The notes beneath the pieces were generated by a model that made no database searches, had not been told where the DNA came from, and was given only the letters and a program-made list of their open reading frames with translations. Source: Teretinema zuelzerae (GTDB lineage: Bacteria > Spirochaetota > Spirochaetia > Treponematales > Treponemataceae). Taken from it: DNA of 64,000 bases. Of this stretch, positions 1 to 64,000 are shown piece by piece. The translations under genes and the position numbers were made by a program. The stretch lies in the NCBI RefSeq assembly GCF_021021555.1, contig NZ_JAINWA010000003.1:1302001-1366000 (forward strand), written 5' to 3'. How positions within the stretch are numbered: position 1 is the first letter of the stretch; every line of letters starts with the position of its first letter.

Positions 1-1733
1 TGCGCGATGAAGTACTTATCCTCGTCCATAGCCTGCAGATATTCGATTTCTCGGGTAGCGACGCCGTCCTTGATTTTAACGTAGGGCGCTTCGAGGAAGC
101 CGTAATCGTTTACGCGGGTGTAGTTGGCCAATGAAACGATAAGACCGATGTTCGGACCTTCAGGCGTTTCGATAGGGCACATGCGGCCGTAGTGGGTATA
201 GTGGACGTCGCGGACTTCGAAGCCGGCGCGGTCGCGGGAAAGACCTCCGGGACCGAGTGCGTTCAAGCGCCTTTTGTGGGTCAACTCCGCAAGCGGGTTA
301 ACCTGATCCATAAACTGGGACAATTGGCTTGAACCGAAGAATTCCTTGATCGCGGCGACTATCGGCTTGATGGAAATAAGGTCCTGAGGCTTGATCGTCT
401 CGGTTTCCTTCAAGCTCATACGCTCTTTGGCGATGCGCTCCATCCTGGAGAACGCGGTTTTCAGGGTATTCGTCATGAGCTCGCCGACCGACCGGACGCG
501 GCGGTTGCCGAGGTGGTCGATATCGTCGATGGTTTCGTCGCCGACATACACCTTGATGAGGAACTTCATCGTCGCGATGATATCGTCCTTTATCAGGGTA
601 TATTCGGAAACGGGCTCGGCGTAGTCGAATTTCTTGTTCAGCTTGTAGCGTCCGACGCGGCCGAGGTCGTAGCGGCGGGACGAGAAGAACATGGAAACCA
701 GGTCCTTCTCGGCGGCTTCTACGGTTATGGGTTCGCCGGGCATCAGCACGGAGTAGACGGCGGAAAGAGCGTCGTCGCGGGTAGGCTCGTCCGATTCGGC
801 GTCTCTGCCGGAATACCGGATCTCTTCCCGCTCGAAGCAGTTGATGACCATCGGAGAATCGAGAGAATCAGGATGATCGAAATCGATGACCTCAACTTCG
901 GAAATCTTGTTGATGATCAATTCGTCGATGTTATGCGGATGCAGCTTTTCGCCGGCGCGGTACAGCTTTTTCTTTTCGCCGCCTTCAGTATCTATCCAAA
1001 TCGCGGTTGCCAGAATTTTTCCGACCAGGCCTTCGCGCTGATTGCGGTCCTCGGACACAGCGGCGATAGCGGTTTTGTAGAAGCAGCGGATGATTTCTTC
1101 GCGGGTTTCATAGCCGAGGGCGCGGAGGAACAGAGTTCCCAGAATGCGCTTTTTTCGGTCGATCTTCGCGTAGATGAGTTCTTTCTTCTGATCGATCTCG
1201 AACTCGAGCCAGCTTCCGCGGTACGGAATGATGCGGCTCGAGTAGACGCCTTTCTCGTGAGAGAAAATAACGCCGGGAGAACGATGGATCTGGGATACGA
1301 CGACGCGCTCGGCGCCGTTGATCACGAAGGTTCCGCGATCGGTCATGAGCGGAATATCGCCCATGTATATATCTTTCTGACGGATTTCGCCCGTCTGCTG
1401 GAAAATCAGATTTATGCGCGCTTTCAATGGAACAGAATAGGTTAAACCCTTCTGTTTGCATTCAAGCTCTGAAAACTTGATGTTCTCTTCATCAAGCTCG
1501 TAGAATTCGTACTCAAGAAGCATGTCGCCGTTCGGGCTTTCGATCGGGAATGTCGAGCGAAATACGTCTTCCAGGCCGATTTCCTCGGAGGAGTCCGCAA
1601 CACGTGTCTTGTCCCGCTGAAGAAATTTCTCATATGACGAAAGCTGTATATCTATCAGATCGGGCAATTCCATAAAATTACGGATATTTTTACCGATATA
1701 CTGACGGTTGATCGCCTGATTTCTTGCGAACAT
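1..1733 (-). CDS. rpoB: RNA polymerase beta subunit, N-terminal part (cut by window edge)
   Basis: Catalytic beta subunit of RNA polymerase; only the first 577 codons lie in the window. The start ATG at 1733 has a strong AGGGGG ribosome site 5-6 nt upstream, and the product opens [16 protein letters not shown]. The fork/rifampicin region is readable near the window edge: [10 protein letters not shown] followed by [13 protein letters not shown], then the conserved [19 protein letters not shown]. Residue 491 is Asn (codon 263-261), equivalent to E. coli Ser531; this Asn is known in naturally rifampicin-resistant treponemes. It is last in the ribosomal-protein operon and separated from rplL by hairpins that could set the protein/polymerase ratio. 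rpoC is expected beyond the edge. Confidence 0.98.
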
Positions 1734-1782
1734 CCAACACCCCCTAAAAAAAACGATTGGACACAGGGTCCGGAGACTACAA

Positions 1783-1817
1783 AAAGGTCCCTGCCCATAC
1801 CTCCGGCAGGAACCTTT
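1783..1817 (-). terminator. rplL-rpoB intergenic hairpin (attenuator candidate)
   Basis: AAAGGT/ACCTTT and CCTGCC/GGCAGG pair to form a 12-bp stem with one mismatched position and a 9-nt loop, between the rplL stop and the rpoB start. A partial terminator in this gap is the usual way to make more L7/L12 than RNA polymerase; the role here is inferred from position and fold. Confidence 0.55.
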
Positions 1818-1828
1818 CGAGAATAATC

Positions 1829-1868
1829 AAACAAAACAGTGTGTCAGGCGGCTTGCGCAGCCCGACAC
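1829..1868 (-). terminator. Weak terminator-like hairpin just after rplL
   Basis: GTGTC (1841-1845) pairs with GACAC (1864-1868), and GGC with GCC inside it. Read on the minus strand the stem is followed by ACTGTTTTGTTT, a T-rich tract. It starts about 10 nt past the rplL stop, so it may be a leaky terminator reducing transcription into rpoB. Confidence 0.45.
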
Positions 1869-1878
1869 ATATGATACA

Positions 1879-2262
1879 TCAAGCAACCTCGACCACACCG
1901 CCGGCGGCAGTAATGGCTTCCTTGATTTTTGCGGCTTCGTCCTTGGAAACGCCCTCTTTGAGAGTCTTGGGAGCGCCTTCGACGAGATCTTTCGCTTCTT
2001 TGAGTCCGAGACCGGTGACGGTGCGGACTTCTTTGATAACGGCGATCTTCTTGTCGTCTGCGGAAAGACCCTTGAGAGTTACGGTGAACTCGGTCTGCTC
2101 TTCAGCAGGAGCGGCTGCGGCTGCACCGCCGGCCATTACGGCTACGGGAGCGGCGGCTGTTACGCCGAATTTTTCTTCCATTGCCTTCACGAGTTCGGAG
2201 ACCTCGAGAACGGTCATTGAAGCGATAGCGTCCAGAATCTGATCATTTGTCAAAGCTGCCAT
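1879..2262 (-). CDS. rplL: 50S ribosomal protein L7/L12
   Basis: Stalk protein of the large subunit that recruits translation GTPases; two or three dimers bind L10. The 127-aa product is the usual length. It shows the N-terminal dimerisation helices (residues 1-35), an Ala/Gly-rich hinge (about 36-55) and the C-terminal factor-binding domain with [10 protein letters not shown] and [13 protein letters not shown]. It follows rplJ on the same strand after a 165-nt gap containing small hairpins, and precedes rpoB. A GGAG ribosome site (TTAAGGAGAAG) lies directly upstream of the ATG. Confidence 0.98.
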
Positions 2263-2293
2263 ATTAACTTCTCCTTAATACGAATCTATTTCT

Positions 2294-2315
2294 GCCCGAA
2301 ACGGGTGTTTTGGGC
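2294..2315 (-). other. Small hairpin between rplJ and rplL
   Basis: GCCC pairs with GGGC and AAAC with GTTT around a GGGT loop, about 30 nt upstream of the rplL start. It could affect rplL translation or mRNA processing; nothing in the sequence decides which. Confidence 0.3.
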
Positions 2316-2427
2316 ATCAGCGCCGCTGCATCTTCATACGAAAACGCCGGAACTGATTTTTCGCGGGACAGGACGACAGCAACGCGCACTGTAACCAGGG
2401 CGCATGAAGCCTGAACCGCGGTTTTTC

Positions 2428-2934
2428 TTAGGCTTCCGCCTTCTTGTCTGCCACTGCCTGCAGGGTGCGGGCGAGCTTGGAAGTATTTCCGAGCATGGCG
2501 GACATAAGCATAGAGATAAGCTCTTTCTTTCCGGGGAGCTTGGAGAACGCGGCGATTTTCGCAGCGTCGTACAGTTCTCCGTCGATAAGTCCGCCCTTGA
2601 TCACAAGAGCGGGAGTTTCTTTCGCGAAATCGAAGAGGATCTTCGCAACGGCGTTCGCTTCATCCGTGGGGAGCGCGACGGCAGTCGGTCCGGTAAGATA
2701 CGCAGAAACGTCCGAAGCTTTCATTTCTTCGAAAGCGATGCGTGCAAAGTTGTTTTTCACGACTTTGTAGGTGCATCCCTTTGCGCGGAGAAGGTCGCGG
2801 AGCTGAGTAATCTGCTCCACGGTCAATCCGCGGTATTCGGTAAAGATATAGTCGGATACGGTCTCGAAACGAGCCTTGATATCCGCGATAGCCGCTGTTT
2901 TAGCAGGCTGCAGTTTCTTTGCCATTATTGCCAT
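2428..2934 (-). CDS. rplJ: 50S ribosomal protein L10
   Basis: L10 anchors the L7/L12 stalk dimers on 23S rRNA and in many bacteria is the translational repressor of its own operon. The 168-aa product begins MAIMAKKLQPAKTAAI and contains the typical FTEYRGLTVEQITQLR and YKVVKNNFARIA segments. The open frame extends to 2988, but the ATG at 2934 is chosen because AGGAG lies 8 nt before it and upstream codons overlap rplA. The rplA stop is 2 nt upstream, so the two are translationally coupled and the ribosome site lies in the end of rplA. Confidence 0.96.
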   Translation of the reverse strand: MAIMAKKLQPAKTAAIADIKARFETVSDYIFTEYRGLTVEQITQLRDLLRAKGCTYKVVKNNFARIAFEEMKASDVSAYLTGPTAVALPTDEANAVAKILFDFAKETPALVIKGGLIDGELYDAAKIAAFSKLPGKKELISMLMSAMLGNTSKLARTLQAVADKKAEA

Positions 2935-2936
2935 GA

Positions 2937-3617
2937 TTATTCTCCTACCTTGTAAGCAACCCAAACTCCGGGTCCCATGGTGGAACAAACGGACACGGAC
3001 TGAACAAAGTCCATCTTGGCGTCGCTCGGTTTTTTCCGCATCATTTCGGAAAGGAAGGCTTCGATGTTTTCAGCGATTTTCGGCGCGTCCATCGAAACTT
3101 TTCCGACCGGAAGGTGGATAACACCGGTTTTATCGGCGCGGAATTCAACGCGGCCCTTCTTGAGCTCATTGATCGCGGCGGCGATGTCGTTCGTTACGGT
3201 TCCGGTCTTCGGATTGGGCATAAGGCCCTTGCGTCCGAGAACCATACCGAGACGGCCGACGTCTTTCATCATGTCGGGGGTAGCGACTGCGATATCGAAA
3301 TCCAGCCAACCGCCCTTAACCTTTTCGATATATTCGTCGGCTCCAGCGAAGGCAGCGCCGGCAGCAAGAGCTTCCTGAGCGCGGTCGTCTTTGCAGAATA
3401 CGAGCACTTTCTTTTCGCCGCGGAACTGATTGGGAAGCACAACGGTATCCCGGACAGTCTGGCTCTTGGAAAGCTTGAGATTGACATGAACCTCGACGGT
3501 TTCGTCGAACTTGGTGAATTTGAGCTCTTTTACGAGTTCGCAGGCCTTAACAAGATCATACTCCTGCATGGAGTCGTATTTCTTGAGCGATTCGCGATAT
3601 TTTTTTCCGTGTTTCAT
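2937..3617 (-). CDS. rplA: 50S ribosomal protein L1
   Basis: L1 builds the mobile L1 stalk near the E site and commonly represses the L11 operon by binding its mRNA. The 226-aa product has the expected opening [15 protein letters not shown], the signature region around [21 protein letters not shown] and a C-terminal [14 protein letters not shown] segment. It starts one base after the rplK stop and ends 2 nt before rplJ. Confidence 0.98.
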
Positions 3618-3618
3618 A

Positions 3619-4050
3619 TTATCGCTCCACCTCTACGCCCATACTGCGAGCAGTACCGGCAATAATTTTCTTGGCCGCTTCGATATCGTTCGCGTTGATG
3701 TCGGGCATCTTGAGCTTCGCGATTTCTTCGAGCTTTTCCTTGGAAATGGTCGCAACCTTGTTCTTCGTGGCGTTATCGGAGCCCTTCTGAAGATTGCATG
3801 CCTTCTTGATAAGAACGGATGCGGGCGGAGTCTTCAGAATGAAGGTGAAGGTCTTGTCGGAATAGACAGTAATCACGCAAGGAATTACGAGTCCGGCTTC
3901 CATTGCTTTCGTACGATCGTTGAACTGTTGTACGAACTGAGGAGCGCTCACGCCGTGGGGTCCGAGAGCCGGTCCGACGGGAGGAGCAGGAGTCGCCTTA
4001 CCCGCGGGGCACTGCAACTTGATCACGGCTGTGATCTTTTTCTTTGCCAT
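3619..4050 (-). CDS. rplK: 50S ribosomal protein L11
   Basis: L11 binds the GTPase-associated centre of 23S rRNA and is needed for stringent-factor activation. The 143-aa product carries the proline-rich N-terminal domain ([17 protein letters not shown]) and the C-terminal RNA-binding domain ending [12 protein letters not shown]. An AGGAG ribosome site precedes the ATG. The 183-nt gap to nusG holds a terminator-like stem and GC-rich inverted repeats, a plausible L1-binding leader. Confidence 0.98.
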
Positions 4051-4183
4051 AAGATTCTCCTATTGGTAGTAACGACGCTTATCCGGAGTAACACCCCGGA
4101 GCGACTCCGCCTACCGGCGGATTCCGCACGAAATCTGAATAAGAGCCGGCAAAAGCCCTCGTTCGATTCCACGTCTCCCATAT

Positions 4184-4216
4184 CAAACAGAACAGGCCCT
4201 GCCTAGAAGACAGGGC
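4184..4216 (-). terminator. Terminator-like stem between nusG and rplK
   Basis: GCCCTG (4196-4201) pairs with CAGGGC (4211-4216) over a 9-nt loop. On the minus strand it is followed by CTGTTCTGTTTG. It sits just past the nusG stop, so it may partly separate secE-nusG from the ribosomal-protein genes. Confidence 0.5.
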
Positions 4217-4233
4217 GCGTTCATGCCTACATG

Positions 4234-4791
4234 CTAAATCTTTTCAACCTGTAAAATATCGACTTCGACCGGAGTGGCACGGCCGAAAATTCCGACCATA
4301 ACCCGCAGCTTATTCTTTTCGGTATTCACTTCTTCGATGGTTCCGGTGAAAGAATCGAACGGACCGTCGATGATTTTGACGGTTTCCCCGATTTCGAAAG
4401 ACTGCTTGATGCGGGGAGCCTTATCGCCCTTGAGCTCGCCGGCCTTCTGAAGAATAGCGCGAGCTTCGTCCTGACTGATAGGCTGAGGACGGACGCCGCT
4501 GGGAGTGCCGACGAAACCGGTTACGCCCTGAATCTTGCGGATGGCGGAACAGGTAGCCTTCCATCCAAGCTCGGGCAGATCCATCTCGATAAGAATATAT
4601 CCAGGAAGAAATTTTTTGGTTACGCTTTTCTTTTTTCCGTCCTTAACCTCTATCACTTCCTCTACAGGAACCTTGATATCGGCTACGACATCAGCCGAGA
4701 TGTCTCCGGACTCGATAAGAGAACGTATTGTTTTTTCGATCTTGCCTTCATACCCTGAATAGGTATGCAGGATGTACCATCCCTTAGCCAT
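4234..4791 (-). CDS. nusG: Transcription elongation/antitermination factor NusG
   Basis: Cytoplasmic elongation factor that binds the RNA polymerase clamp through its NGN domain and Rho or ribosomal S10 through its KOW domain. The 185-aa product begins MAKGWYILHTYSGYEGKIEKT, typical of the NGN domain; GTPSGVRPQPIS closes that domain. The KOW segment FEIGETVKIIDGPFDSFTG follows at about residues 130-148. It starts 9 nt after the secE stop. Confidence 0.98.
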   Translation of the reverse strand: MAKGWYILHTYSGYEGKIEKTIRSLIESGDISADVVADIKVPVEEVIEVKDGKKKSVTKKFLPGYILIEMDLPELGWKATCSAIRKIQGVTGFVGTPSGVRPQPISQDEARAILQKAGELKGDKAPRIKQSFEIGETVKIIDGPFDSFTGTIEEVNTEKNKLRVMVGIFGRATPVEVDILQVEKI

Positions 4792-4800
4792 CAGCGATGC

Positions 4801-4980
4801 CTAAAAAACAAGATTCACACCGGCTACGAGTACAGCGTCAAGAACACCAAGAATAGCGGCGATTATAATTGTTGAGACCACCACCACTTTCACGGAAGAG
4901 ATCACATCATCGCGTGTCGGCCAGACTACCTTGCGGAGCTCGGCAACACATTCCTTCAAAAACTGGACGATTTTCGACAT
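4801..4980 (-). CDS. secE: Preprotein translocase subunit SecE
   Basis: Small single-span clamp of the SecYEG channel in the inner membrane. The 59-aa product has the conserved amphipathic helix (residues 5-25, including AELRKVVWPTRDDV) followed by one transmembrane helix of Val/Ile/Ala. An ATG at 4992 is in frame, but the one at 4980 is preferred because GGGGA precedes it by 5 nt and the upstream ATG has no ribosome site. Adjacent nusG is the usual partner. Confidence 0.95.
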   Translation of the reverse strand: MSKIVQFLKECVAELRKVVWPTRDDVISSVKVVVVSTIIIAAILGVLDAVLVAGVNLVF

Positions 4981-5005
4981 GCCAGTCCCCATTTTAATAA
5001 GATAG

Positions 5006-5078
5006 CAGGTCAGGCAGGACTCGAACCCGCAACATTCGGTTTTGGAGACCGACGCTCTACCATTAGAGCTACTGACCT
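5006..5078 (-). tRNA. tRNA-Trp (CCA anticodon)
   Basis: A 73-nt cloverleaf: acceptor AGGTCAG/CTGACCT, anticodon stem TCGGT/ACCGA with loop CTCCAAA giving CCA, T-loop GTTCGAGTC, discriminator G; the 3' CCA end is not encoded. It lies between rpmG and secE in the same operon. Confidence 0.97.
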
Positions 5079-5163
5079 GAGAGAAGTAAAAAGTCTGCTA
5101 CGCAAACTGTTTAGTTCTCCCGCCGCGGCCTAAAAAAGCCATGGCATCATTTTTGTACGACTA

Positions 5164-5190
5164 AAGCCTTTCGGCGAAACCGAAAGGCTT
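5164..5190 (-). terminator. Strong hairpin between rpmG and tRNA-Trp
   Basis: An 11-bp perfect stem (AAGCCTTTCGG with its complement) closes a 5-nt loop, about 20 nt past the rpmG stop. There is no long U tract, so it may be a partial terminator or an RNA processing site that frees the downstream tRNA. Confidence 0.5.
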
Positions 5191-5211
5191 CCGTCAACCG
5201 GAAAGAAAGGC

Positions 5212-5382
5212 TTATTTAACCTTGGTTTCCTTGTGAATCGTATGCTTGCGCTCGAAAGGACAGTACTTGCTCAGCTCAAGCTTACCCTGGGTATTCTTTC
5301 GATTCTTCTTGGTAGTATAATTTTTCTGCTTGCATTCAGTGCACTGCATAGCGATTATTTCTACGGATGTTTTCTTGGCCAT
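5212..5382 (-). CDS. rpmG: 50S ribosomal protein L33
   Basis: Small large-subunit protein of 56 aa, beginning [18 protein letters not shown] and ending KETKVK. It contains the diagnostic [10 protein letters not shown] and KLELSKYCP segments. The first zinc pair C14-x2-C17 is present and C41 is kept, but the fourth ligand position is Glu (CPFE), so zinc binding is uncertain. An AAGGGG ribosome site precedes the ATG. It is flanked by tRNA-Thr and tRNA-Trp in the same transcription unit. Confidence 0.96.
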
Positions 5383-5407
5383 TTTTGTCCCCTTGTAGGA
5401 ATGATAC

Positions 5408-5480
5408 AGCTCCCAAACAGAATCGAACTGTTGACCTCAACCTTACCATGGTTGCGCTCTACCGACTGAGCTATAGGAGC
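5408..5480 (-). tRNA. tRNA-Thr (GGT anticodon)
   Basis: A 73-nt cloverleaf: acceptor GCTCCTA/TGGGAGC with one G-T pair, anticodon stem CAACC/GGTTG with loop ATGGTAA (anticodon GGT), T-loop GTTCGATTC. It is the first gene of the operon, about 30 nt after the predicted transcription start. Confidence 0.97.
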
Positions 5481-5517
5481 ATTCATGCGCGCATCGATGT
5501 GTGAAAGATGCTTGCCT

Positions 5518-5546
5518 AAATTATCAGAGGACCATTGTTTTGTCAA
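5518..5546 (-). promoter_or_regulatory. sigma70 promoter of the tRNA/ribosomal operon
   Basis: On the minus strand: TTGACA (5546-5541), 17-nt spacer, TAATTT (5523-5518). This near-consensus promoter should start transcription at about 5511, just before tRNA-Thr. It is the only strong promoter seen ahead of the whole operon. Confidence 0.85.
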
Positions 5547-5626
5547 TACCGAAAACAAAAACGGATCGCTTTTTTCCGGTAGCCAAAAGACGGGAGCCTC
5601 ACTATATTATTCACGAGGAGCGACGC

Positions 5627-6484
5627 ATGACCAACCTGGACGAACGGATCGAGCGCATTTTAACCAGCTACGAAGAATTCGGCGGAATCAATCTGACCGA
5701 CAATCAACACTTTCCCAACCGGCAAACCGTAGTCGAGGTTATCTGCGACCTGGAAAACATCATTTTCCCCGGATTCCGGGAAAACACTTCGATTGATCGC
5801 GAATCGCTGCGCTTCGTGACAGGAGAGCGGCTCCACCGGGTAGCCCTCAAGCTCACCGGAGAGGTCCTGAAGGCCATTAAATACATCTGCGAAATATCCC
5901 AACGCGAAGGGAAAGGGTGCTATAAATACGCCGAACAGATAGTGCTCGCGCTCATCGATGAAATACCCGAATTCCGCCGATTATCCGTTACGGACGCGCA
6001 GGCGGCCCTCGACGGAGATCCGGCGGCGAGAAGCGTCGAGGAAGTAATTCTATCGTACCCGGGGCTGGAAGCCCTGTTAGTCCACCGGATAGCGCACTTC
6101 CTGCATTCCAAGGGCGTTCCCATCATCCCCCGGATGATGAGCGAATACGTGCATGGAAAAACCGGCATAGACATTCATCCGGGCGCGAAAATCGGGGAAG
6201 AGTGCTTTATCGATCACGGAACAGGCGTGGTTATCGGGGAAACCTGCGTAATCGGAAAACATGTGAAGGTGTACCAGGGAGTAACGCTGGGAGCGCTCAG
6301 CGTGAAAAAGGCGATGGCAGACAAGAAAAGACATCCTACTATAGAAGATAACGTGACCATTTACGCCGGAGCGACCATTCTCGGGGGAGAAACGGTGATC
6401 GGAGAAGGAAGCGTGATCGGCGGAAACACCTGGATTACGGAAACCGTATCGCCGAAGAGCAGGATATACAATTGCCCAAGTTAA
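5627..6484 (+). CDS. cysE: Serine O-acetyltransferase
   Basis: Makes O-acetylserine from serine and acetyl-CoA, the first step of cysteine synthesis. The 285-aa product has an alpha-helical N-terminal half (to about residue 175) and a left-handed beta-helix of hexapeptide repeats. Active-site motifs [19 protein letters not shown] and [10 protein letters not shown] are present. The ATG at 5627 is chosen over upstream in-frame ATGs because GAGGAG lies 6 nt before it. The end overlaps the next gene by 13 nt. The N-terminal extension is of the longer kind seen in several anaerobes. Confidence 0.93.
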
Positions 6485-6864
6485 AGAGCCTTTTATCCGG
6501 AATTCGGGCGTGGGACGCGGTCATACTGGCCGCAGTCCTTGCAGCGGCGATAGCGTCCGGGATCTACGTGTACGGAGGAGCCGCCGCGCGTCTCAGAGTC
6601 GTTATCGAATCCCCCGAGGGAAGCTGGATATACAGCCTGGATGAAACCGTGGAAGTCGATATACCCGGAACGCTCGGAAACACGCGGATTCACATTGAAA
6701 ACGGGGAGGTTCATTTTGAGGACTCCCCCTGCCCCAACAAAACCTGCATCGCGGCCCCCGCCTTAAAACGAAAAGGCGACTGGAACGCCTGCCTCCCCAA
6801 CGAAGTCATCGTCCGAATCGAAGGAACCGAAAAAAACAGCGGAGTCGACATCATTTCCCGTTGA
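6472..6864 (+). CDS. NusG domain II-containing membrane-anchored protein
   Basis: The 130-aa product has one transmembrane segment (about residues 16-36) followed by an extracytoplasmic beta domain. The CPNKTC and [12 protein letters not shown] segments match the NusG_II family (PF07009), whose function is unknown. A TTG start at 6472 is inferred because AGGA lies 7 nt upstream and no ATG/GTG is better placed. It overlaps cysE by 13 nt, so the two are co-transcribed; no redox or FMN-transfer genes, with which this family often sits, are next to it here. Confidence 0.8.
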
Positions 6865-6866
6865 AA

Positions 6867-6927
6867 GCGGAGAATAAAGGGCTTATTCTCCGCATAAAGT
6901 GCGGAGAATAACTGGAATAATCTCCGC
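6867..6927 (+). repeat. Pair of GCGGAGAATAA inverted-repeat hairpins
   Basis: A perfect 11-bp inverted repeat (6867-6877 with 6883-6893, loop AGGGC) begins 2 nt after the preceding stop codon. The same 11-mer recurs at 6901-6911 with a 7-bp partner at 6921-6927. No U tract follows. They may be terminators, mRNA-stability stems or protein-binding sites upstream of the giant surface gene. Confidence 0.6.
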
Positions 6928-7056
6928 AAAACACAGGGGTCTCAACCTCGAGCCCCTTTCTGCCGAAAATCGTAGAGATTATGTGTCCCTTTTTACCCGA
7001 ACGAATTTGGTTTTGGGTATATAGGGGCTTACAATTGAAGGCAGGAGTTCCGGCTG

Positions 7057-10000
7057 ATGAAAAACATGAAATCCTTTCGATATATATGTGCTTTCGCGGT
7101 TTGCGTTTTTTTTGTGCAGACGGGAGCGTGGGGAGCGATTTTTACCTGGGACGGCTCGGCTGCCGACGGGCTGTGGAATACTGCCGCAAACTGGACGCTA
7201 ACAGACAATACTGTTGCGGACGCCGGATTGGACGGGATTCCGAACGGAGTGGACTCGGCCCGAATTCCGCTTGCGCAAAGCATTACGACCGGCGGAGCGC
7301 TAACCGTGCAGGGGATTACCTTTACGGCCGGAGCAACGTTGACGCTGGGCGGAAACCTGACGATAAATGGCGACAACTGGGATCCGGACAACGCGCTCTA
7401 TCTTGAATCAACAGGGATAACGATAAATCTGGGCGGAAACGATATAACTGCGGGAAAAACGCACTTTGGACTAGATAATCAATGCGGGTTGACGGTTAAC
7501 GGGGCTGGAAATTTTACGACTAATACTGTTGACACCAGACAAACTGCGAACAACTCTCTCTTGTTGTATTCCGACGCGCGCTTCAAGATCACCTCCGGCG
7601 GATATCTCGACCATACCACCGGATCGATGCTTTTTTCCGGAGACAGTTCAAGTTCGATCGATCTGCCGACAGGGTTCACTGCACCGGCTCCGACAAATGT
7701 GACGATCGAAAATCTGCAAATTCTGGTTGCCGGAGTTTCGTTCTCCATAACAGCGACGCCGGAACTGACAACAGGACTCACGAGCGTTGTTAACATAACA
7801 GGAAGCTTTACCGACACTCAAACGTTCTTCTTTACCGCTACTGTGACAGACGCAGGAGTGACAACAAACGAGTCGTACACGATAAACGGAACTGCATACA
7901 CCGATTCTGTAGCTGCAAAAACAGCCCTCGGAACGCCGGCAGCAGGTACGCCGAACACCTTCAGCAGAAACATAACCATTCCCGCGACTGTCGATGCCGG
8001 AGACGGAATACTCATTCAGTTCTATATGTCCGCCAGTTATCTCCCTATCGGATCGGTTCAGTATGTGCAGGCTGGAAAGGAATGGACGAATAACGGAGGC
8101 ACCGGCGACGGTTTTTGGGCGACCGCAGTAAACTGGGACCCGGCGGGCGTTCCGACAGGGACAGACATCGTCACGATTCCTTCCGGAGGAACGCCGACTA
8201 TCGCGGCGGGAACGACCGCGACAGCGAAAAGAGCGACGGTACAAACCGGGGCGACGCTTACTTTTGGAAACGGAAGCACGCTCAACGCGGATAAAATAAA
8301 CAACAACGGAACCGTCATCCTGGAAGGAAGCGCAACGCTCCCATCAACCAGGACCAACGGCCTGAACAGCACCATAGAGTATGCAGGAGCCGGAACTCCG
8401 ATCTGGGGATCGACGTATGAAAACCTCACAATAAACGCCAGCGGAACTATTACAGCGACGTCTGCATTGGTTGTGAATGAAGATTTAGCGGTGACAGCGG
8501 GAACGCTGACGGCGCAGGGAAATCTTTCTGTTTCGGGAGCGCTTTCAATAAGCGGCGCGGGAAGCGCGAATTTCAACGCTGGCGCGGGCGCGCAGGCCAC
8601 AAGCGCGAATAGCGTCAGCTTTTCGACGACGGGAACAGTCGGCCTGGGCAACGACTCAGGAGATTCCTTTGCCGCAACGACAGGAAACCTCGCCCTCGGA
8701 GGGGCAGCGTCTTTCGCGCTCGCGGGTACGATAAATGCGGGAGGAACCATAACGCTCGGCGAAAACGCATCGCTTGCGGCCGATACGGTATTCTCCAAAG
8801 CGGCCGCGTTGACGGGATCGGTCAATATGACGACTGGAGGCAACGATCTTACCCTCACGGGAGGATTCGACTGCGACGGCAATACAATCACGCTGACCGG
8901 CGGCGGCACGCTGAACAATCCCGTTTCCATCGCAGTAGGCACCGGAACGCTGAATTTCGCAGACGGAACCCTGGCAGGAGCAGGAAGCGTTTCAATAAGC
9001 ACGGGAACCCTCAAAATTACCGGGACGGCGGCAAGCCTCACGGTGACAGATAACTCGATTATTAACATGCAAGGCGCCATAACGACGTTGACGGTGAGCG
9101 GAGGGGTCCCGACGGTTACCGGAACAGGAACCGGACTTACCATTGGCGGGAATCCCGGCGGGGCGATTTCGACCGATGGTACCGTAACAATTACCGGAAC
9201 CGCATTCACCGATATTACAAACTCCGGAACGCTGACTATCAGCAACGCGGCGACTTTGTCGGGCAATCTTGTAGTAACAGCGGGAAGCGTAAGCGCGAGC
9301 AGTACGCTCGGGGTCGGGGGGAATGTCGAAATCGAACTGGGAACCACGCTGAATATTGGCGGAGTTCTAACGGTTACGGGCAACTGGACAGATAACGGAG
9401 CGACTTTTACCCATAACTTGAATGGAGTCGTTTTTACGCCAGCAGCCTTGGGAACATCGACCATTACCGGCGATACTGATTTTGCTGATTTAACATGCGC
9501 GAATCAGGGAGGGGAAACTCTGTCCATCGCTGGAGATATCGGCGTGACGGGAACGCTTACCCTGAGCGGAACAGGAACAGCCGACAGGCTCATAATTACG
9601 GGCGCAGGATCGATCGATTTGACGGCTCCGCAAACTACAGGACAATATCTTCTCGTCGATCCTGACATTAATATTGCGACTAGCACATACACCGCATACT
9701 CCAGCCGAGCGAGCGGTACTCCTCCGGCAGGATGGGTTTTATATGCGTCCGCGAACGGTTCCCCGGTAACATGGACAGGGGCAGGGATTAACGCGAACTG
9801 GGATAATCCGGACAACTGGGGCGCGTTGGCTGTACCGGGAAGCGTAGACGAGGTAGTTATTCCGAATATCGGACCATCGACAAATTACCCGGTCGCGAAT
9901 GTCGCGGTGAATGCCGCAGAGATTACGGTCGACGCGAATGCAGAGTTTACCGGGAACGGACAATCGATCAACGCAACCGGAGATTTCAGCAATTCGGGAA

Positions 10001-10785
10001 CAGTCAGACTGGTCGGAACCGAATCGATAGCGATAGGCGGAACGACTACGAACGTTGCGGGAAGCACCGTCGAATATAACGGAACGGGAAGCGCGGTATG
10101 GCCGAACGACGCGTATCAGAACCTGACGATAACCGCGGCGGGCGTTGTCTCGCTGGGAACCGATGCGGTGACGGTTGCAGGAACGTTACTAAACGAAGGC
10201 GAGATCAATGTAAACGGTACGGGAAGCATCAATACATCAGACGCCGCAAACGGAACATTCCGATACAGCGGAACCGATCAGCCAGTGCCGACGCTTGATG
10301 GATACAACAACCTCATCATTGATTGCACAGGAGACGCGACTGCGGGAGGCGATATAACGGTAGGCGGGGACCTGACGTTGACGACAGGAACGCTTGTCAT
10401 GGGTGCGAACGGTCTTACTGCGGCCAACATTTCAGGAGGATCAGGGATCACAACAAGTGGAGTCATTACTGCTACCGGAACTATCACAACACTGAACGCA
10501 ACCACCGGAGCTACGCTTAACGGCGGCGCAGGGCTGACCATCACGAACGCAATAGCCGGCAACCCGAACCTCACCCTTACAGGAAGCATAACGCTTAACG
10601 GCGCGGTTGGAACAATTTCAAATCCGGGAACACTCACGCTAAACGGATCGTTGACATCAGGAGCCATCACCAATACCGGCACGGTCGCTGTAGGCGGTCA
10701 AGAACTTACCGCTGCAAGCATCTCTGGGGGATTGTTTCGACAACCAGCGGTATCATCAGTACCACCGGAACTATCACAACACTGA
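7057..10785 (+). CDS. Giant repetitive secreted surface protein, N-terminal open frame
   Basis: First piece of a 16.4-kb locus (7057-23430). The ATG has AGGAG 9 nt upstream. A signal peptide (hydrophobic core ICAFAVCVFFVQTG, cleavage likely after GAWGA, residue 27) is followed by Thr/Gly/Asn-rich beta-helix sequence of autotransporter or filamentous-adhesin type. Three copies of a W-x-G...G-x-W...NW module lie near residues 30, 345 and 905. From 10435 the 97-aa tandem repeats begin. At 10726-10730 the G tract is G5 rather than G6, so the frame shifts and stops at 10785 after 19 aberrant residues. No homologue with known function is recognised; the role is probably adhesion or surface display. 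Confidence 0.75.
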   Translation: MKNMKSFRYICAFAVCVFFVQTGAWGAIFTWDGSAADGLWNTAANWTLTDNTVADAGLDGIPNGVDSARIPLAQSITTGGALTVQGITFTAGATLTLGGNLTINGDNWDPDNALYLESTGITINLGGNDITAGKTHFGLDNQCGLTVNGAGNFTTNTVDTRQTANNSLLLYSDARFKITSGGYLDHTTGSMLFSGDSSSSIDLPTGFTAPAPTNVTIENLQILVAGVSFSITATPELTTGLTSVVNITGSFTDTQTFFFTATVTDAGVTTNESYTINGTAYTDSVAAKTALGTPAAGTPNTFSRNITIPATVDAGDGILIQFYMSASYLPIGSVQYVQAGKEWTNNGGTGDGFWATAVNWDPAGVPTGTDIVTIPSGGTPTIAAGTTATAKRATVQTGATLTFGNGSTLNADKINNNGTVILEGSATLPSTRTNGLNSTIEYAGAGTPIWGSTYENLTINASGTITATSALVVNEDLAVTAGTLTAQGNLSVSGALSISGAGSANFNAGAGAQATSANSVSFSTTGTVGLGNDSGDSFAATTGNLALGGAASFALAGTINAGGTITLGENASLAADTVFSKAAALTGSVNMTTGGNDLTLTGGFDCDGNTITLTGGGTLNNPVSIAVGTGTLNFADGTLAGAGSVSISTGTLKITGTAASLTVTDNSIINMQGAITTLTVSGGVPTVTGTGTGLTIGGNPGGAISTDGTVTITGTAFTDITNSGTLTISNAATLSGNLVVTAGSVSASSTLGVGGNVEIELGTTLNIGGVLTVTGNWTDNGATFTHNLNGVVFTPAALGTSTITGDTDFADLTCANQGGETLSIAGDIGVTGTLTLSGTGTADRLIITGAGSIDLTAPQTTGQYLLVDPDINIATSTYTAYSSRASGTPPAGWVLYASANGSPVTWTGAGINANWDNPDNWGALAVPGSVDEVVIPNIGPSTNYPVANVAVNAAEITVDANAEFTGNGQSINATGDFSNSGTVRLVGTESIAIGGTTTNVAGSTVEYNGTGSAVWPNDAYQNLTITAAGVVSLGTDAVTVAGTLLNEGEINVNGTGSINTSDAANGTFRYSGTDQPVPTLDGYNNLIIDCTGDATAGGDITVGGDLTLTTGTLVMGANGLTAANISGGSGITTSGVITATGTITTLNATTGATLNGGAGLTITNAIAGNPNLTLTGSITLNGAVGTISNPGTLTLNGSLTSGAITNTGTVAVGGQELTAASISGGLFRQPAVSSVPPELSQH

Positions 10786-13700
10786 ACGCAACCACCGGAG
10801 CTACGCTTAACGGCGGCGCAGGGCTGACCATCACGAATGCAATAGCCGGCAACCCAAACCTCACCCTTACAGGAGATGTGACCCTTGAAGGCTCGGTTGG
10901 AACAATTTCAAACTCGGGCACTCTTACACTCAGCGGATCGCTGACATCAGGAGCCATCACCAATACCGGCACGGTCGCTGTAGGCGGTCAAGAACTTACC
11001 GCTGCAAGCATTTCTGGGGGGATTGTTTCGACAACCAGCGGTATCATCAGTACCACCGGAACTATCACAACACTGAACGCAACCACCGGAGCTACGCTTA
11101 ACGGCGGCGCAGGGCTGACCATCACGAACGCAATAGCCGGCAACCCGAACCTCACCCTTACAGGAAGCATAACGCTTAACGGCGCGGTTGGAACAATTTC
11201 AAATCCGGGAACACTCACGCTAAACGGATCGTTGACATCAGGAGCCATCACCAATACCGGCACGGTCGCTGTAGGCGGTCAAGAACTTACCGCTGCAAGC
11301 ATCTCTGGGGGGATTGTTTCGACAACCAGCGGTATCATCAGTACCACCGGAACTATCACAACACTGAACGCAACCACCGGAGCTACGCTTAACGGCGGCG
11401 CAGGGCTGACCATCACGAATGCAATAGCCGGCAACCCAAACCTCACCCTTACAGGAGATGTGACCCTTGAAGGCTCGGTTGGAACAATTTCAAACTCGGG
11501 CACTCTTACACTCAGCGGATCGCTGACATCTGGAGCCATCACCAATACCGGCACGGTCGCTGTAGGCGGTCAAGAACTTACCGCTGCAAGCATCTCTGGG
11601 GGGATTGTTTCGACAACCAGCGGTATCATCAGTACCACCGGAACTATCACAACACTGAACGCAACCACCGGAGCTACGCTTAACGGCGGCGCAGGGCTGA
11701 CCATCACGAACGCAATAGCCGGCAACCCGAACCTCACCCTTACAGGAAGCATAACGCTTAACGGCGCGGTTGGAACAATTTCAAACTCGGGCACTCTTAC
11801 ACTCAGCGGATCGCTGACATCAGGAGCCATCACCAATACCGGCACGGTCGCTGTAGGCGGTCAAGAACTTACCGCTGCAAGCATCTCTGGGGGGATTGTT
11901 TCGACAACCAGCGGTATCATCAGTACCACCGGAACTATCACAACACTGAACGCAACCACCGGAGCTACGCTTAACGGCGGCGCAGGGCTGACCATCACGA
12001 ACGCAATAGCCGGCAACCCGAACCTCACCCTTACAGGAAGCATAACGCTTAACGGCGCGGTTGGAACAATTTCAAATCCGGGAACACTCACGCTAAACGG
12101 ATCGTTGACATCAGGAGCCATCACCAATACCGGCACGGTCGCTGTAGGCGGTCAAGAACTTACCGCTGCAAGCATCTCTGGGGGGATTGTTTCGACAACC
12201 AGCGGTATTATCAGTACCACCGGAACTATCACAACACTGAACGCAACCACCGGAGCTACGCTTAACGGCGGCGCAGGGCTGACCATCACGAATGCAATAG
12301 CCGGCAACCCAAACCTCACCCTTACAGGAGATGTGACCCTTGAAGGCTCGGTTGGAACAATTTCAAACTCGGGCACTCTTACACTCAGCGGATCGCTGAC
12401 ATCAGGAGCCATCACCAATACCGGCACGGTCGCTGTAGGCGGTCAAGAACTTACCGCTGCAAGCATCTCTGGGGGGATTGTTTCGACAACCAGCGGTATC
12501 ATCAGTACCACCGGAACTATCACAACACTGAACGCAACCACCGGAGCTACGCTTAACGGCGGCGCAGGGCTGACCATCACGAATGCAATAGCCGGCAACC
12601 CGAACCTCACCCTTACAGGAAGCATAACGCTTAACGGCGCGGTTGGAACAATTTCAAATCCGGGAACACTCACGCTAAACGGATCGCTGACATCTGGAGC
12701 CATCACCAATACCGGCACGGTCGCTGTAGGCAGTCAAGAACTTACCGCTGCAAGCATCTCTGGGGGGATTGTTTCGACAACCAGCGGTATCATCAGTACC
12801 ACCGGAACTATCACAACACTGAACGCAACCACCGGAGCTACGCTTAACGGCGGCGCAGGGCTGACCATCACGAACGCAATAGCCGGCAACCCGAACCTCA
12901 CCCTTACAGGAGATGTGACCCTTGAAGGCTCGGTTGGAACAATTTCAAACTCGGGAACACTCACGCTAAACGGATCGCTGACATCAGGAGCCATCACCAA
13001 TACCGGCACGGTCGCTGTAGGCGGTCAAGAACTTACCGCTGCAAGCATCTCTGGGGGGATTGTTTCGACAACCAGCGGTATCATCAGTACCACCGGAACT
13101 ATCACAACACTGAACGCAACCACCGGAGCTACGCTTAACGGCGGCGCAGGGCTGACCATCACGAACGCAATAGCCGGCAACCCGAACCTCACCCTTACAG
13201 GAAGCATAACGCTTAACGGCGCGGTTGGAACAATTTCAAATCCGGGAACACTCACGCTAAACGGATCGTTGACATCAGGAGCCATCACCAATACCGGCAC
13301 GGTCACTGTAGGCGGTCAAGAACTTACCGCTGCAAGCATCTCTGGGGGGATTGTTTCGACAACCAGCGGTATCATCAGTACCACCGGAACTATCACAACA
13401 CTGAACGCAACCACCGGAGCTACGCTTAACGGCGGCGCAGGGCTGACCATTACGAATGCAATAGCCGGCAACCCGAACCTCACCCTTACAGGAAGCATAA
13501 CGCTTAACGGCGCGGTTGGAACAATTTCAAATCCGGGAACACTCACGCTAAACGGATCGCTGACATCAGGAGCCATCACCAATACCGGCACGGTCGCTGT
13601 AGGCGGTCAAGAACTTACCGCTGCAAGCATCTCTGGGGGATTGTTTCGACAACCAGCGGTATCATCAGTACCACCGGAACTATCACAACACTGAACGCAA

Positions 13701-15594
13701 CCACCGGAGCTACGCTTAACGGCGGCGCAGGGCTGACCATCACGAACGCAATAGCCGGCAACCCGAACCTCACCCTTACAGGAAGCATAACGCTTAACGG
13801 CGCGGTTGGAACAATTTCAAACTCGGGCACTCTTACACTCAGCGGATCGCTGACATCAGGAGCCATCACCAATACCGGCACGGTCGCTGTAGGCGGTCAA
13901 GAACTTACCGCTGCAAGCATCTCTGGGGGATTGTTTCGACAACCAGCGGTATCATCAGTACCACCGGAACTATCACAACACTGAACGCAACCACCGGAGC
14001 TACGCTTAACGGCGGCGCAGGGCTGACCATCACGAACGCAATAGCCGGCAACCCGAACCTCACCCTTACAGGAAGCATAACGCTTAACGGCGCGGTTGGA
14101 ACAATTTCAAATCCGGGAACACTCACGCTAAACGGATCGTTGACATCAGGAGCCATCACCAATACCGGCACGGTCGCTGTAGGCGGTCAAGAACTTACCG
14201 CTGCAAGCATCTCTGGGGGGATTGTTTCGACAACCAGCGGTATTATCAGTACCACCGGAACTATCACAACACTGAACGCAACCACCGGAGCTACGCTTAA
14301 CGGCGGCGCAGGGCTGACCATCACGAATGCAATAGCCGGCAACCCAAACCTCACCCTTACAGGAGATGTGACCCTTGAAGGCTCGGTTGGAACAATTTCA
14401 AACTCGGGCACTCTTACACTCAGCGGATCGCTGACATCAGGAGCCATCACCAATACCGGCACGGTCGCTGTAGGCGGTCAAGAACTTACCGCTGCAAGCA
14501 TCTCTGGGGGGATTGTTTCGACAACCAGCGGTATCATCAGTACCACCGGAACTATCACAACACTGAACGCAACCACCGGAGCTACGCTTAACGGCAGCGC
14601 AGGGCTGACCATCACGAATGCAATAGCCGGCAACCCGAACCTCACCCTTACAGGAAGCATAACGCTTAACGGCGCGGTTGGAACAATTTCAAATCCGGGA
14701 ACACTCACGCTAAACGGATCGCTGACATCTGGAGCCATCACCAATACCGGCACGGTCGCTGTAGGCGGTCAAGAACTTACCGCTGCAAGCATCTCTGGGG
14801 GGATTGTTTCGACAACCAGCGGTATCATCAGTACCACCGGAACTATCACAACACTGAACGCAACCACCGGAGCTACGCTTAACGGCGGCGCAGGGCTGAC
14901 CATCACGAACGCAATAGCCGGCAACCCGAACCTCACCCTTACAGGAGATGTGACCCTTGAAGGCTCGGTTGGAACAATTTCAAACTCGGGAACACTCACG
15001 CTAAACGGATCGTTGACATCAGGAGCCATCACCAATACCGGCACGGTCGCTGTAGGCGGTCAAGAACTTACCGCTGCAAGCATCTCTGGGGGGATTGTTT
15101 CGACAACCAGCGGTATCATCAGTACCACCGGAACTATCACAACACTGAACGCAACCACCGGAGCTACGCTTAACGGCGGCGCAGGGCTGACCATCACGAA
15201 TGCAATAGCCGGCAACCCGAACCTCACCCTTACAGGAAGCATAACGCTTAACGGCGCGGTTGGAACAATTTCAAATCCGGGAACACTCACGCTAAACGGA
15301 TCGCTGACATCTGGAGCCATCACCAATACCGGCACGGTCGCTGTAGGCGGTCAAGAACTTACCGCTGCAAGCATCTCTGGGGGGATTGTTTCGACAACCA
15401 GCGGTATTATCAGTACCACCGGAACTATCACAACACTGAACGCAACCACCGGAGCTACGCTTAACGGCGGCGCTGGGCTGACCATCACGAACGCAATAGC
15501 CGGCAACCCGAACCTCACCCTTACAGGAGATGTGACCCTTGAAGGCTCGGTTGGAACAATTTCAAACTCGGGCACTCTTACACTCAGCGGAGCC
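10435..15594 (+). repeat. Tandem array of 291-bp (97-aa) repeats, 17 full plus one partial
   Basis: Unit starts are at 10435, 10726, 11016, 11307, 11598, 11889, 12180, 12471, 12762, 13053, 13344, 13635, 13925, 14215, 14506, 14797, 15088 and 15379, marked by a TCT-G(n)-ATT tract at every start but the first. Fourteen tracts are G6 and three (10726, 13635, 13925) are G5. Two sequence types occur in the second half of units: GSITLNGAVG..NPGTLTLNG and GDVTLEGSVG..NSGTLTLSG, plus hybrids. Units 5-9 match units 12-16 in type and in private variants, indicating a 2037-bp (7-unit) duplication. Confidence 0.95.
10878..13694 (+). CDS. Giant surface protein, middle open frame (no start of its own)
   Basis: Continuation of the 7057 gene in the -1 frame; the coding frame is really open from 10731, and the ATG... 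the GTG-like start at 10878 has no ribosome site, so this is not an independent gene. It encodes nine complete 97-aa repeats (SGGIVSTTSGIISTTG at the head of each). At 13635-13639 the G tract is again G5, and the frame is lost, stopping at 13694. One repeat (13640-13924) is then read in the third frame before the next G5 tract at 13925 returns the reading to the original frame. Confidence 0.6.
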   Translation: MTLEGSVGTISNSGTLTLSGSLTSGAITNTGTVAVGGQELTAASISGGIVSTTSGIISTTGTITTLNATTGATLNGGAGLTITNAIAGNPNLTLTGSITLNGAVGTISNPGTLTLNGSLTSGAITNTGTVAVGGQELTAASISGGIVSTTSGIISTTGTITTLNATTGATLNGGAGLTITNAIAGNPNLTLTGDVTLEGSVGTISNSGTLTLSGSLTSGAITNTGTVAVGGQELTAASISGGIVSTTSGIISTTGTITTLNATTGATLNGGAGLTITNAIAGNPNLTLTGSITLNGAVGTISNSGTLTLSGSLTSGAITNTGTVAVGGQELTAASISGGIVSTTSGIISTTGTITTLNATTGATLNGGAGLTITNAIAGNPNLTLTGSITLNGAVGTISNPGTLTLNGSLTSGAITNTGTVAVGGQELTAASISGGIVSTTSGIISTTGTITTLNATTGATLNGGAGLTITNAIAGNPNLTLTGDVTLEGSVGTISNSGTLTLSGSLTSGAITNTGTVAVGGQELTAASISGGIVSTTSGIISTTGTITTLNATTGATLNGGAGLTITNAIAGNPNLTLTGSITLNGAVGTISNPGTLTLNGSLTSGAITNTGTVAVGSQELTAASISGGIVSTTSGIISTTGTITTLNATTGATLNGGAGLTITNAIAGNPNLTLTGDVTLEGSVGTISNSGTLTLNGSLTSGAITNTGTVAVGGQELTAASISGGIVSTTSGIISTTGTITTLNATTGATLNGGAGLTITNAIAGNPNLTLTGSITLNGAVGTISNPGTLTLNGSLTSGAITNTGTVTVGGQELTAASISGGIVSTTSGIISTTGTITTLNATTGATLNGGAGLTITNAIAGNPNLTLTGSITLNGAVGTISNPGTLTLNGSLTSGAITNTGTVAVGGQELTAASISGGLFRQPAVSSVPPELSQH

Positions 15595-18500
15595 CTCGAT
15601 GTGAACGGCAACCTCAACATAACAGCGGGAATACTTGCTGCAAACGGCAACAACATCACGCTCGCGGGCAACTGGACCAATAGCGGAACTTTTACCTCAG
15701 GAGGCGGCACGCAGACTGTCACCTTTGACGGCGCGACTAATCAGTCGATCGTCTCGGGGGCAGCAAGCTTCAATAATCTAGTTGTTAACAAGACAGCTGG
15801 CACACTTAACCTCGGAACAATAACTTTTAATGTTACCGAAGCAATGAATGTACTACAGGGAGCGTTTTCGCAAAACGGCGATAATACAGCGCCTCCTCTT
15901 CCCGCCAGAATTCAAACACTCGGTTCGCTGACCGTTGGAGCAGGGGCAACCTGCGTGTGGGATAATCCGGCTGCCGGCGGAGATCTGACGATTAATGGAA
16001 ACCTCGTAAACGGCGGAACGTTGAACTTCAATAACAAGCAGGTAACGATCGGGGGAACGGTGACGGGAAACGTGACGTTCCTGGATCTTATCATACCGAG
16101 CGGAAAAACGGTTGCGCAGCAACCAGCTTCAAGCATAAGGGTTCTGAGACATTTCACTATTGAGAATGGCGGATTTTATGTCCACAACGGGATGCCGTTG
16201 ATTCTTGGAGGCGGCTCCATAATAACGGGCACTATACGCGATGATAATGCTGCGCTGAACGTTCTTCAGAGTCTTGGCGCGGTAACGATCGATTCAGGCG
16301 GAGCGGGAACTGTCAAAACGCTACAAACAGATATTGAAGCCGTAAGCATAACAGTGAATGCAAACGCTTCTGCATCAATTACCGGAAGCTCACTCACCGT
16401 GAACGGAAATCTCTCCGGAACCGGAACCGTGACGGCGGCGGGAAGCCAGAACATCGACGTGAACGGAAACCTTTCGACGGCGACGGTAAATCTCAACACA
16501 TCGAGTGCGACGATAAATATAACAGGAAACTTTACGCCGGCGGCATTCACTGCCGGAAACTCCACGGTTATCTTCGACGGCGCCGGATCGGTCATCGACA
16601 GGCCGGCAGGCGGTTACTCGTTCTACAATCTGACGATGGCCCTGAGTTCTGCGGCGTCGCTGCTTCAGGCATCCGAGGAAATCACCGTGACGAACCAGTT
16701 CACGATGACGAGCGGGGATTTCTGGGCAGGAACTTTCACCCATCTGATAGCCGGGAACTGGAATTCTTCGGGAGAGGACGTGACGTGGAACGAGACATCT
16801 GCGGGAAGTTCCACGATCCGGATGACGGACGGGGCGCCGAACATAACAGCAAAAGCAGCCGACCGATTCTACAACCTGATCTTGAACTCGGGCGGAACAA
16901 TCGCGGCCTCGACGCCAAGCGGAACCGTAACAGTGCTCGGCACGTTTACGGCCGCGGCGAACGGAACGGGCGGAACTCTTATCCTTACAGGAAACGACAC
17001 GCTTTCGGTCGCGGGAGCTTTCGACCTCCGTCCCGGAACTACGGGCGCGAGTCTGACGGAAAACACAAGCACAGTCGTTCTTGCGGGATCCGGAGACCAG
17101 ACGGCGAGAACCAACAACCAATCATTCAACAACCTTACCATCAACGGACGGTCAAGCGGAACGGTGACTTTCACCGACGCGCTGAATGTCACGAACCCAG
17201 CTGCGGGACTGACCGCAGGAGCGGGCGCCTACAATATAGCGATCAACGACGGCGGCTCGGCGGCGAATTATGTCACCTTCAATAACACCGGAACGCTTAC
17301 CATCAACACCTCAGATGCGGAAACCTTCTCGCTTCCGCTGGGAGCCGAAAAGACCTCGGGAGAAAAGATTCTCTCCGGAACCATCGCGCTATCCGGCGCG
17401 GCGAACTTCAACTTCGGGACGGCAGGACAGGTTTCCATTCCGGTGAATTGCAGGATCGGGGGATCGACGGGAACCATTACGCTCCGGGACGCCGTGATCG
17501 AGAACGGGGCGACCCTGACGCTCGGAAACGCGGGAACCGCATCGGCTAACGTCATAGCCCTTAACTCTACGAGCGGTACGGCGGGCGGAACCCCGTCGAA
17601 CATAACATTCGACAATCTGAACGCGAATGTTACAGTCGCGGGGAACATCGGAACGGACATCGGAACGGTCAGCCTCGTTAAAACCGGAGGACTCGCGAGA
17701 TTCGCCGGAGACATTTCCGCTGCGACTCTTTCGACGAGCGCAGGCGCGTTCAATATCAGAATCGAAGGCGGAACTGGAACGGCAACCGCCACGACGATCA
17801 CGAACGCTGCCGTCTTCAACAACTCGGGATTCCTCGCGCTCGGAAACGCCCTGGATGACGAGTTCGTCTTTGCCGCGGGCTTTACGCATACAGCCGGCGC
17901 GACGGAGCTCTTCGGCGACTTCAATACGACGAACGCAGCGATAAGCCTCGCGGCGGCGACGCTTGCCGGACAGACTGAAATAACGACCTCGACCGCAGCG
18001 GCATCGGGCGGAACCATTACGATGGCCTCGCTCGCCGGACCCTTCGCGCTCGGCGTAACGGCGGGAACCGGAAACATTTCGATTACCGGCGCGACCGGAG
18101 CGAACGACGCGACGAGACTCGGCGCGATAACTATCAGCTCGGCGGGAAACGCGAGCTTCGGCGGCGCGGTCTACTGCCAGAGCCTCGCGCAAACCGCGGG
18201 AAGCGGAACGACGAGCTTTGCCGGCATTCTCGACATGAGCGGAGCGGCGGGAGCAGACCTTAACGGAACGAACTTCTCGTTCGCCGGAGCGGTCGCGTCG
18301 GCAGGCCCGCTCGACATAACGCACACGGGAACGCTCATTCTCCCGGACGCGGCGGACTGCGTTCTCCAGGGACGCTTCCTCCAGGACGGCGCCGGCACGG
18401 TTTCGCTCGGGGCCGATATTTCCACAACCGGAGACGCGATAACCTTCACAGGGCCGATCACGCTCACGCACAACGCGGCGTTCAACGCGACCGCGGGAGG

Positions 18501-21500
18501 AAGCGCTGCCGGAGCCGACGTGCTCCTCGACGCGGGGGCAACGCTCGACGGACCCTTTAACCTTGCAATCGAGGCGGGAGCAGGAACCATCGTGTTCAGC
18601 GAAAACATCGGAGCGTCCCAGGCCGTCGGCGACGGAACGGGAGCTTCGGTAACCGCGATCACTTCTGCGACTGCAGCTGACGCGGTCTATTTCCCTGGAA
18701 CCGTACGGACCAACAACGGACTCAGCGTTCAGGGAAACGCGACGGCGACGGAAAACATCTCGGTGCTCGGAAGCGAAACGGGAACAGTATTCACCAAAAA
18801 CACAGTGCTCGACGGACTCGATTTCGCGAGCGCGGGAAGCATAACATTCGGAAGCTCGGCGGCGAACACCCTCGTGTTGTCGGCGGGGGCGGTGCTCATC
18901 GACGCGGACGGCTCGCTCACCGTGAACGCGCGAACGGACGGGGCGCAGGATTTGACGCTCGCAGTAACTGGCGGCTCGATCTTCAACGGAGCGGTTGGAA
19001 GCGCGACCGCGATCGGCGACGGAACAGGCGCTTCGATTACGATCAACTCTACCGGAGCCACGCTCTTCGAAACGGGCGCGACAGTAAGGACGGCGACGGG
19101 AATCTCGCAGGCGAACGCTGCGGGAACCGTTACCTTCAGGGCGAACGTCTCGGTGCTTTCGGCCGAGACGCCTTCTGCCTTCCAGGGAAATCTCGCGATC
19201 AACACGGCGGAGGACTTTGCGTTCGATACGGCGGGAGAACTCGCAATCGGAAACGCGGCGACCAACACGCTCGAGGTAACCGGAGCGGCCGGAAATACGG
19301 CGACTTTCAGAACGAGGGATCCGGCGAACGGAAGGATTACGCTTAACTCCGCGGCGTCTTCTGCCCTTTCGGTCAGGATCGAAAACGCAGGAGTTTTCAG
19401 AACCAACGAGGACGCGGACTTGACGCTTTCCGGAAGCGCGGCGTTCACGCAGACTGCTCCGGCCGCGCCAATCGCGACGATAACCGATAACCGGGCGATG
19501 ATCGCCGGAAGCATCGCGAGCGCGGGAGGAGCGATCCGCTTCGACTCCGAAACCTTCATCTTTGGCAGCGCGGGAGACATGACGCTCGAAGCCGCCGGAA
19601 ACGCCGCAAGCGATTCGATCTACTTTGCGCAGGATCGCCACGTCGCGGCCGGAGACGGAACGGCCAACAAGACGGTCGTGTTCGGTTCTCCTGCGAGCTC
19701 GGGAAGAAACATCATACTGACCCAGGGACGGCTCGGCTTCGGAACTACCGCCGCGCGAAGGGCGCTTACATCGGCGCTCGACCAGGTCTATTTGAACGGA
19801 AACCCCGCCGACATGTTCGCGGACGCGGATTCAGGGGTCGCCTCGCTCCGCGCGTACGAAAATGCCGCGAGGGCCGGGCTTACGGCTTCCGTGAACGGCT
19901 CGGTCAGAAACGCCTACCCGGACGGAAGCGCGATTCCGGCTCTCTATACGGGTGAAATCGACGGCGCGACCTTGTCGGGAAAAACTATTTTTATCGGGAA
20001 AAACTTCTATGCGAACGGAACGGATTTCGCGGCGGCAGACGCGGCGAATCCCTGGACGATTTCGCTGCCGGACAATAACGACGCTCTCGCCGCCTTCGCG
20101 GAAGCCTACCGCTCGGAAATCGCAAACTCGCGCGTAACCGTGCAGGGTTCGGAGGCGACCGGCGCGGCCGGCGATTTCTTCGCCTGGGTGAGCGCGGCGG
20201 AGAATTGCACCGACGGCGGCGGAAACGCGGTCGCGGCCTCTGACGACGGAACGCTCAGCGTCTCGGCGGGCTGGTCGTTCTCGCGACCCTACCTGCTCGC
20301 GGAAAACTCAAGCCTCGCTACCGGCGCGGCATTGAGCGGAACGTATACGGTGTTCGACGACGTGGTGCGAGTGGAGTTCCGCGACGAAGCGGGCAACGCG
20401 CGGAGAATTGAAAACTCCCGCGGAGAGATCGCACAGGCGGTCGCGAACGGAGCGGTCACCTTCAACGGCGACGGAACCGCGCGAACCGCATTCTCCGGCG
20501 CGTTCAAGGACCCTGCCTGCACGGTCGGAACAGACGACGTTTCCATCCCGAACGAAAAGGGAGAACTCGTAGACCTTTCGGTATTTTATCTCAGAACCGA
20601 TCCGGCGGATCCGGCCCAACGGTGGAACACTGACGCGACAGGAATGTCCCCGGGAGACGTAGACGCATCGGATGGAACAACCAGCTCAGACCGAGGACGA
20701 AACGCGGACGCGACCTACGCGGCGGCTTCTCCGGCGACCCGGAACAGCGTGCCCGATATGGAAATCAGCAAGGCGACCGCCCTCCTCTACCAGACGCTCC
20801 GGGACGAACACAAGAACCGGATCGCGCGATATACCGGAGAAAGCGCGACACCGGCCGCGGCGAACGCCCTTCCCGGCGCGAGATTCACGGCGACGGGTGA
20901 CCGCTGCCGCCCCGCCCTCGTGGAAGTTCTCGCCGGGCAGGAACTCCACGTCTCGGACCCGAAAAACAACGCGGCGAATTACTTCGCCTGGGACGGACAC
21001 AACTACCTGGAGCTTCGCTGGTCCGAACCGGTCGATATCGGCGGCCTCGCTGATTCCGGCGCCCTCGCGCGAAATGTGCGAAGCACCAGCGACTTCGACG
21101 CTTCCACGCCCTACGGCGGAGCCCTCCGCATGAGCGGCTCTAGCCTCGTGCTTTCCGGATACTTCACCGCCCTGCAGGGTGCGGCCCCGGAAGCGCTCGC
21201 CTGGCAGGACGGAACGCGAAACCTCGTTTCTGCACCGGCGGACGCAGCAGACGCGCTCACCGCGAACTCTCTGTACCGCATCTTCGATCTCGCGTCCACC
21301 CAGGCAAAACTCGAGGGCGGAACGCTCGCGGAAGCGGCCCATCCCCACCGCCTGCGCGTCTACCTCGCCGGCTACGCGGACGCCCTCCCGGCGAACGCCG
21401 CCGCATGGAAGTGGTTCTGGCCCGGCTATATAGAAAACATCTCCGACCCGACCGGAGCGGAAATCCGCGCGGCCGCGAACTCCCTTATCCGCGACCGGGC

Positions 21501-23430
21501 GGCCTACGCGAACGCGGTGGAAGCATACGCCGACGCCGATTCGGTTTACGGCAGAACGACAGCCTCGGGAATCGAGGCCGCCACGTCAAATAAAGCCGCG
21601 ATCGCCGCCGCCCGCCACGACGCCGGCGGAACGGAACGCAGCTGGGACACCGTGTTCCCTGACGTCGCAGCCTTCCGCACGCGGACCGGCTGGACCGAAT
21701 CGCGAACCGTATTCGAATCGAGCCCGGTGGACACCAACAGCGACGGTTTCATGGACCGCGTGGAATTCCACGTATTCGACGACCTTCCCGCGTACGCGGA
21801 AACGGAAGACTGGCAGTGGGTCAGCTCGCGCGGATGGTACGCGGGAAGCGGACGCGACGACTCGGACCTCGCCCTGGCCGTGCCCGACCAACGCGGCGGC
21901 ATGAGAAGCGCCTCGGCCCTCTCGGGAATCGCCGGAGACGGATCGTTCCAGGTCAGCGCGGCCGGCTTCTCGTTCTCGAACGCGGCTACAGGACTGACCA
22001 ACGCGTACAGCACGGAAATCGGAACGACCGTCACGGACAACATCTTCAACCCCGACGGAGTCGTCAGCCTCATGGACGACGGATATCTCGCGGTATTCCT
22101 TTCTGGCCTCCAGTGGCGTATGACCGAGCAGATGTACTACGCCTACAACGAAAGCGCGAACTGGCTCACCGACCACGCGGGACTCAGGCTCAAGAGCCAC
22201 GGCCCGCGCATGTGCCTCAACAAGACGCCGCCTGAGTTCACCTTCACCGTGCAGCCCATGACCCTGCCGGGTGCCTCGAGCCCGACCGACCGCCGGCTCT
22301 ACATCCTCTTCTCCAAGCGCGTAGACGTGCAGGGGCTTGAACAAAAGCTCCGGCTCATCGACTCGAACGGCGACAACCTGATCGACCAAACCGTGCCCGC
22401 GCAATCGCCGAGTTCGGGAGCGTCCGGCGCGGACGCCTCCTGGGACGCAGTGGTCGCCCTGACGCGCGACCTCACCCTCCAGGAAATCCAGAGCCTCGTA
22501 GTCGCGCCTGAACCGGTATCGAAAATCGACCCCGACACGGGAACGACCTTCCAGGTTTCGGACATCGTAGACGAACAGCTGAACGCCATGCGGAGCGACT
22601 CGACCCATCGCGTCACCGACTTCGGCATCAACCTCGCCATGCCGCTGTACGCATCGGACGGCATCAACGCCGACGGAACCTTCGGCGCCGGACAGGGAGC
22701 GCTGCGCACCTTCGACGGAACCGGACGGCTCCTCGACCGCGACATCACCCTCTCGGTGCAGATCAATACGGGAACGACAGCCGACGTCGCCGCCTCCTCG
22801 AGCATGCAGGTCTACTTCGACGTAAACCCGGACAGCCTCGCCTACCCGGTTCTCTTCAACGACCTCTTCTCCGCGGGGCTCAAGATATGGCTGCCGGCGA
22901 TACTGCCCTCGTTCAACAACAAGGCGAACTTCGAAGCCCGCTCGCTCACGCCGGAGGTCACGCGAGACAACGGCAGGATCAGGAATTTCATCCTCCCCTC
23001 GAGCGACGCGGAAATCAAAACGGGGGCAAAGGTGGAGTTCATCTTCAAGTACGGAGACCTCTTCTGCGCCCGCCTTTCAGATCCGGCCGACATCACCAGC
23101 GTCGACCCCTGGCGCTTCTCGATCTCCGCCCTGAAAACGCAGCGCGGCGGCGTGACGATTCTGAACAACGTCATCGACTCGAACAAGCGCGAAAAAACGC
23201 TCCTGACGGTCGAAATGCCCAAGTCCGGAAACCTCGTCATCCACGTCTTCACCATGGACGGCAACATCGTGCGCACGCTTGAACGCAACAAAAAAGGAGC
23301 CGGCACCTACACCTACTCCTGGGACGGAACGAACCTCGCCGGAAACCCCGTCGCCCGCGGAATGTACTTCATCCGCGTCGTCGGCCCGGAAATGGACGAG
23401 ATTCGAAAAGTCATGGTTGTAAAAGAATAA
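14140..23430 (+). CDS. Giant surface protein, C-terminal open frame with FlgD-like Ig domain
   Basis: Last piece of the 7057 locus, in the same frame as its N-terminus; the true in-frame reading begins at 13930. It holds the last five repeats, then about 1300 residues of non-identical beta-helix repeats, then a roughly 1200-residue unique region rich in Ala/Asp. The last 90 residues (MPKSGNLVIHVFTMDGNIVRTLE, then YSWDGTNLAGNPVARGMYFIRV) match the FlgD_ig/T9SS-like C-terminal Ig domain found on large secreted proteins. If the three missing G residues are restored, the whole locus encodes 5458 aa. No catalytic domain is recognised. Confidence 0.75.
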   Translation: MTSGAITNTGTVAVGGQELTAASISGGIVSTTSGIISTTGTITTLNATTGATLNGGAGLTITNAIAGNPNLTLTGDVTLEGSVGTISNSGTLTLSGSLTSGAITNTGTVAVGGQELTAASISGGIVSTTSGIISTTGTITTLNATTGATLNGSAGLTITNAIAGNPNLTLTGSITLNGAVGTISNPGTLTLNGSLTSGAITNTGTVAVGGQELTAASISGGIVSTTSGIISTTGTITTLNATTGATLNGGAGLTITNAIAGNPNLTLTGDVTLEGSVGTISNSGTLTLNGSLTSGAITNTGTVAVGGQELTAASISGGIVSTTSGIISTTGTITTLNATTGATLNGGAGLTITNAIAGNPNLTLTGSITLNGAVGTISNPGTLTLNGSLTSGAITNTGTVAVGGQELTAASISGGIVSTTSGIISTTGTITTLNATTGATLNGGAGLTITNAIAGNPNLTLTGDVTLEGSVGTISNSGTLTLSGALDVNGNLNITAGILAANGNNITLAGNWTNSGTFTSGGGTQTVTFDGATNQSIVSGAASFNNLVVNKTAGTLNLGTITFNVTEAMNVLQGAFSQNGDNTAPPLPARIQTLGSLTVGAGATCVWDNPAAGGDLTINGNLVNGGTLNFNNKQVTIGGTVTGNVTFLDLIIPSGKTVAQQPASSIRVLRHFTIENGGFYVHNGMPLILGGGSIITGTIRDDNAALNVLQSLGAVTIDSGGAGTVKTLQTDIEAVSITVNANASASITGSSLTVNGNLSGTGTVTAAGSQNIDVNGNLSTATVNLNTSSATINITGNFTPAAFTAGNSTVIFDGAGSVIDRPAGGYSFYNLTMALSSAASLLQASEEITVTNQFTMTSGDFWAGTFTHLIAGNWNSSGEDVTWNETSAGSSTIRMTDGAPNITAKAADRFYNLILNSGGTIAASTPSGTVTVLGTFTAAANGTGGTLILTGNDTLSVAGAFDLRPGTTGASLTENTSTVVLAGSGDQTARTNNQSFNNLTINGRSSGTVTFTDALNVTNPAAGLTAGAGAYNIAINDGGSAANYVTFNNTGTLTINTSDAETFSLPLGAEKTSGEKILSGTIALSGAANFNFGTAGQVSIPVNCRIGGSTGTITLRDAVIENGATLTLGNAGTASANVIALNSTSGTAGGTPSNITFDNLNANVTVAGNIGTDIGTVSLVKTGGLARFAGDISAATLSTSAGAFNIRIEGGTGTATATTITNAAVFNNSGFLALGNALDDEFVFAAGFTHTAGATELFGDFNTTNAAISLAAATLAGQTEITTSTAAASGGTITMASLAGPFALGVTAGTGNISITGATGANDATRLGAITISSAGNASFGGAVYCQSLAQTAGSGTTSFAGILDMSGAAGADLNGTNFSFAGAVASAGPLDITHTGTLILPDAADCVLQGRFLQDGAGTVSLGADISTTGDAITFTGPITLTHNAAFNATAGGSAAGADVLLDAGATLDGPFNLAIEAGAGTIVFSENIGASQAVGDGTGASVTAITSATAADAVYFPGTVRTNNGLSVQGNATATENISVLGSETGTVFTKNTVLDGLDFASAGSITFGSSAANTLVLSAGAVLIDADGSLTVNARTDGAQDLTLAVTGGSIFNGAVGSATAIGDGTGASITINSTGATLFETGATVRTATGISQANAAGTVTFRANVSVLSAETPSAFQGNLAINTAEDFAFDTAGELAIGNAATNTLEVTGAAGNTATFRTRDPANGRITLNSAASSALSVRIENAGVFRTNEDADLTLSGSAAFTQTAPAAPIATITDNRAMIAGSIASAGGAIRFDSETFIFGSAGDMTLEAAGNAASDSIYFAQDRHVAAGDGTANKTVVFGSPASSGRNIILTQGRLGFGTTAARRALTSALDQVYLNGNPADMFADADSGVASLRAYENAARAGLTASVNGSVRNAYPDGSAIPALYTGEIDGATLSGKTIFIGKNFYANGTDFAAADAANPWTISLPDNNDALAAFAEAYRSEIANSRVTVQGSEATGAAGDFFAWVSAAENCTDGGGNAVAASDDGTLSVSAGWSFSRPYLLAENSSLATGAALSGTYTVFDDVVRVEFRDEAGNARRIENSRGEIAQAVANGAVTFNGDGTARTAFSGAFKDPACTVGTDDVSIPNEKGELVDLSVFYLRTDPADPAQRWNTDATGMSPGDVDASDGTTSSDRGRNADATYAAASPATRNSVPDMEISKATALLYQTLRDEHKNRIARYTGESATPAAANALPGARFTATGDRCRPALVEVLAGQELHVSDPKNNAANYFAWDGHNYLELRWSEPVDIGGLADSGALARNVRSTSDFDASTPYGGALRMSGSSLVLSGYFTALQGAAPEALAWQDGTRNLVSAPADAADALTANSLYRIFDLASTQAKLEGGTLAEAAHPHRLRVYLAGYADALPANAAAWKWFWPGYIENISDPTGAEIRAAANSLIRDRAAYANAVEAYADADSVYGRTTASGIEAATSNKAAIAAARHDAGGTERSWDTVFPDVAAFRTRTGWTESRTVFESSPVDTNSDGFMDRVEFHVFDDLPAYAETEDWQWVSSRGWYAGSGRDDSDLALAVPDQRGGMRSASALSGIAGDGSFQVSAAGFSFSNAATGLTNAYSTEIGTTVTDNIFNPDGVVSLMDDGYLAVFLSGLQWRMTEQMYYAYNESANWLTDHAGLRLKSHGPRMCLNKTPPEFTFTVQPMTLPGASSPTDRRLYILFSKRVDVQGLEQKLRLIDSNGDNLIDQTVPAQSPSSGASGADASWDAVVALTRDLTLQEIQSLVVAPEPVSKIDPDTGTTFQVSDIVDEQLNAMRSDSTHRVTDFGINLAMPLYASDGINADGTFGAGQGALRTFDGTGRLLDRDITLSVQINTGTTADVAASSSMQVYFDVNPDSLAYPVLFNDLFSAGLKIWLPAILPSFNNKANFEARSLTPEVTRDNGRIRNFILPSSDAEIKTGAKVEFIFKYGDLFCARLSDPADITSVDPWRFSISALKTQRGGVTILNNVIDSNKREKTLLTVEMPKSGNLVIHVFTMDGNIVRTLERNKKGAGTYTYSWDGTNLAGNPVARGMYFIRVVGPEMDEIRKVMVVKE

Positions 23431-23444
23431 AGACCGAGGCAGGA
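23429..23444 (+). repeat. Dispersed 16-bp element, copy 1
   Basis: AAAGACCGAGGCAGGA overlaps the stop codon of the giant gene and is repeated exactly at 37418-37433, just after the U32 gene. In both places a GGCGGCGC block follows. GACCG here can pair with CGGTC about 40 nt downstream, so the element may be part of a terminator family. Confidence 0.5.
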
Positions 23445-23554
23445 AGGGCAACGGGAGGCGGCGCCGCACGGTCGGAGCCCCCTCCCGGCCAGTCCTTGCC
23501 GGGGCGCATCGCTCCTCGCCGCCCGTCAGCCGATTGCGGCCGCGGCGGCTGCCC

Positions 23555-23622
23555 CGCTTACCGACAGAGTGCCGCGCTTACCGGCGGCGTGTCACGCTTA
23601 CCGGCGGCTGTCGCGCTTACCG
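23555..23622 (+). repeat. Four CGCTTACCG repeats with 19-20 nt period
   Basis: CGCTTACCG occurs at 23555, 23575, 23595 and 23614, linked by GC-rich spacers with GGCGGC. The array ends 1 nt before the stop codon of the GNAT gene on the other strand. No gene is seen in 23431-23623. Confidence 0.7.
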
Positions 23623-23623
23623 G

Positions 23624-24268
23624 CTACGAATTCCTCACATACGATCTGATCAGCATCTTAAAAAGTTCCTGACTATAGTGAAACGCTTTTTCCTTTTTCT
23701 CGAATTGAGAGTCGAATTCCTCTGCTTCACGCCTGTCAAAGTCGAACGCATCGCTTTGTTGCGCTTTCCACTTTTTGCCGCCGAGGAAACCATCCCGAGT
23801 TTCCAGCACTAATAAGCCCAAGGGAAATTCGCCGGCCATGTTGCTTACGTTATAGTCGATCCCGTTTTTAAACCCGTGCGTGCAATAATTGTGAGGATCG
23901 CCGTAAATTGTAATCGCCGGTATTTCTCTTTCTTGCACTATCTGCCTGGTTTTTCGTATGAGCGCGCTGCCGATTCCTTTTCTCTGATAATCGGGATGCA
24001 CGCATAAGGGGCCGAAAGAAACGGTCTCGACCTTTTCTCCGTCTTCGCCGTGCAAATACGATTCGGTATACATGATCGATCCGACTATTTTTCCGTCTGC
24101 TTCGGCGATATAATCGAGTTCCGCAATAAAATCCTTATGACCGCGCAAGATATGGCATAAATAGTGCTCGTCGCATCCGGGACCATAGAGATTCCAAAAA
24201 GCTTCTCGCGTCATTTTTTCTACTTCCAGATAATCTCGCGGTTCTTCCAAACGCAGTTTGATGTCCAT
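23624..24268 (-). CDS. GNAT family N-acetyltransferase
   Basis: The 214-aa product has the acetyl-CoA binding motif A, VHPDYQRKGIGSALI (about residues 91-105), after the YIAEADGKIVGSIMY strand, as in YhbS-type acetyltransferases. Substrate is not predictable. An AGAGGA ribosome site precedes the ATG. The gene and the next two on this strand are visibly AT-richer than the surrounding GC-rich DNA. The C-terminal tail (residues 165-214, rich in Lys/Glu/Asp) goes beyond a minimal GNAT domain. Confidence 0.85.
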   Translation of the reverse strand: MDIKLRLEEPRDYLEVEKMTREAFWNLYGPGCDEHYLCHILRGHKDFIAELDYIAEADGKIVGSIMYTESYLHGEDGEKVETVSFGPLCVHPDYQRKGIGSALIRKTRQIVQEREIPAITIYGDPHNYCTHGFKNGIDYNVSNMAGEFPLGLLVLETRDGFLGGKKWKAQQSDAFDFDRREAEEFDSQFEKKEKAFHYSQELFKMLIRSYVRNS

Positions 24269-24321
24269 GCAATCCTCTTTATTTCACGAATGATCCAACC
24301 CTGATCAAACAGCTCCGGGCG

Positions 24322-24960
24322 TTAGGCGCTGCATCGCTTTACAACTTCTTTTAACTCTGCCATCGAATCGATTATTCTATAGTCGGCGTTCTCTTTTGTT
24401 TCCTGATGTCCGTTTCTGTATATAACGCAATCGGCTCCGATTGCCTGCGCTGCTTCGTAATCATGAAACATATCCCCGATGAAAAGAATTTTATCTTCTT
24501 TGCCGAATTCCGTTCTCAATTCTTTCGCCTTCTCAATTTTACTCACAACGGAAAAATCGTCGTTGCCGACTATCTTTTTGAAATACCGGGAAATGTTCTT
24601 TTCGGAAACCTGTACGTCCAAACTTTTCTGTTCGGAAGCGGAAACGATGTATTGGTCAATGTTGCATCCGTCGATATATTCCAGGATGCCTTCTATTTCA
24701 TTCGTCAACAGCATGGAGCTGAATCTTTGCTTATAGAGATGGTTGTACTCTTTCGCGATCGATTCAAACGATTCTTCCGAAAAATCGAATCCGATATCCA
24801 TATAAAAGCTCTTGATCGGCATTCGGAAGAACCGTTTATACGTCTCTTTGCCGATAACCGGCAGAGACCGCTTTTTCAACAACTCGTTCACAATGGAGAT
24901 ATTCTCGTCGACATCGTTCAGCAAGGTGCCGTTCCAATCCCATACAACTAATGAATACAC
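24322..24960 (-). CDS. HAD family hydrolase
   Basis: Cytoplasmic 212-aa haloacid-dehalogenase fold protein of the phosphoglycolate-phosphatase-like kind. Motif I is VVWDWNGTLLND, with Asn where most phosphatases have the second Asp; this DWNGT form occurs in a known HAD subgroup. Motif II is IVSASE and motifs III/IV are the Lys after IE and KILFIGDMFHDYEAA. The GTG at 24960 is chosen because AGGAG precedes it by 6 nt; an in-frame ATG at 24996 has no ribosome site. The stop codon lies in GCCTAAC, an integron-core-like heptamer. Confidence 0.8.
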   Translation of the reverse strand: MYSLVVWDWNGTLLNDVDENISIVNELLKKRSLPVIGKETYKRFFRMPIKSFYMDIGFDFSEESFESIAKEYNHLYKQRFSSMLLTNEIEGILEYIDGCNIDQYIVSASEQKSLDVQVSEKNISRYFKKIVGNDDFSVVSKIEKAKELRTEFGKEDKILFIGDMFHDYEAAQAIGADCVIYRNGHQETKENADYRIIDSMAELKEVVKRCSA

Positions 24961-25000
24961 GTTAACTCCTGAATGCCGTGAAATAGCCTCATGCATTAAA

Positions 25001-25543
25001 TCAATTTTTTTTCGTACGCAAAAAATAATGCTCGCCCTCGTATGCAGAGCCTTCATGGAAGCCTGTTTCCGCTAACGCTTTGCGCCTTTCAACGGCTTGG
25101 GGCATTGCCTTGGTGGCAATCGCATCAACCCCGAACAGATCAAAAAAGTTTTCGCCGCATACGTTAAATAGTTCGGCTAAATAACGGGCGTTTTCATATC
25201 CGGACAAAATATCGACACGAAGAATTCCTGTTGTAACTTTGTATGTTCCTACATACCCGAACATTTCCACTGTTCCGACAGCTTTGGACAAGGATCTATC
25301 CACAATCGCAAAGCGTATAAACTCTTGTTCGGAATAAGCAAAGAGCCAGGCTTTAATGCATTGAACCATGTCCTCGATTCGATACATGCAAAAATCGCCG
25401 GAACACCTGTCGGTATTAAACAGCGGTTGCGCCTTGCCGTCCGAATAGCATTTAAGCAGATCTTCTGAATCGGATTCAGATACGAGTCTTAACAAAAAGC
25501 TGTCTGTTTCAAAAACAGGGCATTCATCATAGGGATTTTTCAC
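25001..25543 (-). CDS. GNAT-type acetyltransferase (RimJ/RimL-like)
   Basis: 180-aa protein beginning VKNPYDECPVFETDSFLLRLV, the usual opening strand of RimJ/RimL-type acetyltransferases. FIRFAIVDRSLSKAVGTVEMFGY and the AVERRKALAETGFHEG C-terminus fit the fold, while the central acetyl-CoA loop is atypical (ENARYLAELFNVC). The GTG start at 25543 has AGGAG 7-8 nt upstream, better than ATGs at 25570 and 25561. It lies 40 nt upstream of the HAD gene and probably shares its transcript. Confidence 0.7.
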   Translation of the reverse strand: MKNPYDECPVFETDSFLLRLVSESDSEDLLKCYSDGKAQPLFNTDRCSGDFCMYRIEDMVQCIKAWLFAYSEQEFIRFAIVDRSLSKAVGTVEMFGYVGTYKVTTGILRVDILSGYENARYLAELFNVCGENFFDLFGVDAIATKAMPQAVERRKALAETGFHEGSAYEGEHYFLRTKKN

Positions 25544-25584
25544 GGAAACTCTCCTCGTCATAAAGAACAATTAAACTCCGGCGC

Positions 25585-27003
25585 TCACTCGAGAGAGAAG
25601 GACGCGAACTCGGCCCGACCTTCTCCTTCGTAGCGGAAATAGAGAGGATGAGTTCCGTCGGGAACTGAGAGTTCCGAACGGTATTCGGTCCATACGTTCG
25701 TAAAGTCGACTGCGAGTAGCGCGGCCGCAGGACCGCCGGGCGACGTTGAAACTACGAAGGAGCCGCGGCAGTAGCCCCGGACGCTCATGCGGATCGAACG
25801 AGCGCCCGCGAAGTCGAAGTATTTAAATCCCGCGACGGCTCCGTCCATCATGTTGGCGATATATCCGTCAACCTCGTCCCCGTCCCTGCCTTCCTGAGTG
25901 ATATGAGGGAAGCGATTGTCCGCGACGGCGGCCTGCGCGGTATAGAGGGACGGAACTGCGCACCAGAGATTGCAGGCCATGTACGCGGGATATTCGCCGC
26001 GGCCGGCAAGAGGCTTTCCGGATAAGCCCTGCGACGTCATCTCTGCCTGGACGAACGATCCGTCCGCGAGACGGGCGATCGGTTCCGCGCAGCCCTGCCG
26101 GCAGAAGGTCGTGCCGTGGGTATGTCGGTGGTAGAAGACGTAGAAACGCCCGCCTATCTCGACGAGGCTGCCGTGGTTGTTTCCGCCGTAGTACGCGGGA
26201 GTCTCCGACTCCTTATATCCCCCGATGTGAAGGTCGTTGTTGCTGACGAGTACGCCTCCGTACCGGAAGCCTCCGTCGGGCCGATCGCTCGTCGCGTAGC
26301 AAAGCTCGTGCATGACGATGGACGAGTAGATGAAATAGTAGATATCGCCGAATTTCCTGATGCTCGCCGCCTCGAAGTACTCATGGCCCTCGAACCCCGA
26401 ACCCTTCGAAAAAGGTTCGCTCGGAAGCAGATTTTCCGGTCCCCTGATAAGGGTGAGCATGTCGGGACCGATCACGCTCGCCATCGGTCCGGTGCGGGAG
26501 GCGTCGCCGCGGGCGCAAAAGCCGGTATAGAGATAGGTCTGATCCCCTTCTGTAAGCACGCCGGGGTCGAATTGGGGTTCGTCTCCCGGAACGGCGCCGA
26601 GAAGGCCTCCGTCGGGACGGCGGACGTATCCGTAAAACGAAAAGGGGCCGGCGGGCCGGTCGGACACGGCCACCGACACGACAGAAACCTTGTCCAGAAC
26701 GTAGTACAGGTAATAGCGGCCGTCAGGCCCCTGAGTCGCGTCGGGAGCGTAGAGGCACATCGCGCCCGCGGGGTTCAGAGGATCGTCGGTTTTTTTGTAG
26801 ATGACGCCTTCGAAGGTCCAGAGCGTAAGATCATTCACCGGAGCCGACCAGCATACATAATCGCCGAGGCAGAAAACATGGCCGTTGAAATAGTCATGGG
26901 ATCCGTACACGTACACGCGGTCGCCGAAAACGTGCGGCTCTCCGTCCGGTACGTATTCCCAGGAAGGAAGATAGGGGTTTCCGCGTGTTCTGTATGTTTT
27001 CAT
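25585..27003 (-). CDS. Glycoside hydrolase family 43 protein (arabinofuranosidase/xylosidase-like)
   Basis: 472-aa five-bladed beta-propeller glycosidase with a C-terminal beta-sandwich resembling a carbohydrate-binding module (about residues 355-472). Expected catalytic acids are visible: Asp in the N-terminal PDGEPHVFGDRVYVYGSHD segment, Asp88 in YAPDATQ and Glu211 in YFEAASIRK. There is no signal peptide, so it should act in the cytoplasm on imported arabino- or xylo-oligosaccharides. A TATACT box ends 7 nt before the ATG and no ribosome site is seen. No sugar transporter lies beside it. Confidence 0.85.
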   Translation of the reverse strand: MKTYRTRGNPYLPSWEYVPDGEPHVFGDRVYVYGSHDYFNGHVFCLGDYVCWSAPVNDLTLWTFEGVIYKKTDDPLNPAGAMCLYAPDATQGPDGRYYLYYVLDKVSVVSVAVSDRPAGPFSFYGYVRRPDGGLLGAVPGDEPQFDPGVLTEGDQTYLYTGFCARGDASRTGPMASVIGPDMLTLIRGPENLLPSEPFSKGSGFEGHEYFEAASIRKFGDIYYFIYSSIVMHELCYATSDRPDGGFRYGGVLVSNNDLHIGGYKESETPAYYGGNNHGSLVEIGGRFYVFYHRHTHGTTFCRQGCAEPIARLADGSFVQAEMTSQGLSGKPLAGRGEYPAYMACNLWCAVPSLYTAQAAVADNRFPHITQEGRDGDEVDGYIANMMDGAVAGFKYFDFAGARSIRMSVRGYCRGSFVVSTSPGGPAAALLAVDFTNVWTEYRSELSVPDGTHPLYFRYEGEGRAEFASFSLE

Positions 27004-27010
27004 GTCGGCT

Positions 27011-27038
27011 AGTATACACGCGGTTTATTATCGTTGAA
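27011..27038 (-). promoter_or_regulatory. Promoter of the GH43 gene (leaderless layout)
   Basis: On the minus strand TTCAAC (27038-27033), 16-nt spacer, TATACT (27016-27011), then 7 nt to the ATG. The -35 is weak but the -10 is good; the expected start point coincides with the start codon. Confidence 0.5.
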
Positions 27039-27252
27039 ACCGAAAAATTTATTTTTTAGGCACCCGTTCGCACTTTTTTTTACCCGGCAATCGCATGAAC
27101 ACTCATCAGGCTACGCCCGTTATTCGATACAAGAGGGATCGATATTTTGCCTTGCCGAAATATGCGAACTAATACGCGAAGACACTCGCATCTCTTTCTT
27201 GCCGGTTTACAGCCAAGACGTCCGGGCAAAAACGCGAAATCCCGGGCGTTTT

Positions 27253-28476
27253 TCAATACCCGTCCGCATACGCCCGCAACTCCGGTTGCGCCAACAGAAC
27301 GCGCCCGGGGCTGGAATCAGTTAGGTCGAGGATAAGTTCGAGAACTTCATCTGGATATTCTTCGGTAAATTGTGGATTACCTTCTGATGAAACCCAGGCT
27401 ACAATTTTTCTCCATCCGGAACCGGAGGAATACAGATACTTTCCATCCTGAACAACGAGCGTGTCCTGTTGTGTAGTCTGCAATTGCTTGAAAGTCACTC
27501 TAAGAGTATCGAGATGATAGGGCGCCGGTATCGCGTCAACCAGGGGATCTTCCCGTATCCACACTGAAAAGCGATACAGCATATTCATTAGAGGAGGATT
27601 TGTTTGATTCGGTGCGAGAAGAAGCCTCAATCGAGGTTGTTGGAGACTCCGCCGAATCCGAAAATCGTCGATAACCATAGAAATCAAACCGCTATTATTC
27701 TGAATTGTAAACTGATTCGGATCAGCCGCGGAAAAGTTCACTTTTTCGGTTCCATACGTTTCAACATTTGCAGTCAAACCGATTGGCGTCTCATTGATGA
27801 AAAAAGATTTAGAAGCATCACTTATCGGCTCATTTTTAATCCATGCAAAAAACAAGTCGTAAGAGGCGGTCGGGTCTACTATTCCGTCCGCGAGAGAAAG
27901 ATTCCATATCGCTGTCTCTCCCGTGTTTCCACTATAAATAGATAGCGAACGTCCATGGATGTTTCCGCTTCCCTCGAAGGTCCGGAACGAGGTTACTGAA
28001 ATAGTGGTAACCCATCCAGCGGGCGGATAGGTATCGTCTGTAGTTCCCTCGAAATCGCCGCCGGTAACAAGGTTGGCGAGTTCGAGGCGGTAGACGGGGG
28101 CGTTTGCGGAGAGGCCGTCGGGGAGGGCTGAGCCGTAGCCTGAGGCTCCGGCGGTTTTGTAGTTAGCGTCTGCTACAGGAGTCAGGGTCATGTAGGGGTA
28201 CGGGTTCCCGCCGGCCCAGTCGGTGGCGTAGCGCCAGGCGAAGTCCCATTGGCCGGTAACAGGGTCTTCAGGATCGGCGACGGGATCTGTGACCGGAACC
28301 ATGGCGTCGAACCCGATCGATTCGATGAAGTTGGCTTCGCCGTAGTATTCGTCGGAAAAACTGCGTTTGTAGGTAAACAAATCGCAGGAGGAAAAAAGGA
28401 ACAAGGAAGCCGAAACCGCGCAAAACGCGGACAGACAAGCGGAAATACTGATTGAAAACAGGTGTAACCGTTTCAT
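27253..28476 (-). CDS. Putative lipoprotein of unknown function
   Basis: 407-aa exported protein. The signal sequence MKRLHLFSISISACLSAFCA ends in a lipobox LFSSC, so the mature Cys is expected to be lipidated. The mature part is rich in Thr, Asp and aromatic residues with segments like FRTFEGSGNIHGRSLSIYSG and IWNLSLADGIVDPTASYDLFFAW, suggesting a beta-sandwich, carbohydrate-binding-like domain. The ATG at 28476 is chosen because AGAGG precedes it by 5 nt; the frame continues upstream without a signal peptide. No family is recognised. Confidence 0.75.
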   Translation of the reverse strand: MKRLHLFSISISACLSAFCAVSASLFLFSSCDLFTYKRSFSDEYYGEANFIESIGFDAMVPVTDPVADPEDPVTGQWDFAWRYATDWAGGNPYPYMTLTPVADANYKTAGASGYGSALPDGLSANAPVYRLELANLVTGGDFEGTTDDTYPPAGWVTTISVTSFRTFEGSGNIHGRSLSIYSGNTGETAIWNLSLADGIVDPTASYDLFFAWIKNEPISDASKSFFINETPIGLTANVETYGTEKVNFSAADPNQFTIQNNSGLISMVIDDFRIRRSLQQPRLRLLLAPNQTNPPLMNMLYRFSVWIREDPLVDAIPAPYHLDTLRVTFKQLQTTQQDTLVVQDGKYLYSSGSGWRKIVAWVSSEGNPQFTEEYPDEVLELILDLTDSSPGRVLLAQPELRAYADGY

Positions 28477-28491
28477 GGCGCCTCTTGTTTC

Positions 28492-28520
28492 AGTATACCG
28501 CATCGGACGAGGCTTGACAA
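28492..28520 (-). promoter_or_regulatory. Promoter of the 28476 lipoprotein gene
   Basis: On the minus strand TTGTCA (28520-28515), 17-nt spacer, TATACT (28497-28492). Its -35 box overlaps the -35 of the opposing PilZ promoter, so the two divergent promoters should compete. Confidence 0.7.
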
Positions 28521-28541
28521 AGGGGAAAAATCGGGTATTCT
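28514..28541 (+). promoter_or_regulatory. Promoter of the PilZ gene
   Basis: TTGACA (28514-28519), 16-nt spacer, TATTCT (28536-28541), then 11 nt to the ATG at 28553. The predicted leader is about 5 nt and contains no ribosome site. Confidence 0.7.
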
Positions 28542-28552
28542 GATGCCCAAGT

Positions 28553-28906
28553 ATGAGTATCAACGAAAGGCGAATGCCGCGCTACCCCGATTTTGCCCGG
28601 GCGTGCCTCAAGGGACACTGCGAGTTTCCCGGTTATCTTGAAGACGTGAGCAAAACAGGATGCAAGGTGCGCTTTGCGCAGGACTTCGGCATCGACCTTG
28701 AAAACGAATACACCCTCACCATCCTTCCGGGCTTCCGTTCGGGAATAAAAGAGTTCGAGCTGACCGTTTGCCCGCAATGGGTGGAAAACGGAGCCGATTC
28801 CTGCGAAATAGGCTTTCAGGTTCTGCACTCCCCGGGAATCCGCCACTATGCCCGCTACGTAGACATACTCGCTGAACAGGGCGAAGAAGAACTCCAGGAA
28901 GCATGA
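28553..28906 (+). CDS. PilZ domain protein (cyclic-di-GMP binding)
   Basis: Single-domain 117-aa protein. The two c-di-GMP contact motifs are present: RRMPR (R6 and R10, the RxxxR switch) and EDVSKTG (D31, S33, G36 of DxSxxG). Such stand-alone PilZ proteins act as c-di-GMP effectors in motility or envelope functions; the partner is not known. An internal ATG at 28574 has a partial ribosome site but would remove the first Arg of the motif, so the 28553 start is kept. It overlaps the next gene by 4 nt (ATGA). Confidence 0.88.
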   Translation: MSINERRMPRYPDFARACLKGHCEFPGYLEDVSKTGCKVRFAQDFGIDLENEYTLTILPGFRSGIKEFELTVCPQWVENGADSCEIGFQVLHSPGIRHYARYVDILAEQGEEELQEA

Positions 28907-29874
28907 GCGTCGACTATCTTCCGGGGAAAGCATGGCTCGCCGTTTCCGACTGGCGGGACAACCTGTTCGACGAATTATCGATCAATCCGAACAATCCCCC
29001 GTCCACTGTCCGCATCGCCGGAGACCTCGTGTACCGGGAAGGTCCCGCGCCCCAAGCATGGTGGCACCGCACGCGCCTTGAAAAACCGTTCATAGCGACC
29101 TTTTCTTCTATAAAAGAAGCCTCTGACATCTTGCGCGGAATCCAGCGGAACTGGGCACACGAACCGGTCGCCTGCTTCCGCCGCGCCCGCCTCATCGAAG
29201 AAAAACTTCCCTTCGTGCAGGATAAACCGCGGGCATTCCCCTACTCCGTCCCGGCGAGCCCGATGGGCGTATGGAGCCTTCTCGACGAACACACCCTCTT
29301 TGCCTCCGCGGAAACATCGAGCCCTTTTCCCCGGGGCATTCTCCGCTTCGAAGAAGACCACGTGAACCCGCCGAGCCGGGCCTATCTTAAAATGTACGAA
29401 GCGCTCGCCTGGGTGGATAAGCTCTCCGCCGACCGCGGAATTCCGGAAGGCTCGCGATTGCCGGGAACCGGATCAAAATGCATCGACGCGGGCGCCTGCC
29501 CCGGAGGATGGACCTGGGCTCTCGACCGCCTGGGAGCGGAAATCACCGCGATAGACCGGAGCGAACTCGATCCGCGCCTTATGGCCAAACCGAATATCAC
29601 GTTCATCAAACACGACGCCTTTACGCTCAAACCGGCCGATTACGGACAGCAAGACTGGGTATGTTCTGACGTCATCTGCTATCCTCCCCGCCTGCTCGAA
29701 TGGGTGAACGAATGGCTCGACTCCGGCCTCTGCGGAAATTTCATCTGCACCATCAAGATGCAGGGCAAGGCCGACCACGAAACGACGCTCGCCTTTTCCC
29801 GAATCCCCGGAAGCGCGATCGTGCATTTAACGGCGAACAAAAACGAACTGACTTGGATACGGCTCAAACCGTGA
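28903..29874 (+). CDS. FtsJ/RlmM-like SAM-dependent RNA 2'-O-methyltransferase
   Basis: 323-aa protein. The Rossmann-fold SAM motif is DAGACPGGWT (residues 195-204); downstream WVCSDV and CTIKMQGKAD supply the Asp and Lys of the RrmJ-type K-D-K-E tetrad, with a Lys in SRAYLKMYEAL upstream. The N-terminal 190 residues replace the THUMP-like part of E. coli RlmM (which methylates C2498 of 23S rRNA), so the same target is likely but not certain. It is translationally coupled to the PilZ gene. Confidence 0.75.
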   Translation: MSVDYLPGKAWLAVSDWRDNLFDELSINPNNPPSTVRIAGDLVYREGPAPQAWWHRTRLEKPFIATFSSIKEASDILRGIQRNWAHEPVACFRRARLIEEKLPFVQDKPRAFPYSVPASPMGVWSLLDEHTLFASAETSSPFPRGILRFEEDHVNPPSRAYLKMYEALAWVDKLSADRGIPEGSRLPGTGSKCIDAGACPGGWTWALDRLGAEITAIDRSELDPRLMAKPNITFIKHDAFTLKPADYGQQDWVCSDVICYPPRLLEWVNEWLDSGLCGNFICTIKMQGKADHETTLAFSRIPGSAIVHLTANKNELTWIRLKP

Positions 29875-29880
29875 TACACT
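29853..29880 (+). promoter_or_regulatory. Promoter of the 29888 lipoprotein gene (leaderless layout)
   Basis: TTGGAT (29853-29858), 16-nt spacer, TACACT (29875-29880), then 7 nt to the ATG. It lies in the end of the methyltransferase gene. Confidence 0.45.
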
Positions 29881-29887
29881 GATTTCC

Positions 29888-30664
29888 ATGAAAACGTCCG
29901 ATTGTCTCCGCCTGAAAAAGGTTTTTTCACGCTCGCCGCGCAAAGCCACTTATTCGACCGCCTTCGCGGCCGTCGTCGCGTTCACTCTCGCGTTCGCGTC
30001 CTGCGAGCAGGAAAGCCTTCTGCCCGCCGAACCGTACAGCGAAACAGCCGGGGAGGAACTGGAGAAGGACTCGGGAACCGGCGGCGAAACGGTGCCGGCG
30101 GACCTCGTTTTCACGAATTTGAGCGACGATTTCGATTACAACCCGAATCGGGGAACGCTGACAGCAATCATAGACGAAGCAGCGGACTCCTCTCATCAAC
30201 ATGCCCGGCCGTCAGTCATCGTGCCGGAGGAGGCGAGCGCGCAGTACCGATGGGAAGTACTCTTTGAACCGGCCGTTATTTCGTGGATACACGCGAGTTT
30301 CGACGCGAGCGCGGCGGGAAGTGCTTCCTCCCGCGCCCGATGGACACTTTCCTGGACAGCAGACGGAATTAAATGGAACGAGCTCGCAAGCGCAGATGTC
30401 CCGGGAACCCAAAAACTCGCAAATCCAACTAACCCTGATTCAGCCTATCGGTTGTTCACCGCCGCCGCCTCCGCGGAATACACGGAAGCGGACGATTGGC
30501 TGAACGGCGAGGGAAACCCGATCATCCCCGCGACAGCGATTTCAGGGCTTCGCCTCGATCTTGAAGCCGCCTGCGAAGCCGCCGAAGCCACGGAAGAAAA
30601 CCCCGCTCCGCTCGCAGGCTCGATCGGTCTTATCTGCAGGGAACTCAGACCCGTATTTCCCTGA
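29888..30664 (+). CDS. Putative lipoprotein of unknown function
   Basis: 258-aa protein. A long basic N-terminus (about 25 residues) precedes a hydrophobic stretch and a lipobox AFASC, so residue 39 or so is the likely lipidated Cys. The mature chain starts with an acidic linker and continues with a domain of about 170 residues rich in Ala, Ser and Trp (ISWIHASFDASAAGS, RWTLSWTADGIKWNELA), looking like a beta-sandwich. No family is recognised. It starts 13 nt after the methyltransferase stop without a ribosome site. Confidence 0.7.
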   Translation: MKTSDCLRLKKVFSRSPRKATYSTAFAAVVAFTLAFASCEQESLLPAEPYSETAGEELEKDSGTGGETVPADLVFTNLSDDFDYNPNRGTLTAIIDEAADSSHQHARPSVIVPEEASAQYRWEVLFEPAVISWIHASFDASAAGSASSRARWTLSWTADGIKWNELASADVPGTQKLANPTNPDSAYRLFTAAASAEYTEADDWLNGEGNPIIPATAISGLRLDLEAACEAAEATEENPAPLAGSIGLICRELRPVFP

Positions 30665-30748
30665 AAACACATCCATTACCTTCCCTTTGTGGATTCTTTC
30701 CCGGACTTCGGATATACTTTCGCAAATTTATAATACCGAGGTTCAACC

Positions 30749-31348
30749 ATGACAGACGTCGCCGCGATTCTGAGCAGCTGCAAGGCTATGCTAACCGGAC
30801 ACTTCCTGCTTTCGAGCGGAAAGCATTCATCCCAGTACTTTCAGTGCGCGCGCCTGCTCCAGCACCCGGAGAAGGCGGCTGAAGTGGTCGCGACGGTGGC
30901 CGACCGAATCAAGGCGGACGTAAAAGCCGGCAAGCTCGCGGTCGATTCGGTCATCGGGCCGGCGATGGGCGGCATCGTAGTCGCGTACGAGCTCGGCAGA
31001 CAGCTGGGAACGCCCGCGTTTTTTACCGAGCGGAACGACGAGGGAGTCATGGCGCTGAGGCGCGGATTCGAGATTCAGCCGGGAGAGAAGATCATCATCG
31101 CGGAAGACGTGGTGACCACCGGAAAAAGCACGCTTGAAACCGCCGAGCAGATTCAGGCGATGGGCGGAGTCGTCGTCGCTTCGATCTGCGTGGTCGACCG
31201 GCGCCCCGCCGACGCGGAGGAACCCTTCCCCTGGCCCCTCTACGCCGCGCTCCGACAGCCCGCCGTTCTCTGGGACGCGGACGCCTGCGAACTGTGCAAG
31301 GAAGGGAATACGCCCGCCGTAAAACCCGGTTCCCGGAAGGTTTTCTAA
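30749..31348 (+). CDS. pyrE: Orotate phosphoribosyltransferase
   Basis: Converts orotate and PRPP to orotidine 5'-phosphate in pyrimidine synthesis. The 199-aa product has the PRPP-binding signature IIIAEDVVTTGKST (residues 115-128) and the substrate loop near FFTERNDEGVMALRRGF. A GAGG ribosome site lies 7 nt before the ATG. It is separated from the pyrB-pyrD cluster in this window (50188-55771) by 19 kb and on the opposite strand. A C-terminal Cys pair (DACELC) is a variant tail seen in some clades. Confidence 0.96.
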   Translation: MTDVAAILSSCKAMLTGHFLLSSGKHSSQYFQCARLLQHPEKAAEVVATVADRIKADVKAGKLAVDSVIGPAMGGIVVAYELGRQLGTPAFFTERNDEGVMALRRGFEIQPGEKIIIAEDVVTTGKSTLETAEQIQAMGGVVVASICVVDRRPADAEEPFPWPLYAALRQPAVLWDADACELCKEGNTPAVKPGSRKVF

Positions 31349-31410
31349 ACCCGACTCAGGACATCGGGCGCTTTGAAACGCATTCCGCGATCGACAAAGA
31401 GCCCGAATAA

Positions 31411-31438
31411 GCGGATGCCCCTTGCCCGGAGCATCCGC
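31411..31438 (+). terminator. Hairpin after pyrE
   Basis: GCGGATGC (31411-31418) pairs with GCATCCGC (31431-31438) over 12 nt. No U run follows. The -35 box of the next gene falls in the loop, so the hairpin and promoter overlap. Confidence 0.45.
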
Positions 31439-31450
31439 GTGTGTTACAAA
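31422..31450 (+). promoter_or_regulatory. Promoter of the MFS-HEAT gene (leaderless layout)
   Basis: TTGCCC (31422-31427), 17-nt spacer, TACAAA (31445-31450), then 7 nt to the ATG. Boxes are moderate matches; spacing is ideal. Confidence 0.45.
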
Positions 31451-31457
31451 TAGTTGT

Positions 31458-33770
31458 ATGTCGAAACAATTAACCCAGGCTCAAATGACCCGCGCGATGC
31501 GAATCAGCATTTTCTCCGGCGCAGCTTCCGTAGTCTGGCAGCTCGTGTGCGCGATCCAGCCGCTTTTCAACGTATTTTTCCAGAACCACCTCGGCGCGAC
31601 GGCGGCCCAGCTCGGCCTCCTGGTGACGATTATTCAGCTCACTGCCGTGTTCCAGATCGCCGGCATCGTGCTCTACGGCCTCATCGGCCGGCAAAAGCCG
31701 ATTTTCATGGTCGGCCACATAATTCACCGCGCCCTTACGGCGATCATCGCCTTCGTCGCGTTCAACGTGGCGCGGGGCGGTTCTACACAGAGAGGAATCG
31801 TCATCATCATCGCGGCGATGGGAATCTCCTGGATTTTCGCGAACGCCTCCAGCGCCTGCTGGTGGGGATGGATAGCCGACATCTTCCCGGAATCCATGAG
31901 GGGCGAGTTTTTCATGCGCCGCTCGTCCATCATCCAGATCGTAAACATCGTCTGGTTCTTTCTCGCGAGCACCCTTCTCGATATTTTCCCCAAAGAGTCT
32001 ACGCTCATCGTGTTCGGAGTTCTCATATCCGTGGGAGCGCTGGCGGGACTTCTGGATATCGTAAGCCAGATAGTAACCCCTGAGCCGCTGCCGGAGAAGA
32101 AGCCGGACTTCGATGTTTCCACCGTCTTCGAGCCCTTGAAAAACAAGGATTTCATCAGATACGCGGCGGCGATCGGCCTTGCAGTTTTTTCCATGAACAT
32201 GATCGGGCCCTTCCAGGCGCCCTGGGTCGTAAATCCGGACCATATCGGCGCGCCGAACACCTGGCTCGGCATCATGAGCATGCTGACACAGTTTCTCTGG
32301 GTGATCTGCGCGCCCTTCTGGGGAACGGTAATGGATCGCTGGGGGCGCAAGTCCGTCGTGATTCTGGGAACCCTCCTCGTCGTCGGATGGATCGGATATC
32401 TGTTCCTCACGCCGGGAAACTACTTTATCGCCCTACCCCTCATCGCCATCTTCTCCGGCGTCCTCGCGCCCGCGTTCTGGGAAGGCTCGAACCAGATGAT
32501 GCTCTCCCTCGCGCCGGAAAAGAACCGGGTGTCGTACGTCGCCTGGTACCTGGCGATAGTCGGCCTCGTCTCGGCTCCGGGCTCCCTTGCCGGAGGCGTC
32601 TTGAGCGATACGCTCGCCGGGCTTTCAATACCGGTCGGGCCCTTCGAATTCGCCAATTTCCATGTCGTGCAGAGCATTTCCATCGTGCTCGGCATATTCT
32701 GCGCCTTCCTCATTTCGCGCGTGCGCGAAGGAAACGAGAAGCCCTTCGGTTTCGTGGTCGGCCAAATAGCGAACCCCCAGATAATCCGCACCTTCCAGTA
32801 TCTCGATTCGCTGAACCGCAGCGAAACTCCGCGGGCGAACGCGGCCATTCTCCGGAACTTCCGCGACGAATCGGCCGAACTCGCCGTGAAGGACATCATC
32901 GAACTGCTCGACGACCCGGACGGCAGCGTGCAGGAAGAAGCGGCCCGCGCCCTCGGCAGGATCAGATCGATCCAGGCAGTCGACGCCCTCATCCTCCGCC
33001 TGCTCGACGAAGACTCCGACATCCGCATCGAAGCGGCCCGTTCGCTCGGGCGCATCGGCGACAAAAAGGCGGTGAGGGCCCTGGTGGGATGCCTGTGGGA
33101 ATCGGGAGAAGAGCTGCAAAAAGCCTGCATCGAAGCCCTGGCGGACATCGGCGACGAGGAATCGATAGCGCAGGTGATGTCCTTCCTCCGGGAAAACAGG
33201 AGCGAACGGCTCCGCCAGATCAGCTCGGCGGCGGCCGCCCGACTCGGGATATTCGAGGCAGCATGGGATATTTACCCCCGCATCATCACCGCCAGAACCA
33301 GGACGCAGCGAACCCAGTACGCGATCGCTATGGCCGACCTTCTGGGGAAAAGCGGCGAGTTTTATCAGTACGTTTCCGGAAGCGCTTCGGTGTTGCAGAA
33401 GCGGCAGCAGCGGCTGCTCGCGGACTTTCAACAGAACATGCAGAACGTGTACGCCCGGCAGCAAAAAAAGAAAAGCCGGATAAAAACAGATCTCATCGCG
33501 AAGATCCGTTCGGCCCTGGAAGAAGACCGCAACCGGGAAGCCCTGCAGGAGACGGTCGTGTTCTCCAAAAAGCTCCTGGGAGACCTCTTCGGGGCAGAAC
33601 TGATGGAAGACGGAAAAGACAGGGAATTCCTGTTCCGGATAGACCAGAAGCTCGGGGTGTTCGCCTGGATGACGGAGAAGGCCGACGAATTCGCGGACGG
33701 GGAGGAAGCTTCAGGAGAGACAGCGCGAATTCTTACCCTCCTGATCGTCTATTTCCTTGCCGTATATTGA
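31458..33770 (+). CDS. MFS transporter fused to a C-terminal HEAT-repeat domain
   Basis: 770-aa protein. Residues 10-430 form a major-facilitator permease of about 12 transmembrane helices, with the typical loop WGTVMDRWGRKSVVILG between helices. From about residue 460 to 595 the chain has HEAT/PBS-lyase repeats (VQEEAARALGRIRSIQAVDALI, IRIEAARSLGRIGDKKAVRAL), followed by a charged helical region and a short hydrophobic C-terminus. The substrate is not predictable. A soluble HEAT platform on an MFS permease suggests regulated or protein-coupled transport. The ATG at 31458 lacks a ribosome site. Confidence 0.85.
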   Translation: MSKQLTQAQMTRAMRISIFSGAASVVWQLVCAIQPLFNVFFQNHLGATAAQLGLLVTIIQLTAVFQIAGIVLYGLIGRQKPIFMVGHIIHRALTAIIAFVAFNVARGGSTQRGIVIIIAAMGISWIFANASSACWWGWIADIFPESMRGEFFMRRSSIIQIVNIVWFFLASTLLDIFPKESTLIVFGVLISVGALAGLLDIVSQIVTPEPLPEKKPDFDVSTVFEPLKNKDFIRYAAAIGLAVFSMNMIGPFQAPWVVNPDHIGAPNTWLGIMSMLTQFLWVICAPFWGTVMDRWGRKSVVILGTLLVVGWIGYLFLTPGNYFIALPLIAIFSGVLAPAFWEGSNQMMLSLAPEKNRVSYVAWYLAIVGLVSAPGSLAGGVLSDTLAGLSIPVGPFEFANFHVVQSISIVLGIFCAFLISRVREGNEKPFGFVVGQIANPQIIRTFQYLDSLNRSETPRANAAILRNFRDESAELAVKDIIELLDDPDGSVQEEAARALGRIRSIQAVDALILRLLDEDSDIRIEAARSLGRIGDKKAVRALVGCLWESGEELQKACIEALADIGDEESIAQVMSFLRENRSERLRQISSAAAARLGIFEAAWDIYPRIITARTRTQRTQYAIAMADLLGKSGEFYQYVSGSASVLQKRQQRLLADFQQNMQNVYARQQKKKSRIKTDLIAKIRSALEEDRNREALQETVVFSKKLLGDLFGAELMEDGKDREFLFRIDQKLGVFAWMTEKADEFADGEEASGETARILTLLIVYFLAVY

Positions 33771-33812
33771 GTTATTACCCTTTTTTGACAAAATTTTCCC
33801 CGTTTTCATTCA

Positions 33813-33841
33813 TTGACGGATAGGGTAAACGACCGCATACT
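33813..33841 (+). promoter_or_regulatory. Promoter of the CBS-PP2C gene (leaderless layout)
   Basis: TTGACG (33813-33818), 17-nt spacer, CATACT (33836-33841), then 6 nt to the ATG, so the expected start point is the A of ATG. A second TTGACA at 33786 has no good partner. Confidence 0.6.
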
Positions 33842-33847
33842 GGTTGC

Positions 33848-35044
33848 ATGATCAGCATAGAAAGTATTGACGAAAAACCCAATCTGCAGGACGAATTCGC
33901 ATACCGCCAGATCGGGGCGATCACCATGCAGGTGGATCCGATCGACGTGAGCGCGTCGCTTGAAACCGTAATGGATTTTTTCCGGGACAACCCGGCGCAC
34001 AGCGCCCTTCCGATAGAACGGAACGGAGTGCTCATCGGCATACTCGAGCGGACCACGGTGGAAAAAATGAACGAGTCCGCATGGACGCGGTTCTGGCAGA
34101 AAGACCTCGATGCCTACATACAGTCACCCCTCCTTTCCCTCAGGGCCGACGATTACATCGAAAAGAACATCAACCGCATCACCGAACTCAACAACGAAAA
34201 GGGCACGCGCTTTTTCGCCGTATTCTACCGGAAAAGCTTTTTCGGAATCGTCGGCTTGCGCGAAATGCTCATGCGGATCACCGACCTCAGAAGCCGCGAC
34301 ATGGCAAAGGCGCGAATGGTTCAGCAGAACCTCCTCGACCATTCCTCGGCGAAAAAGGACCCGCGCTACAGCGTGCTTACCTGGAACCGCATGGCGAACG
34401 AGGTAGGCGGAGATTTTTATCAGGACTTCGCCTTTCCGGACGGAAACCGGCACATCATCGGCTGTTTCGACGTGTCCGGAAAAAACGTCGCGGCCTCCCT
34501 TTCCACCATGGCGATCGGCTCGTTCTTCACCGCGCTCAAGCACTTCGACCTGGGAGACCGGTTCGGAGAGGCGACGACCCTGCTGATGGACGATTACATT
34601 GAAAACCTCACTCCCTCGGACATGTTCATCACCGCGGCGCTCTGCTATGTGGACCTCGCCGAGGGCACGGTTCTTATACAAAACTGCGGGCACACGCCGA
34701 TCTACCTGTTCATCCCCGGAGAAAACAAGAAGATCGCCGGCAGAACGATGAACCCCAACCTTCCGCCGCTGGGAATGGGAATTCTCCAGAGCGAAGAGTC
34801 GACGTCCTACAAGCTGAACATCGTCAAGGGGCTGAGAATCGCTCTGTATACAGACGGACTCACCGATATGGTGACGCCCGACGGAGTCCGCTTCGACGAC
34901 GACAGAACCCGCGAACTCATCGCGTCTACCTACGGGAAAAGCGAAAACGATACCCGGGACGTTTTCCAGAAAGAGATCGACGGCTGGATTTCGGAAGCGA
35001 TGCTCCCGGACGACATCACCATCATGGATATCCGTTTCAACTGA
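33848..35044 (+). CDS. CBS-domain PP2C/SpoIIE-type serine phosphatase
   Basis: 398-aa cytoplasmic protein. Residues about 18-145 form a CBS pair (ITMQVDPIDVSASLETVMDFF, ALPIERNGVLIGILE), a nucleotide-sensing module. Residues about 175-398 form a SpoIIE-type PP2C phosphatase with metal-binding Asp residues in NEVGGDFYQDF, GCFDVSGKN, YTDGLTDM and PDDITIMDI. Such proteins usually dephosphorylate anti-sigma-factor antagonists in partner switching, but no STAS or kinase gene is adjacent. There is no ribosome site at the ATG. Confidence 0.9.
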   Translation: MISIESIDEKPNLQDEFAYRQIGAITMQVDPIDVSASLETVMDFFRDNPAHSALPIERNGVLIGILERTTVEKMNESAWTRFWQKDLDAYIQSPLLSLRADDYIEKNINRITELNNEKGTRFFAVFYRKSFFGIVGLREMLMRITDLRSRDMAKARMVQQNLLDHSSAKKDPRYSVLTWNRMANEVGGDFYQDFAFPDGNRHIIGCFDVSGKNVAASLSTMAIGSFFTALKHFDLGDRFGEATTLLMDDYIENLTPSDMFITAALCYVDLAEGTVLIQNCGHTPIYLFIPGENKKIAGRTMNPNLPPLGMGILQSEESTSYKLNIVKGLRIALYTDGLTDMVTPDGVRFDDDRTRELIASTYGKSENDTRDVFQKEIDGWISEAMLPDDITIMDIRFN

Positions 35045-35135
35045 CGCCCCCGGGTGTCCGCCGGGCACAGCCGAGCAGAACCGCTTTGGAGAGGTTCTGT
35101 TCAGTCCCGTCCCCGCGTGATATACTGCCGGAAAT

Positions 35136-36047
35136 ATGGGCAATTCAGACACAGGCTTGCTGCGGCAGGCGGGAAAATTATTCAGGAAAGCGATATACAA
35201 TCCGAAAATCCCGGTAAAAACGCTCCGCGTTCATTTCGACGCGCTGCTCGGAGAAGCGATTCTTCCGCACAACATGGATTTGCAGACGGTCGACGCCGGC
35301 GTCATTCCCGCGGATCTGTTGAGCCCCGAGCTCGCGATCGGTAAACGCATCATCCTGTACGCCCACGGCGGCGGCTTCATCTCCGGCTCCCGGAAAGCCT
35401 ACCGGAGCCTCTGCGCCTCCCTCGCGACCGAATGCGCCGCGCGACTCCTGTTGCCCGAATACCGGCTCTCGCCCGAATACCCCTTCCCCACCGCTCTGGA
35501 AGACCTCTACAACGCTTACGCATGGCTTTTAAAGCAGGGAAACAACCCGGCGGACATCATCGTAGCCGGGGACGGCGCGGGAGGAAACCTCGCGCTTTCG
35601 CTCCTCCACTATCTTTCAGACAAGGGAAGCCCCCTTCCCGCCGCGGCGATTCTGCTTTCTCCCTGGACGGACCTCGCCTGCGAGGGACAGGCCTTCCTCG
35701 CGCGCAAACACCCCGACCCTATCCACACGAAGGAAATTCTTTCAGCATTGGCCCTGCAGTACACATGGCAGAGCAACTTTAAAAATCCGCAAGTGTCTCC
35801 CATCCACGGAGACTTTTCCCTCTTTCCCCCGCTCTACATCCAGTGCGGTTCGAAGGAAATACTGCTGGACGATTCGAGAGCCCTCGCGGAGAGAGCGCGC
35901 GCGGTCGGCATACCGACGGTTCTCGACATCGAGGACGGCATGTGGCACCTCTTCCAGGCGATCGACCGCCTCACTCCGCGAGCCCACCTCGCGGTAAAAC
36001 GCATCGGCGCGTGGGCGAGATCGGGATGCGCCGGAGGGCTGCGCTGA
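35136..36047 (+). CDS. Alpha/beta hydrolase of the HSL family lacking the nucleophile
   Basis: 303-aa protein with the HSL oxyanion motif HGGGF (77-81) and the conserved WTDL and GMWHLF segments, the latter holding the catalytic His. The nucleophile motif, normally GDSAGG, reads GDGAGG (145-150): residue 147 is Gly (GGC at 35574-35576), one base from Ser AGC. The acid Asp in LLDDSRALAERA is kept. It is therefore probably not a normal esterase: either a pseudoenzyme or one base-miscalled. A TATACT box lies 9 nt before the ATG. Its stop overlaps the U32 start (TGATG). Confidence 0.8.
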   Translation: MGNSDTGLLRQAGKLFRKAIYNPKIPVKTLRVHFDALLGEAILPHNMDLQTVDAGVIPADLLSPELAIGKRIILYAHGGGFISGSRKAYRSLCASLATECAARLLLPEYRLSPEYPFPTALEDLYNAYAWLLKQGNNPADIIVAGDGAGGNLALSLLHYLSDKGSPLPAAAILLSPWTDLACEGQAFLARKHPDPIHTKEILSALALQYTWQSNFKNPQVSPIHGDFSLFPPLYIQCGSKEILLDDSRALAERARAVGIPTVLDIEDGMWHLFQAIDRLTPRAHLAVKRIGAWARSGCAGGLR

Positions 36048-37393
36048 TGGAACTGGTATCTCCTGCCGGCAACGTTGAAAAGCTCGCATACGCCTGGGAA
36101 TACGGCGCCGACGCGGCCTACATCGGACTCAAGAAATTTTCGCTCCGCGTTAAAGCGGACAACTTCCACGGAGACGAACACGAAGAAATCCGCAGGATGA
36201 AAGAAGAATACGCGCGCAAGGGCAAGTCCAAGCGCCTCCTGTGCGCGCTCAACATCTCCTTCCGCGATTCCGACATCCGCGCCTTTCTCGCGGAAAAGGA
36301 TTTTTTCCGGGCATACCCCATCGACGCATTCATCGTGCAGGACATCGGAATGGTACGCCTTCTGCAAAAAGAGTTTCCAGAGATTCCCCTCCATCTGAGC
36401 ACGCAGGCGAACTGCGTCAATTCGGAAGCGGTGAAAATGTACCGCGACCTCGGCTTTAAGCGGGTCGTGCTCGGCCGGGAAGCGAGCCTTTCGGACATCA
36501 GGGAGATCAAGAGCGCCGTTCCGGAGATGGAGATCGAATGCTTCGGGCACGGAGCAATGTGCATCGCGTACTCAGGCCGCTGCCTCATCAGCGCCTACCT
36601 CACCGGACGGAGCGCGAACGGCGGGCACTGCAGCCACTCGTGCCGCTGGGACTACAACCTGCTCGCCTCCGAACTCAAGGACGGAGAGCGCGAGTTCGCC
36701 GTAGAGGAAAGAGCCCGGCCGGGAGAAATCTTCCCCGTCGTCGAAGGCGAGGACTACACCGCCTTGTTCTCCTCCAAAGATCTCTGCATGATCGACTACG
36801 TGCGGGACATGAAGGACGCCGGAGTCGACGCCCTGAAAATCGAAGGCCGCATGAAAAGCCTCTACTACGCCGCCGTCGTAACCCGCGCATACCGCAAGCG
36901 AATCGACGAGCTGGAAGGCCGCCTGCAGCCGGGAAAATCGAAACCCTTCGCGGACGAGCTCGACCGAGTATCCCACCGCGAATTCGCGACCGGCTTTTAT
37001 TTTTCCAAGGACGACGCGAACAAAACAACGCGCGGAGAAACGTCCTCTCCCTGGCAGCTCGCCGGCACCATCGGAAAGCAAACCGCCGAACACCCGGACG
37101 GCTCGAAAGAATTCGAGTTCTTTTCCATGAATAAAATCACCGCGGGAACCCCGCTCGAATACATCGGCCCCGACGAGCTCGCCCTGGCCGACTCGGAATA
37201 CGAACTTCTCGACCCCGCAACGCGCGAAAAGCGGGACTGGGTGTGCCACGGCCACCCCTGCCTCATCCGCACGAAAGCGCCCGTCCGCGAGCGCTACATC
37301 GTCCGCAGCCCCGACCCCGACTACACGGCCGAAGCCGCAGGCATGCCCCGCAACAACCGCCTCCCCAAATCCCTGAGGAACCAGGCGGAATAA
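36047..37393 (+). CDS. U32 family protein, TrhP/YegQ-like (tRNA hydroxylation)
   Basis: 448-aa protein. The U32 signature is intact: ECFGHGAMCIAYSGRC (residues 164-179). Together with NGGHCSHSC (C195, C199) it offers four Cys suited to an Fe-S cluster. YegQ/TrhP family members make 5-hydroxyuridine at tRNA position 34; the length and opening MELVSPAGNVEKLAYAWEYGADAAYIG fit this branch rather than secreted collagenases. The ATG at 36047 has GGAGGG 8 nt upstream inside the preceding gene, although the frame is open further upstream. Confidence 0.85.
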   Translation: MELVSPAGNVEKLAYAWEYGADAAYIGLKKFSLRVKADNFHGDEHEEIRRMKEEYARKGKSKRLLCALNISFRDSDIRAFLAEKDFFRAYPIDAFIVQDIGMVRLLQKEFPEIPLHLSTQANCVNSEAVKMYRDLGFKRVVLGREASLSDIREIKSAVPEMEIECFGHGAMCIAYSGRCLISAYLTGRSANGGHCSHSCRWDYNLLASELKDGEREFAVEERARPGEIFPVVEGEDYTALFSSKDLCMIDYVRDMKDAGVDALKIEGRMKSLYYAAVVTRAYRKRIDELEGRLQPGKSKPFADELDRVSHREFATGFYFSKDDANKTTRGETSSPWQLAGTIGKQTAEHPDGSKEFEFFSMNKITAGTPLEYIGPDELALADSEYELLDPATREKRDWVCHGHPCLIRTKAPVRERYIVRSPDPDYTAEAAGMPRNNRLPKSLRNQAE

Positions 37394-37417
37394 ACCCAAA
37401 CCCGATAGCCAAAAAAG

Positions 37418-37433
37418 AAAGACCGAGGCAGGA
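37418..37433 (+). repeat. Dispersed 16-bp element, copy 2
   Basis: Exact second copy of the AAAGACCGAGGCAGGA element seen at 23429, again 3' of a plus-strand gene and leading into a terminator stem. Confidence 0.5.
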
Positions 37434-37466
37434 CGCGCCAGGGCAGGCGGCGCGTGTTTTCTTTTT
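37433..37466 (+). terminator. Rho-independent terminator of the U32 gene
   Basis: ACGCGCC (37433-37439) pairs with GGCGCGT (37449-37455) over a 9-nt loop, followed by GTTTTCTTTTTG. Confidence 0.8.
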
Positions 37467-37470
37467 GAAT

Positions 37471-37887
37471 CTATTGATACATTTTGATAAACTCTTCCGG
37501 TAAAACAACTTTTATTTTTGAGTTTTTATAGTCTTCGATATTTCTCGTAATTATATATTCGCATTGATTTTCAACAGCCGAGCAAAGTTGCAATGCATCT
37601 TCGAAGTCAGAAAATTTCGATTTTAAGGCTTCCAGCACATTTTGATGATCAATTGTAATTACAGATATATACTTCACGATATTGAGAATGAATTTTCGTG
37701 CATTAGCATCGCCGCCGGTTTATCTCAAAATATAGTAAATGTTTGCAATGCAATTTGAAGATACGTGTCCTATTACCAGATTATTCTCTGCCATTGCTAA
37801 TACAATTCTGCTCGCTGTAAAAAAAGGATCTCGAGCTAATGCAACATCAAGAATTATATCCGAGTCGATAAAAACTTTTTTGATCAC
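37471..37887 (-). pseudogene. PIN-domain (VapC-like) toxin with in-frame stop codon
   Basis: Read from the GTG at 37887 the frame gives VIKKVFIDSDIILDVALARD, a PIN-domain start with the first catalytic Asp pair. It runs to a TAA at 37722-37720 (codon 56) and then continues in the same frame through TGGDANARKFILNIV to DFEDALQLCSAVEN and CEYIITRNIEDY, which hold the later acidic residues. The intact protein would be 138 aa, normal for a PIN toxin. AGA TAA ACC probably came from AGA AAA ACC. The start overlaps the antitoxin stop by 4 nt (GTGA). The region is AT-rich compared with its neighbours. Confidence 0.8.
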
Positions 37888-38138
37888 AAGAATCTTTCCC
37901 GTAAAGCTTCATCCAACATATCCTCATAGGCGTTTCCGTCGTCGCGAAACATTCCGGAAATACTATCGGTTATCGGCGATTTCAGAGAAGAAAGAGATGC
38001 GTCTGGTTCATTGGCAAAAGCAATATTTTTGAGATACTCTTCGACAATTCGAGATACGCTTCTATTCTTTTTTTGAGCATATTCCTTTGCCTGTTCCACT
38101 ACTGATTGGTCTATAGTCAGCGTAAGCTTTGTAAGCAT
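37884..38138 (-). CDS. DUF6364-type antitoxin of a type II toxin-antitoxin pair
   Basis: 84-aa protein beginning MLTKLTLTIDQSVVEQAKEY, with an N-terminal ribbon-helix-helix-like strand and helices (RSVSRIVEEYLKNI) and an acidic, less ordered C-terminus that would bind the toxin. GAGGTG precedes the ATG. It is directly upstream of, and overlaps, the PIN toxin. Direct ATACGTG repeats (about 38149-38184) flank the likely promoter and may be an autoregulatory site. Confidence 0.8.
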   Translation of the reverse strand: MLTKLTLTIDQSVVEQAKEYAQKKNRSVSRIVEEYLKNIAFANEPDASLSSLKSPITDSISGMFRDDGNAYEDMLDEALRERFL

Positions 38139-38448
38139 ATTTCACCTCGCACGTATAATAGTAATACACATACACGTATTTATTAACGCATGTTCAAAAA
38201 TTTTACCTATGCATGCAAGCTTGCCCATACCATTTAGAAATACACGGTTTGCTTCACTGCCGCGGCGGAAAACGACCGCGCCCCTGCACGGACGTCCGGA
38301 CCGGGGGGCTCCCGGCGTAGAAAGGCGCATCTGCAAGGACTCCCTGCCTCGATGTTAATAAAAAACCTCTATACCTACCGTTCGGTATAGAGGTTTCTGT
38401 TATCGAGATTCGCGTGAACGAAAATCGCGTTGCCGGACAGGAGACTCG
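38139..38448. other. Intergenic region without a gene
   Basis: This 310-nt stretch holds the antitoxin promoter area (AT-rich, 38139-38200), then GC-rich DNA with short inverted repeats (for example around 38258-38320), then the terminator of the acc genes at 38358-38395. A 64-codon open frame (38142-38336, minus) has no ribosome site and no recognisable protein. Confidence 0.7.
38358..38395 (-). terminator. Terminator of the fab-acc operon
   Basis: A perfect 12-bp stem (38364-38375 with 38384-38395) with an 8-nt loop is followed on the minus strand by TTTTTTATT. It lies 54 nt past the accA stop. The inner part of the stem (38369-38390) is nearly identical to a palindrome at 50155-50176. Confidence 0.9.
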
Positions 38449-39387
38449 TCAGGTAGCGTCGGAGCAGTCTTCCACAAAGTGGCCGAACTTGCGGATTTTC
38501 TGGTTGCGGTAGCGGACCAGGACGGCGGGGTTGCGGTTCATGAGGTCGGCGAGGTCGCGGACGATGACGTCCTTGATGCGCCGGCTCGATTCAGCCGGGT
38601 CGAGGTGGGCGCCGCCTGCGGGTTCGGAGATGACGCCGTTGCAGATTTTCATGGACAAGAGGTCGCCCGAGGTGATTTTCATCATAGCGGCGGCGTGCTT
38701 CGCCTGGCTCGAGTCTCGCAGCAAAATCGAGGCGTAGCCTTCCGGCGAGATGACCGAGTAGACGGCGTTCTCCAGCATGTAGACCTTGTCGCCGACGCCG
38801 ATTCCGAGCGCTCCGCCGGAGCCGCCTTCGCCGATGATGATGCAGATGACAGGAGTTTTCAGCTGGCTGAATTCGCGCAGGTTCATGGCGATCGCTTCGC
38901 CGATGCCGCGTTCTTCGGCGCCGAGTCCGGGGTAGGCTCCCTGGGTGTCGATGAGGGTGATGACCGGGCGGCCGAATTTTTCCGCCTGTTTCGCGAGGCG
39001 GAGAGCTTTGCGGTAGCCTTCGGGGTTCGCCATGCCGCCGTTGCGGGCGAGGGTTTCCTTGAGGTTGCGGCCTTTCTGGTTTCCGATGATGGTGACGGGA
39101 ATGCCGTTGATGAAGCCGATGCCGCCGATGAGGGCGGGGTCGTCGCCGTAGTACCGGTCGCCGTGGAGTTCGACGAATTCGTCGCAGATGACGGAGATGA
39201 CGTCGAGGGCGCGCGGCCGGTCGGGATTGCGCGCGAGTTCCACCCGCTGCCAGGCTTTCGCCGAGCTTGAGCTTTCCTCGACCTTGTCGCTGATTTTCTT
39301 GAGTTCTTCAGAGATGTCTATACCGGCTTCGGAGGCGAGTTTTTGGAGTTCTTCCACCCGCTCGAGCACGTTTTTATTTCCGTTCAT
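38449..39387 (-). CDS. accA: Acetyl-CoA carboxylase carboxyltransferase subunit alpha
   Basis: With AccD it moves the carboxyl group from carboxybiotin to acetyl-CoA, giving malonyl-CoA. The 312-aa product begins with the helical MNGNKNVLERVEELQKLASEAG segment and contains LIDTQGAYPGLGAEERGIGEAIA and the oxyanion glycine block GEGGSGGALGIGVGD. It is the last gene of the operon and overlaps accD by 4 nt. Confidence 0.98.
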   Translation of the reverse strand: MNGNKNVLERVEELQKLASEAGIDISEELKKISDKVEESSSSAKAWQRVELARNPDRPRALDVISVICDEFVELHGDRYYGDDPALIGGIGFINGIPVTIIGNQKGRNLKETLARNGGMANPEGYRKALRLAKQAEKFGRPVITLIDTQGAYPGLGAEERGIGEAIAMNLREFSQLKTPVICIIIGEGGSGGALGIGVGDKVYMLENAVYSVISPEGYASILLRDSSQAKHAAAMMKITSGDLLSMKICNGVISEPAGGAHLDPAESSRRIKDVIVRDLADLMNRNPAVLVRYRNQKIRKFGHFVEDCSDAT

Positions 39388-40222
39388 TTAAGGCCTCCCG
39401 CGGCGGATTCTTCCAGGGCCGCGTTCGTCGCGGCGAGCGATGTCCTCCAGGAAACCGGGCAGTGGGCTTTGAGGAGGGAGACGAAGAGGGCGCGCTGTTC
39501 GGAGCGGGGACAGATGATGTCGACGAAGCCCTTATCCTGCTGGAACTCGGCCCGCTGAAATCCTTCCGGCAAGGTTTGCTTGATGGTTCCTTCGATGACG
39601 CGCGGTCCGGCGAAGCCGATGAGGGCTTTGGGTTCCGCTATGGTTACGTCGCCGAGCATGGCGAAGCTCGCGGTGACTCCTCCGGTCGTCGGGTCGCAGA
39701 GGACCATGAACAGGGGGATTCCCGCCCGGTCGAGCTCGGCCGCGGCGCTCGCGGTTTTCGCCATCTGCATGAGGGAGAAAATTCCCTCCTGCATGCGGGC
39801 GCCTCCCGAGGTCGCGTAAATGATGACGGGAGAGCGGGTTTCGACTCCCTTGAGCATGGCGCGGGCGATTTTCTCGCCGACTACCGAGCCCATGGAGCCG
39901 CCCATGAAGCTGAACGACATGAGGGCTAGTACGACAGGGGTTCCTTCGATGGTGCAGGTTCCGGTGACGACGGCGTCCGAAAGGTTCGCCTTTTTGCGGG
40001 CCTCGGTGAGCTTGTCCTCGTAGCCTTCCATGTCGATGGGGTTTTTGCTTTTCATGTTGCGGCAGAACTCGGAGAAGCTGCCTTCATCCGCGATGTAGCG
40101 GATGCGGGCGGCCGGCTCCATGCGGAAGTGGTGTCCGCATTCGGGGCATACGGCGAGGTTCGCTTCAACGGCGGCCGCGGAGGATTCCGTCCCGCAGGAG
40201 GGACAGGGAATTTTTTTCTCGA

Positions 40223-40226
<4 letters not shown>
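39384..40226 (-). CDS. accD: Acetyl-CoA carboxylase carboxyltransferase subunit beta
   Basis: Beta half of the carboxyltransferase. The 280-aa product has the N-terminal zinc ribbon C8-x2-C11...C27-x2-C30 and the crotonase-fold core (IIYATSGGARMQEGIFSLMQMAK). The C-terminus carries GFAGPRVIEGTIKQTLPEGFQRAEF, typical of AccD. It overlaps accC and accA by 4 nt each, so the three are coupled. Confidence 0.98.
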
Positions 40227-41538
<1,312 letters not shown>

Positions 41539-41542
<4 letters not shown>

Positions 41543-42036
41543 ACCGGGCGAACCTCGAAGATGGGCTGGTCGTATTCGACCATGTCGCCGTTGTTGACGA
41601 GGATCTTTACGATTTCGCAATCGAACTCGGCTTCCAGGGCGTTCATCATCTTCATCGCTTCGATGATGCACAGCTTCTGGCCCTTGGTTATTTTCTTGCC
41701 GACGTCGGCGTAGGCGGGCGCGTCCGGGCTGGGGGCGCGGTAGAAGGTTCCCACGATGGGGCACTTGATGTACTCGAATCCGGGAGCGGCGGCGCCGCCG
41801 CCTCCGGCGGGCGCGTGAGGCGCCGGAGAGGATGATTTCGGGGCGGATGTCTGCGCGGCCGCAGGAGCTCCGGCGTTCTGAGCCGGTGCGGGAGGCGCGG
41901 CGAACTGGACCGCGGCGGCAGAGAAGGCTTCCTTGCGGCGAAGCTCGAAGGAAAATCCGTTGCCGGTGAAGCGAAGCTCGGCGGCGTCCGACTTGTCGAA
42001 CTTGTCAAAAAGGGCCAGCAGTGTCTTGTCGTCCAT
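41539..42036 (-). CDS. accB: Biotin carboxyl carrier protein
   Basis: 165-aa carrier subunit of acetyl-CoA carboxylase. An N-terminal structured part is joined by a long Ala/Pro/Ser linker (about residues 45-85) to the C-terminal biotinyl domain. The biotinylation site is K129 in IEAMKMMNALEAE. The ATG at 42036 has AGGAG 7 nt upstream, whereas an in-frame ATG at 42060 has none. Confidence 0.96.
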
Positions 42037-42073
42037 ATATTTTCTCCTATAAATGGTCAAGCGAAGCTTGATC

Positions 42074-43330
42074 TCAGATCACGTCCATGCGCGGAACATC
42101 CGCGGAGTAATCCACGCCCGCTACGTCGAATCCGTTCGCGGCGAGGAAGTCGTGGCGATAGCCTGCGAGGTCGCAGAGATTTCCGCCGTGTTCGTCGTCG
42201 ATGGCGTCGTAGCCTGCGGAGGAGAGAGCGGCCATGCCCTTGTCCACCTCGGCCTGCACGGCCGGATCCATCTCCCAGTCGTCGATCCTGATGAGTCCTT
42301 CTCCGTCAACGGGAACAGCCGTTCCCGCATAGAGGCGCTCCGCGTAGAGCCGTTCGATCTGTTCGATGCAGCCTTCGTGGTTTCCCTTTTCCTTCATCAC
42401 TTTGAAGAGAACCGAAAGATAGAGGGGGATGATCGGAATGACGGCGCTCGAGCGGGTCACCAGTCCCTTGTTCACCGAAACGTAGGCGGCTCCGCCGATT
42501 TCTTTCGCGAGAACCGCGTTCATGTCGCGGGCGGTTTTCTCAAGATGCTTTTTGGCTCCGCCGATGGTGCCGTCGCGGTAGATCGCGTGACTCACCGCAG
42601 GGCCGATGTAGGAATAGGCGACGGTGGTGCATCCGGAAGCGAGAACTCCGGCGGCGGAAAGCTGCTTCATCCAGCGGGCCCAGTCTTCTCCGCCCATAAC
42701 CTTGATGGTCTCGGCGGCTTCCTCTTCGGAAGCGGGATCAGCGCTCATGACGGACAGTTTTCCGGTCATCGTATCGATGGTGAGGCCCGAAAAGGGTTTG
42801 CCGAAGGGCTTGAGAACGGATTTATAGAGGACTCCGGTGTCGGGGTCCGTGCGTACCGGGCTTGCGAGGCTGTAGACGACGAGATCGAACTGAACGCCCA
42901 TTTTCTTCGCTTCTTCGATAACCTGCGCGCGGACGGCGTCCGAGAAGGCGTCGCCGTTCAGAGTGACCGAGGGGATGTTCGCCTTTTTCGCGGCACGGTC
43001 GAAGGCGAGGTTGTTGTACCAGCCGGGGGTGCCGCTCGTCGCTTCGCTGCCTTCTTTTTCGAAGGACACGCCGATAGTCGCAGCTCCGTAGCCGAAGCTG
43101 GCTGCGATGCGGCTCGCGAGACCGTATCCGGTGGAGCAGCCGAGCACGAGGACGGCTTTCAGCGGGCGGGAAGACGCGAAGCTTCCGCCTGAAACAGGAG
43201 CTCCCGGAGTGCGCTTGCGGGACGAGTTTTTCGATTGCACATAGGCGATCTGGTTTTCTACTTCTTTCGCGCATCCGGCGGGGTGGGCGTTAATGCAAAT
43301 ATTGCTTCGAATCATCGGTTTTACGATCAT
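42074..43330 (-). CDS. fabV: Enoyl-[acyl-carrier-protein] reductase FabV (TER-type)
   Basis: NADH-dependent reductase of trans-2-enoyl-ACP/CoA, the last step of each elongation cycle. The 418-aa product starts MIVKPMIRSNICINAHPAGC and has the extended Rossmann motif LVLGCSTGYGLASRIAA and the FabV active-site pair Y251-x8-K260. It is very similar to the T. denticola trans-2-enoyl-CoA reductase as I recall it; its place in a fab operon points to a fatty-acid role. FabV enzymes are poorly inhibited by triclosan. Compared with other members there is a Ser/Arg-rich insertion at about residues 33-55. AGGAG precedes the ATG. Confidence 0.95.
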   Translation of the reverse strand: MIVKPMIRSNICINAHPAGCAKEVENQIAYVQSKNSSRKRTPGAPVSGGSFASSRPLKAVLVLGCSTGYGLASRIAASFGYGAATIGVSFEKEGSEATSGTPGWYNNLAFDRAAKKANIPSVTLNGDAFSDAVRAQVIEEAKKMGVQFDLVVYSLASPVRTDPDTGVLYKSVLKPFGKPFSGLTIDTMTGKLSVMSADPASEEEAAETIKVMGGEDWARWMKQLSAAGVLASGCTTVAYSYIGPAVSHAIYRDGTIGGAKKHLEKTARDMNAVLAKEIGGAAYVSVNKGLVTRSSAVIPIIPLYLSVLFKVMKEKGNHEGCIEQIERLYAERLYAGTAVPVDGEGLIRIDDWEMDPAVQAEVDKGMAALSSAGYDAIDDEHGGNLCDLAGYRHDFLAANGFDVAGVDYSADVPRMDVI

Positions 43331-43350
43331 CTGTATCTCCTGTTGCAGGC

Positions 43351-43851
43351 TCAAGCCTGCGCTTGTCCGGTTTGGCTCGAATTCCCGACGAGGCACATCC
43401 ATTCGGCTTCCGTAGCGACGCGGTCTCCGACGTAGCATACGCCGGACTGCTTGATCATGCGGGCGGAAACCCGAAGGTTTTTCACTACGATGCGGACTTC
43501 GTCGCCGGGGCGCACCTGGCTGCGGAATTTCACCTTGTCCAGGCTCGCGAAGAAAAAGAGGGAATCGTCGGCGAGGACGCCGCGCTTCACCAAGCCCGCG
43601 CCGCCGGTCTGCGCCATGGTTTCGCAGAGGATGACTCCGGGAACCACGGGGTATTCGGGGAAGTGTCCGCGGAAGAAAAACTCCTCTTCCGTGAACACGT
43701 GGCGGGCGACGATTTCTTCTTCGTTCGAAACGTCGATCGTATCGACGAAGAGGAAGGGATCGCGGTGGGGAAGCAGCTTCTCGATTTCCGCCCGTTCCGC
43801 GGCGCGCACGGCGGGGAAGGAAAGGTCTACCGGTTTGATCGGGTCGCTCAT
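43351..43851 (-). CDS. fabZ: 3-hydroxyacyl-ACP dehydratase FabZ
   Basis: Hot-dog-fold dehydratase making trans-2-enoyl-ACP. The 166-aa product has the catalytic His63 (RGHFPEYPVVPG) and Glu77 (VILCETMAQ). LLPHRDPFLFVDTI is the usual N-terminal signature. It overlaps fabF by 4 nt. Confidence 0.95.
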   Translation of the reverse strand: MSDPIKPVDLSFPAVRAAERAEIEKLLPHRDPFLFVDTIDVSNEEEIVARHVFTEEEFFFRGHFPEYPVVPGVILCETMAQTGGAGLVKRGVLADDSLFFFASLDKVKFRSQVRPGDEVRIVVKNLRVSARMIKQSGVCYVGDRVATEAEWMCLVGNSSQTGQAQA

Positions 43852-45098
43852 TTCTTGAACTTCCTCATGACGACGACGCCGTTGTGTCCGCCGAAGCCGA
43901 GAGAACCGGAAGCGATGCAGTCGATGCTTCCCTCGACGCCCTTGTTCGGAACGTAATCGAGGTCGCAGCCGTGTTCGACGTCGGGGTTGTCGAGATTGAT
44001 GGTCGGCGGATAAAAGCCGTCGACGATCGACTTGATTCCGATGATGGCTTCGATGGCTCCGGCGGCTCCGACGCAGTGGCCGGTCATGCTCTTGGTGCTG
44101 GAAACCTTCATCTTATACGCGTGGTCTCCGAAAGCTCTCTTTATCATGAGGGTTTCCGCCGGATCGTTGACCGGGGTCGAGGTTCCGTGGGCGTTGTAGT
44201 ACTGCACGTCTTCGGGCCGTATGCCTGCGTCTTCGAGGGCGCGGGTGATGGCCAAGGCGCCGCCCGAGCCGTCGGGATTCGGGCTGGTAATGTGGTAGGC
44301 GTCGCTCGATCCGCCGTAGCCGGCGAACTCCGCGTAGATTTTAGCTCCGCGCGCGAGGGCGTGCTCGAGTTCTTCGAGAATCAGGATTCCCGCTCCTTCG
44401 CCCATGATGAATCCTTCGCGGTCGCGGTCGAAGGGACGGCTCGCTTTTCCGGGATTATCGTTGAAGCTCGAGGCGAGGGTTTGCAGGACGCTGAAGCCGC
44501 CGATGCCGAAACCGGTGATCGCCGCTTCGCTTCCGCCGGCGACGCACACGTCGAGGCGGCCGGAGCGCACCAGATCAAGGGCGGCGCCGAGGGAGTCGGT
44601 GCTGGAGGCGCAGGCGGTCGCGAGCGTCCAGGAGACGCCCTTGATGCCGTACAGCATGCTGATGTTTCCCGCGCCCTCGTTCGAAATGAGCATGGGGATC
44701 GAAAGGGGCGGAACCCTGGAAGGTCCGGCTTCAAAGTACTTTTTCATGGAAGCTTCGATGACCTCGAAACCGCCGATGCCGTTTCCGACCATTACGCCGG
44801 ACTTGGCGGCGGAAATCGTTTCCTTGTCGAAACCGGCGTCCTTGATCGCCTGGGCCGCGGCGACGGTCATGAACTGGCAGAAGCGGGCCATTTTGCGGGC
44901 TTCCTTGCGGTCGATCCAGAGAGTGGGATCGAAGTTCTTCACTTCCGCGGCGATTTTCACAGCGTATTCCGATGCGTCGAACTGGGTGATGGGGCCGACT
45001 CCGCATTTTCCCTCGCGGATCGATGCCCACATTTCGTCTACGGTGTTTCCGATCGGGGTAACGGCTCCAAGGCCGGTAACTACAACGCGTCTTTTCAT
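43848..45098 (-). CDS. fabF: Beta-ketoacyl-ACP synthase II
   Basis: Condensing enzyme joining malonyl-ACP to the growing chain. The 416-aa product carries the nucleophile C163 in TACASSTDS and the two active-site His in NAHGTSTPVND and STKSMTGHCVGAAGAIEA. It overlaps fabG at its start (ATGA) and fabZ at its end. It is the only condensing enzyme in the cluster; initiation by FabH must be encoded elsewhere. Confidence 0.98.
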   Translation of the reverse strand: MKRRVVVTGLGAVTPIGNTVDEMWASIREGKCGVGPITQFDASEYAVKIAAEVKNFDPTLWIDRKEARKMARFCQFMTVAAAQAIKDAGFDKETISAAKSGVMVGNGIGGFEVIEASMKKYFEAGPSRVPPLSIPMLISNEGAGNISMLYGIKGVSWTLATACASSTDSLGAALDLVRSGRLDVCVAGGSEAAITGFGIGGFSVLQTLASSFNDNPGKASRPFDRDREGFIMGEGAGILILEELEHALARGAKIYAEFAGYGGSSDAYHITSPNPDGSGGALAITRALEDAGIRPEDVQYYNAHGTSTPVNDPAETLMIKRAFGDHAYKMKVSSTKSMTGHCVGAAGAIEAIIGIKSIVDGFYPPTINLDNPDVEHGCDLDYVPNKGVEGSIDCIASGSLGFGGHNGVVVMRKFKK

Positions 45099-45838
45099 GC
45101 TCCCATTCCTCCGTCTACGCCGATTACCTGCGCAGTAATGTATTCAGATAAATCCGATGCGAGGAAGACCGCGGCGTTCGCGACTTCCTGAACGGTTCCA
45201 GCCCGCTTCATGGGGATGGTTTCAAGCCATGTTTTCTTAGCGTCCTCGGGGATGACGTCGGTCATCTCGGTGAGGATGAAGCCGGGGGCGATCGCGTTCA
45301 CGCGCACTCCGCGGCCGGCGGTTTCCTTCGCGAGAGCCTTGGTGTAGCCGATGAGGCCGGCCTTGCTCGCCGCGTAGTTCACCTGGCCGCCCTGGCCGTG
45401 AAGGCCGACGATGCTGGAAAGGTTGATGATGGAGCCGGCGCGCTTGCGGATCATATCCGAAGAAACGATCTGGGTTACGAGGAAGGTGCCGGTGAGATTC
45501 ACGCGGAGAACGGTTTCCCAGTCTTCGAGCTTCATGCGGAAGGAAAGGCCGTCCCGGGTGATGCCGGCGTTGTTCACCAGCACCGAGAATCCGCCTGATT
45601 CCTTCACCGCGGCTTCTATCACCGGGCGGACCGAGTCGGGATTTCCGATATCCGCGATGAGTTCGTGGTACACGGTTCCGTTTTGCGCGGCCAGTTCGGC
45701 GAGCTCGCGGGCCGATTCCGACGATTTAGTGGCGAGACCCCAGACAGCGGCGCCTTCTTCTATGAAACGGCGGGCCATTTCCTTGCCGATTCCCCGGCTC
45801 GCGCCCGTGATCAGGGCTGTTTTACCTTTCAGCAGCAT
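45095..45838 (-). CDS. fabG: 3-oxoacyl-ACP reductase
   Basis: Short-chain dehydrogenase reducing 3-ketoacyl-ACP with NADPH. The 247-aa product shows TGASRGIGKEMA (nucleotide site), NNAG, the catalytic Ser141/142 and Y155-x3-K159, and ends GGMGA. A GAGGAG ribosome site precedes the ATG; fabD lies 15 nt upstream. Confidence 0.97.
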   Translation of the reverse strand: MLLKGKTALITGASRGIGKEMARRFIEEGAAVWGLATKSSESARELAELAAQNGTVYHELIADIGNPDSVRPVIEAAVKESGGFSVLVNNAGITRDGLSFRMKLEDWETVLRVNLTGTFLVTQIVSSDMIRKRAGSIINLSSIVGLHGQGGQVNYAASKAGLIGYTKALAKETAGRGVRVNAIAPGFILTEMTDVIPEDAKKTWLETIPMKRAGTVQEVANAAVFLASDLSEYITAQVIGVDGGMGA

Positions 45839-45853
45839 GTCGTTCTCCTCGTT

Positions 45854-46816
45854 TCAGCTTTGAGCCGAAACCGGTATAAAGTCAGTGTAGAGTACGCAGG
45901 TTCCCGGGTTTCCGGAATCCGCCCACAAACCGGAAAGAACCTTTCCGGGACCGGCCTCGACGAGGCGGTTGATGTTAAGGCCGCCCATCAGAGCGGCAAT
46001 CGATGATTCTTCTGTCGTCCAGCGGACGGGGCTCGAAATATGCAGCACGGCGTTTTTCCGCGCTTCCGCTCCGGAAGCGACCCGCTGTCCGGTCACGTTC
46101 GAGAAAAGGGGCAGGACGGGATCGCGGAATTCGATGTTTTCGAGAACCTTCGCGAACTCCTCGCCGGCGGATGCCATGAGGGGCGAATGGAAGGGGCCAG
46201 CCACTTTCAGGCGGAGAACGCGGCGTGTGCCGGCTTCCTTGAGAGCCGCTTCCGCACGGGAAAGACCTTCGGAGGTTCCGGAGATCACGGTTTGCAGAGG
46301 GCTGTTGTAGTTAGCGGCGAACACGTCCGCGCTCGCGGAGGAAAGGCTCTCGAGGACGGAGTCGACGACGTCGCTTGAAAGGCCGAGCACGGCGGCCATG
46401 CCGGGAGCGGCGCCCGAAGCTGCTCGGGCGGCGATCTCGTCGGCGGCGGCCTGCATGATGCGTCCGCGTTCAAGAATGATTTTTATGCAGTCTTCTTCAG
46501 ATAATACGCCTGAAACGGCGAGGGCGGGATATTCTCCGAGGCTGAACCCGGCGCAGGCCGCGGGAGAAAGGCCGCGAGCTTTCAGGACTCTGGCCGCGGC
46601 GAGCGAAACCACCGTAATGGCAATCTGGCTCGAGTCGGTCCGTTTGAGGATTTCAGCGTCGGCGTTAAGGAGCTCCTCGACGGGAGATCCGCGAAGGGCG
46701 CTCGCCGCGTCGAATAAGGAGCGGACTCCTGCGGAGCCGTCGGCGTCCGCGCGTAAAAGGTCCATCCCCATGCCGGTGAATTGCGATCCCTGTCCGGGAA
46801 AAAGAAATACAGCCAC
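45854..46816 (-). CDS. fabD: Malonyl-CoA:ACP transacylase
   Basis: Loads malonyl groups onto acyl carrier protein. The 320-aa product starts MAVFLFPGQGSQFTGMG and has the nucleophile S92 in GFSLGEY (Phe in place of the common His/Leu) and catalytic H210 in AGPFHSPLM. A GTG start with GGAGG 6 nt upstream is used. It is the first gene of the fab-acc operon. Confidence 0.96.
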   Translation of the reverse strand: MAVFLFPGQGSQFTGMGMDLLRADADGSAGVRSLFDAASALRGSPVEELLNADAEILKRTDSSQIAITVVSLAAARVLKARGLSPAACAGFSLGEYPALAVSGVLSEEDCIKIILERGRIMQAAADEIAARAASGAAPGMAAVLGLSSDVVDSVLESLSSASADVFAANYNSPLQTVISGTSEGLSRAEAALKEAGTRRVLRLKVAGPFHSPLMASAGEEFAKVLENIEFRDPVLPLFSNVTGQRVASGAEARKNAVLHISSPVRWTTEESSIAALMGGLNINRLVEAGPGKVLSGLWADSGNPGTCVLYTDFIPVSAQS

Positions 46817-46829
46817 GCTTCCTCCATTT

Positions 46830-46852
46830 TGACATAAATTGTAATTACGTCA
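46830..46852 (-). promoter_or_regulatory. Inverted-repeat operator candidate ahead of fabD
   Basis: TGACATAA (46830-46837) and TTACGTCA (46845-46852) form a 7-of-8 inverted repeat with a 7-nt spacer, in the leader between the promoter and fabD. A smaller palindrome TGAC-N4-GTCA (46884-46895) overlaps the -35 box. The adjacent TetR protein is the obvious candidate to bind one or both. Confidence 0.55.
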
Positions 46853-46868
46853 TACTGTAGTCAGCGTT

Positions 46869-46896
46869 ATTGTACCTTTTTTATGACAAAAGTCAA
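46869..46896 (-). promoter_or_regulatory. sigma70 promoter of the fab-acc operon
   Basis: On the minus strand TTGACT (46896-46891), 16-nt spacer, TACAAT (46874-46869). The leader to fabD is about 45 nt and includes the operator candidate. Confidence 0.8.
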
Positions 46897-46940
46897 TAGT
46901 ATGTCGAAATGAGTAAACGAACCCGTGTAAAAAACACCGA

Positions 46941-47540
46941 CTATGAACTGGTCGTCATCTGGCTGATGGCGAAGCTCATCGCGGCCTTAACGTCTTCGGC
47001 TTCGGAGCGGTCGAGGATGGCGATCCGGTAAATGGCTGATTCCACCAGCCCGTAGAGCAGCTCGTTGGCGATTTTAACGTTCGGAATCTTGAACTCGCCC
47101 GCGTTTCTGCCGGCGATCATGAGCTGGGACATGAGGTGGCGCAGCCTGATGGTTCTGCGCTTCACGCGGGAATCGGGATCCTTGCCGCTTTTTTGAGCTT
47201 GCAGGAGATAGGTGAGGACGACGTTGAACAGGCGCCGGTTATCCGCGCACCGGTCGACGATGGTATGCAGAACCGACTCGAGCCGCGTCGCCCAGGGAAC
47301 GCCCGCTTCGTCTATCATGCCCCGCAAGTCCTTCTCCACGCTGTCGGTGAGCTGTTTTATGCTCCAGATGAAGATTTCCCGCTTGTTCTTGAAATACAGA
47401 TACAGCGTGGTGCGAGTGATGCCGCAGCGGTCCGCGATTTTCTGAAAGGTAGCGTCCTCGTAGCCTTCCTCGACGAATATATCGAGGGCTTTTTCGAGGA
47501 TCTCCGCCCGGCGCTTATCATGTTCGACAACTATGGCCAT
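46941..47540 (-). CDS. TetR family transcriptional regulator of the fab-acc operon (inferred target)
   Basis: 199-aa repressor with an N-terminal helix-turn-helix (about residues 9-55: AFTFQKIAD-like ATFQKIADRCGITRTTLYLYFKNKREIF) and a helical ligand-binding domain. It lies directly upstream of the fabD promoter on the same strand, 44 nt before the -35 box, so control of fatty-acid synthesis by an acyl-CoA or acyl-ACP ligand is the simplest guess. It begins 3 nt after the RlmL-like gene and may be co-transcribed with it. Confidence 0.85.
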   Translation of the reverse strand: MAIVVEHDKRRAEILEKALDIFVEEGYEDATFQKIADRCGITRTTLYLYFKNKREIFIWSIKQLTDSVEKDLRGMIDEAGVPWATRLESVLHTIVDRCADNRRLFNVVLTYLLQAQKSGKDPDSRVKRRTIRLRHLMSQLMIAGRNAGEFKIPNVKIANELLYGLVESAIYRIAILDRSEAEDVKAAMSFAISQMTTSS

Positions 47541-47543
47541 AGC

Positions 47544-48782
47544 TCACCTCTCCTTGCTGAAATGGTAGAACACGGTGTCCAGATTTCCGCTCTTGAACTT
47601 CTTCCGCTTGTCGGCTTTCCTGCCGATTGCGTCCTCGAAGGAAGTGTTGCTGGTGATGAAGGCGAGATCCCAGCCTGCGAAATCCTTGAAAAGACGGTGC
47701 ATCGAAGAATACAGAGCCCGAGCGGAATCAGCGTCTTCAAGCCGTTCGCCCCAGGGCGGATTGGAAAGAAGCAAGCCTTCGGGCCAGGGCGCCGCGAGTT
47801 CCTCGAAGGAGGCGCGGACGAAATCCGGCCGGGGAATACGGGAATCCTTTCCGATAGTCTGAAGGGCGCGTCCGGCGATGGAACAGGCTCGTTCGGCGTT
47901 TCCGCGGGCAGAAACCAGGACCTTCTCGTCGATGTCGCTTCCGGTAACCCGTACCAGGCAATCCGTGCGGATCGCCGAAGCCGCGCGGGCGCGTTCCTCT
48001 TCGAGGGCGGCCTTCGCCTCTGCCGTGGTGAACGGAACGAGATGCTCGAGGGCGAAGGAGCGGCCGAGGCCGGGTGCAATGTTGTGGGCGTAAAGGACGG
48101 CTTCGATGGGAATAGTGCCCGAGCCGCAGAACGCGTCGTGGAACGGAGTTTTTCTCCGCCAGGCTAGGCTTTGGATCAGAACCGAGGCGAGGGTTTCCCG
48201 TATGGGGGCTTCGCCTCCGGCGGTGCGGTATCCGCGCCGATGCAGGGGCATTCCCGAAAGATCGAGGAGGATGCTCGCGGCGTCGTGCTCCATATATACG
48301 CGTATCGCGACTTCAGATCCGGTTTCAGGCAGGGACGACATTTTCCAGGCCTTCCCCAGGGATTCGTAGATGCCTTTGTGTACGACGCTCTGGATGGTGG
48401 TTTCCGAGGACAATTTGCTTGCATGCACGCGGACCTTGTCCACGAGGATCTTGAAATCCTTTTTGAACCAGTCGTGCCAGCGGACGGCGGCTACTCCGGT
48501 AAAGAGGGCGTCGAAATCGCGGCAGGGGATGAGGGCCATCTGCAGGTACACCCGGTCGGCGGTTCGAAGGCAGAGGTTCGCCCGATACAGGGCGGCCAGA
48601 CAGGCGGCCCCGCCGCGCGCTTCGTCTTCCCCGGAAAGCCGGAAAGAAACCCGCCCTACGGGAGGACGGGAAAGAGCGGAAGGATCTCCTCCGCCGGGGA
48701 GAAGAACGAATCCGAGCTGTTTCAGCTCGTTTGAAAGAACCTTTTCGGCTCCAATGGCGCACAGCGCTACCAGGGTATACAT
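47544..48782 (-). CDS. THUMP-domain class I SAM methyltransferase, RlmL/YpsC-like
   Basis: 412-aa RNA guanine-N2 methyltransferase of the RlmL N-terminal type (E. coli target m2G2445 in 23S rRNA). THUMP region at about residues 60-165; methyltransferase at 170-412 with DAFCGSGTIPIEAVL, VTGSDIDEKVL and the catalytic LLSNPPWGERL, where Trp replaces the Tyr of NPPY. It ends RLFKDFAGWDLAFITSNTSFEDAIGRKADKRKKFK-like, typical of the family. A strong promoter ends 8 nt before the ATG and no good ribosome site is present. Confidence 0.85.
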   Translation of the reverse strand: MYTLVALCAIGAEKVLSNELKQLGFVLLPGGGDPSALSRPPVGRVSFRLSGEDEARGGAACLAALYRANLCLRTADRVYLQMALIPCRDFDALFTGVAAVRWHDWFKKDFKILVDKVRVHASKLSSETTIQSVVHKGIYESLGKAWKMSSLPETGSEVAIRVYMEHDAASILLDLSGMPLHRRGYRTAGGEAPIRETLASVLIQSLAWRRKTPFHDAFCGSGTIPIEAVLYAHNIAPGLGRSFALEHLVPFTTAEAKAALEEERARAASAIRTDCLVRVTGSDIDEKVLVSARGNAERACSIAGRALQTIGKDSRIPRPDFVRASFEELAAPWPEGLLLSNPPWGERLEDADSARALYSSMHRLFKDFAGWDLAFITSNTSFEDAIGRKADKRKKFKSGNLDTVFYHFSKER

Positions 48783-48790
48783 CGTACCTG

Positions 48791-48818
48791 ATTATAACAG
48801 TAATACGAAAAATGTAAA
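48791..48818 (-). promoter_or_regulatory. Promoter of the RlmL-like gene (leaderless layout)
   Basis: On the minus strand TTTACA (48818-48813), 16-nt spacer, consensus TATAAT (48796-48791), then 8 nt to the ATG. Confidence 0.8.
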
Positions 48819-48826
48819 GTTGACGT

Positions 48827-48846
48827 AAAAGCGGCGGATTCCGCCG
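48827..48846 (-). terminator. Terminator of the DUF362 gene
   Basis: CGGCG pairs with CGCCG around a 5-nt centre within a perfect palindrome (48832-48846), followed on the minus strand by CTTTTACG, about 40 nt past the DUF362 stop. Confidence 0.6.
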
Positions 48847-48881
48847 TCCGCCCGCCGAGGCGAACGGCCTTCCGCGCCGCG

Positions 48882-50000
48882 CTAGACCTTTACGAGATCG
48901 TACTTCCGGTTTCCGAGTCCCAGGCGGACCGCGTGGTCGAGGCCGGCTGACCAGTCCGTGTCGGGATGGATGTGGCCGAACTTTTCGCCTGTTCCGCCGT
49001 AGTTCCGGTCGGTAAGGGCGGTGCCGTTGATCGCGGGGGCGGCGTTGACCGCGTCCACGCAGGCCTGATCGAGAGCGACGGGGTCGAGGCTCGCGAAAAT
49101 GCCGATGTCGGCCACGACGGGAGCGTCGTTGTTCGCCCAGCAGTCGCAGTTGGGAGAGACGTTCATGACGAAGTTGACGTGGAAGTGGGGCTTGCCGTTG
49201 AGAATCGCCTCGGTGTATTCGGAAATGCGCTCGCTGCACACCCGGCTCGCGGAGCCTTCCGAAGCCCGCGCGGCGGAGAACTGGCAAACCGCGACGCACT
49301 GGCAGCAGCCGGTGCACAGGTCGTGATCGATGACGGCCTTGCGCTGGGCGTCCAGCGTAATCGCATGGTGCGCGCAGTTTTTTACGCACAGGCCGCAGCC
49401 GGTGCAGTTGTTCCGGTCGATGACCGGATGGGAAACTTCGTGGAGGAATTTCTTGCCGGCGCGGCTCGCGCATCCCATGCCCAGGTTCTTCAGAGCGCCG
49501 CCGAAGCCGGTAAGCTCGTGCCCCTTGAAATGGTTGAGGCTGACGACGGCGTCCGCCTCGGCGACAGCGCATCCGATTTTGGCAGTCGTGCAGTGGATTC
49601 CGCCGCGGACGGGCATTTCCACATAGTCGTTTCCTTTCAGGCCGTCGGCGATGATGAGGTCGCAGCCGGTCGCGTCGCGGGAAAAACCGTTCTCGAAGCC
49701 CGAACGCAGGTGGTCCCAGGCGTTGTGGCGGCGGCCGGAATACAGGGTGTTCGCGTCGGTAAGGAAGGGCTTTCCGCCGAGTTCGCGAACGAGAGCGGAA
49801 ACGACGGCGACATAGGGAGGCCTGATGTAGGCCATGTTGCCCGGCTCGCCGAAGTGAATCTTGAAGGCGGTGTATTTGTCGGTTAGATCGAGAGTTTCCA
49901 TGCCGGCCGCGCGGAGAAGGCGGTCGAGCTTCTTCAGGATGGTGAGAGACGGATTCGTGCGAAGATCGCTCCAATAAACGGTTGATGAAGGTGTCGGCAT
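48882..50000 (-). CDS. DUF362 domain protein with two [4Fe-4S] ferredoxin motifs
   Basis: 372-aa cytoplasmic protein of the DUF362 family; function unknown, redox role likely. The DUF362 part spans both halves; between them, at about residues 195-240, are two cluster motifs CTGCGLCVKNC and CTGCCQCVAVC. GFGGALKNLGMGC and ASLDPVALDQACVDAVN are family landmarks. An AGGAG ribosome site lies 6 nt before the ATG. It has its own promoter, so it is not part of the pyr operon. Confidence 0.9.
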   Translation of the reverse strand: MPTPSSTVYWSDLRTNPSLTILKKLDRLLRAAGMETLDLTDKYTAFKIHFGEPGNMAYIRPPYVAVVSALVRELGGKPFLTDANTLYSGRRHNAWDHLRSGFENGFSRDATGCDLIIADGLKGNDYVEMPVRGGIHCTTAKIGCAVAEADAVVSLNHFKGHELTGFGGALKNLGMGCASRAGKKFLHEVSHPVIDRNNCTGCGLCVKNCAHHAITLDAQRKAVIDHDLCTGCCQCVAVCQFSAARASEGSASRVCSERISEYTEAILNGKPHFHVNFVMNVSPNCDCWANNDAPVVADIGIFASLDPVALDQACVDAVNAAPAINGTALTDRNYGGTGEKFGHIHPDTDWSAGLDHAVRLGLGNRKYDLVKV

Positions 50001-50066
50001 GGAAGGCTCCTGTGAGGCATGGGAAAACGGGTGTTTTCCCGGCTTGCTAAAGTGAAGATGGAAACA

Positions 50067-50095
50067 ATTTTAGCATGAAAGTGCAATGCCCGCAA
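50067..50095 (-). promoter_or_regulatory. Promoter of the DUF362 gene
   Basis: On the minus strand TTGCGG (50095-50090), 17-nt spacer, TAAAAT (50072-50067), with a normal leader of about 60 nt. Confidence 0.55.
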
Positions 50096-50151
50096 GAGTT
50101 GGGAGAAGGAACCAGAGAAAGACGGCGCCGGGAAGGGGAAGCGAGCTGCAA

Positions 50152-50180
50152 CTTTCTATACCTACCGGTCGGTATAGAAA
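50152..50180. promoter_or_regulatory. TetR-operator-like palindrome after pyrD
   Basis: CTTTCTATACC and GGTATAGAAAG flank TACCGGTC, giving an 11-bp inverted repeat around an ACCGGT core. The central 22 bp (50155-50176) differ by one base from 38369-38390. There is no U tract, so it is more like an operator than a terminator; it lies about 60 bp upstream of the DUF362 promoter. Confidence 0.5.
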
Positions 50181-50187
50181 GCAGGCT

Positions 50188-51113
50188 TTACAACGCGATA
50201 CCTCTCATGTCTTCTATTTCTCCATACCCTTTTCTTTCCATAAAACTTATCAATCCCGCGATGATTTCTTCCATCGCGTGCGGATTCGCAAACGTAGCCG
50301 TTCCCACCTGCACCGCCTTCGCGCCCGTCATAATGAACTCGACCGCGTCCTGCCAGCACGAAATTCCGCCCAAACCCGCCACCGGGATCCGGCCGTCCCT
50401 GCACTCCGGCACGTTCAGCATCACGTCCCTGAGCATCCTGAGCGCGATCGGCTTGATCGCCGGGCCCGCGAGCCCCGCTGTGACGTTGTCGAAATACGGC
50501 CGCCCCTTCTCGATGTCGACCGCGAACGACTGGAACGTATTCACCAGACTCAGCGCGTCCGCCCCCGCCGCGACTACCGAGCGCGCCACTCCCGAAAGAT
50601 CGGGAGCGTTCGGGGAAAGCTTGACCATCAGCGGTTTGCTCGTCGCCTTCCTGACGGCGGACACCACCTCCGACGCGGCCCGGCAATCCAAGCCCCAGGC
50701 CATGCCGCCGGCTTTCACGTTGGGGCAGGAAATATTGAGTTCGATCATGGGGACGTCGGTTTTGTCGAGGAGGGCGGCGCCTTCTACGTAGGTTTCAAGC
50801 CCGGCGCCGGAAAGGTTCGCTAGGACGACGGGGCCGAGATCCATCATGGTTTTCAGTTCATGTTCGATGAAATGCGGGATTCCCGGGTTTTCTAGGCCGA
50901 TGGAATTGATGAGGCCGGACGGCGTTTCCAACAGCCGCCTGCCGGTGTTTCCCGGCTTGGGCGCGAGGGTGAGGCCCTTCGAGCAGATCCCCCCAAAGAG
51001 GAGACGTCCATGACGCCGCCGAATTCAGTGCCGTAGCCGAAGGTTCCGGATGCGGCGATGACCGGGTTGGCGAAGCGGACGCCCGCGATTACTACTGATA
51101 TATCGGGTTTCAA
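50188..51113 (-). CDS. pyrD: Dihydroorotate dehydrogenase B, catalytic subunit (frameshifted in G tract)
   Basis: FMN enzyme oxidising dihydroorotate to orotate with PyrK. The start (MKPDISVVIAGVRFANPVIAASGTFGYG) is in one frame and the rest, from LLETPSGLINSIGLENPG on, in another. The break is a C6 run on the plus strand (50989-50994, G6 in the coding strand): TTG GGG GG must be followed by one more G to give the expected SSLGGICSKGLTLAP. With that base the protein is about 308 aa and keeps ELNISCPNVKAGG (nucleophile Cys of type 1B) and the FMN site VAGLGGISCWQDA. A lost gene is unlikely given the intact operon. Confidence 0.9.
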
Positions 51114-51943
51114 AAGATCACCTCCCGGGAGTCGAAGACGGGGCCGTCTACGCAGCAGCGTTTGTTGCCGCGGATCGTAGACACGGTGCAGCCGAGGCAG
51201 GCGCCGGCGCCGCAGGCCATGCGCTCCTCGAGGCTGAGGAAGGCGAGAGGGGAGCCCTTCCCCGCTTCGCCCGCTTTTTCGCAGGCGTCCTTGATCCAGC
51301 GCAGCATGGGGGTCGGACCGCAGGCGTACGCAAGGTCGTAATCGGCTGGATTGAACACGGAAGGAAGCATGCCCTTCGTTCCGGAAGAGCCGTCTTCCGT
51401 GGTGATTATCAGGTTTTTCGCGCGCTCCGCGATTCCCTCGAGGCCGTAGGGAGACGAGCGGAAGGAGGCGTAAAAGTCGAACGAGCGCGCGGGAAGTTCT
51501 CCGGTTTCGGAGAGAGCAAAGCCGGCGACGGGAGCGACACCGATGCCGCCGCCGATGACCGCGATGCGGGGCGCGGCCGGCTTCGGGATGCCGGCTGACG
51601 AGAACGCTTCGTCCGGCGGAAGGAAACGGTTTCCGACCGGTCCGACGAGGTCGAGGCTGTCTCCGGAGCGGAGGGCGCAGAGTTCCTCCGTTCCCCTCCC
51701 CTTTTTCAGAATGAGAAATTCGATCCCGGAGCCGGAAGAGCGGTACACGCTGATGGGCCGTCCCAAAAGAACGCCGGAGGGCCGGGCGCGGAGCATGAAA
51801 AACTGGCCGGAGACGGGGGCGGGAACTTCGCGTTCGCCCGCGCTCCGCGATACGGTCAGGGAATATACTCCCGGAGCGATCTCGCGGGAAGCCGTAACTT
51901 CAGCCTTGCCGGCAAAGCGGGGATATTCCGGGCCGGCGCACAT
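51110..51943 (-). CDS. pyrK: Dihydroorotate dehydrogenase B, electron-transfer subunit
   Basis: FAD and [2Fe-2S] subunit passing electrons from PyrD to NAD. The 277-aa product has the FAD motif GRPISVY, the NAD region GGGIGVAPVAGFA, and the Fe-S cysteines CGAGACLGC and RCCVDGPVF. It overlaps pyrD by 4 nt and pyrF by 1 nt. Its presence shows the type 1B enzyme. Confidence 0.95.
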   Translation of the reverse strand: MCAGPEYPRFAGKAEVTASREIAPGVYSLTVSRSAGEREVPAPVSGQFFMLRARPSGVLLGRPISVYRSSGSGIEFLILKKGRGTEELCALRSGDSLDLVGPVGNRFLPPDEAFSSAGIPKPAAPRIAVIGGGIGVAPVAGFALSETGELPARSFDFYASFRSSPYGLEGIAERAKNLIITTEDGSSGTKGMLPSVFNPADYDLAYACGPTPMLRWIKDACEKAGEAGKGSPLAFLSLEERMACGAGACLGCTVSTIRGNKRCCVDGPVFDSREVIF

Positions 51944-52932
51944 CAGGGGCGCTCTCCGGTTGCCGCCGGGGAAGATGCCGCAAGGGCTTTTTTCGCGCCT
52001 AAAAGTTCAGCGGTTGCGCTGAAGGCGGCCCGTCCGGCGGCTTCCGCGATGTCCTTCATTGAGAGGCTTCCCGAGCTTTTTTTGAGTTCGAGGGAGGGAT
52101 CCTTCATCCAGGCAGTAAGGATTCCGCGCGAAGAGTTCACTGTTCCGCCTGCACGGTCCAGAAGGGTCGCGGCGATCCGGGCCGCTCCGCCCTGGGCTCC
52201 GTAGCCGGGAATCAGGAAGAAGAGCCCCGGATATCTGTCCCTGAGGGCTCTCGCGTCCGCTTCCTCGGTGCAGCCGACGACTGCTCCGAAGGGAGCGCAG
52301 CCGCTTGCCGAAAAGTCGCCGTAGCGGTCGGCGATCCGCGAAAGGCCGGCGCCGACGGCGTCGAGCACGCGGACCGGGGAAGCATGGGAAGCGCCGGCGG
52401 CTTCGGCGGAGGACTGAGACAGCTCGAGCCACTCGATGTCCTTCATGCCGGGGTTCGAGGTCCTCAGCAGCACGAAGGCGCCCTTTCCTGCCTTGCCGAC
52501 GTATTCGAGGAAGGGTTCAAGGGTGTCGAAGCCCATGTAGGGATTAAGGGTGACGATGTCCGCCTCGAAGTCGCCGGAAAAGTGGGCGCGGGCGTAGGCC
52601 TTTGCCGTGTCGGCGATGTCTCCGCGCTTGATGTCTGCTATCACGGGGATTCCCGCAGCTCGCACCAGTGAGAGGGTTTCGGCGTAAGCCGCGAGCCCGC
52701 GGAGGCCGAGGGCTTCGTAGTAGGCGATTTGAACCTTGAAGCATGCCGCGTGGGGAGCGGTGGCGCCGATGAGGGCGCGGTTGTACTCCAATACGGCTTC
52801 GGCGGGAGAATCGTACATCCGGAGAACTTCCGGAGGCAGATACGACGGATCTGTATCGAGGCCGACGCAAAGCGGGCCTTTCTCGGCGCAGGCGGCCTGA
52901 AGCCGGAGCATGGCATGGAATTCGGTGTTCAT
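51943..52932 (-). CDS. pyrF: Orotidine 5'-phosphate decarboxylase (type 2)
   Basis: Decarboxylates OMP to UMP. The 329-aa product is of the longer subfamily 2, with the catalytic D-K-x2-D motif IADIKRGDIADTA (K102) and LCVGLDTDPSYLP near the N-terminus. A small extension at the C-terminus (Ala/Ser/Gly-rich, to residue 329) overlaps the pyrK start. Confidence 0.95.
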   Translation of the reverse strand: MNTEFHAMLRLQAACAEKGPLCVGLDTDPSYLPPEVLRMYDSPAEAVLEYNRALIGATAPHAACFKVQIAYYEALGLRGLAAYAETLSLVRAAGIPVIADIKRGDIADTAKAYARAHFSGDFEADIVTLNPYMGFDTLEPFLEYVGKAGKGAFVLLRTSNPGMKDIEWLELSQSSAEAAGASHASPVRVLDAVGAGLSRIADRYGDFSASGCAPFGAVVGCTEEADARALRDRYPGLFFLIPGYGAQGGAARIAATLLDRAGGTVNSSRGILTAWMKDPSLELKKSSGSLSMKDIAEAAGRAAFSATAELLGAKKALAASSPAATGERP

Positions 52933-52974
52933 GCCCCGGATACTAGCACAAAGAGCGGTTTTTTTGGAATAGCG

Positions 52975-54351
52975 TCAGCTGAACGGGTAGACCCTGCGCC
53001 CCGCGTTCCAGACCGCGGTTATCCAGCCTCGTAAAGGCGTTCCGGCGAGCGGGGTGTTTTTTCCCTTCGAGAACCAGGCCGACTCGTCGTCGGGGTCGAG
53101 CGTCCGCGCGGAATCTACATCGGCGAGGGCGAGATCCGCCCGCCAGCCTTCCTTCAGGAGGCCCCGTTCGAGGCCCAGGATTTCAGCCGGGTTCGCGGCC
53201 ATGAGGGCGGAAAGGCGAGAAAGTCCGACGAGGCCGGTTCCGACCAGCTCGGTAAAACAGACAGCGAAGGCCGTCTGGATGCCGGAAAATCCCGGGGCTC
53301 CGGCGGCCTTGTCCGCCGGGGTGTGGGGAGCGTGGTCGGTCGCGATCGCGTCGATGGTGCCGTCGAGCAGGGCGGCGACGAGGGCGGCGCGGTCGGCGGC
53401 CGGTCGAAGCGGAGGATTCACGATCGCCGGATAGTCGTCGGTCAGGACGAGGTGATGCGGGGTAGCCTCGCAGGTTACGGGGCTGACGATCGCGGTATCG
53501 CCGCCGCGGGAGACTGCAACCGGAGCGCGCTGTTTTTTCGCGCGGCGAATCGACTCGAGAACGCCGGCGGTGCTCGCGTGGGCGATGTGAACCCTGCAGC
53601 CGGAAGCGGCGGCGAGGGAAAGATTGCGGTCGGTCATCAGGTCTTCCGCGAGGCGGAGGCGGCATTCCGCTTCGCCGAGAAGGGTTTTAACCCTGGAGGA
53701 GTCAGATTCAGCAAGGGCTTGCGCGCGGAAGGGCTTCGCCCCGGCGGCGAGTTCGGGGTCCTCGCAGTGGCAGGAAACCACGACGCCGGCGGCGGCGCAG
53801 CGGCGCATGGCGTCGAGCATGACGGCGGAAGAGGCGACCTCGCGGCCGTCTTCGGTGGCGACGGGGACCTCCCGGCTGTCCAGGGAGGACAGGGCGGAAG
53901 CGTCGCGGCCGTCGAAGTTCCGGGTGAGGCTCACGGCCTGGAACGCGTCGATCAGGCCGATTTCCCGGACTCTCTCCCGCACGGCAGCGGCGGCCGCGCC
54001 GTCGGAGATTACCGGATCGGTGTTCGCCATGAGGACGACGGTGCCGTAGCCGCCCGCCGCGGCGGCGCGGGACGCGGATAAAAGGTCTTCTTTATGCGTA
54101 AAGCCCGGATCGCGGAAGTGCGCGTGCAGATCGACGAAGGCCGGCATCAAAACGGCTCCCTTCGCGTCGTATTCGTCGTAATCGGAGGTTCCGCTATCCG
54201 CCGCAAGGGCGGCGGCCGCCAGACGGCGCGCGGAAGAGGAGTCGGCATTGCGGAAAACCCCGGCTATGCGTTCGCCCCGGATCAGCACGGCGCCCGGGCA
54301 GTCGGTATTTTTATCGATCAATCGCGCGTTCAAAACAAGAGTCGAACTCAC
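52975..54351 (-). CDS. pyrC: Dihydroorotase
   Basis: Zinc amidohydrolase that cyclises carbamoyl aspartate. The 458-aa type I product has the metal motif DLHAHFRDPG (H76, H78), VHIAHAST and the catalytic Asp in IATDHAPHTP. It overlaps pyrI by 4 nt. Short Ala-rich insertions (about residues 39-60) lengthen it compared with typical members. Confidence 0.96.
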   Translation of the reverse strand: MSSTLVLNARLIDKNTDCPGAVLIRGERIAGVFRNADSSSARRLAAAALAADSGTSDYDEYDAKGAVLMPAFVDLHAHFRDPGFTHKEDLLSASRAAAAGGYGTVVLMANTDPVISDGAAAAAVRERVREIGLIDAFQAVSLTRNFDGRDASALSSLDSREVPVATEDGREVASSAVMLDAMRRCAAAGVVVSCHCEDPELAAGAKPFRAQALAESDSSRVKTLLGEAECRLRLAEDLMTDRNLSLAAASGCRVHIAHASTAGVLESIRRAKKQRAPVAVSRGGDTAIVSPVTCEATPHHLVLTDDYPAIVNPPLRPAADRAALVAALLDGTIDAIATDHAPHTPADKAAGAPGFSGIQTAFAVCFTELVGTGLVGLSRLSALMAANPAEILGLERGLLKEGWRADLALADVDSARTLDPDDESAWFSKGKNTPLAGTPLRGWITAVWNAGRRVYPFS

Positions 54352-54785
54352 AGCACTTCCCCTATGCCGGCGCGATACGCTTCGTCGCAGTATTCGCAGG
54401 CGTACTCTGCCCGCTTCCGGTCGATGAGATGGAACACATGCGGGATGCCCGCTTCGGAGCTGGTGATGCAGCGGGGGTTCCGGCAGCGGATGACGTTTTC
54501 CACCCGTTCGGGGAGAGCGAGGGTTATCTTGCGCATCACGTGCTCGCCCTCGATCACGCTGACGGTAATGTTCGGATCGATGAAGCCGAGCACCGAATAA
54601 TCGATGTCGAGGTGGTTGTCGATCTTGATGATGTCCTTGGTGCCCATCTGTTTGGAGGGCACGTTCATGATGAGGGCTACGCTGAAGGGGACGCGGTCAA
54701 GCTTGAGCCAGTTGAAAATTCTCAAGCCCGTGCCTGCGCGAATATGATCGATCACCAGTCCGTCCCGGATTTTTTGTACGTTCAT
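54348..54785 (-). CDS. pyrI: Aspartate carbamoyltransferase regulatory subunit
   Basis: 145-aa allosteric subunit that binds nucleotides (CTP/ATP in E. coli) through the N-terminal domain and the catalytic trimers through a zinc domain. The four zinc Cys are visible in CRNPRC and [14 protein letters not shown] and [15 protein letters not shown] are family landmarks. It sits between pyrB and pyrC, overlapping both by 4 nt. Confidence 0.96.
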
Positions 54786-55771
54786 TTCCGCCGCCCTCCC
54801 TTCACGCTTTGTCCCGCTTTCGGCTGCTTCAGCGGTTCAGGCTCCGCTCCCGCGACTCCGAGGAGTCGGGCGATCAGCGCCATGCGGATATACATGCCGT
54901 ATTTCACCTGGGGGAAATACGCGGCGCGGGGATCGGAGTCGACTTCCGTCGATATTTCGTTCACCCTCGGCAGCGGATGGAGGACCGTCAAATCGGGACG
55001 GGCAAGGCGCATCTTTTCGGCATCGAGGATGTAGCTGTCCTTCAGGCGTACATAGTCCTGCTCGTTGAAAAAACGCTCTTTTTGAACGCGGGTCATGTAC
55101 AGGATATCGAGATCGCCCATCGCTTCCTCGAGGCGCCTCGTCCGGGTGAACGAAACTCCGGCCGGCTTGAAGACGCGGCTGATGATGTAATCGGGTATTT
55201 CAAGTTCGGGAGGGCTGATGAGGACGAAGCGGTTGCCGGGGTAGCGGCTCATCGCCTTCGCAAGGCTGTGCACCGTGCGCCCGAATTTGAGGTCGCCGCA
55301 GAGTCCTATCGTCAAGCCCTGCACCTTTCCCTTGATCTGGCGGATGGTCAGCAGGTCGGTGAGCGTTTGCGTGGGGTGATGATGGCCGCCGTCGCCGGCG
55401 TTGATGACGGGAACCTCGCTGAAGCGGCTCGCCAGAAGGGCCGCGCCCTCTTTCGGGTTGCGCATGGCGATGACGTCGGCGTAGCTGGAAACGGTGCGGA
55501 TGGTGTCGGCGAGGCTTTCGCCCTTCGCCGCGGAGCTCGCGTTAGGCTCGGCGAACCCGAGGGTGGAGCCGCCCAAACGGAGCATCGCCGCTTCGAAAGA
55601 AAGGCGCGTTCTCGTGCTCGGCTCGAAAAACAGGGTTGCCAGGATCTTTCCCCGGCATACCTCCGACCAGTTCTGAGGTTCGGCGATTATTTTCTCCGCC
55701 AAACAAAAAAGATCATCGAGCTCCGCCAGCGTCAGATCGCCGGGCTCGATGAGATGTCGCCCTTTCAGCAT
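54782..55771 (-). CDS. pyrB: Aspartate carbamoyltransferase catalytic subunit
   Basis: Commits carbamoyl phosphate and aspartate to pyrimidine synthesis. The 329-aa product has [14 protein letters not shown] (carbamoyl-phosphate loop), [25 protein letters not shown] and [10 protein letters not shown]. The ATG at 55771 is preferred, since AAGGGG lies 5 nt upstream; a GTG two codons earlier overlaps that site. The purD stop is about 50 nt upstream. Confidence 0.96.
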
Positions 55772-55821
55772 ATGCACCCCTTCGTATTTGCTGAAAACCT
55801 ATGTTATCAGATTTTCTCCGA

Positions 55822-57198
55822 TCAGGACAGATGGCCGGAAACGGCGGCGCCGGGCAGACCGATGTCGCGGCGGAAGAACATCCCGTCGAAGCCGACCGAT
55901 TCCAGGGCGCGGTACGCCCGTTCGCGGGCCTCGTCGACCGTGGAGCCGAAGGCCGAGGAAGCGAGCACTCGCCCGCCCGAGGTGACCAACTGGCCCGGTT
56001 CGGCGGACGCTTCCCCTGAACGGGAGCCGGACGCGCGGGCATTGACCGTTCCGCCCGCGATGAATATTTTACCGCCGGCGGCCGATACGCTCGGCTCGTC
56101 GATGGCGATGGGCAAGCCCTTGGGATACGAGCCCGGATATCCGCGGGACACGGCGACCGGAGCGCAGACGTAGCCCGGCTTCCAGGACAGGTTAAAGGAA
56201 TCGAGCTTTCCGTCGATGATCGCTTCGCAGAGGGAGGCGAAGTCCGATTCCATCAGGGGAAGCACGGCCTGGGTTTCGGGGTCTCCCAGGCGCACGTTGT
56301 ATTCAAGAAGCTTCGGCCCGGAGGAGGTGACCATCACGCCGAAGAAGATGAAGCCGCGGTAGTCGTAGCCTTCCGCGCACAGGCCGCGGAGAGTCGGCTC
56401 GAGTATATCGGTCCGGAAGCGCTCGAGCACCGCCGCATCCACTCCCGGCGCTGGGGCTATCGCGCCCATTCCGCCGGTGTTCGGACCCTGGGCTCCGTCT
56501 TTCAGGCGCTTGTGGTCCCGCGCCGTTACGAAGGGCAGTATCCGCGACTTTCCCGCCGCGGTCAGACCGGGAGCGACGCTCACGGCGGCAAGAATCGAAA
56601 TCTCCTCGCCTTCAAGGTATTCCTCGACGACAACCTTTCTTCCGGCGCTGCCGAGAGTCGAGTCGACCATAAAGTCGCGCACGGCCCGGGAGGCGGTTTC
56701 GGAGTCAGGCGCCACCACGACGCCCTTTCCGGCGGCGAGTCCGTCGGCTTTTACGACGACGGGGCCGTTGATCCGGTCGATTTCGGCAAGAGCGTCGGCC
56801 GCGGTTTCGCAGGTAACGCTCGCGGCGCAGGCGACGCCGTATTTGTGCATGAATTTTTTAGCGACGTCCTTGCTCGCTTCGAGCATGGCGCCGGCGGCAT
56901 GGGGGCCGACTACCCGAAGACCTGCTTCGAAAAGACGCTCGGCGATGCCGGCGGCAAGCGGATCCTCGGGGCCGACGACGACGAAGGAGCCGTCCGTAAG
57001 CCCGGAAAGCTCGGAAACGCAGGCTTCTACGACCTGGGAGGTTTCTCCGACCGATATATGGAGATTGCGGCATTTCGGCTCCATGGCGGTGCCGCCGTTG
57101 CCGGGGATGCACAGGACTTCAGTTATATTGAGGGAACGGGACAGAGCCCAGGCGATAGCGTGCTCGCGGCCGCCGGAGCCTATTACTATTGTTTTCAT
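55822..57198 (-). CDS. purD: Phosphoribosylamine-glycine ligase
   Basis: ATP-grasp enzyme making glycinamide ribonucleotide, step 2 of purine synthesis. The 458-aa product begins MKTIVIGSGGREHAIAWAL and shows GPEDPLAAGIAERL, VVVKADGLAAGKGVVV and EYNVRLGDPETQAVLP. It is slightly longer than usual because of an Arg/Ser/Gly-rich patch near residues 385-400. It lies directly upstream of the pyr genes and may share their transcript. The -10 box ends 6 nt before the ATG. Confidence 0.96.
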   Translation of the reverse strand: MKTIVIGSGGREHAIAWALSRSLNITEVLCIPGNGGTAMEPKCRNLHISVGETSQVVEACVSELSGLTDGSFVVVGPEDPLAAGIAERLFEAGLRVVGPHAAGAMLEASKDVAKKFMHKYGVACAASVTCETAADALAEIDRINGPVVVKADGLAAGKGVVVAPDSETASRAVRDFMVDSTLGSAGRKVVVEEYLEGEEISILAAVSVAPGLTAAGKSRILPFVTARDHKRLKDGAQGPNTGGMGAIAPAPGVDAAVLERFRTDILEPTLRGLCAEGYDYRGFIFFGVMVTSSGPKLLEYNVRLGDPETQAVLPLMESDFASLCEAIIDGKLDSFNLSWKPGYVCAPVAVSRGYPGSYPKGLPIAIDEPSVSAAGGKIFIAGGTVNARASGSRSGEASAEPGQLVTSGGRVLASSAFGSTVDEARERAYRALESVGFDGMFFRRDIGLPGAAVSGHLS

Positions 57199-57204
57199 GC
57201 GGCC

Positions 57205-57234
57205 ATAATACGCATAAGGCGGGCATCAGGACAA
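57205..57234 (-). promoter_or_regulatory. Promoter of purD (leaderless layout)
   Basis: On the minus strand TTGTCC (57234-57229), 18-nt spacer, TATTAT (57210-57205), then 6 nt to the ATG. The -35 box lies in the end of the upstream gene. Confidence 0.55.
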
Positions 57235-57732
57235 GCCGTCGGCGTATTCCTCCGGAGGCATTAACCGGGCAAGCACGGCCGAAACGCGGTCGAGCAGAGC
57301 CGAATCGGGGAAGGCGAAAATACGCTTCTCCCGGCCGGTCAGCAGGAGAGACAGGGAATACGGATCCAGCCGGCGCCAGGACTCGACGGAGACGAACTCG
57401 ATCCATGAGCCGTTCCACACGATTCCGCGCGCATACACCCCGCAATACCGGGAAAAAAACAAATCCTGGCACGCGATGTAAAAACCGATCACGCCGGTTC
57501 CTGCGATCGCGAAAGTCGAAAGCGGATCGAAGGAGCGGATGAACAACAGCGAAACAAGCAGGGGAGACGCGAGAATCACGCCGATGAACTGCAACCGGAT
57601 TTTTCCGGAAAACTTTTCTATGGCCGGTCCGACGGCGCGGAGGGCCTTGCGCAGACGAAGCAGGACGACGGCGGCGCACGCGGGAAGAAGACAGAGGGCC
57701 GCGGCCGGTATGATTATTGCGTATGAGGGCAT
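57226..57732 (-). CDS. Conserved membrane protein of unknown function
   Basis: 168-aa protein with three predicted transmembrane helices (about residues 5-25, 48-66 and 73-92) followed by a cytoplasmic C-terminal part of about 75 residues (VWNGSWIEFVSVESWRRLDPYSLSLLLTGREKRIF) that resembles a bacterial PH-like fold. No family assignment is firm. It ends 27 nt before the purD ATG on the same strand. Confidence 0.65.
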   Translation of the reverse strand: MPSYAIIIPAAALCLLPACAAVVLLRLRKALRAVGPAIEKFSGKIRLQFIGVILASPLLVSLLFIRSFDPLSTFAIAGTGVIGFYIACQDLFFSRYCGVYARGIVWNGSWIEFVSVESWRRLDPYSLSLLLTGREKRIFAFPDSALLDRVSAVLARLMPPEEYADGLS

Positions 57733-57738
57733 GGCGTT

Positions 57739-57767
57739 ATACTATGCAAAAAGAAACGAAATAACAA
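57739..57767 (-). promoter_or_regulatory. Promoter of the 57732 membrane gene (leaderless layout)
   Basis: On the minus strand TTGTTA (57767-57762), 17-nt spacer, TAGTAT (57744-57739), then 6 nt to the ATG. Confidence 0.5.
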
Positions 57768-57794
57768 GCGCGACGCGCTGAGCCAGGAGACGCA

Positions 57795-58745
57795 ATGAAA
57801 GAAATAAAACGGGTGCTGATCGCGGGAGCCGGGGCCATCGGCTCGATGGTTGCGCGGGAACTGTCGCGGGGAGACGGAATAGAAACAGCCATTCTCGCCG
57901 CCGGGCCGCGGTTCGGACGCTACCGAAAAGACGGATTCGTCCTCAACGGCGAAAAGGCCGGTTTCGAAATCGCGGACGCCGCCGAGCCCGGGCAATGGGA
58001 TTTGGTCGTCGTCGCCTGCAAATTCCATCATCTACCGCAGGTGATGGACGACCTTCAAAACCATGTCGGGCCGGATACGATCATCCTCTCCCTTTTAAAC
58101 GGCGTCTCGAGCGAGGAGCTGTTGCGGAAGCGCTTTCCCCTCGCCCGGGTTCCGCTCGCCATGATAATCGGCACGGACGCAGGCCGCGAGGGCAACGCGA
58201 CGGTTTTTTCAAACGAGGGAACCATCTTCTTCGGAGACGACGAAAACGCCGAAAACCCGGCCGAATGGTCCGCCCCGGTCCGCTCGATAGCCGCCCTGTT
58301 CGACCGCTGCGCCATCTCGTACACGGTTCCCAGGAACATGAGAAACCGCCTGTGGTACAAGTTCATGATGAACGTCGGTTTGAATCAGACGACGGCGGTG
58401 CTGCGCGAATCCTACCGCATCCTCCAAACTCCGACGCGCATCCCGGAAGCCGCCGAGCTTTTCGAGTCGGCGATGCGGGAGGTCGCGCTGGTGGCCGCTG
58501 CGGAGGGAGTCGTTCTGACGGACGGCGATGTTCGGGAAATGTACCGCGTCCTGGACACCCTCTCCCCGGAGGGGAAAACGTCGATGTGCCAGGACGTGGA
58601 AGCTGGACGCAAAACAGAGGTCGAGATGTTCGCCCTCGCGGTAATGGAGCTCGGCAAAAAGCACGGCATCGAGGTTCCGGTAAACGAAACGCTCTACCGG
58701 CTGCTCCGCGTCATCGAGCAAGCTGCAGGAGTTCGAGGGAGCTGA
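57795..58745 (+). CDS. panE: 2-dehydropantoate 2-reductase (PanE/ApbA family)
   Basis: NADPH-dependent enzyme reducing ketopantoate in pantothenate synthesis. The 316-aa product has the dinucleotide motif GAGAIGSM, the catalytic Lys in WYKFMMNVGLNQTTA and the family segment SMCQDVEAGRKTEVE. AGGAG precedes the ATG. No other pan gene is near, and ApbA-family members can have other ketoacid substrates. Its end overlaps the convergent metallophosphoesterase gene by 35 nt. Confidence 0.85.
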   Translation: MKEIKRVLIAGAGAIGSMVARELSRGDGIETAILAAGPRFGRYRKDGFVLNGEKAGFEIADAAEPGQWDLVVVACKFHHLPQVMDDLQNHVGPDTIILSLLNGVSSEELLRKRFPLARVPLAMIIGTDAGREGNATVFSNEGTIFFGDDENAENPAEWSAPVRSIAALFDRCAISYTVPRNMRNRLWYKFMMNVGLNQTTAVLRESYRILQTPTRIPEAAELFESAMREVALVAAAEGVVLTDGDVREMYRVLDTLSPEGKTSMCQDVEAGRKTEVEMFALAVMELGKKHGIEVPVNETLYRLLRVIEQAAGVRGS

Positions 58746-59490
58746 CGGAGAAGGGAACCTTGCCGCCGCCTGAAATTTCCGCAATCGCGTACCGGCCTTC
58801 CGCGAGGGAGCCCGGATTCGCCAAAACGGTCGAGCCGATCGTGTCCTTGCCGAAGCCTTCGTGAATGTGGCCGCATACGACCAAAAGCGGGCGAACGCGT
58901 TCTATGAAGGATCGGATAAGGGGGGAGCCGACGTGAATTCCGGGGGCGACCTGATCGCAGACGGTATCCTTCGGAGGGTTGTGAACGATCGCTACGAGGC
59001 TGTTCCAACCGTCGCCTGCTTCGGCTTCGCTTGAGGCCGTTGCCGCCGGTTCCTGCGCCGCGGAACCGTCCGCGAAATCCCCGTCGCCGGCGGATTCGTC
59101 CCGCAAACTCTGCTCGGCGAGGCGAAGATCGGAAACCAGCTCTTCGTCGCTCCGCTCGTTCGGCGAATTCCGTTTAAAATAGGAGCTGCCGCCCGAGCCG
59201 GTCAGCACAAGGCCGGAAAAATACGAAAGAGATCCCTCGACGCTCACGTCGTAGGATTCCAGGGTTTCAAGGAACTCGGGGCCGTCGCAGTTGCCGGAAA
59301 CGGCGAACACGCGATCGTGGAGCTTCGCGAGCCGCTCCAGAAACGGAAGGCCGGTTTCCGGTTTATTCTCCGCGGCGAAGTCTCCGCCGTATAAAACCAT
59401 ATCGACGCCTTCCATAACCGGCGCGATCGCGTCGAGCATCTCCAAAGAACCGTGTCCATCGGAGATAATCAAAACTTTCATGACGGACAT
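58711..59490 (-). CDS. Metallophosphoesterase, YfcE/MJ0936-like
   Basis: 259-aa calcineurin-fold phosphodiesterase with metal ligands in SDGHG (D11, H13), YGGD (D37), SGNCD (N67), IVHNPP (H170) and CGHIHEGF. A low-complexity acidic/Ala insertion at residues 131-161 (DESAGDGDFADGSA...) interrupts the fold and is not typical. GGGAG precedes the ATG. It starts 11 nt after hisC. Substrate unknown. Confidence 0.85.
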   Translation of the reverse strand: MSVMKVLIISDGHGSLEMLDAIAPVMEGVDMVLYGGDFAAENKPETGLPFLERLAKLHDRVFAVSGNCDGPEFLETLESYDVSVEGSLSYFSGLVLTGSGGSSYFKRNSPNERSDEELVSDLRLAEQSLRDESAGDGDFADGSAAQEPAATASSEAEAGDGWNSLVAIVHNPPKDTVCDQVAPGIHVGSPLIRSFIERVRPLLVVCGHIHEGFGKDTIGSTVLANPGSLAEGRYAIAEISGGGKVPFSVSSLELLQLAR

Positions 59491-59501
59491 ATCACTCTCC
59501 C

Positions 59502-60557
59502 TTACAAAGAACTCATAACTGCCAGCAGCTTTTCCATGTCTGCGGGCAGGCCGATAGAAATGCGCACGAAATCAGTAATGCCGGGAATATCGAAGTACCG
59601 CACCAGGATGCCTTCGCGCTTGATCGCCTCGTATGCGCCGCGGCCGGAAAGGCCCGCCTTTCTGGCGAACACGAAATTCGCCAGCGAGGGGAGAACGTCC
59701 CATCCGGCTTTCCGCAGCGAGGCGGAGAACGAATCCCGCGTCTTTATGATCCGGCCGTTTATTTCCGCATAATACCGCGAGTCGCGGCAGCTCGCAATCC
59801 CGATTTTCTGCGTCAGCGCATCGACCGGAAAGTGGTTGAACGAGTTTTTCGTCGTGAAGAGGGCCTGTATCAGCGGGGGGTTCGCGACGACGAAGCCGAG
59901 CCGGGCTCCGGCGAAGCAGTAGCTCTTCGAGAAGGTTCGAACGATCGCGAGGTTGGGGTATTCGGCCAAAAGAGGCACGGCGGTCTCGCCGCCGAAATCG
60001 ATGTAGGCTTCGTCTACCACGACGACCCGGTCGCGGGGAACAGAATCGAGGAGATTCCTGATTTTGTCGAGCGGAAGATAGATGCCGGTCGGAGCGTTCG
60101 GATTCGCGAAAATCACTCCCGTTCCCGGACCCTCAGATAGAGCCTCAGTATCGATCGAAAAATCGCTTAACAGAGGAGTCTTGATCACCGGAATATCGTA
60201 GTAGCCGGCGTACACCGGATAAAAACTGTAGGTATGCTCGGGGAAACGGAGGGGGGAATCCGAATCGAAGAAGGCGTAGAACACGAAAGACAACACCTCG
60301 TCCGAACCGTTTCCGGCGAAGATCATCTCCGGAGAGACTCCGCCGCCGAGCATGTCCGCGATGGCGCTCCGCAACTCACGCGCGTCAGGATCGGGATAGC
60401 GCTGAAAAAGGGCCGGGTCGAAATCCCTCAAAACCTTCTCGACTTCAGGCGACGGCGGATAGGGATTTTCGTTCGCGTTCAACTTGATGTACGCGCGATC
60501 GGTCGGCTGCTCGCCGGGAACATAGGGCTTGAGCCCCGCAAAACGCTTGGCAAACAT
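59502..60557 (-). CDS. hisC: Histidinol-phosphate aminotransferase
   Basis: 351-aa class I/II PLP aminotransferase. The PLP Lys is K211 in TFSKSYCFAGARLGF. Other landmarks are LNANENPYPPSP, GNGSDEVL, ANPNAPTG and VDEAYIDF. GGAG lies 6 nt before the ATG. No other his gene is in the window, so it may act on aromatic or other substrates as some HisC-like enzymes do. Confidence 0.9.
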   Translation of the reverse strand: MFAKRFAGLKPYVPGEQPTDRAYIKLNANENPYPPSPEVEKVLRDFDPALFQRYPDPDARELRSAIADMLGGGVSPEMIFAGNGSDEVLSFVFYAFFDSDSPLRFPEHTYSFYPVYAGYYDIPVIKTPLLSDFSIDTEALSEGPGTGVIFANPNAPTGIYLPLDKIRNLLDSVPRDRVVVVDEAYIDFGGETAVPLLAEYPNLAIVRTFSKSYCFAGARLGFVVANPPLIQALFTTKNSFNHFPVDALTQKIGIASCRDSRYYAEINGRIIKTRDSFSASLRKAGWDVLPSLANFVFARKAGLSGRGAYEAIKREGILVRYFDIPGITDFVRISIGLPADMEKLLAVMSSL

Positions 60558-60627
60558 TCGGTACTCCGTGCATCCAGGATAGGCACAGCCTACACCGTTT
60601 TCTCCTCATTGACCAGATGTTTCCCGG

Positions 60628-61140
60628 TCAGAACACCGCGGGGAAACTGAGATCAGAGAGACGCTTCGCGCGCTGAAAGAACGCGGCCGTCTTTTCAGCG
60701 AAAGCCGCGGCGAAAGCAGCACGAAGGGCTTCGTCGGCGGTCCGGGGAAATACGCAGAGGAAGTGCCAATCGCGCAGGTCGGCCAGCGGCTCCTGCATGG
60801 CGAGACGGCGGGGAAAGGCGAACACGACGGCATCTTCAGAATCGTCCGGGCGGGGGACTGATTCGTGTCCCTGCAGTCCGCCTTGACGGACCTCCGTCCA
60901 CAGGAGGGGGCTGAATACCAGAGGTTCGGCAGTGGCGTACACGTCGACCGGAATATCTCCGGAAACCCGGTACCTTCCCCTCAGCGCCGATATGCGGTTC
61001 GGCAAAAAACCGGGAAGACCCTCCGAGGCGACGGTTCCCTCGATCAAAACAGCGCGCGGAGGCTCGGAAACCGCCATCGAAGCGCCGGCAAAGAGAAACA
61101 TCATTGTGAAAAGAAGTCTTATATAGTAGAATGGCTTCAT
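60628..61140 (-). CDS. Putative secreted protein of unknown function
   Basis: 170-aa protein with an N-terminal signal peptide (hydrophobic IRLLFTMMFLFAGASMA, cleavage likely after residue 22-25). The mature part, about 145 residues, has VLIEGTVASEGLPGFLPNRISALRGRYRVSGDIPVDVYATAEPLVF-type sequence without recognised domains. GGAG lies 5 nt before the ATG at 61140. Its start codon overlaps that of the divergent 61139 gene (shared CATG). Confidence 0.7.
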   Translation of the reverse strand: MKPFYYIRLLFTMMFLFAGASMAVSEPPRAVLIEGTVASEGLPGFLPNRISALRGRYRVSGDIPVDVYATAEPLVFSPLLWTEVRQGGLQGHESVPRPDDSEDAVVFAFPRRLAMQEPLADLRDWHFLCVFPRTADEALRAAFAAAFAEKTAAFFQRAKRLSDLSFPAVF

Positions 61141-63049
61141 GGCAACTCCGACAGACCTGTCAGTCCTGCTGAGACTCTACACCGCCAAGCTGAATTCTCC
61201 AACGATCATCCTCCAGGATTTTTGCGACTATCTGCAAAAATACGCGCGGCACTATCTCCAGGAAGCTCCGGAGCTCGTCATGTATCTCGACGATACCTTC
61301 GCCGTCGTGCTCAGAGAGCTGGAAAAGCTCGCGGAAGCCGCAAAACTGTCCCTTTCTACCGATGTAAAGGGCAGAAAGCTGGTATTCGTTCCGCAATTCT
61401 ATATCGACCGAATCCTCCAGCGCTACAAGGAGCTGGACGAACGGATCGAAATACCCTTTCCCCTTGCCTCAGAACTCCCTCAGAACTATCCGCCGGCCTT
61501 TCTGAATCAGGTGTACATCGCGACCGATTTCACGGACAAGATCGACGGCGGCGAACGCAGCAACGCGTGGCTCAACCAGCTCATCTTCCCGGACGACACC
61601 GCGCCGATGATATATCCCGGATCGGTATCGCCTGAAAAACTGCTGGATCTCGCGCTTTCAAAGATACGCCTTTTCCTGAGAAAAGACGAGTCCCGCGACT
61701 ATGTCCAGAAAAGGCTGATGATAGCGAATCCCGGCAAGGAACTGTCGATCAAAAACCATCTGGTGCAGTTCCAGACCAGGCCGAGCGAAAGCCTCAGCGC
61801 GATGAAGCATTCAGGAGAAACGTTCACCTTCTGGAGCTATCTGTGTTCGTTCATCCGCCAGGACTACGTGAAGAAGACCGAAAAAACCCCCGAAGAAACC
61901 GCCCTGCTCCAGGCCGTTTTCATCGCCGAGTTCATGAATAACTATTACAAATCGAAGGCTCAGCAGGATCTCCAGCGGGAAACCGCCCTGAAAAATCTGG
62001 AGCTGGCCTTCCAGAAACCGCCGTTCTTCTTCGACATGGAAACCATTACCCGGTTCAGCGACTCGCGGGGAGTGCCCCTTCTGGGCCAGTATCGCGATAC
62101 GGATCTGGAATACTTCATCAAAGAACGCACGGCCGAAGCCGGACTCAACTCCCTTCCCGTCCTCCTGGTTTTCAGGGTGAACAACAACCGCTATTTTCTG
62201 CTCAAGGAAAAAGTGATTCCCCTGCTCGTCATGCTGTGCAACGACAGCAGGCGCATAATCAAGGACGCGATCACCAAAGACTGGTATCAGATCATGAAGT
62301 CCTACGATCAGGAAGACGCCATGAAAAACGGGCAGGCTTTCGAGAAAAAAATCGACACCCTCTGCAAATCCCTGTCGCCGGTTCTCCACGCCCTGTTAAA
62401 TGCGTCCTTCGTCCCGCTCCTCGCTCTGGAAGGAGTGCCGACCACGGACTCGCCGAACGGATTCAAACTCTTCGATCACGGAAGGCTCCTCCCCCTGAGC
62501 GACCTTCTGATGCTCAACCGGCAGGAACTGCTGACCGATACCAGAATCCTTCTGCCGTTCTGGTACACGGTTCCCATCATATCGTCGCTCCTCGCGTTTT
62601 TCCATCGTCCGCGGGTTAAAAAGCCCAAACCAGCGGCTCAGGAAAATACGCAAAAAACGGAAGAATCGATCCAGACCCCCGGAGACTCCCACGACGCGAA
62701 AGAGAAAAAACGCGAAGAATTGAAGAAAGCCGCGAAAAACATCGAAAGGAAACTCGTTCCCGAAGGCTCGACACTCGAAGGGGAACTGCGGACCCAGCTC
62801 GATCTGTGGAACCGCAATCTCGACCCCAAGATGAAAGACAACCTTACGGAAGACGTGAATTCGCTGATCCGCGACTATATCCGCAGAATTATCAGAACGA
62901 TCAGGGCGTCGACCTTCGACCGAGCCAGAGTGGACAACCTCACGGAAACCCTCGTCGATACGCCCAGCCTGATGAAGATAAAAAACAGGGACGCCCTTCT
63001 CGCCTACGTACGGCTCTACATCGTAAAACTCATACTCGGCTTGGGCTGA
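61139..63049 (+). CDS. Conserved spirochaete protein of unknown function
   Basis: 636-aa, largely helical, cytoplasmic protein starting MATPTDLSVLLRLYTAKLNSPT. I recognise no domain; its general look is of treponeme-restricted hypotheticals. Residues about 505-560 form a charged Lys/Glu-rich linker (KKPKPAAQENTQKTEES, KEKKREELKKAAKNIERK), preceded by a short hydrophobic stretch TVPIISSLLAFF and followed by a C-terminal helical domain with RIIRTIRAS. There is no ribosome site; a TATAGT box lies 11 nt upstream, inside the divergent gene. Confidence 0.75.
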   Translation: MATPTDLSVLLRLYTAKLNSPTIILQDFCDYLQKYARHYLQEAPELVMYLDDTFAVVLRELEKLAEAAKLSLSTDVKGRKLVFVPQFYIDRILQRYKELDERIEIPFPLASELPQNYPPAFLNQVYIATDFTDKIDGGERSNAWLNQLIFPDDTAPMIYPGSVSPEKLLDLALSKIRLFLRKDESRDYVQKRLMIANPGKELSIKNHLVQFQTRPSESLSAMKHSGETFTFWSYLCSFIRQDYVKKTEKTPEETALLQAVFIAEFMNNYYKSKAQQDLQRETALKNLELAFQKPPFFFDMETITRFSDSRGVPLLGQYRDTDLEYFIKERTAEAGLNSLPVLLVFRVNNNRYFLLKEKVIPLLVMLCNDSRRIIKDAITKDWYQIMKSYDQEDAMKNGQAFEKKIDTLCKSLSPVLHALLNASFVPLLALEGVPTTDSPNGFKLFDHGRLLPLSDLLMLNRQELLTDTRILLPFWYTVPIISSLLAFFHRPRVKKPKPAAQENTQKTEESIQTPGDSHDAKEKKREELKKAAKNIERKLVPEGSTLEGELRTQLDLWNRNLDPKMKDNLTEDVNSLIRDYIRRIIRTIRASTFDRARVDNLTETLVDTPSLMKIKNRDALLAYVRLYIVKLILGLG

Positions 63050-63129
63050 CCGCCTCCCGCTCCGCGGCGGTCGTCGCATCGCGCTCGTAAACTTTTTTTT
63101 GCGCGCGAGCCGACCGGAACCAATCTCGC

Positions 63130-63166
63130 AAAAAAAAAGCCGTCCCGCGGTTTCCCGCCGGACAGC
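63130..63166 (-). terminator. Terminator of the 3' U32 gene
   Basis: GCTGTCC pairs with GGACGGC and GCGG with CCGC around a GAAA loop (63139-63166). On the minus strand it is followed by nine T residues. Confidence 0.92.
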
Positions 63167-63180
63167 ATTCATTCAGGTTC

Positions 63181-64000
63181 TCAGCCGCGTTTTTTCGGTC
63201 CGCCGGATCGGCCTGCCGATCCCGGCTTTCCGGCCGGCCGGGATCTTCCCGACGGTCCCGGCCTGTCGGACTGCCCGGTTTTCCCGGAACGCGCCGGTTT
63301 GCGCGCGCTGCCTGCATTGGAATCTCGCGCTCTGCCGGCGGCGCCTTCGCGAGCTCCGCCAGAGGCGGGCTTTCCGGCGCCCTTTCGTCCGCCGCGGCCC
63401 GGGCCAGAAGCCGCAGAATCGCCGCCTTTACCGCGGTAGCCCTTTGCCTTCAATGCCGCGGATGACCGCTCTGAAGCCCGTTCATTCATCTGCCGGTACT
63501 CTTCGATGCGGTCAGGATCGTAAAAGCCGTCCTTCCAGTTGAAGCGCGACACGCCCTCCAGGGCAGTCCCCTTGCGCAGGGAATCCATGACGGCCCGGTA
63601 TTCCTGGCGGTCGACCTTCGTCTTGGAAAAATCCACGACATATCTGCGGAAGCCGGCTTTTTGAAGCACAGCGGTTTTATCGGCTATCGAAAAAGGCATT
63701 TCAGGGAAGACGTAGGAGCCTTCCTGCGTAGAAAGAGCCTTGAACGATCCGCCCTGGCGATCGGAGAAAAAGGTGAAGGTGTAATCCTTGGGCAAGCTGA
63801 AGCGCATCCTGAACAGGGCAGGATAGGCGTACACGGTCACGAAGGCCTGTTCCCGACAGGAATTATCGATGGAAGCTTCCAGATTATCGCGCGAATTCTC
63901 CAGCGGCGTAATCCACTGCCACAACCCCTGCTTATTGAGCCAGTCTATCGACCATCGGTTGAAGGTGTAGAGATAGGGTCCGGCGATCAGCCTGAGACCC
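63181..64000 (-). CDS. U32 family protein, C-terminal part with basic low-complexity tail (cut by window edge)
   Basis: The open frame enters from beyond 64000. LRLIAGPYLYTFNRWSIDWL and ITPLENSRDNLEASI match the second half of two-domain U32 proteins (RIVAGPxLxxFN and SPLELS signatures). After the domain, the last 85-90 residues are Gly/Ala/Arg/Lys/Ser-rich (GRGGRKGAGKPASGG, SGKTGQSDRPGPSGRS), with RGG-like pieces, and probably disordered and RNA-binding. This tail is unusual for U32 proteins. It is a different protein from the 36047 U32 gene. Confidence 0.7.
   Translation of the reverse strand, partial: GLRLIAGPYLYTFNRWSIDWLNKQGLWQWITPLENSRDNLEASIDNSCREQAFVTVYAYPALFRMRFSLPKDYTFTFFSDRQGGSFKALSTQEGSYVFPEMPFSIADKTAVLQKAGFRRYVVDFSKTKVDRQEYRAVMDSLRKGTALEGVSRFNWKDGFYDPDRIEEYRQMNERASERSSAALKAKGYRGKGGDSAASGPGRGGRKGAGKPASGGAREGAAGRARDSNAGSARKPARSGKTGQSDRPGPSGRSRPAGKPGSAGRSGGPKKRG

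Follow-up and report, generated by a model that had tools for sequence, protein, structure and literature searches.

In Neisseria, the tracts of a single repeated base that have been found to vary are mainly those of eight or more, and a meningococcal poly-C tract that alternates between C5 and C6 has also been reported (PMC5084427). In Treponema pallidum, a spirochaete that probably belongs to the same order as the organism studied here, G runs lie near surface-protein genes (tprE/G/J, tp0126 and tprL), at positions where run length could change the reading frame or the promoter; at tprL, length variation of 7-11 G has been measured within isolates (PMC7864442). The T. pallidum runs are single tracts, whereas the tracts described here are G5-6, lie inside a 291-bp coding repeat and are known from one assembly.

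One-base changes of this type are also a known residue of sequencing. In corrected long-read assemblies the leftover errors are mostly homopolymer indels in repeats (PMC8442456), and residual homopolymer indels are also described for nanopore metagenome-assembled genomes (PMC9262707). Our locus shares with these cases the one-base losses, the near-identical repeats and unique DNA that is otherwise clean; here, error is the probable reading of three short tracts in the assembled consensus.

At the protein level, the predicted all-beta repeat is shared with the beta-helix adhesins, two-partner and autotransporter passengers such as EtpA, SepA and EspP. The C terminus, the signal-peptide-like start and a neighbouring cysE gene are shared with giant repeat proteins of Treponemataceae-like genomes, which end in FlgD_ig or T9SS-type-A-like domains and are encoded by single open frames of 2,300-7,300 codons. 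In contrast to our locus, those relatives have no near-identical 291-bp array.

Results

The window is a stretch of 64,000 nucleotides from Teretinema zuelzerae; it lies in contig C3 of a genome of 3.62 Mb that is assembled in three contigs and is 97% complete. A pattern count in the window found 17 tracts of the form TCT-G(n)-ATT, spanning 10723-15387. Fourteen are G6, against 0.04 expected by chance, and three are G5, with their TCT at 10723, 13632 and 13922. The first-pass annotation had described these tracts exactly. It had also placed a G tract in every repeat, which is correct for the 17 tracts but not for the unit at 10432-10722 that precedes the first of them and has none. Tract spacing is 291 bp, falling to 290 directly after every G5, and the G tract is the sole homopolymer longer than four in the array. 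The features are listed in Table 1.

Table 1. Features of the giant gene, its tandem array and its upstream neighbour (window coordinates)
Feature	Position	Strand	Basis
cysE-like serine O-acetyltransferase, conserved upstream neighbour	5501-6484	+	profile matches, orthologue neighbourhoods
5' part of giant gene: ATG with AGGAG box; N terminus resembling a signal peptide, followed by beta-rich repeats; ends at the 10783 stop, shortly after the first G5	7057-10785	+	ORFs, homology to relatives at N terminus
Tandem array of 17.5 near-identical units of 291 bp, each of 97 codons; two types of unit intermixed	10474-15572	+	TRF, tract positions, unit comparison
G5 tract no. 1	10726-10730	+	tract positions
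Central open part of this protein, covering nine units with G6; assembled frame off by one	10878-13694	+	ORF reading
Five-unit block, second copy at 13632-15084; between the copies, 3 substitutions and 2 tracts of unequal G length	11595-13049	+	unit comparison
G5 tract no. 2; unit otherwise equal to G6 unit at 11595	13635-13639	+	tract positions, unit comparison
G5 tract no. 3; unit otherwise equal to G6 units at 11013 and 11886	13925-13929	+	tract positions, unit comparison
3' open part of 3096 codons with the final units of the array, then a long region rich in beta and a conserved C-terminal region that ends in an FlgD_ig / T9SS-sorting-like part	14140-23430	+	ORFs, profile matches

As assembled, the G5 tracts split one long frame into three. 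The frame of the start codon at 7057 yields 1242 amino acids before its stop, while the 3' stretch is again in that frame, after a net loss of 3 bases. The first-pass annotation had pointed out this return to frame. The arithmetic is right, but there is no functional effect: dozens of start-frame stops lie between 10783 and 13795, so the return is without translational meaning, and three losses that sum to one codon are a matter of about 1 chance in 3 if they are independent and need no explanation. A compensating frameshift was considered and is ruled out by the stops inside the shifted stretch. Reading the frame through the rest of the gene (about 5,400 codons) revealed no further stop or shift.

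The duplicated five-unit block allows the history of the tracts to be read. Outside the tract, the five pairs of corresponding units differ at 0, 0, 0, 2 and 1 positions; the first three pairs are therefore identical there, yet two of those three differ in the number of G. Over the whole block, tract length differs in 2 of 5 pairs, against 3 substitutions in about 1,425 bases. This comparison rules out that G5 was inherited together with its unit, and it follows that the G5 state either postdates the last duplication or is not real.

The start codon is preceded, nine bases upstream, by its AGGAG box. The predicted fold of the array is all beta: short strands follow one another in a solenoid-like run (mean pLDDT 74, pTM 0.63). 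The known structures that match it best, though weakly and without significance, are beta-helix adhesins, among them EtpA (E=0.31); none reached E 0.001 or better, and a profile search of the giant protein found no passenger, TPS or autotransporter domain, which sets it apart from EtpA, SepA and EspP. The C terminus matches FlgD_ig (PF13860, E=1.9e-9) and resembles a T9SS type A sorting domain at a score just under the cut-off (21.5 versus 23 bits); the structure model of this end is poor (mean pLDDT 42) and was set aside. A search for the T9SS protein SprA gave no match, nor did its control, so that this negative carries no weight. Differences among units change the amino acid at 12 of 27 sites where 69% are expected (p=0.006, in a rough test in which linked sites are not independent), and this poverty of amino-acid changes suggests that the repeats were translated until recently. 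The gene at 7057-23430 probably encodes a secreted, beta-solenoid surface protein. Its export, its location at the surface and a part in adhesion are what the signal-peptide-like N terminus and the predicted beta fold would suggest. Contig C1 of this genome encodes a second FlgD_ig protein (869763-871562), whose frame of 1,362 codons contains the domain three or four times.

The conserved C-terminal region ending in FlgD_ig places the protein in a family that we found in 58 of 118 sampled family genomes, with 39-57% identity in this region within the genus. Named matches come from Treponema sp., Spirochaetales and other Spirochaetes metagenome-assembled genomes and, further off, from Breznakiella and other Treponema ones. 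Immediately upstream of the gene the window has the cysE-like gene, and three orthologues within the genus have one there too. In relatives the gene is usually one open frame, of 2305-7311 codons, and in those one-contig genomes that were read it is a single open frame of 2,305-3,579 codons. The frame of 7,311 codons, in a same-genus orthologue (G034, contig C4, frame end near 77112; L015, L030), is unusually long for a bacterial gene.

The 291-bp unit itself has a narrower distribution. A first search of the genome contigs for other copies found nothing and a second returned relatives of the C-terminal region; the unit was not found in IMG/VR, and neither it nor a near-identical array is present in the same-genus genomes; the array was found in this genome only. 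Within the genus, several contigs break off before the gene is complete, and longer repeats in those genomes may have gone unassembled. Two orthologues from SZUA metagenome-assembled genomes have broken frames (L027:9601-10511; L028, reverse strand, N-terminal part). The breaks fall at the edges of near-identical repeats of 130-220 bp and not at G tracts; they are probably short-read misassemblies or misjoins, and we rejected them as a sign of phase variation conserved in the genus.

The quality of the assembly could be judged where sequence can be cross-checked. One sequence was assembled two times, at 20475-28092 of the 28-kb contig C2 and in the last 7.65 kb of C3. Comparing the two versions gives 48 gaps, 46 of one base, and only 2 substitutions, and each version breaks open reading frames that the other keeps open. 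These differences are raw long-read indel error, a pattern not expected of two real, diverged copies, and error-prone long reads are very probably the source of the assembly, which is not corrected everywhere. The contigs should probably be joined at these ends (L159/L171 in C2; L176:12371-20000 in C3), where genes are falsely broken. At about 41% G+C, against 57.6% in the window, the overlap region may be foreign DNA.

Elsewhere the main contigs look largely clean, also in dispersed repeats. The four copies of a 1.28-kb IS show no indels and equal A/T runs of 5-8; two IS66 copies differ by an indel solely at the edge, with all homopolymers in agreement; and the differences among four rRNA operons are mostly substitutions, besides a single T7 against T8 and a few other one-base gaps. 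The homopolymers in these controls are mostly A/T runs of 5 and none is a G6. Sampled stretches outside the window, 648 kb in all, contain 47 G/C runs of six or more in coding sequence, and a coding-frame scan of these stretches gave no convincing case of a homopolymer frameshift; the scan was crude, with leftover candidates judged by eye and one of them checked further. Short tracts in the array (3 of 17) can be set against frameshifted coding G/C runs elsewhere (0 of 47; p=0.016). Given the largely clean repeats and unique DNA, errors would have to be much more frequent in the array than in the rest of the chromosome. Such a difference is expected whether the G5 tracts are errors or real frameshifts.

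One candidate for a further frameshifted array in this genome (L144) proved to be a single open frame. A frame at L144:7756-10038, recognised by eye as a GspE/PilB-like ATPase, has in-frame repeats of 63-bp period (DARAGHADAQAQLPGAQ...) following its CPECRGAG motif, an odd insertion for a normally compact protein. In a 20-kb stretch (L058; C3, 1800001-1820000), many segments of 0.6-1.4 kb recur as dispersed copies that are 95-99% identical, possibly a variable gene family or an IS cluster. A search for an IS240-type transposase found nothing.

Discussion

We consider it likely that the three G5 tracts are consensus errors, made in sequencing or assembly, and that the gene at 7057-23430 is intact, with about 5,460 codons. 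The contig overlap carries uncorrected one-base indels; the G5 state was not inherited with its unit in the duplicated block; the changes are all losses, at the only run longer than four in the array; relatives, one-contig genomes included, keep the gene in one open frame; no further break interrupts it; the differences among its units are poor in amino-acid changes; and residual errors of long reads are mostly homopolymer indels within repeats (PMC8442456). Of the two readings that the first-pass annotation had offered, homopolymer miscalls in a hard-to-assemble array are the better supported, given the indels in the overlap and a tract length that is independent of unit ancestry. On this account the locus would be one giant gene in which recent amplification brought the central 291-bp unit to 17.5 copies. 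Error-prone long reads would lose one base at the longest homopolymer of the array, and correction would fail among near-identical units because reads from units with a correct G6 call match those units more closely. We infer from the pattern that errors like those in the overlap acted here and that correction failed in this way. The tract k-mers TCTGGGGGATT and TCTGGGGGGATT would be expected at a ratio of about 3:14 if the G5 tracts are real and of about 0:17 if they are errors.

In the main rival reading, slippage recently removed a base from each short tract for real, and this lineage carries the gene as a young pseudogene; this seems to us rather unlikely. The first loss would end translation at 10783, and the later ones would be free to accumulate in a dead stretch. 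The tract differences in the duplicated block, set against its few substitutions, are of the order that a slippage hot spot might produce under relaxed selection, and the steadiness of homopolymers in other repeats and in unique sequence, with the excess of short tracts in the array, suits this reading too. It has to contend with about 5,400 codons that hold no other disabling change, with relatives in which the gene is intact and with an assembly that demonstrably holds one-base indel errors. Nor would the full-length protein easily be rescued if the deletions were real: G runs can support slippage in principle, but restoring the frame by ribosomal or transcriptional slippage would take three separate corrections per message, each inefficient at a run of five, while the 14 G6 units were read without a slip, and we regard a tolerated G5 of this kind as extremely improbable.

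The other reading offered by the first-pass annotation was a contingency locus, in which the 17 G tracts, by slipping or by recombining with one another, toggle the gene between the full-length surface protein, a 5458-aa adhesin in its terms, and a 1242-aa secreted stub, with the assembly caught in the OFF state. This we judge improbable, and the proposal has gained no positive support. A tract-length change would switch expression here, since going from G6 to G5 shifts the frame into the stop at 10783 and translation stops no more than about 60 bases after any G5 in the array; one G tract recurs in many copies within a surface-protein gene, the tracts vary inside one assembly where other repeats do not, and the C5/C6 alternation in meningococcus means that short tracts are no absolute bar (PMC5084427). 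However, hypermutable tracts are about 7-8 bases or longer, and G5-G6 is short beside the eight or more of Neisseria (PMC5084427) and the 7-11 of T. pallidum tprL (PMC7864442). The genome has two MutS-family (mutS-like) genes, its 3.6 Mb contain just six sites with eight or more G, all of them G8-9 and none of 10 or more, no same-genus genome has the unit or the array, and an OFF state requires one loss, not three. A distributed form of the same idea, in which each unit brings a short G tract, any single loss switches the giant surface protein off, and unequal recombination between units, in place of slippage at a single long tract, removes the mutated unit and switches it back on, appears more doubtful still.

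If the three G5 tracts are errors, the locus should be annotated as one intact gene for a giant surface protein, and frame breaks in long-read repeat arrays need checking before they are called pseudogenes or phase switches. If they are real and variable, the array would represent a contingency design with many short tracts instead of one long one. The family of giant, FlgD_ig-ended repeat proteins, which about half of the family genomes sampled here encode and which is largely unnamed, merits attention.
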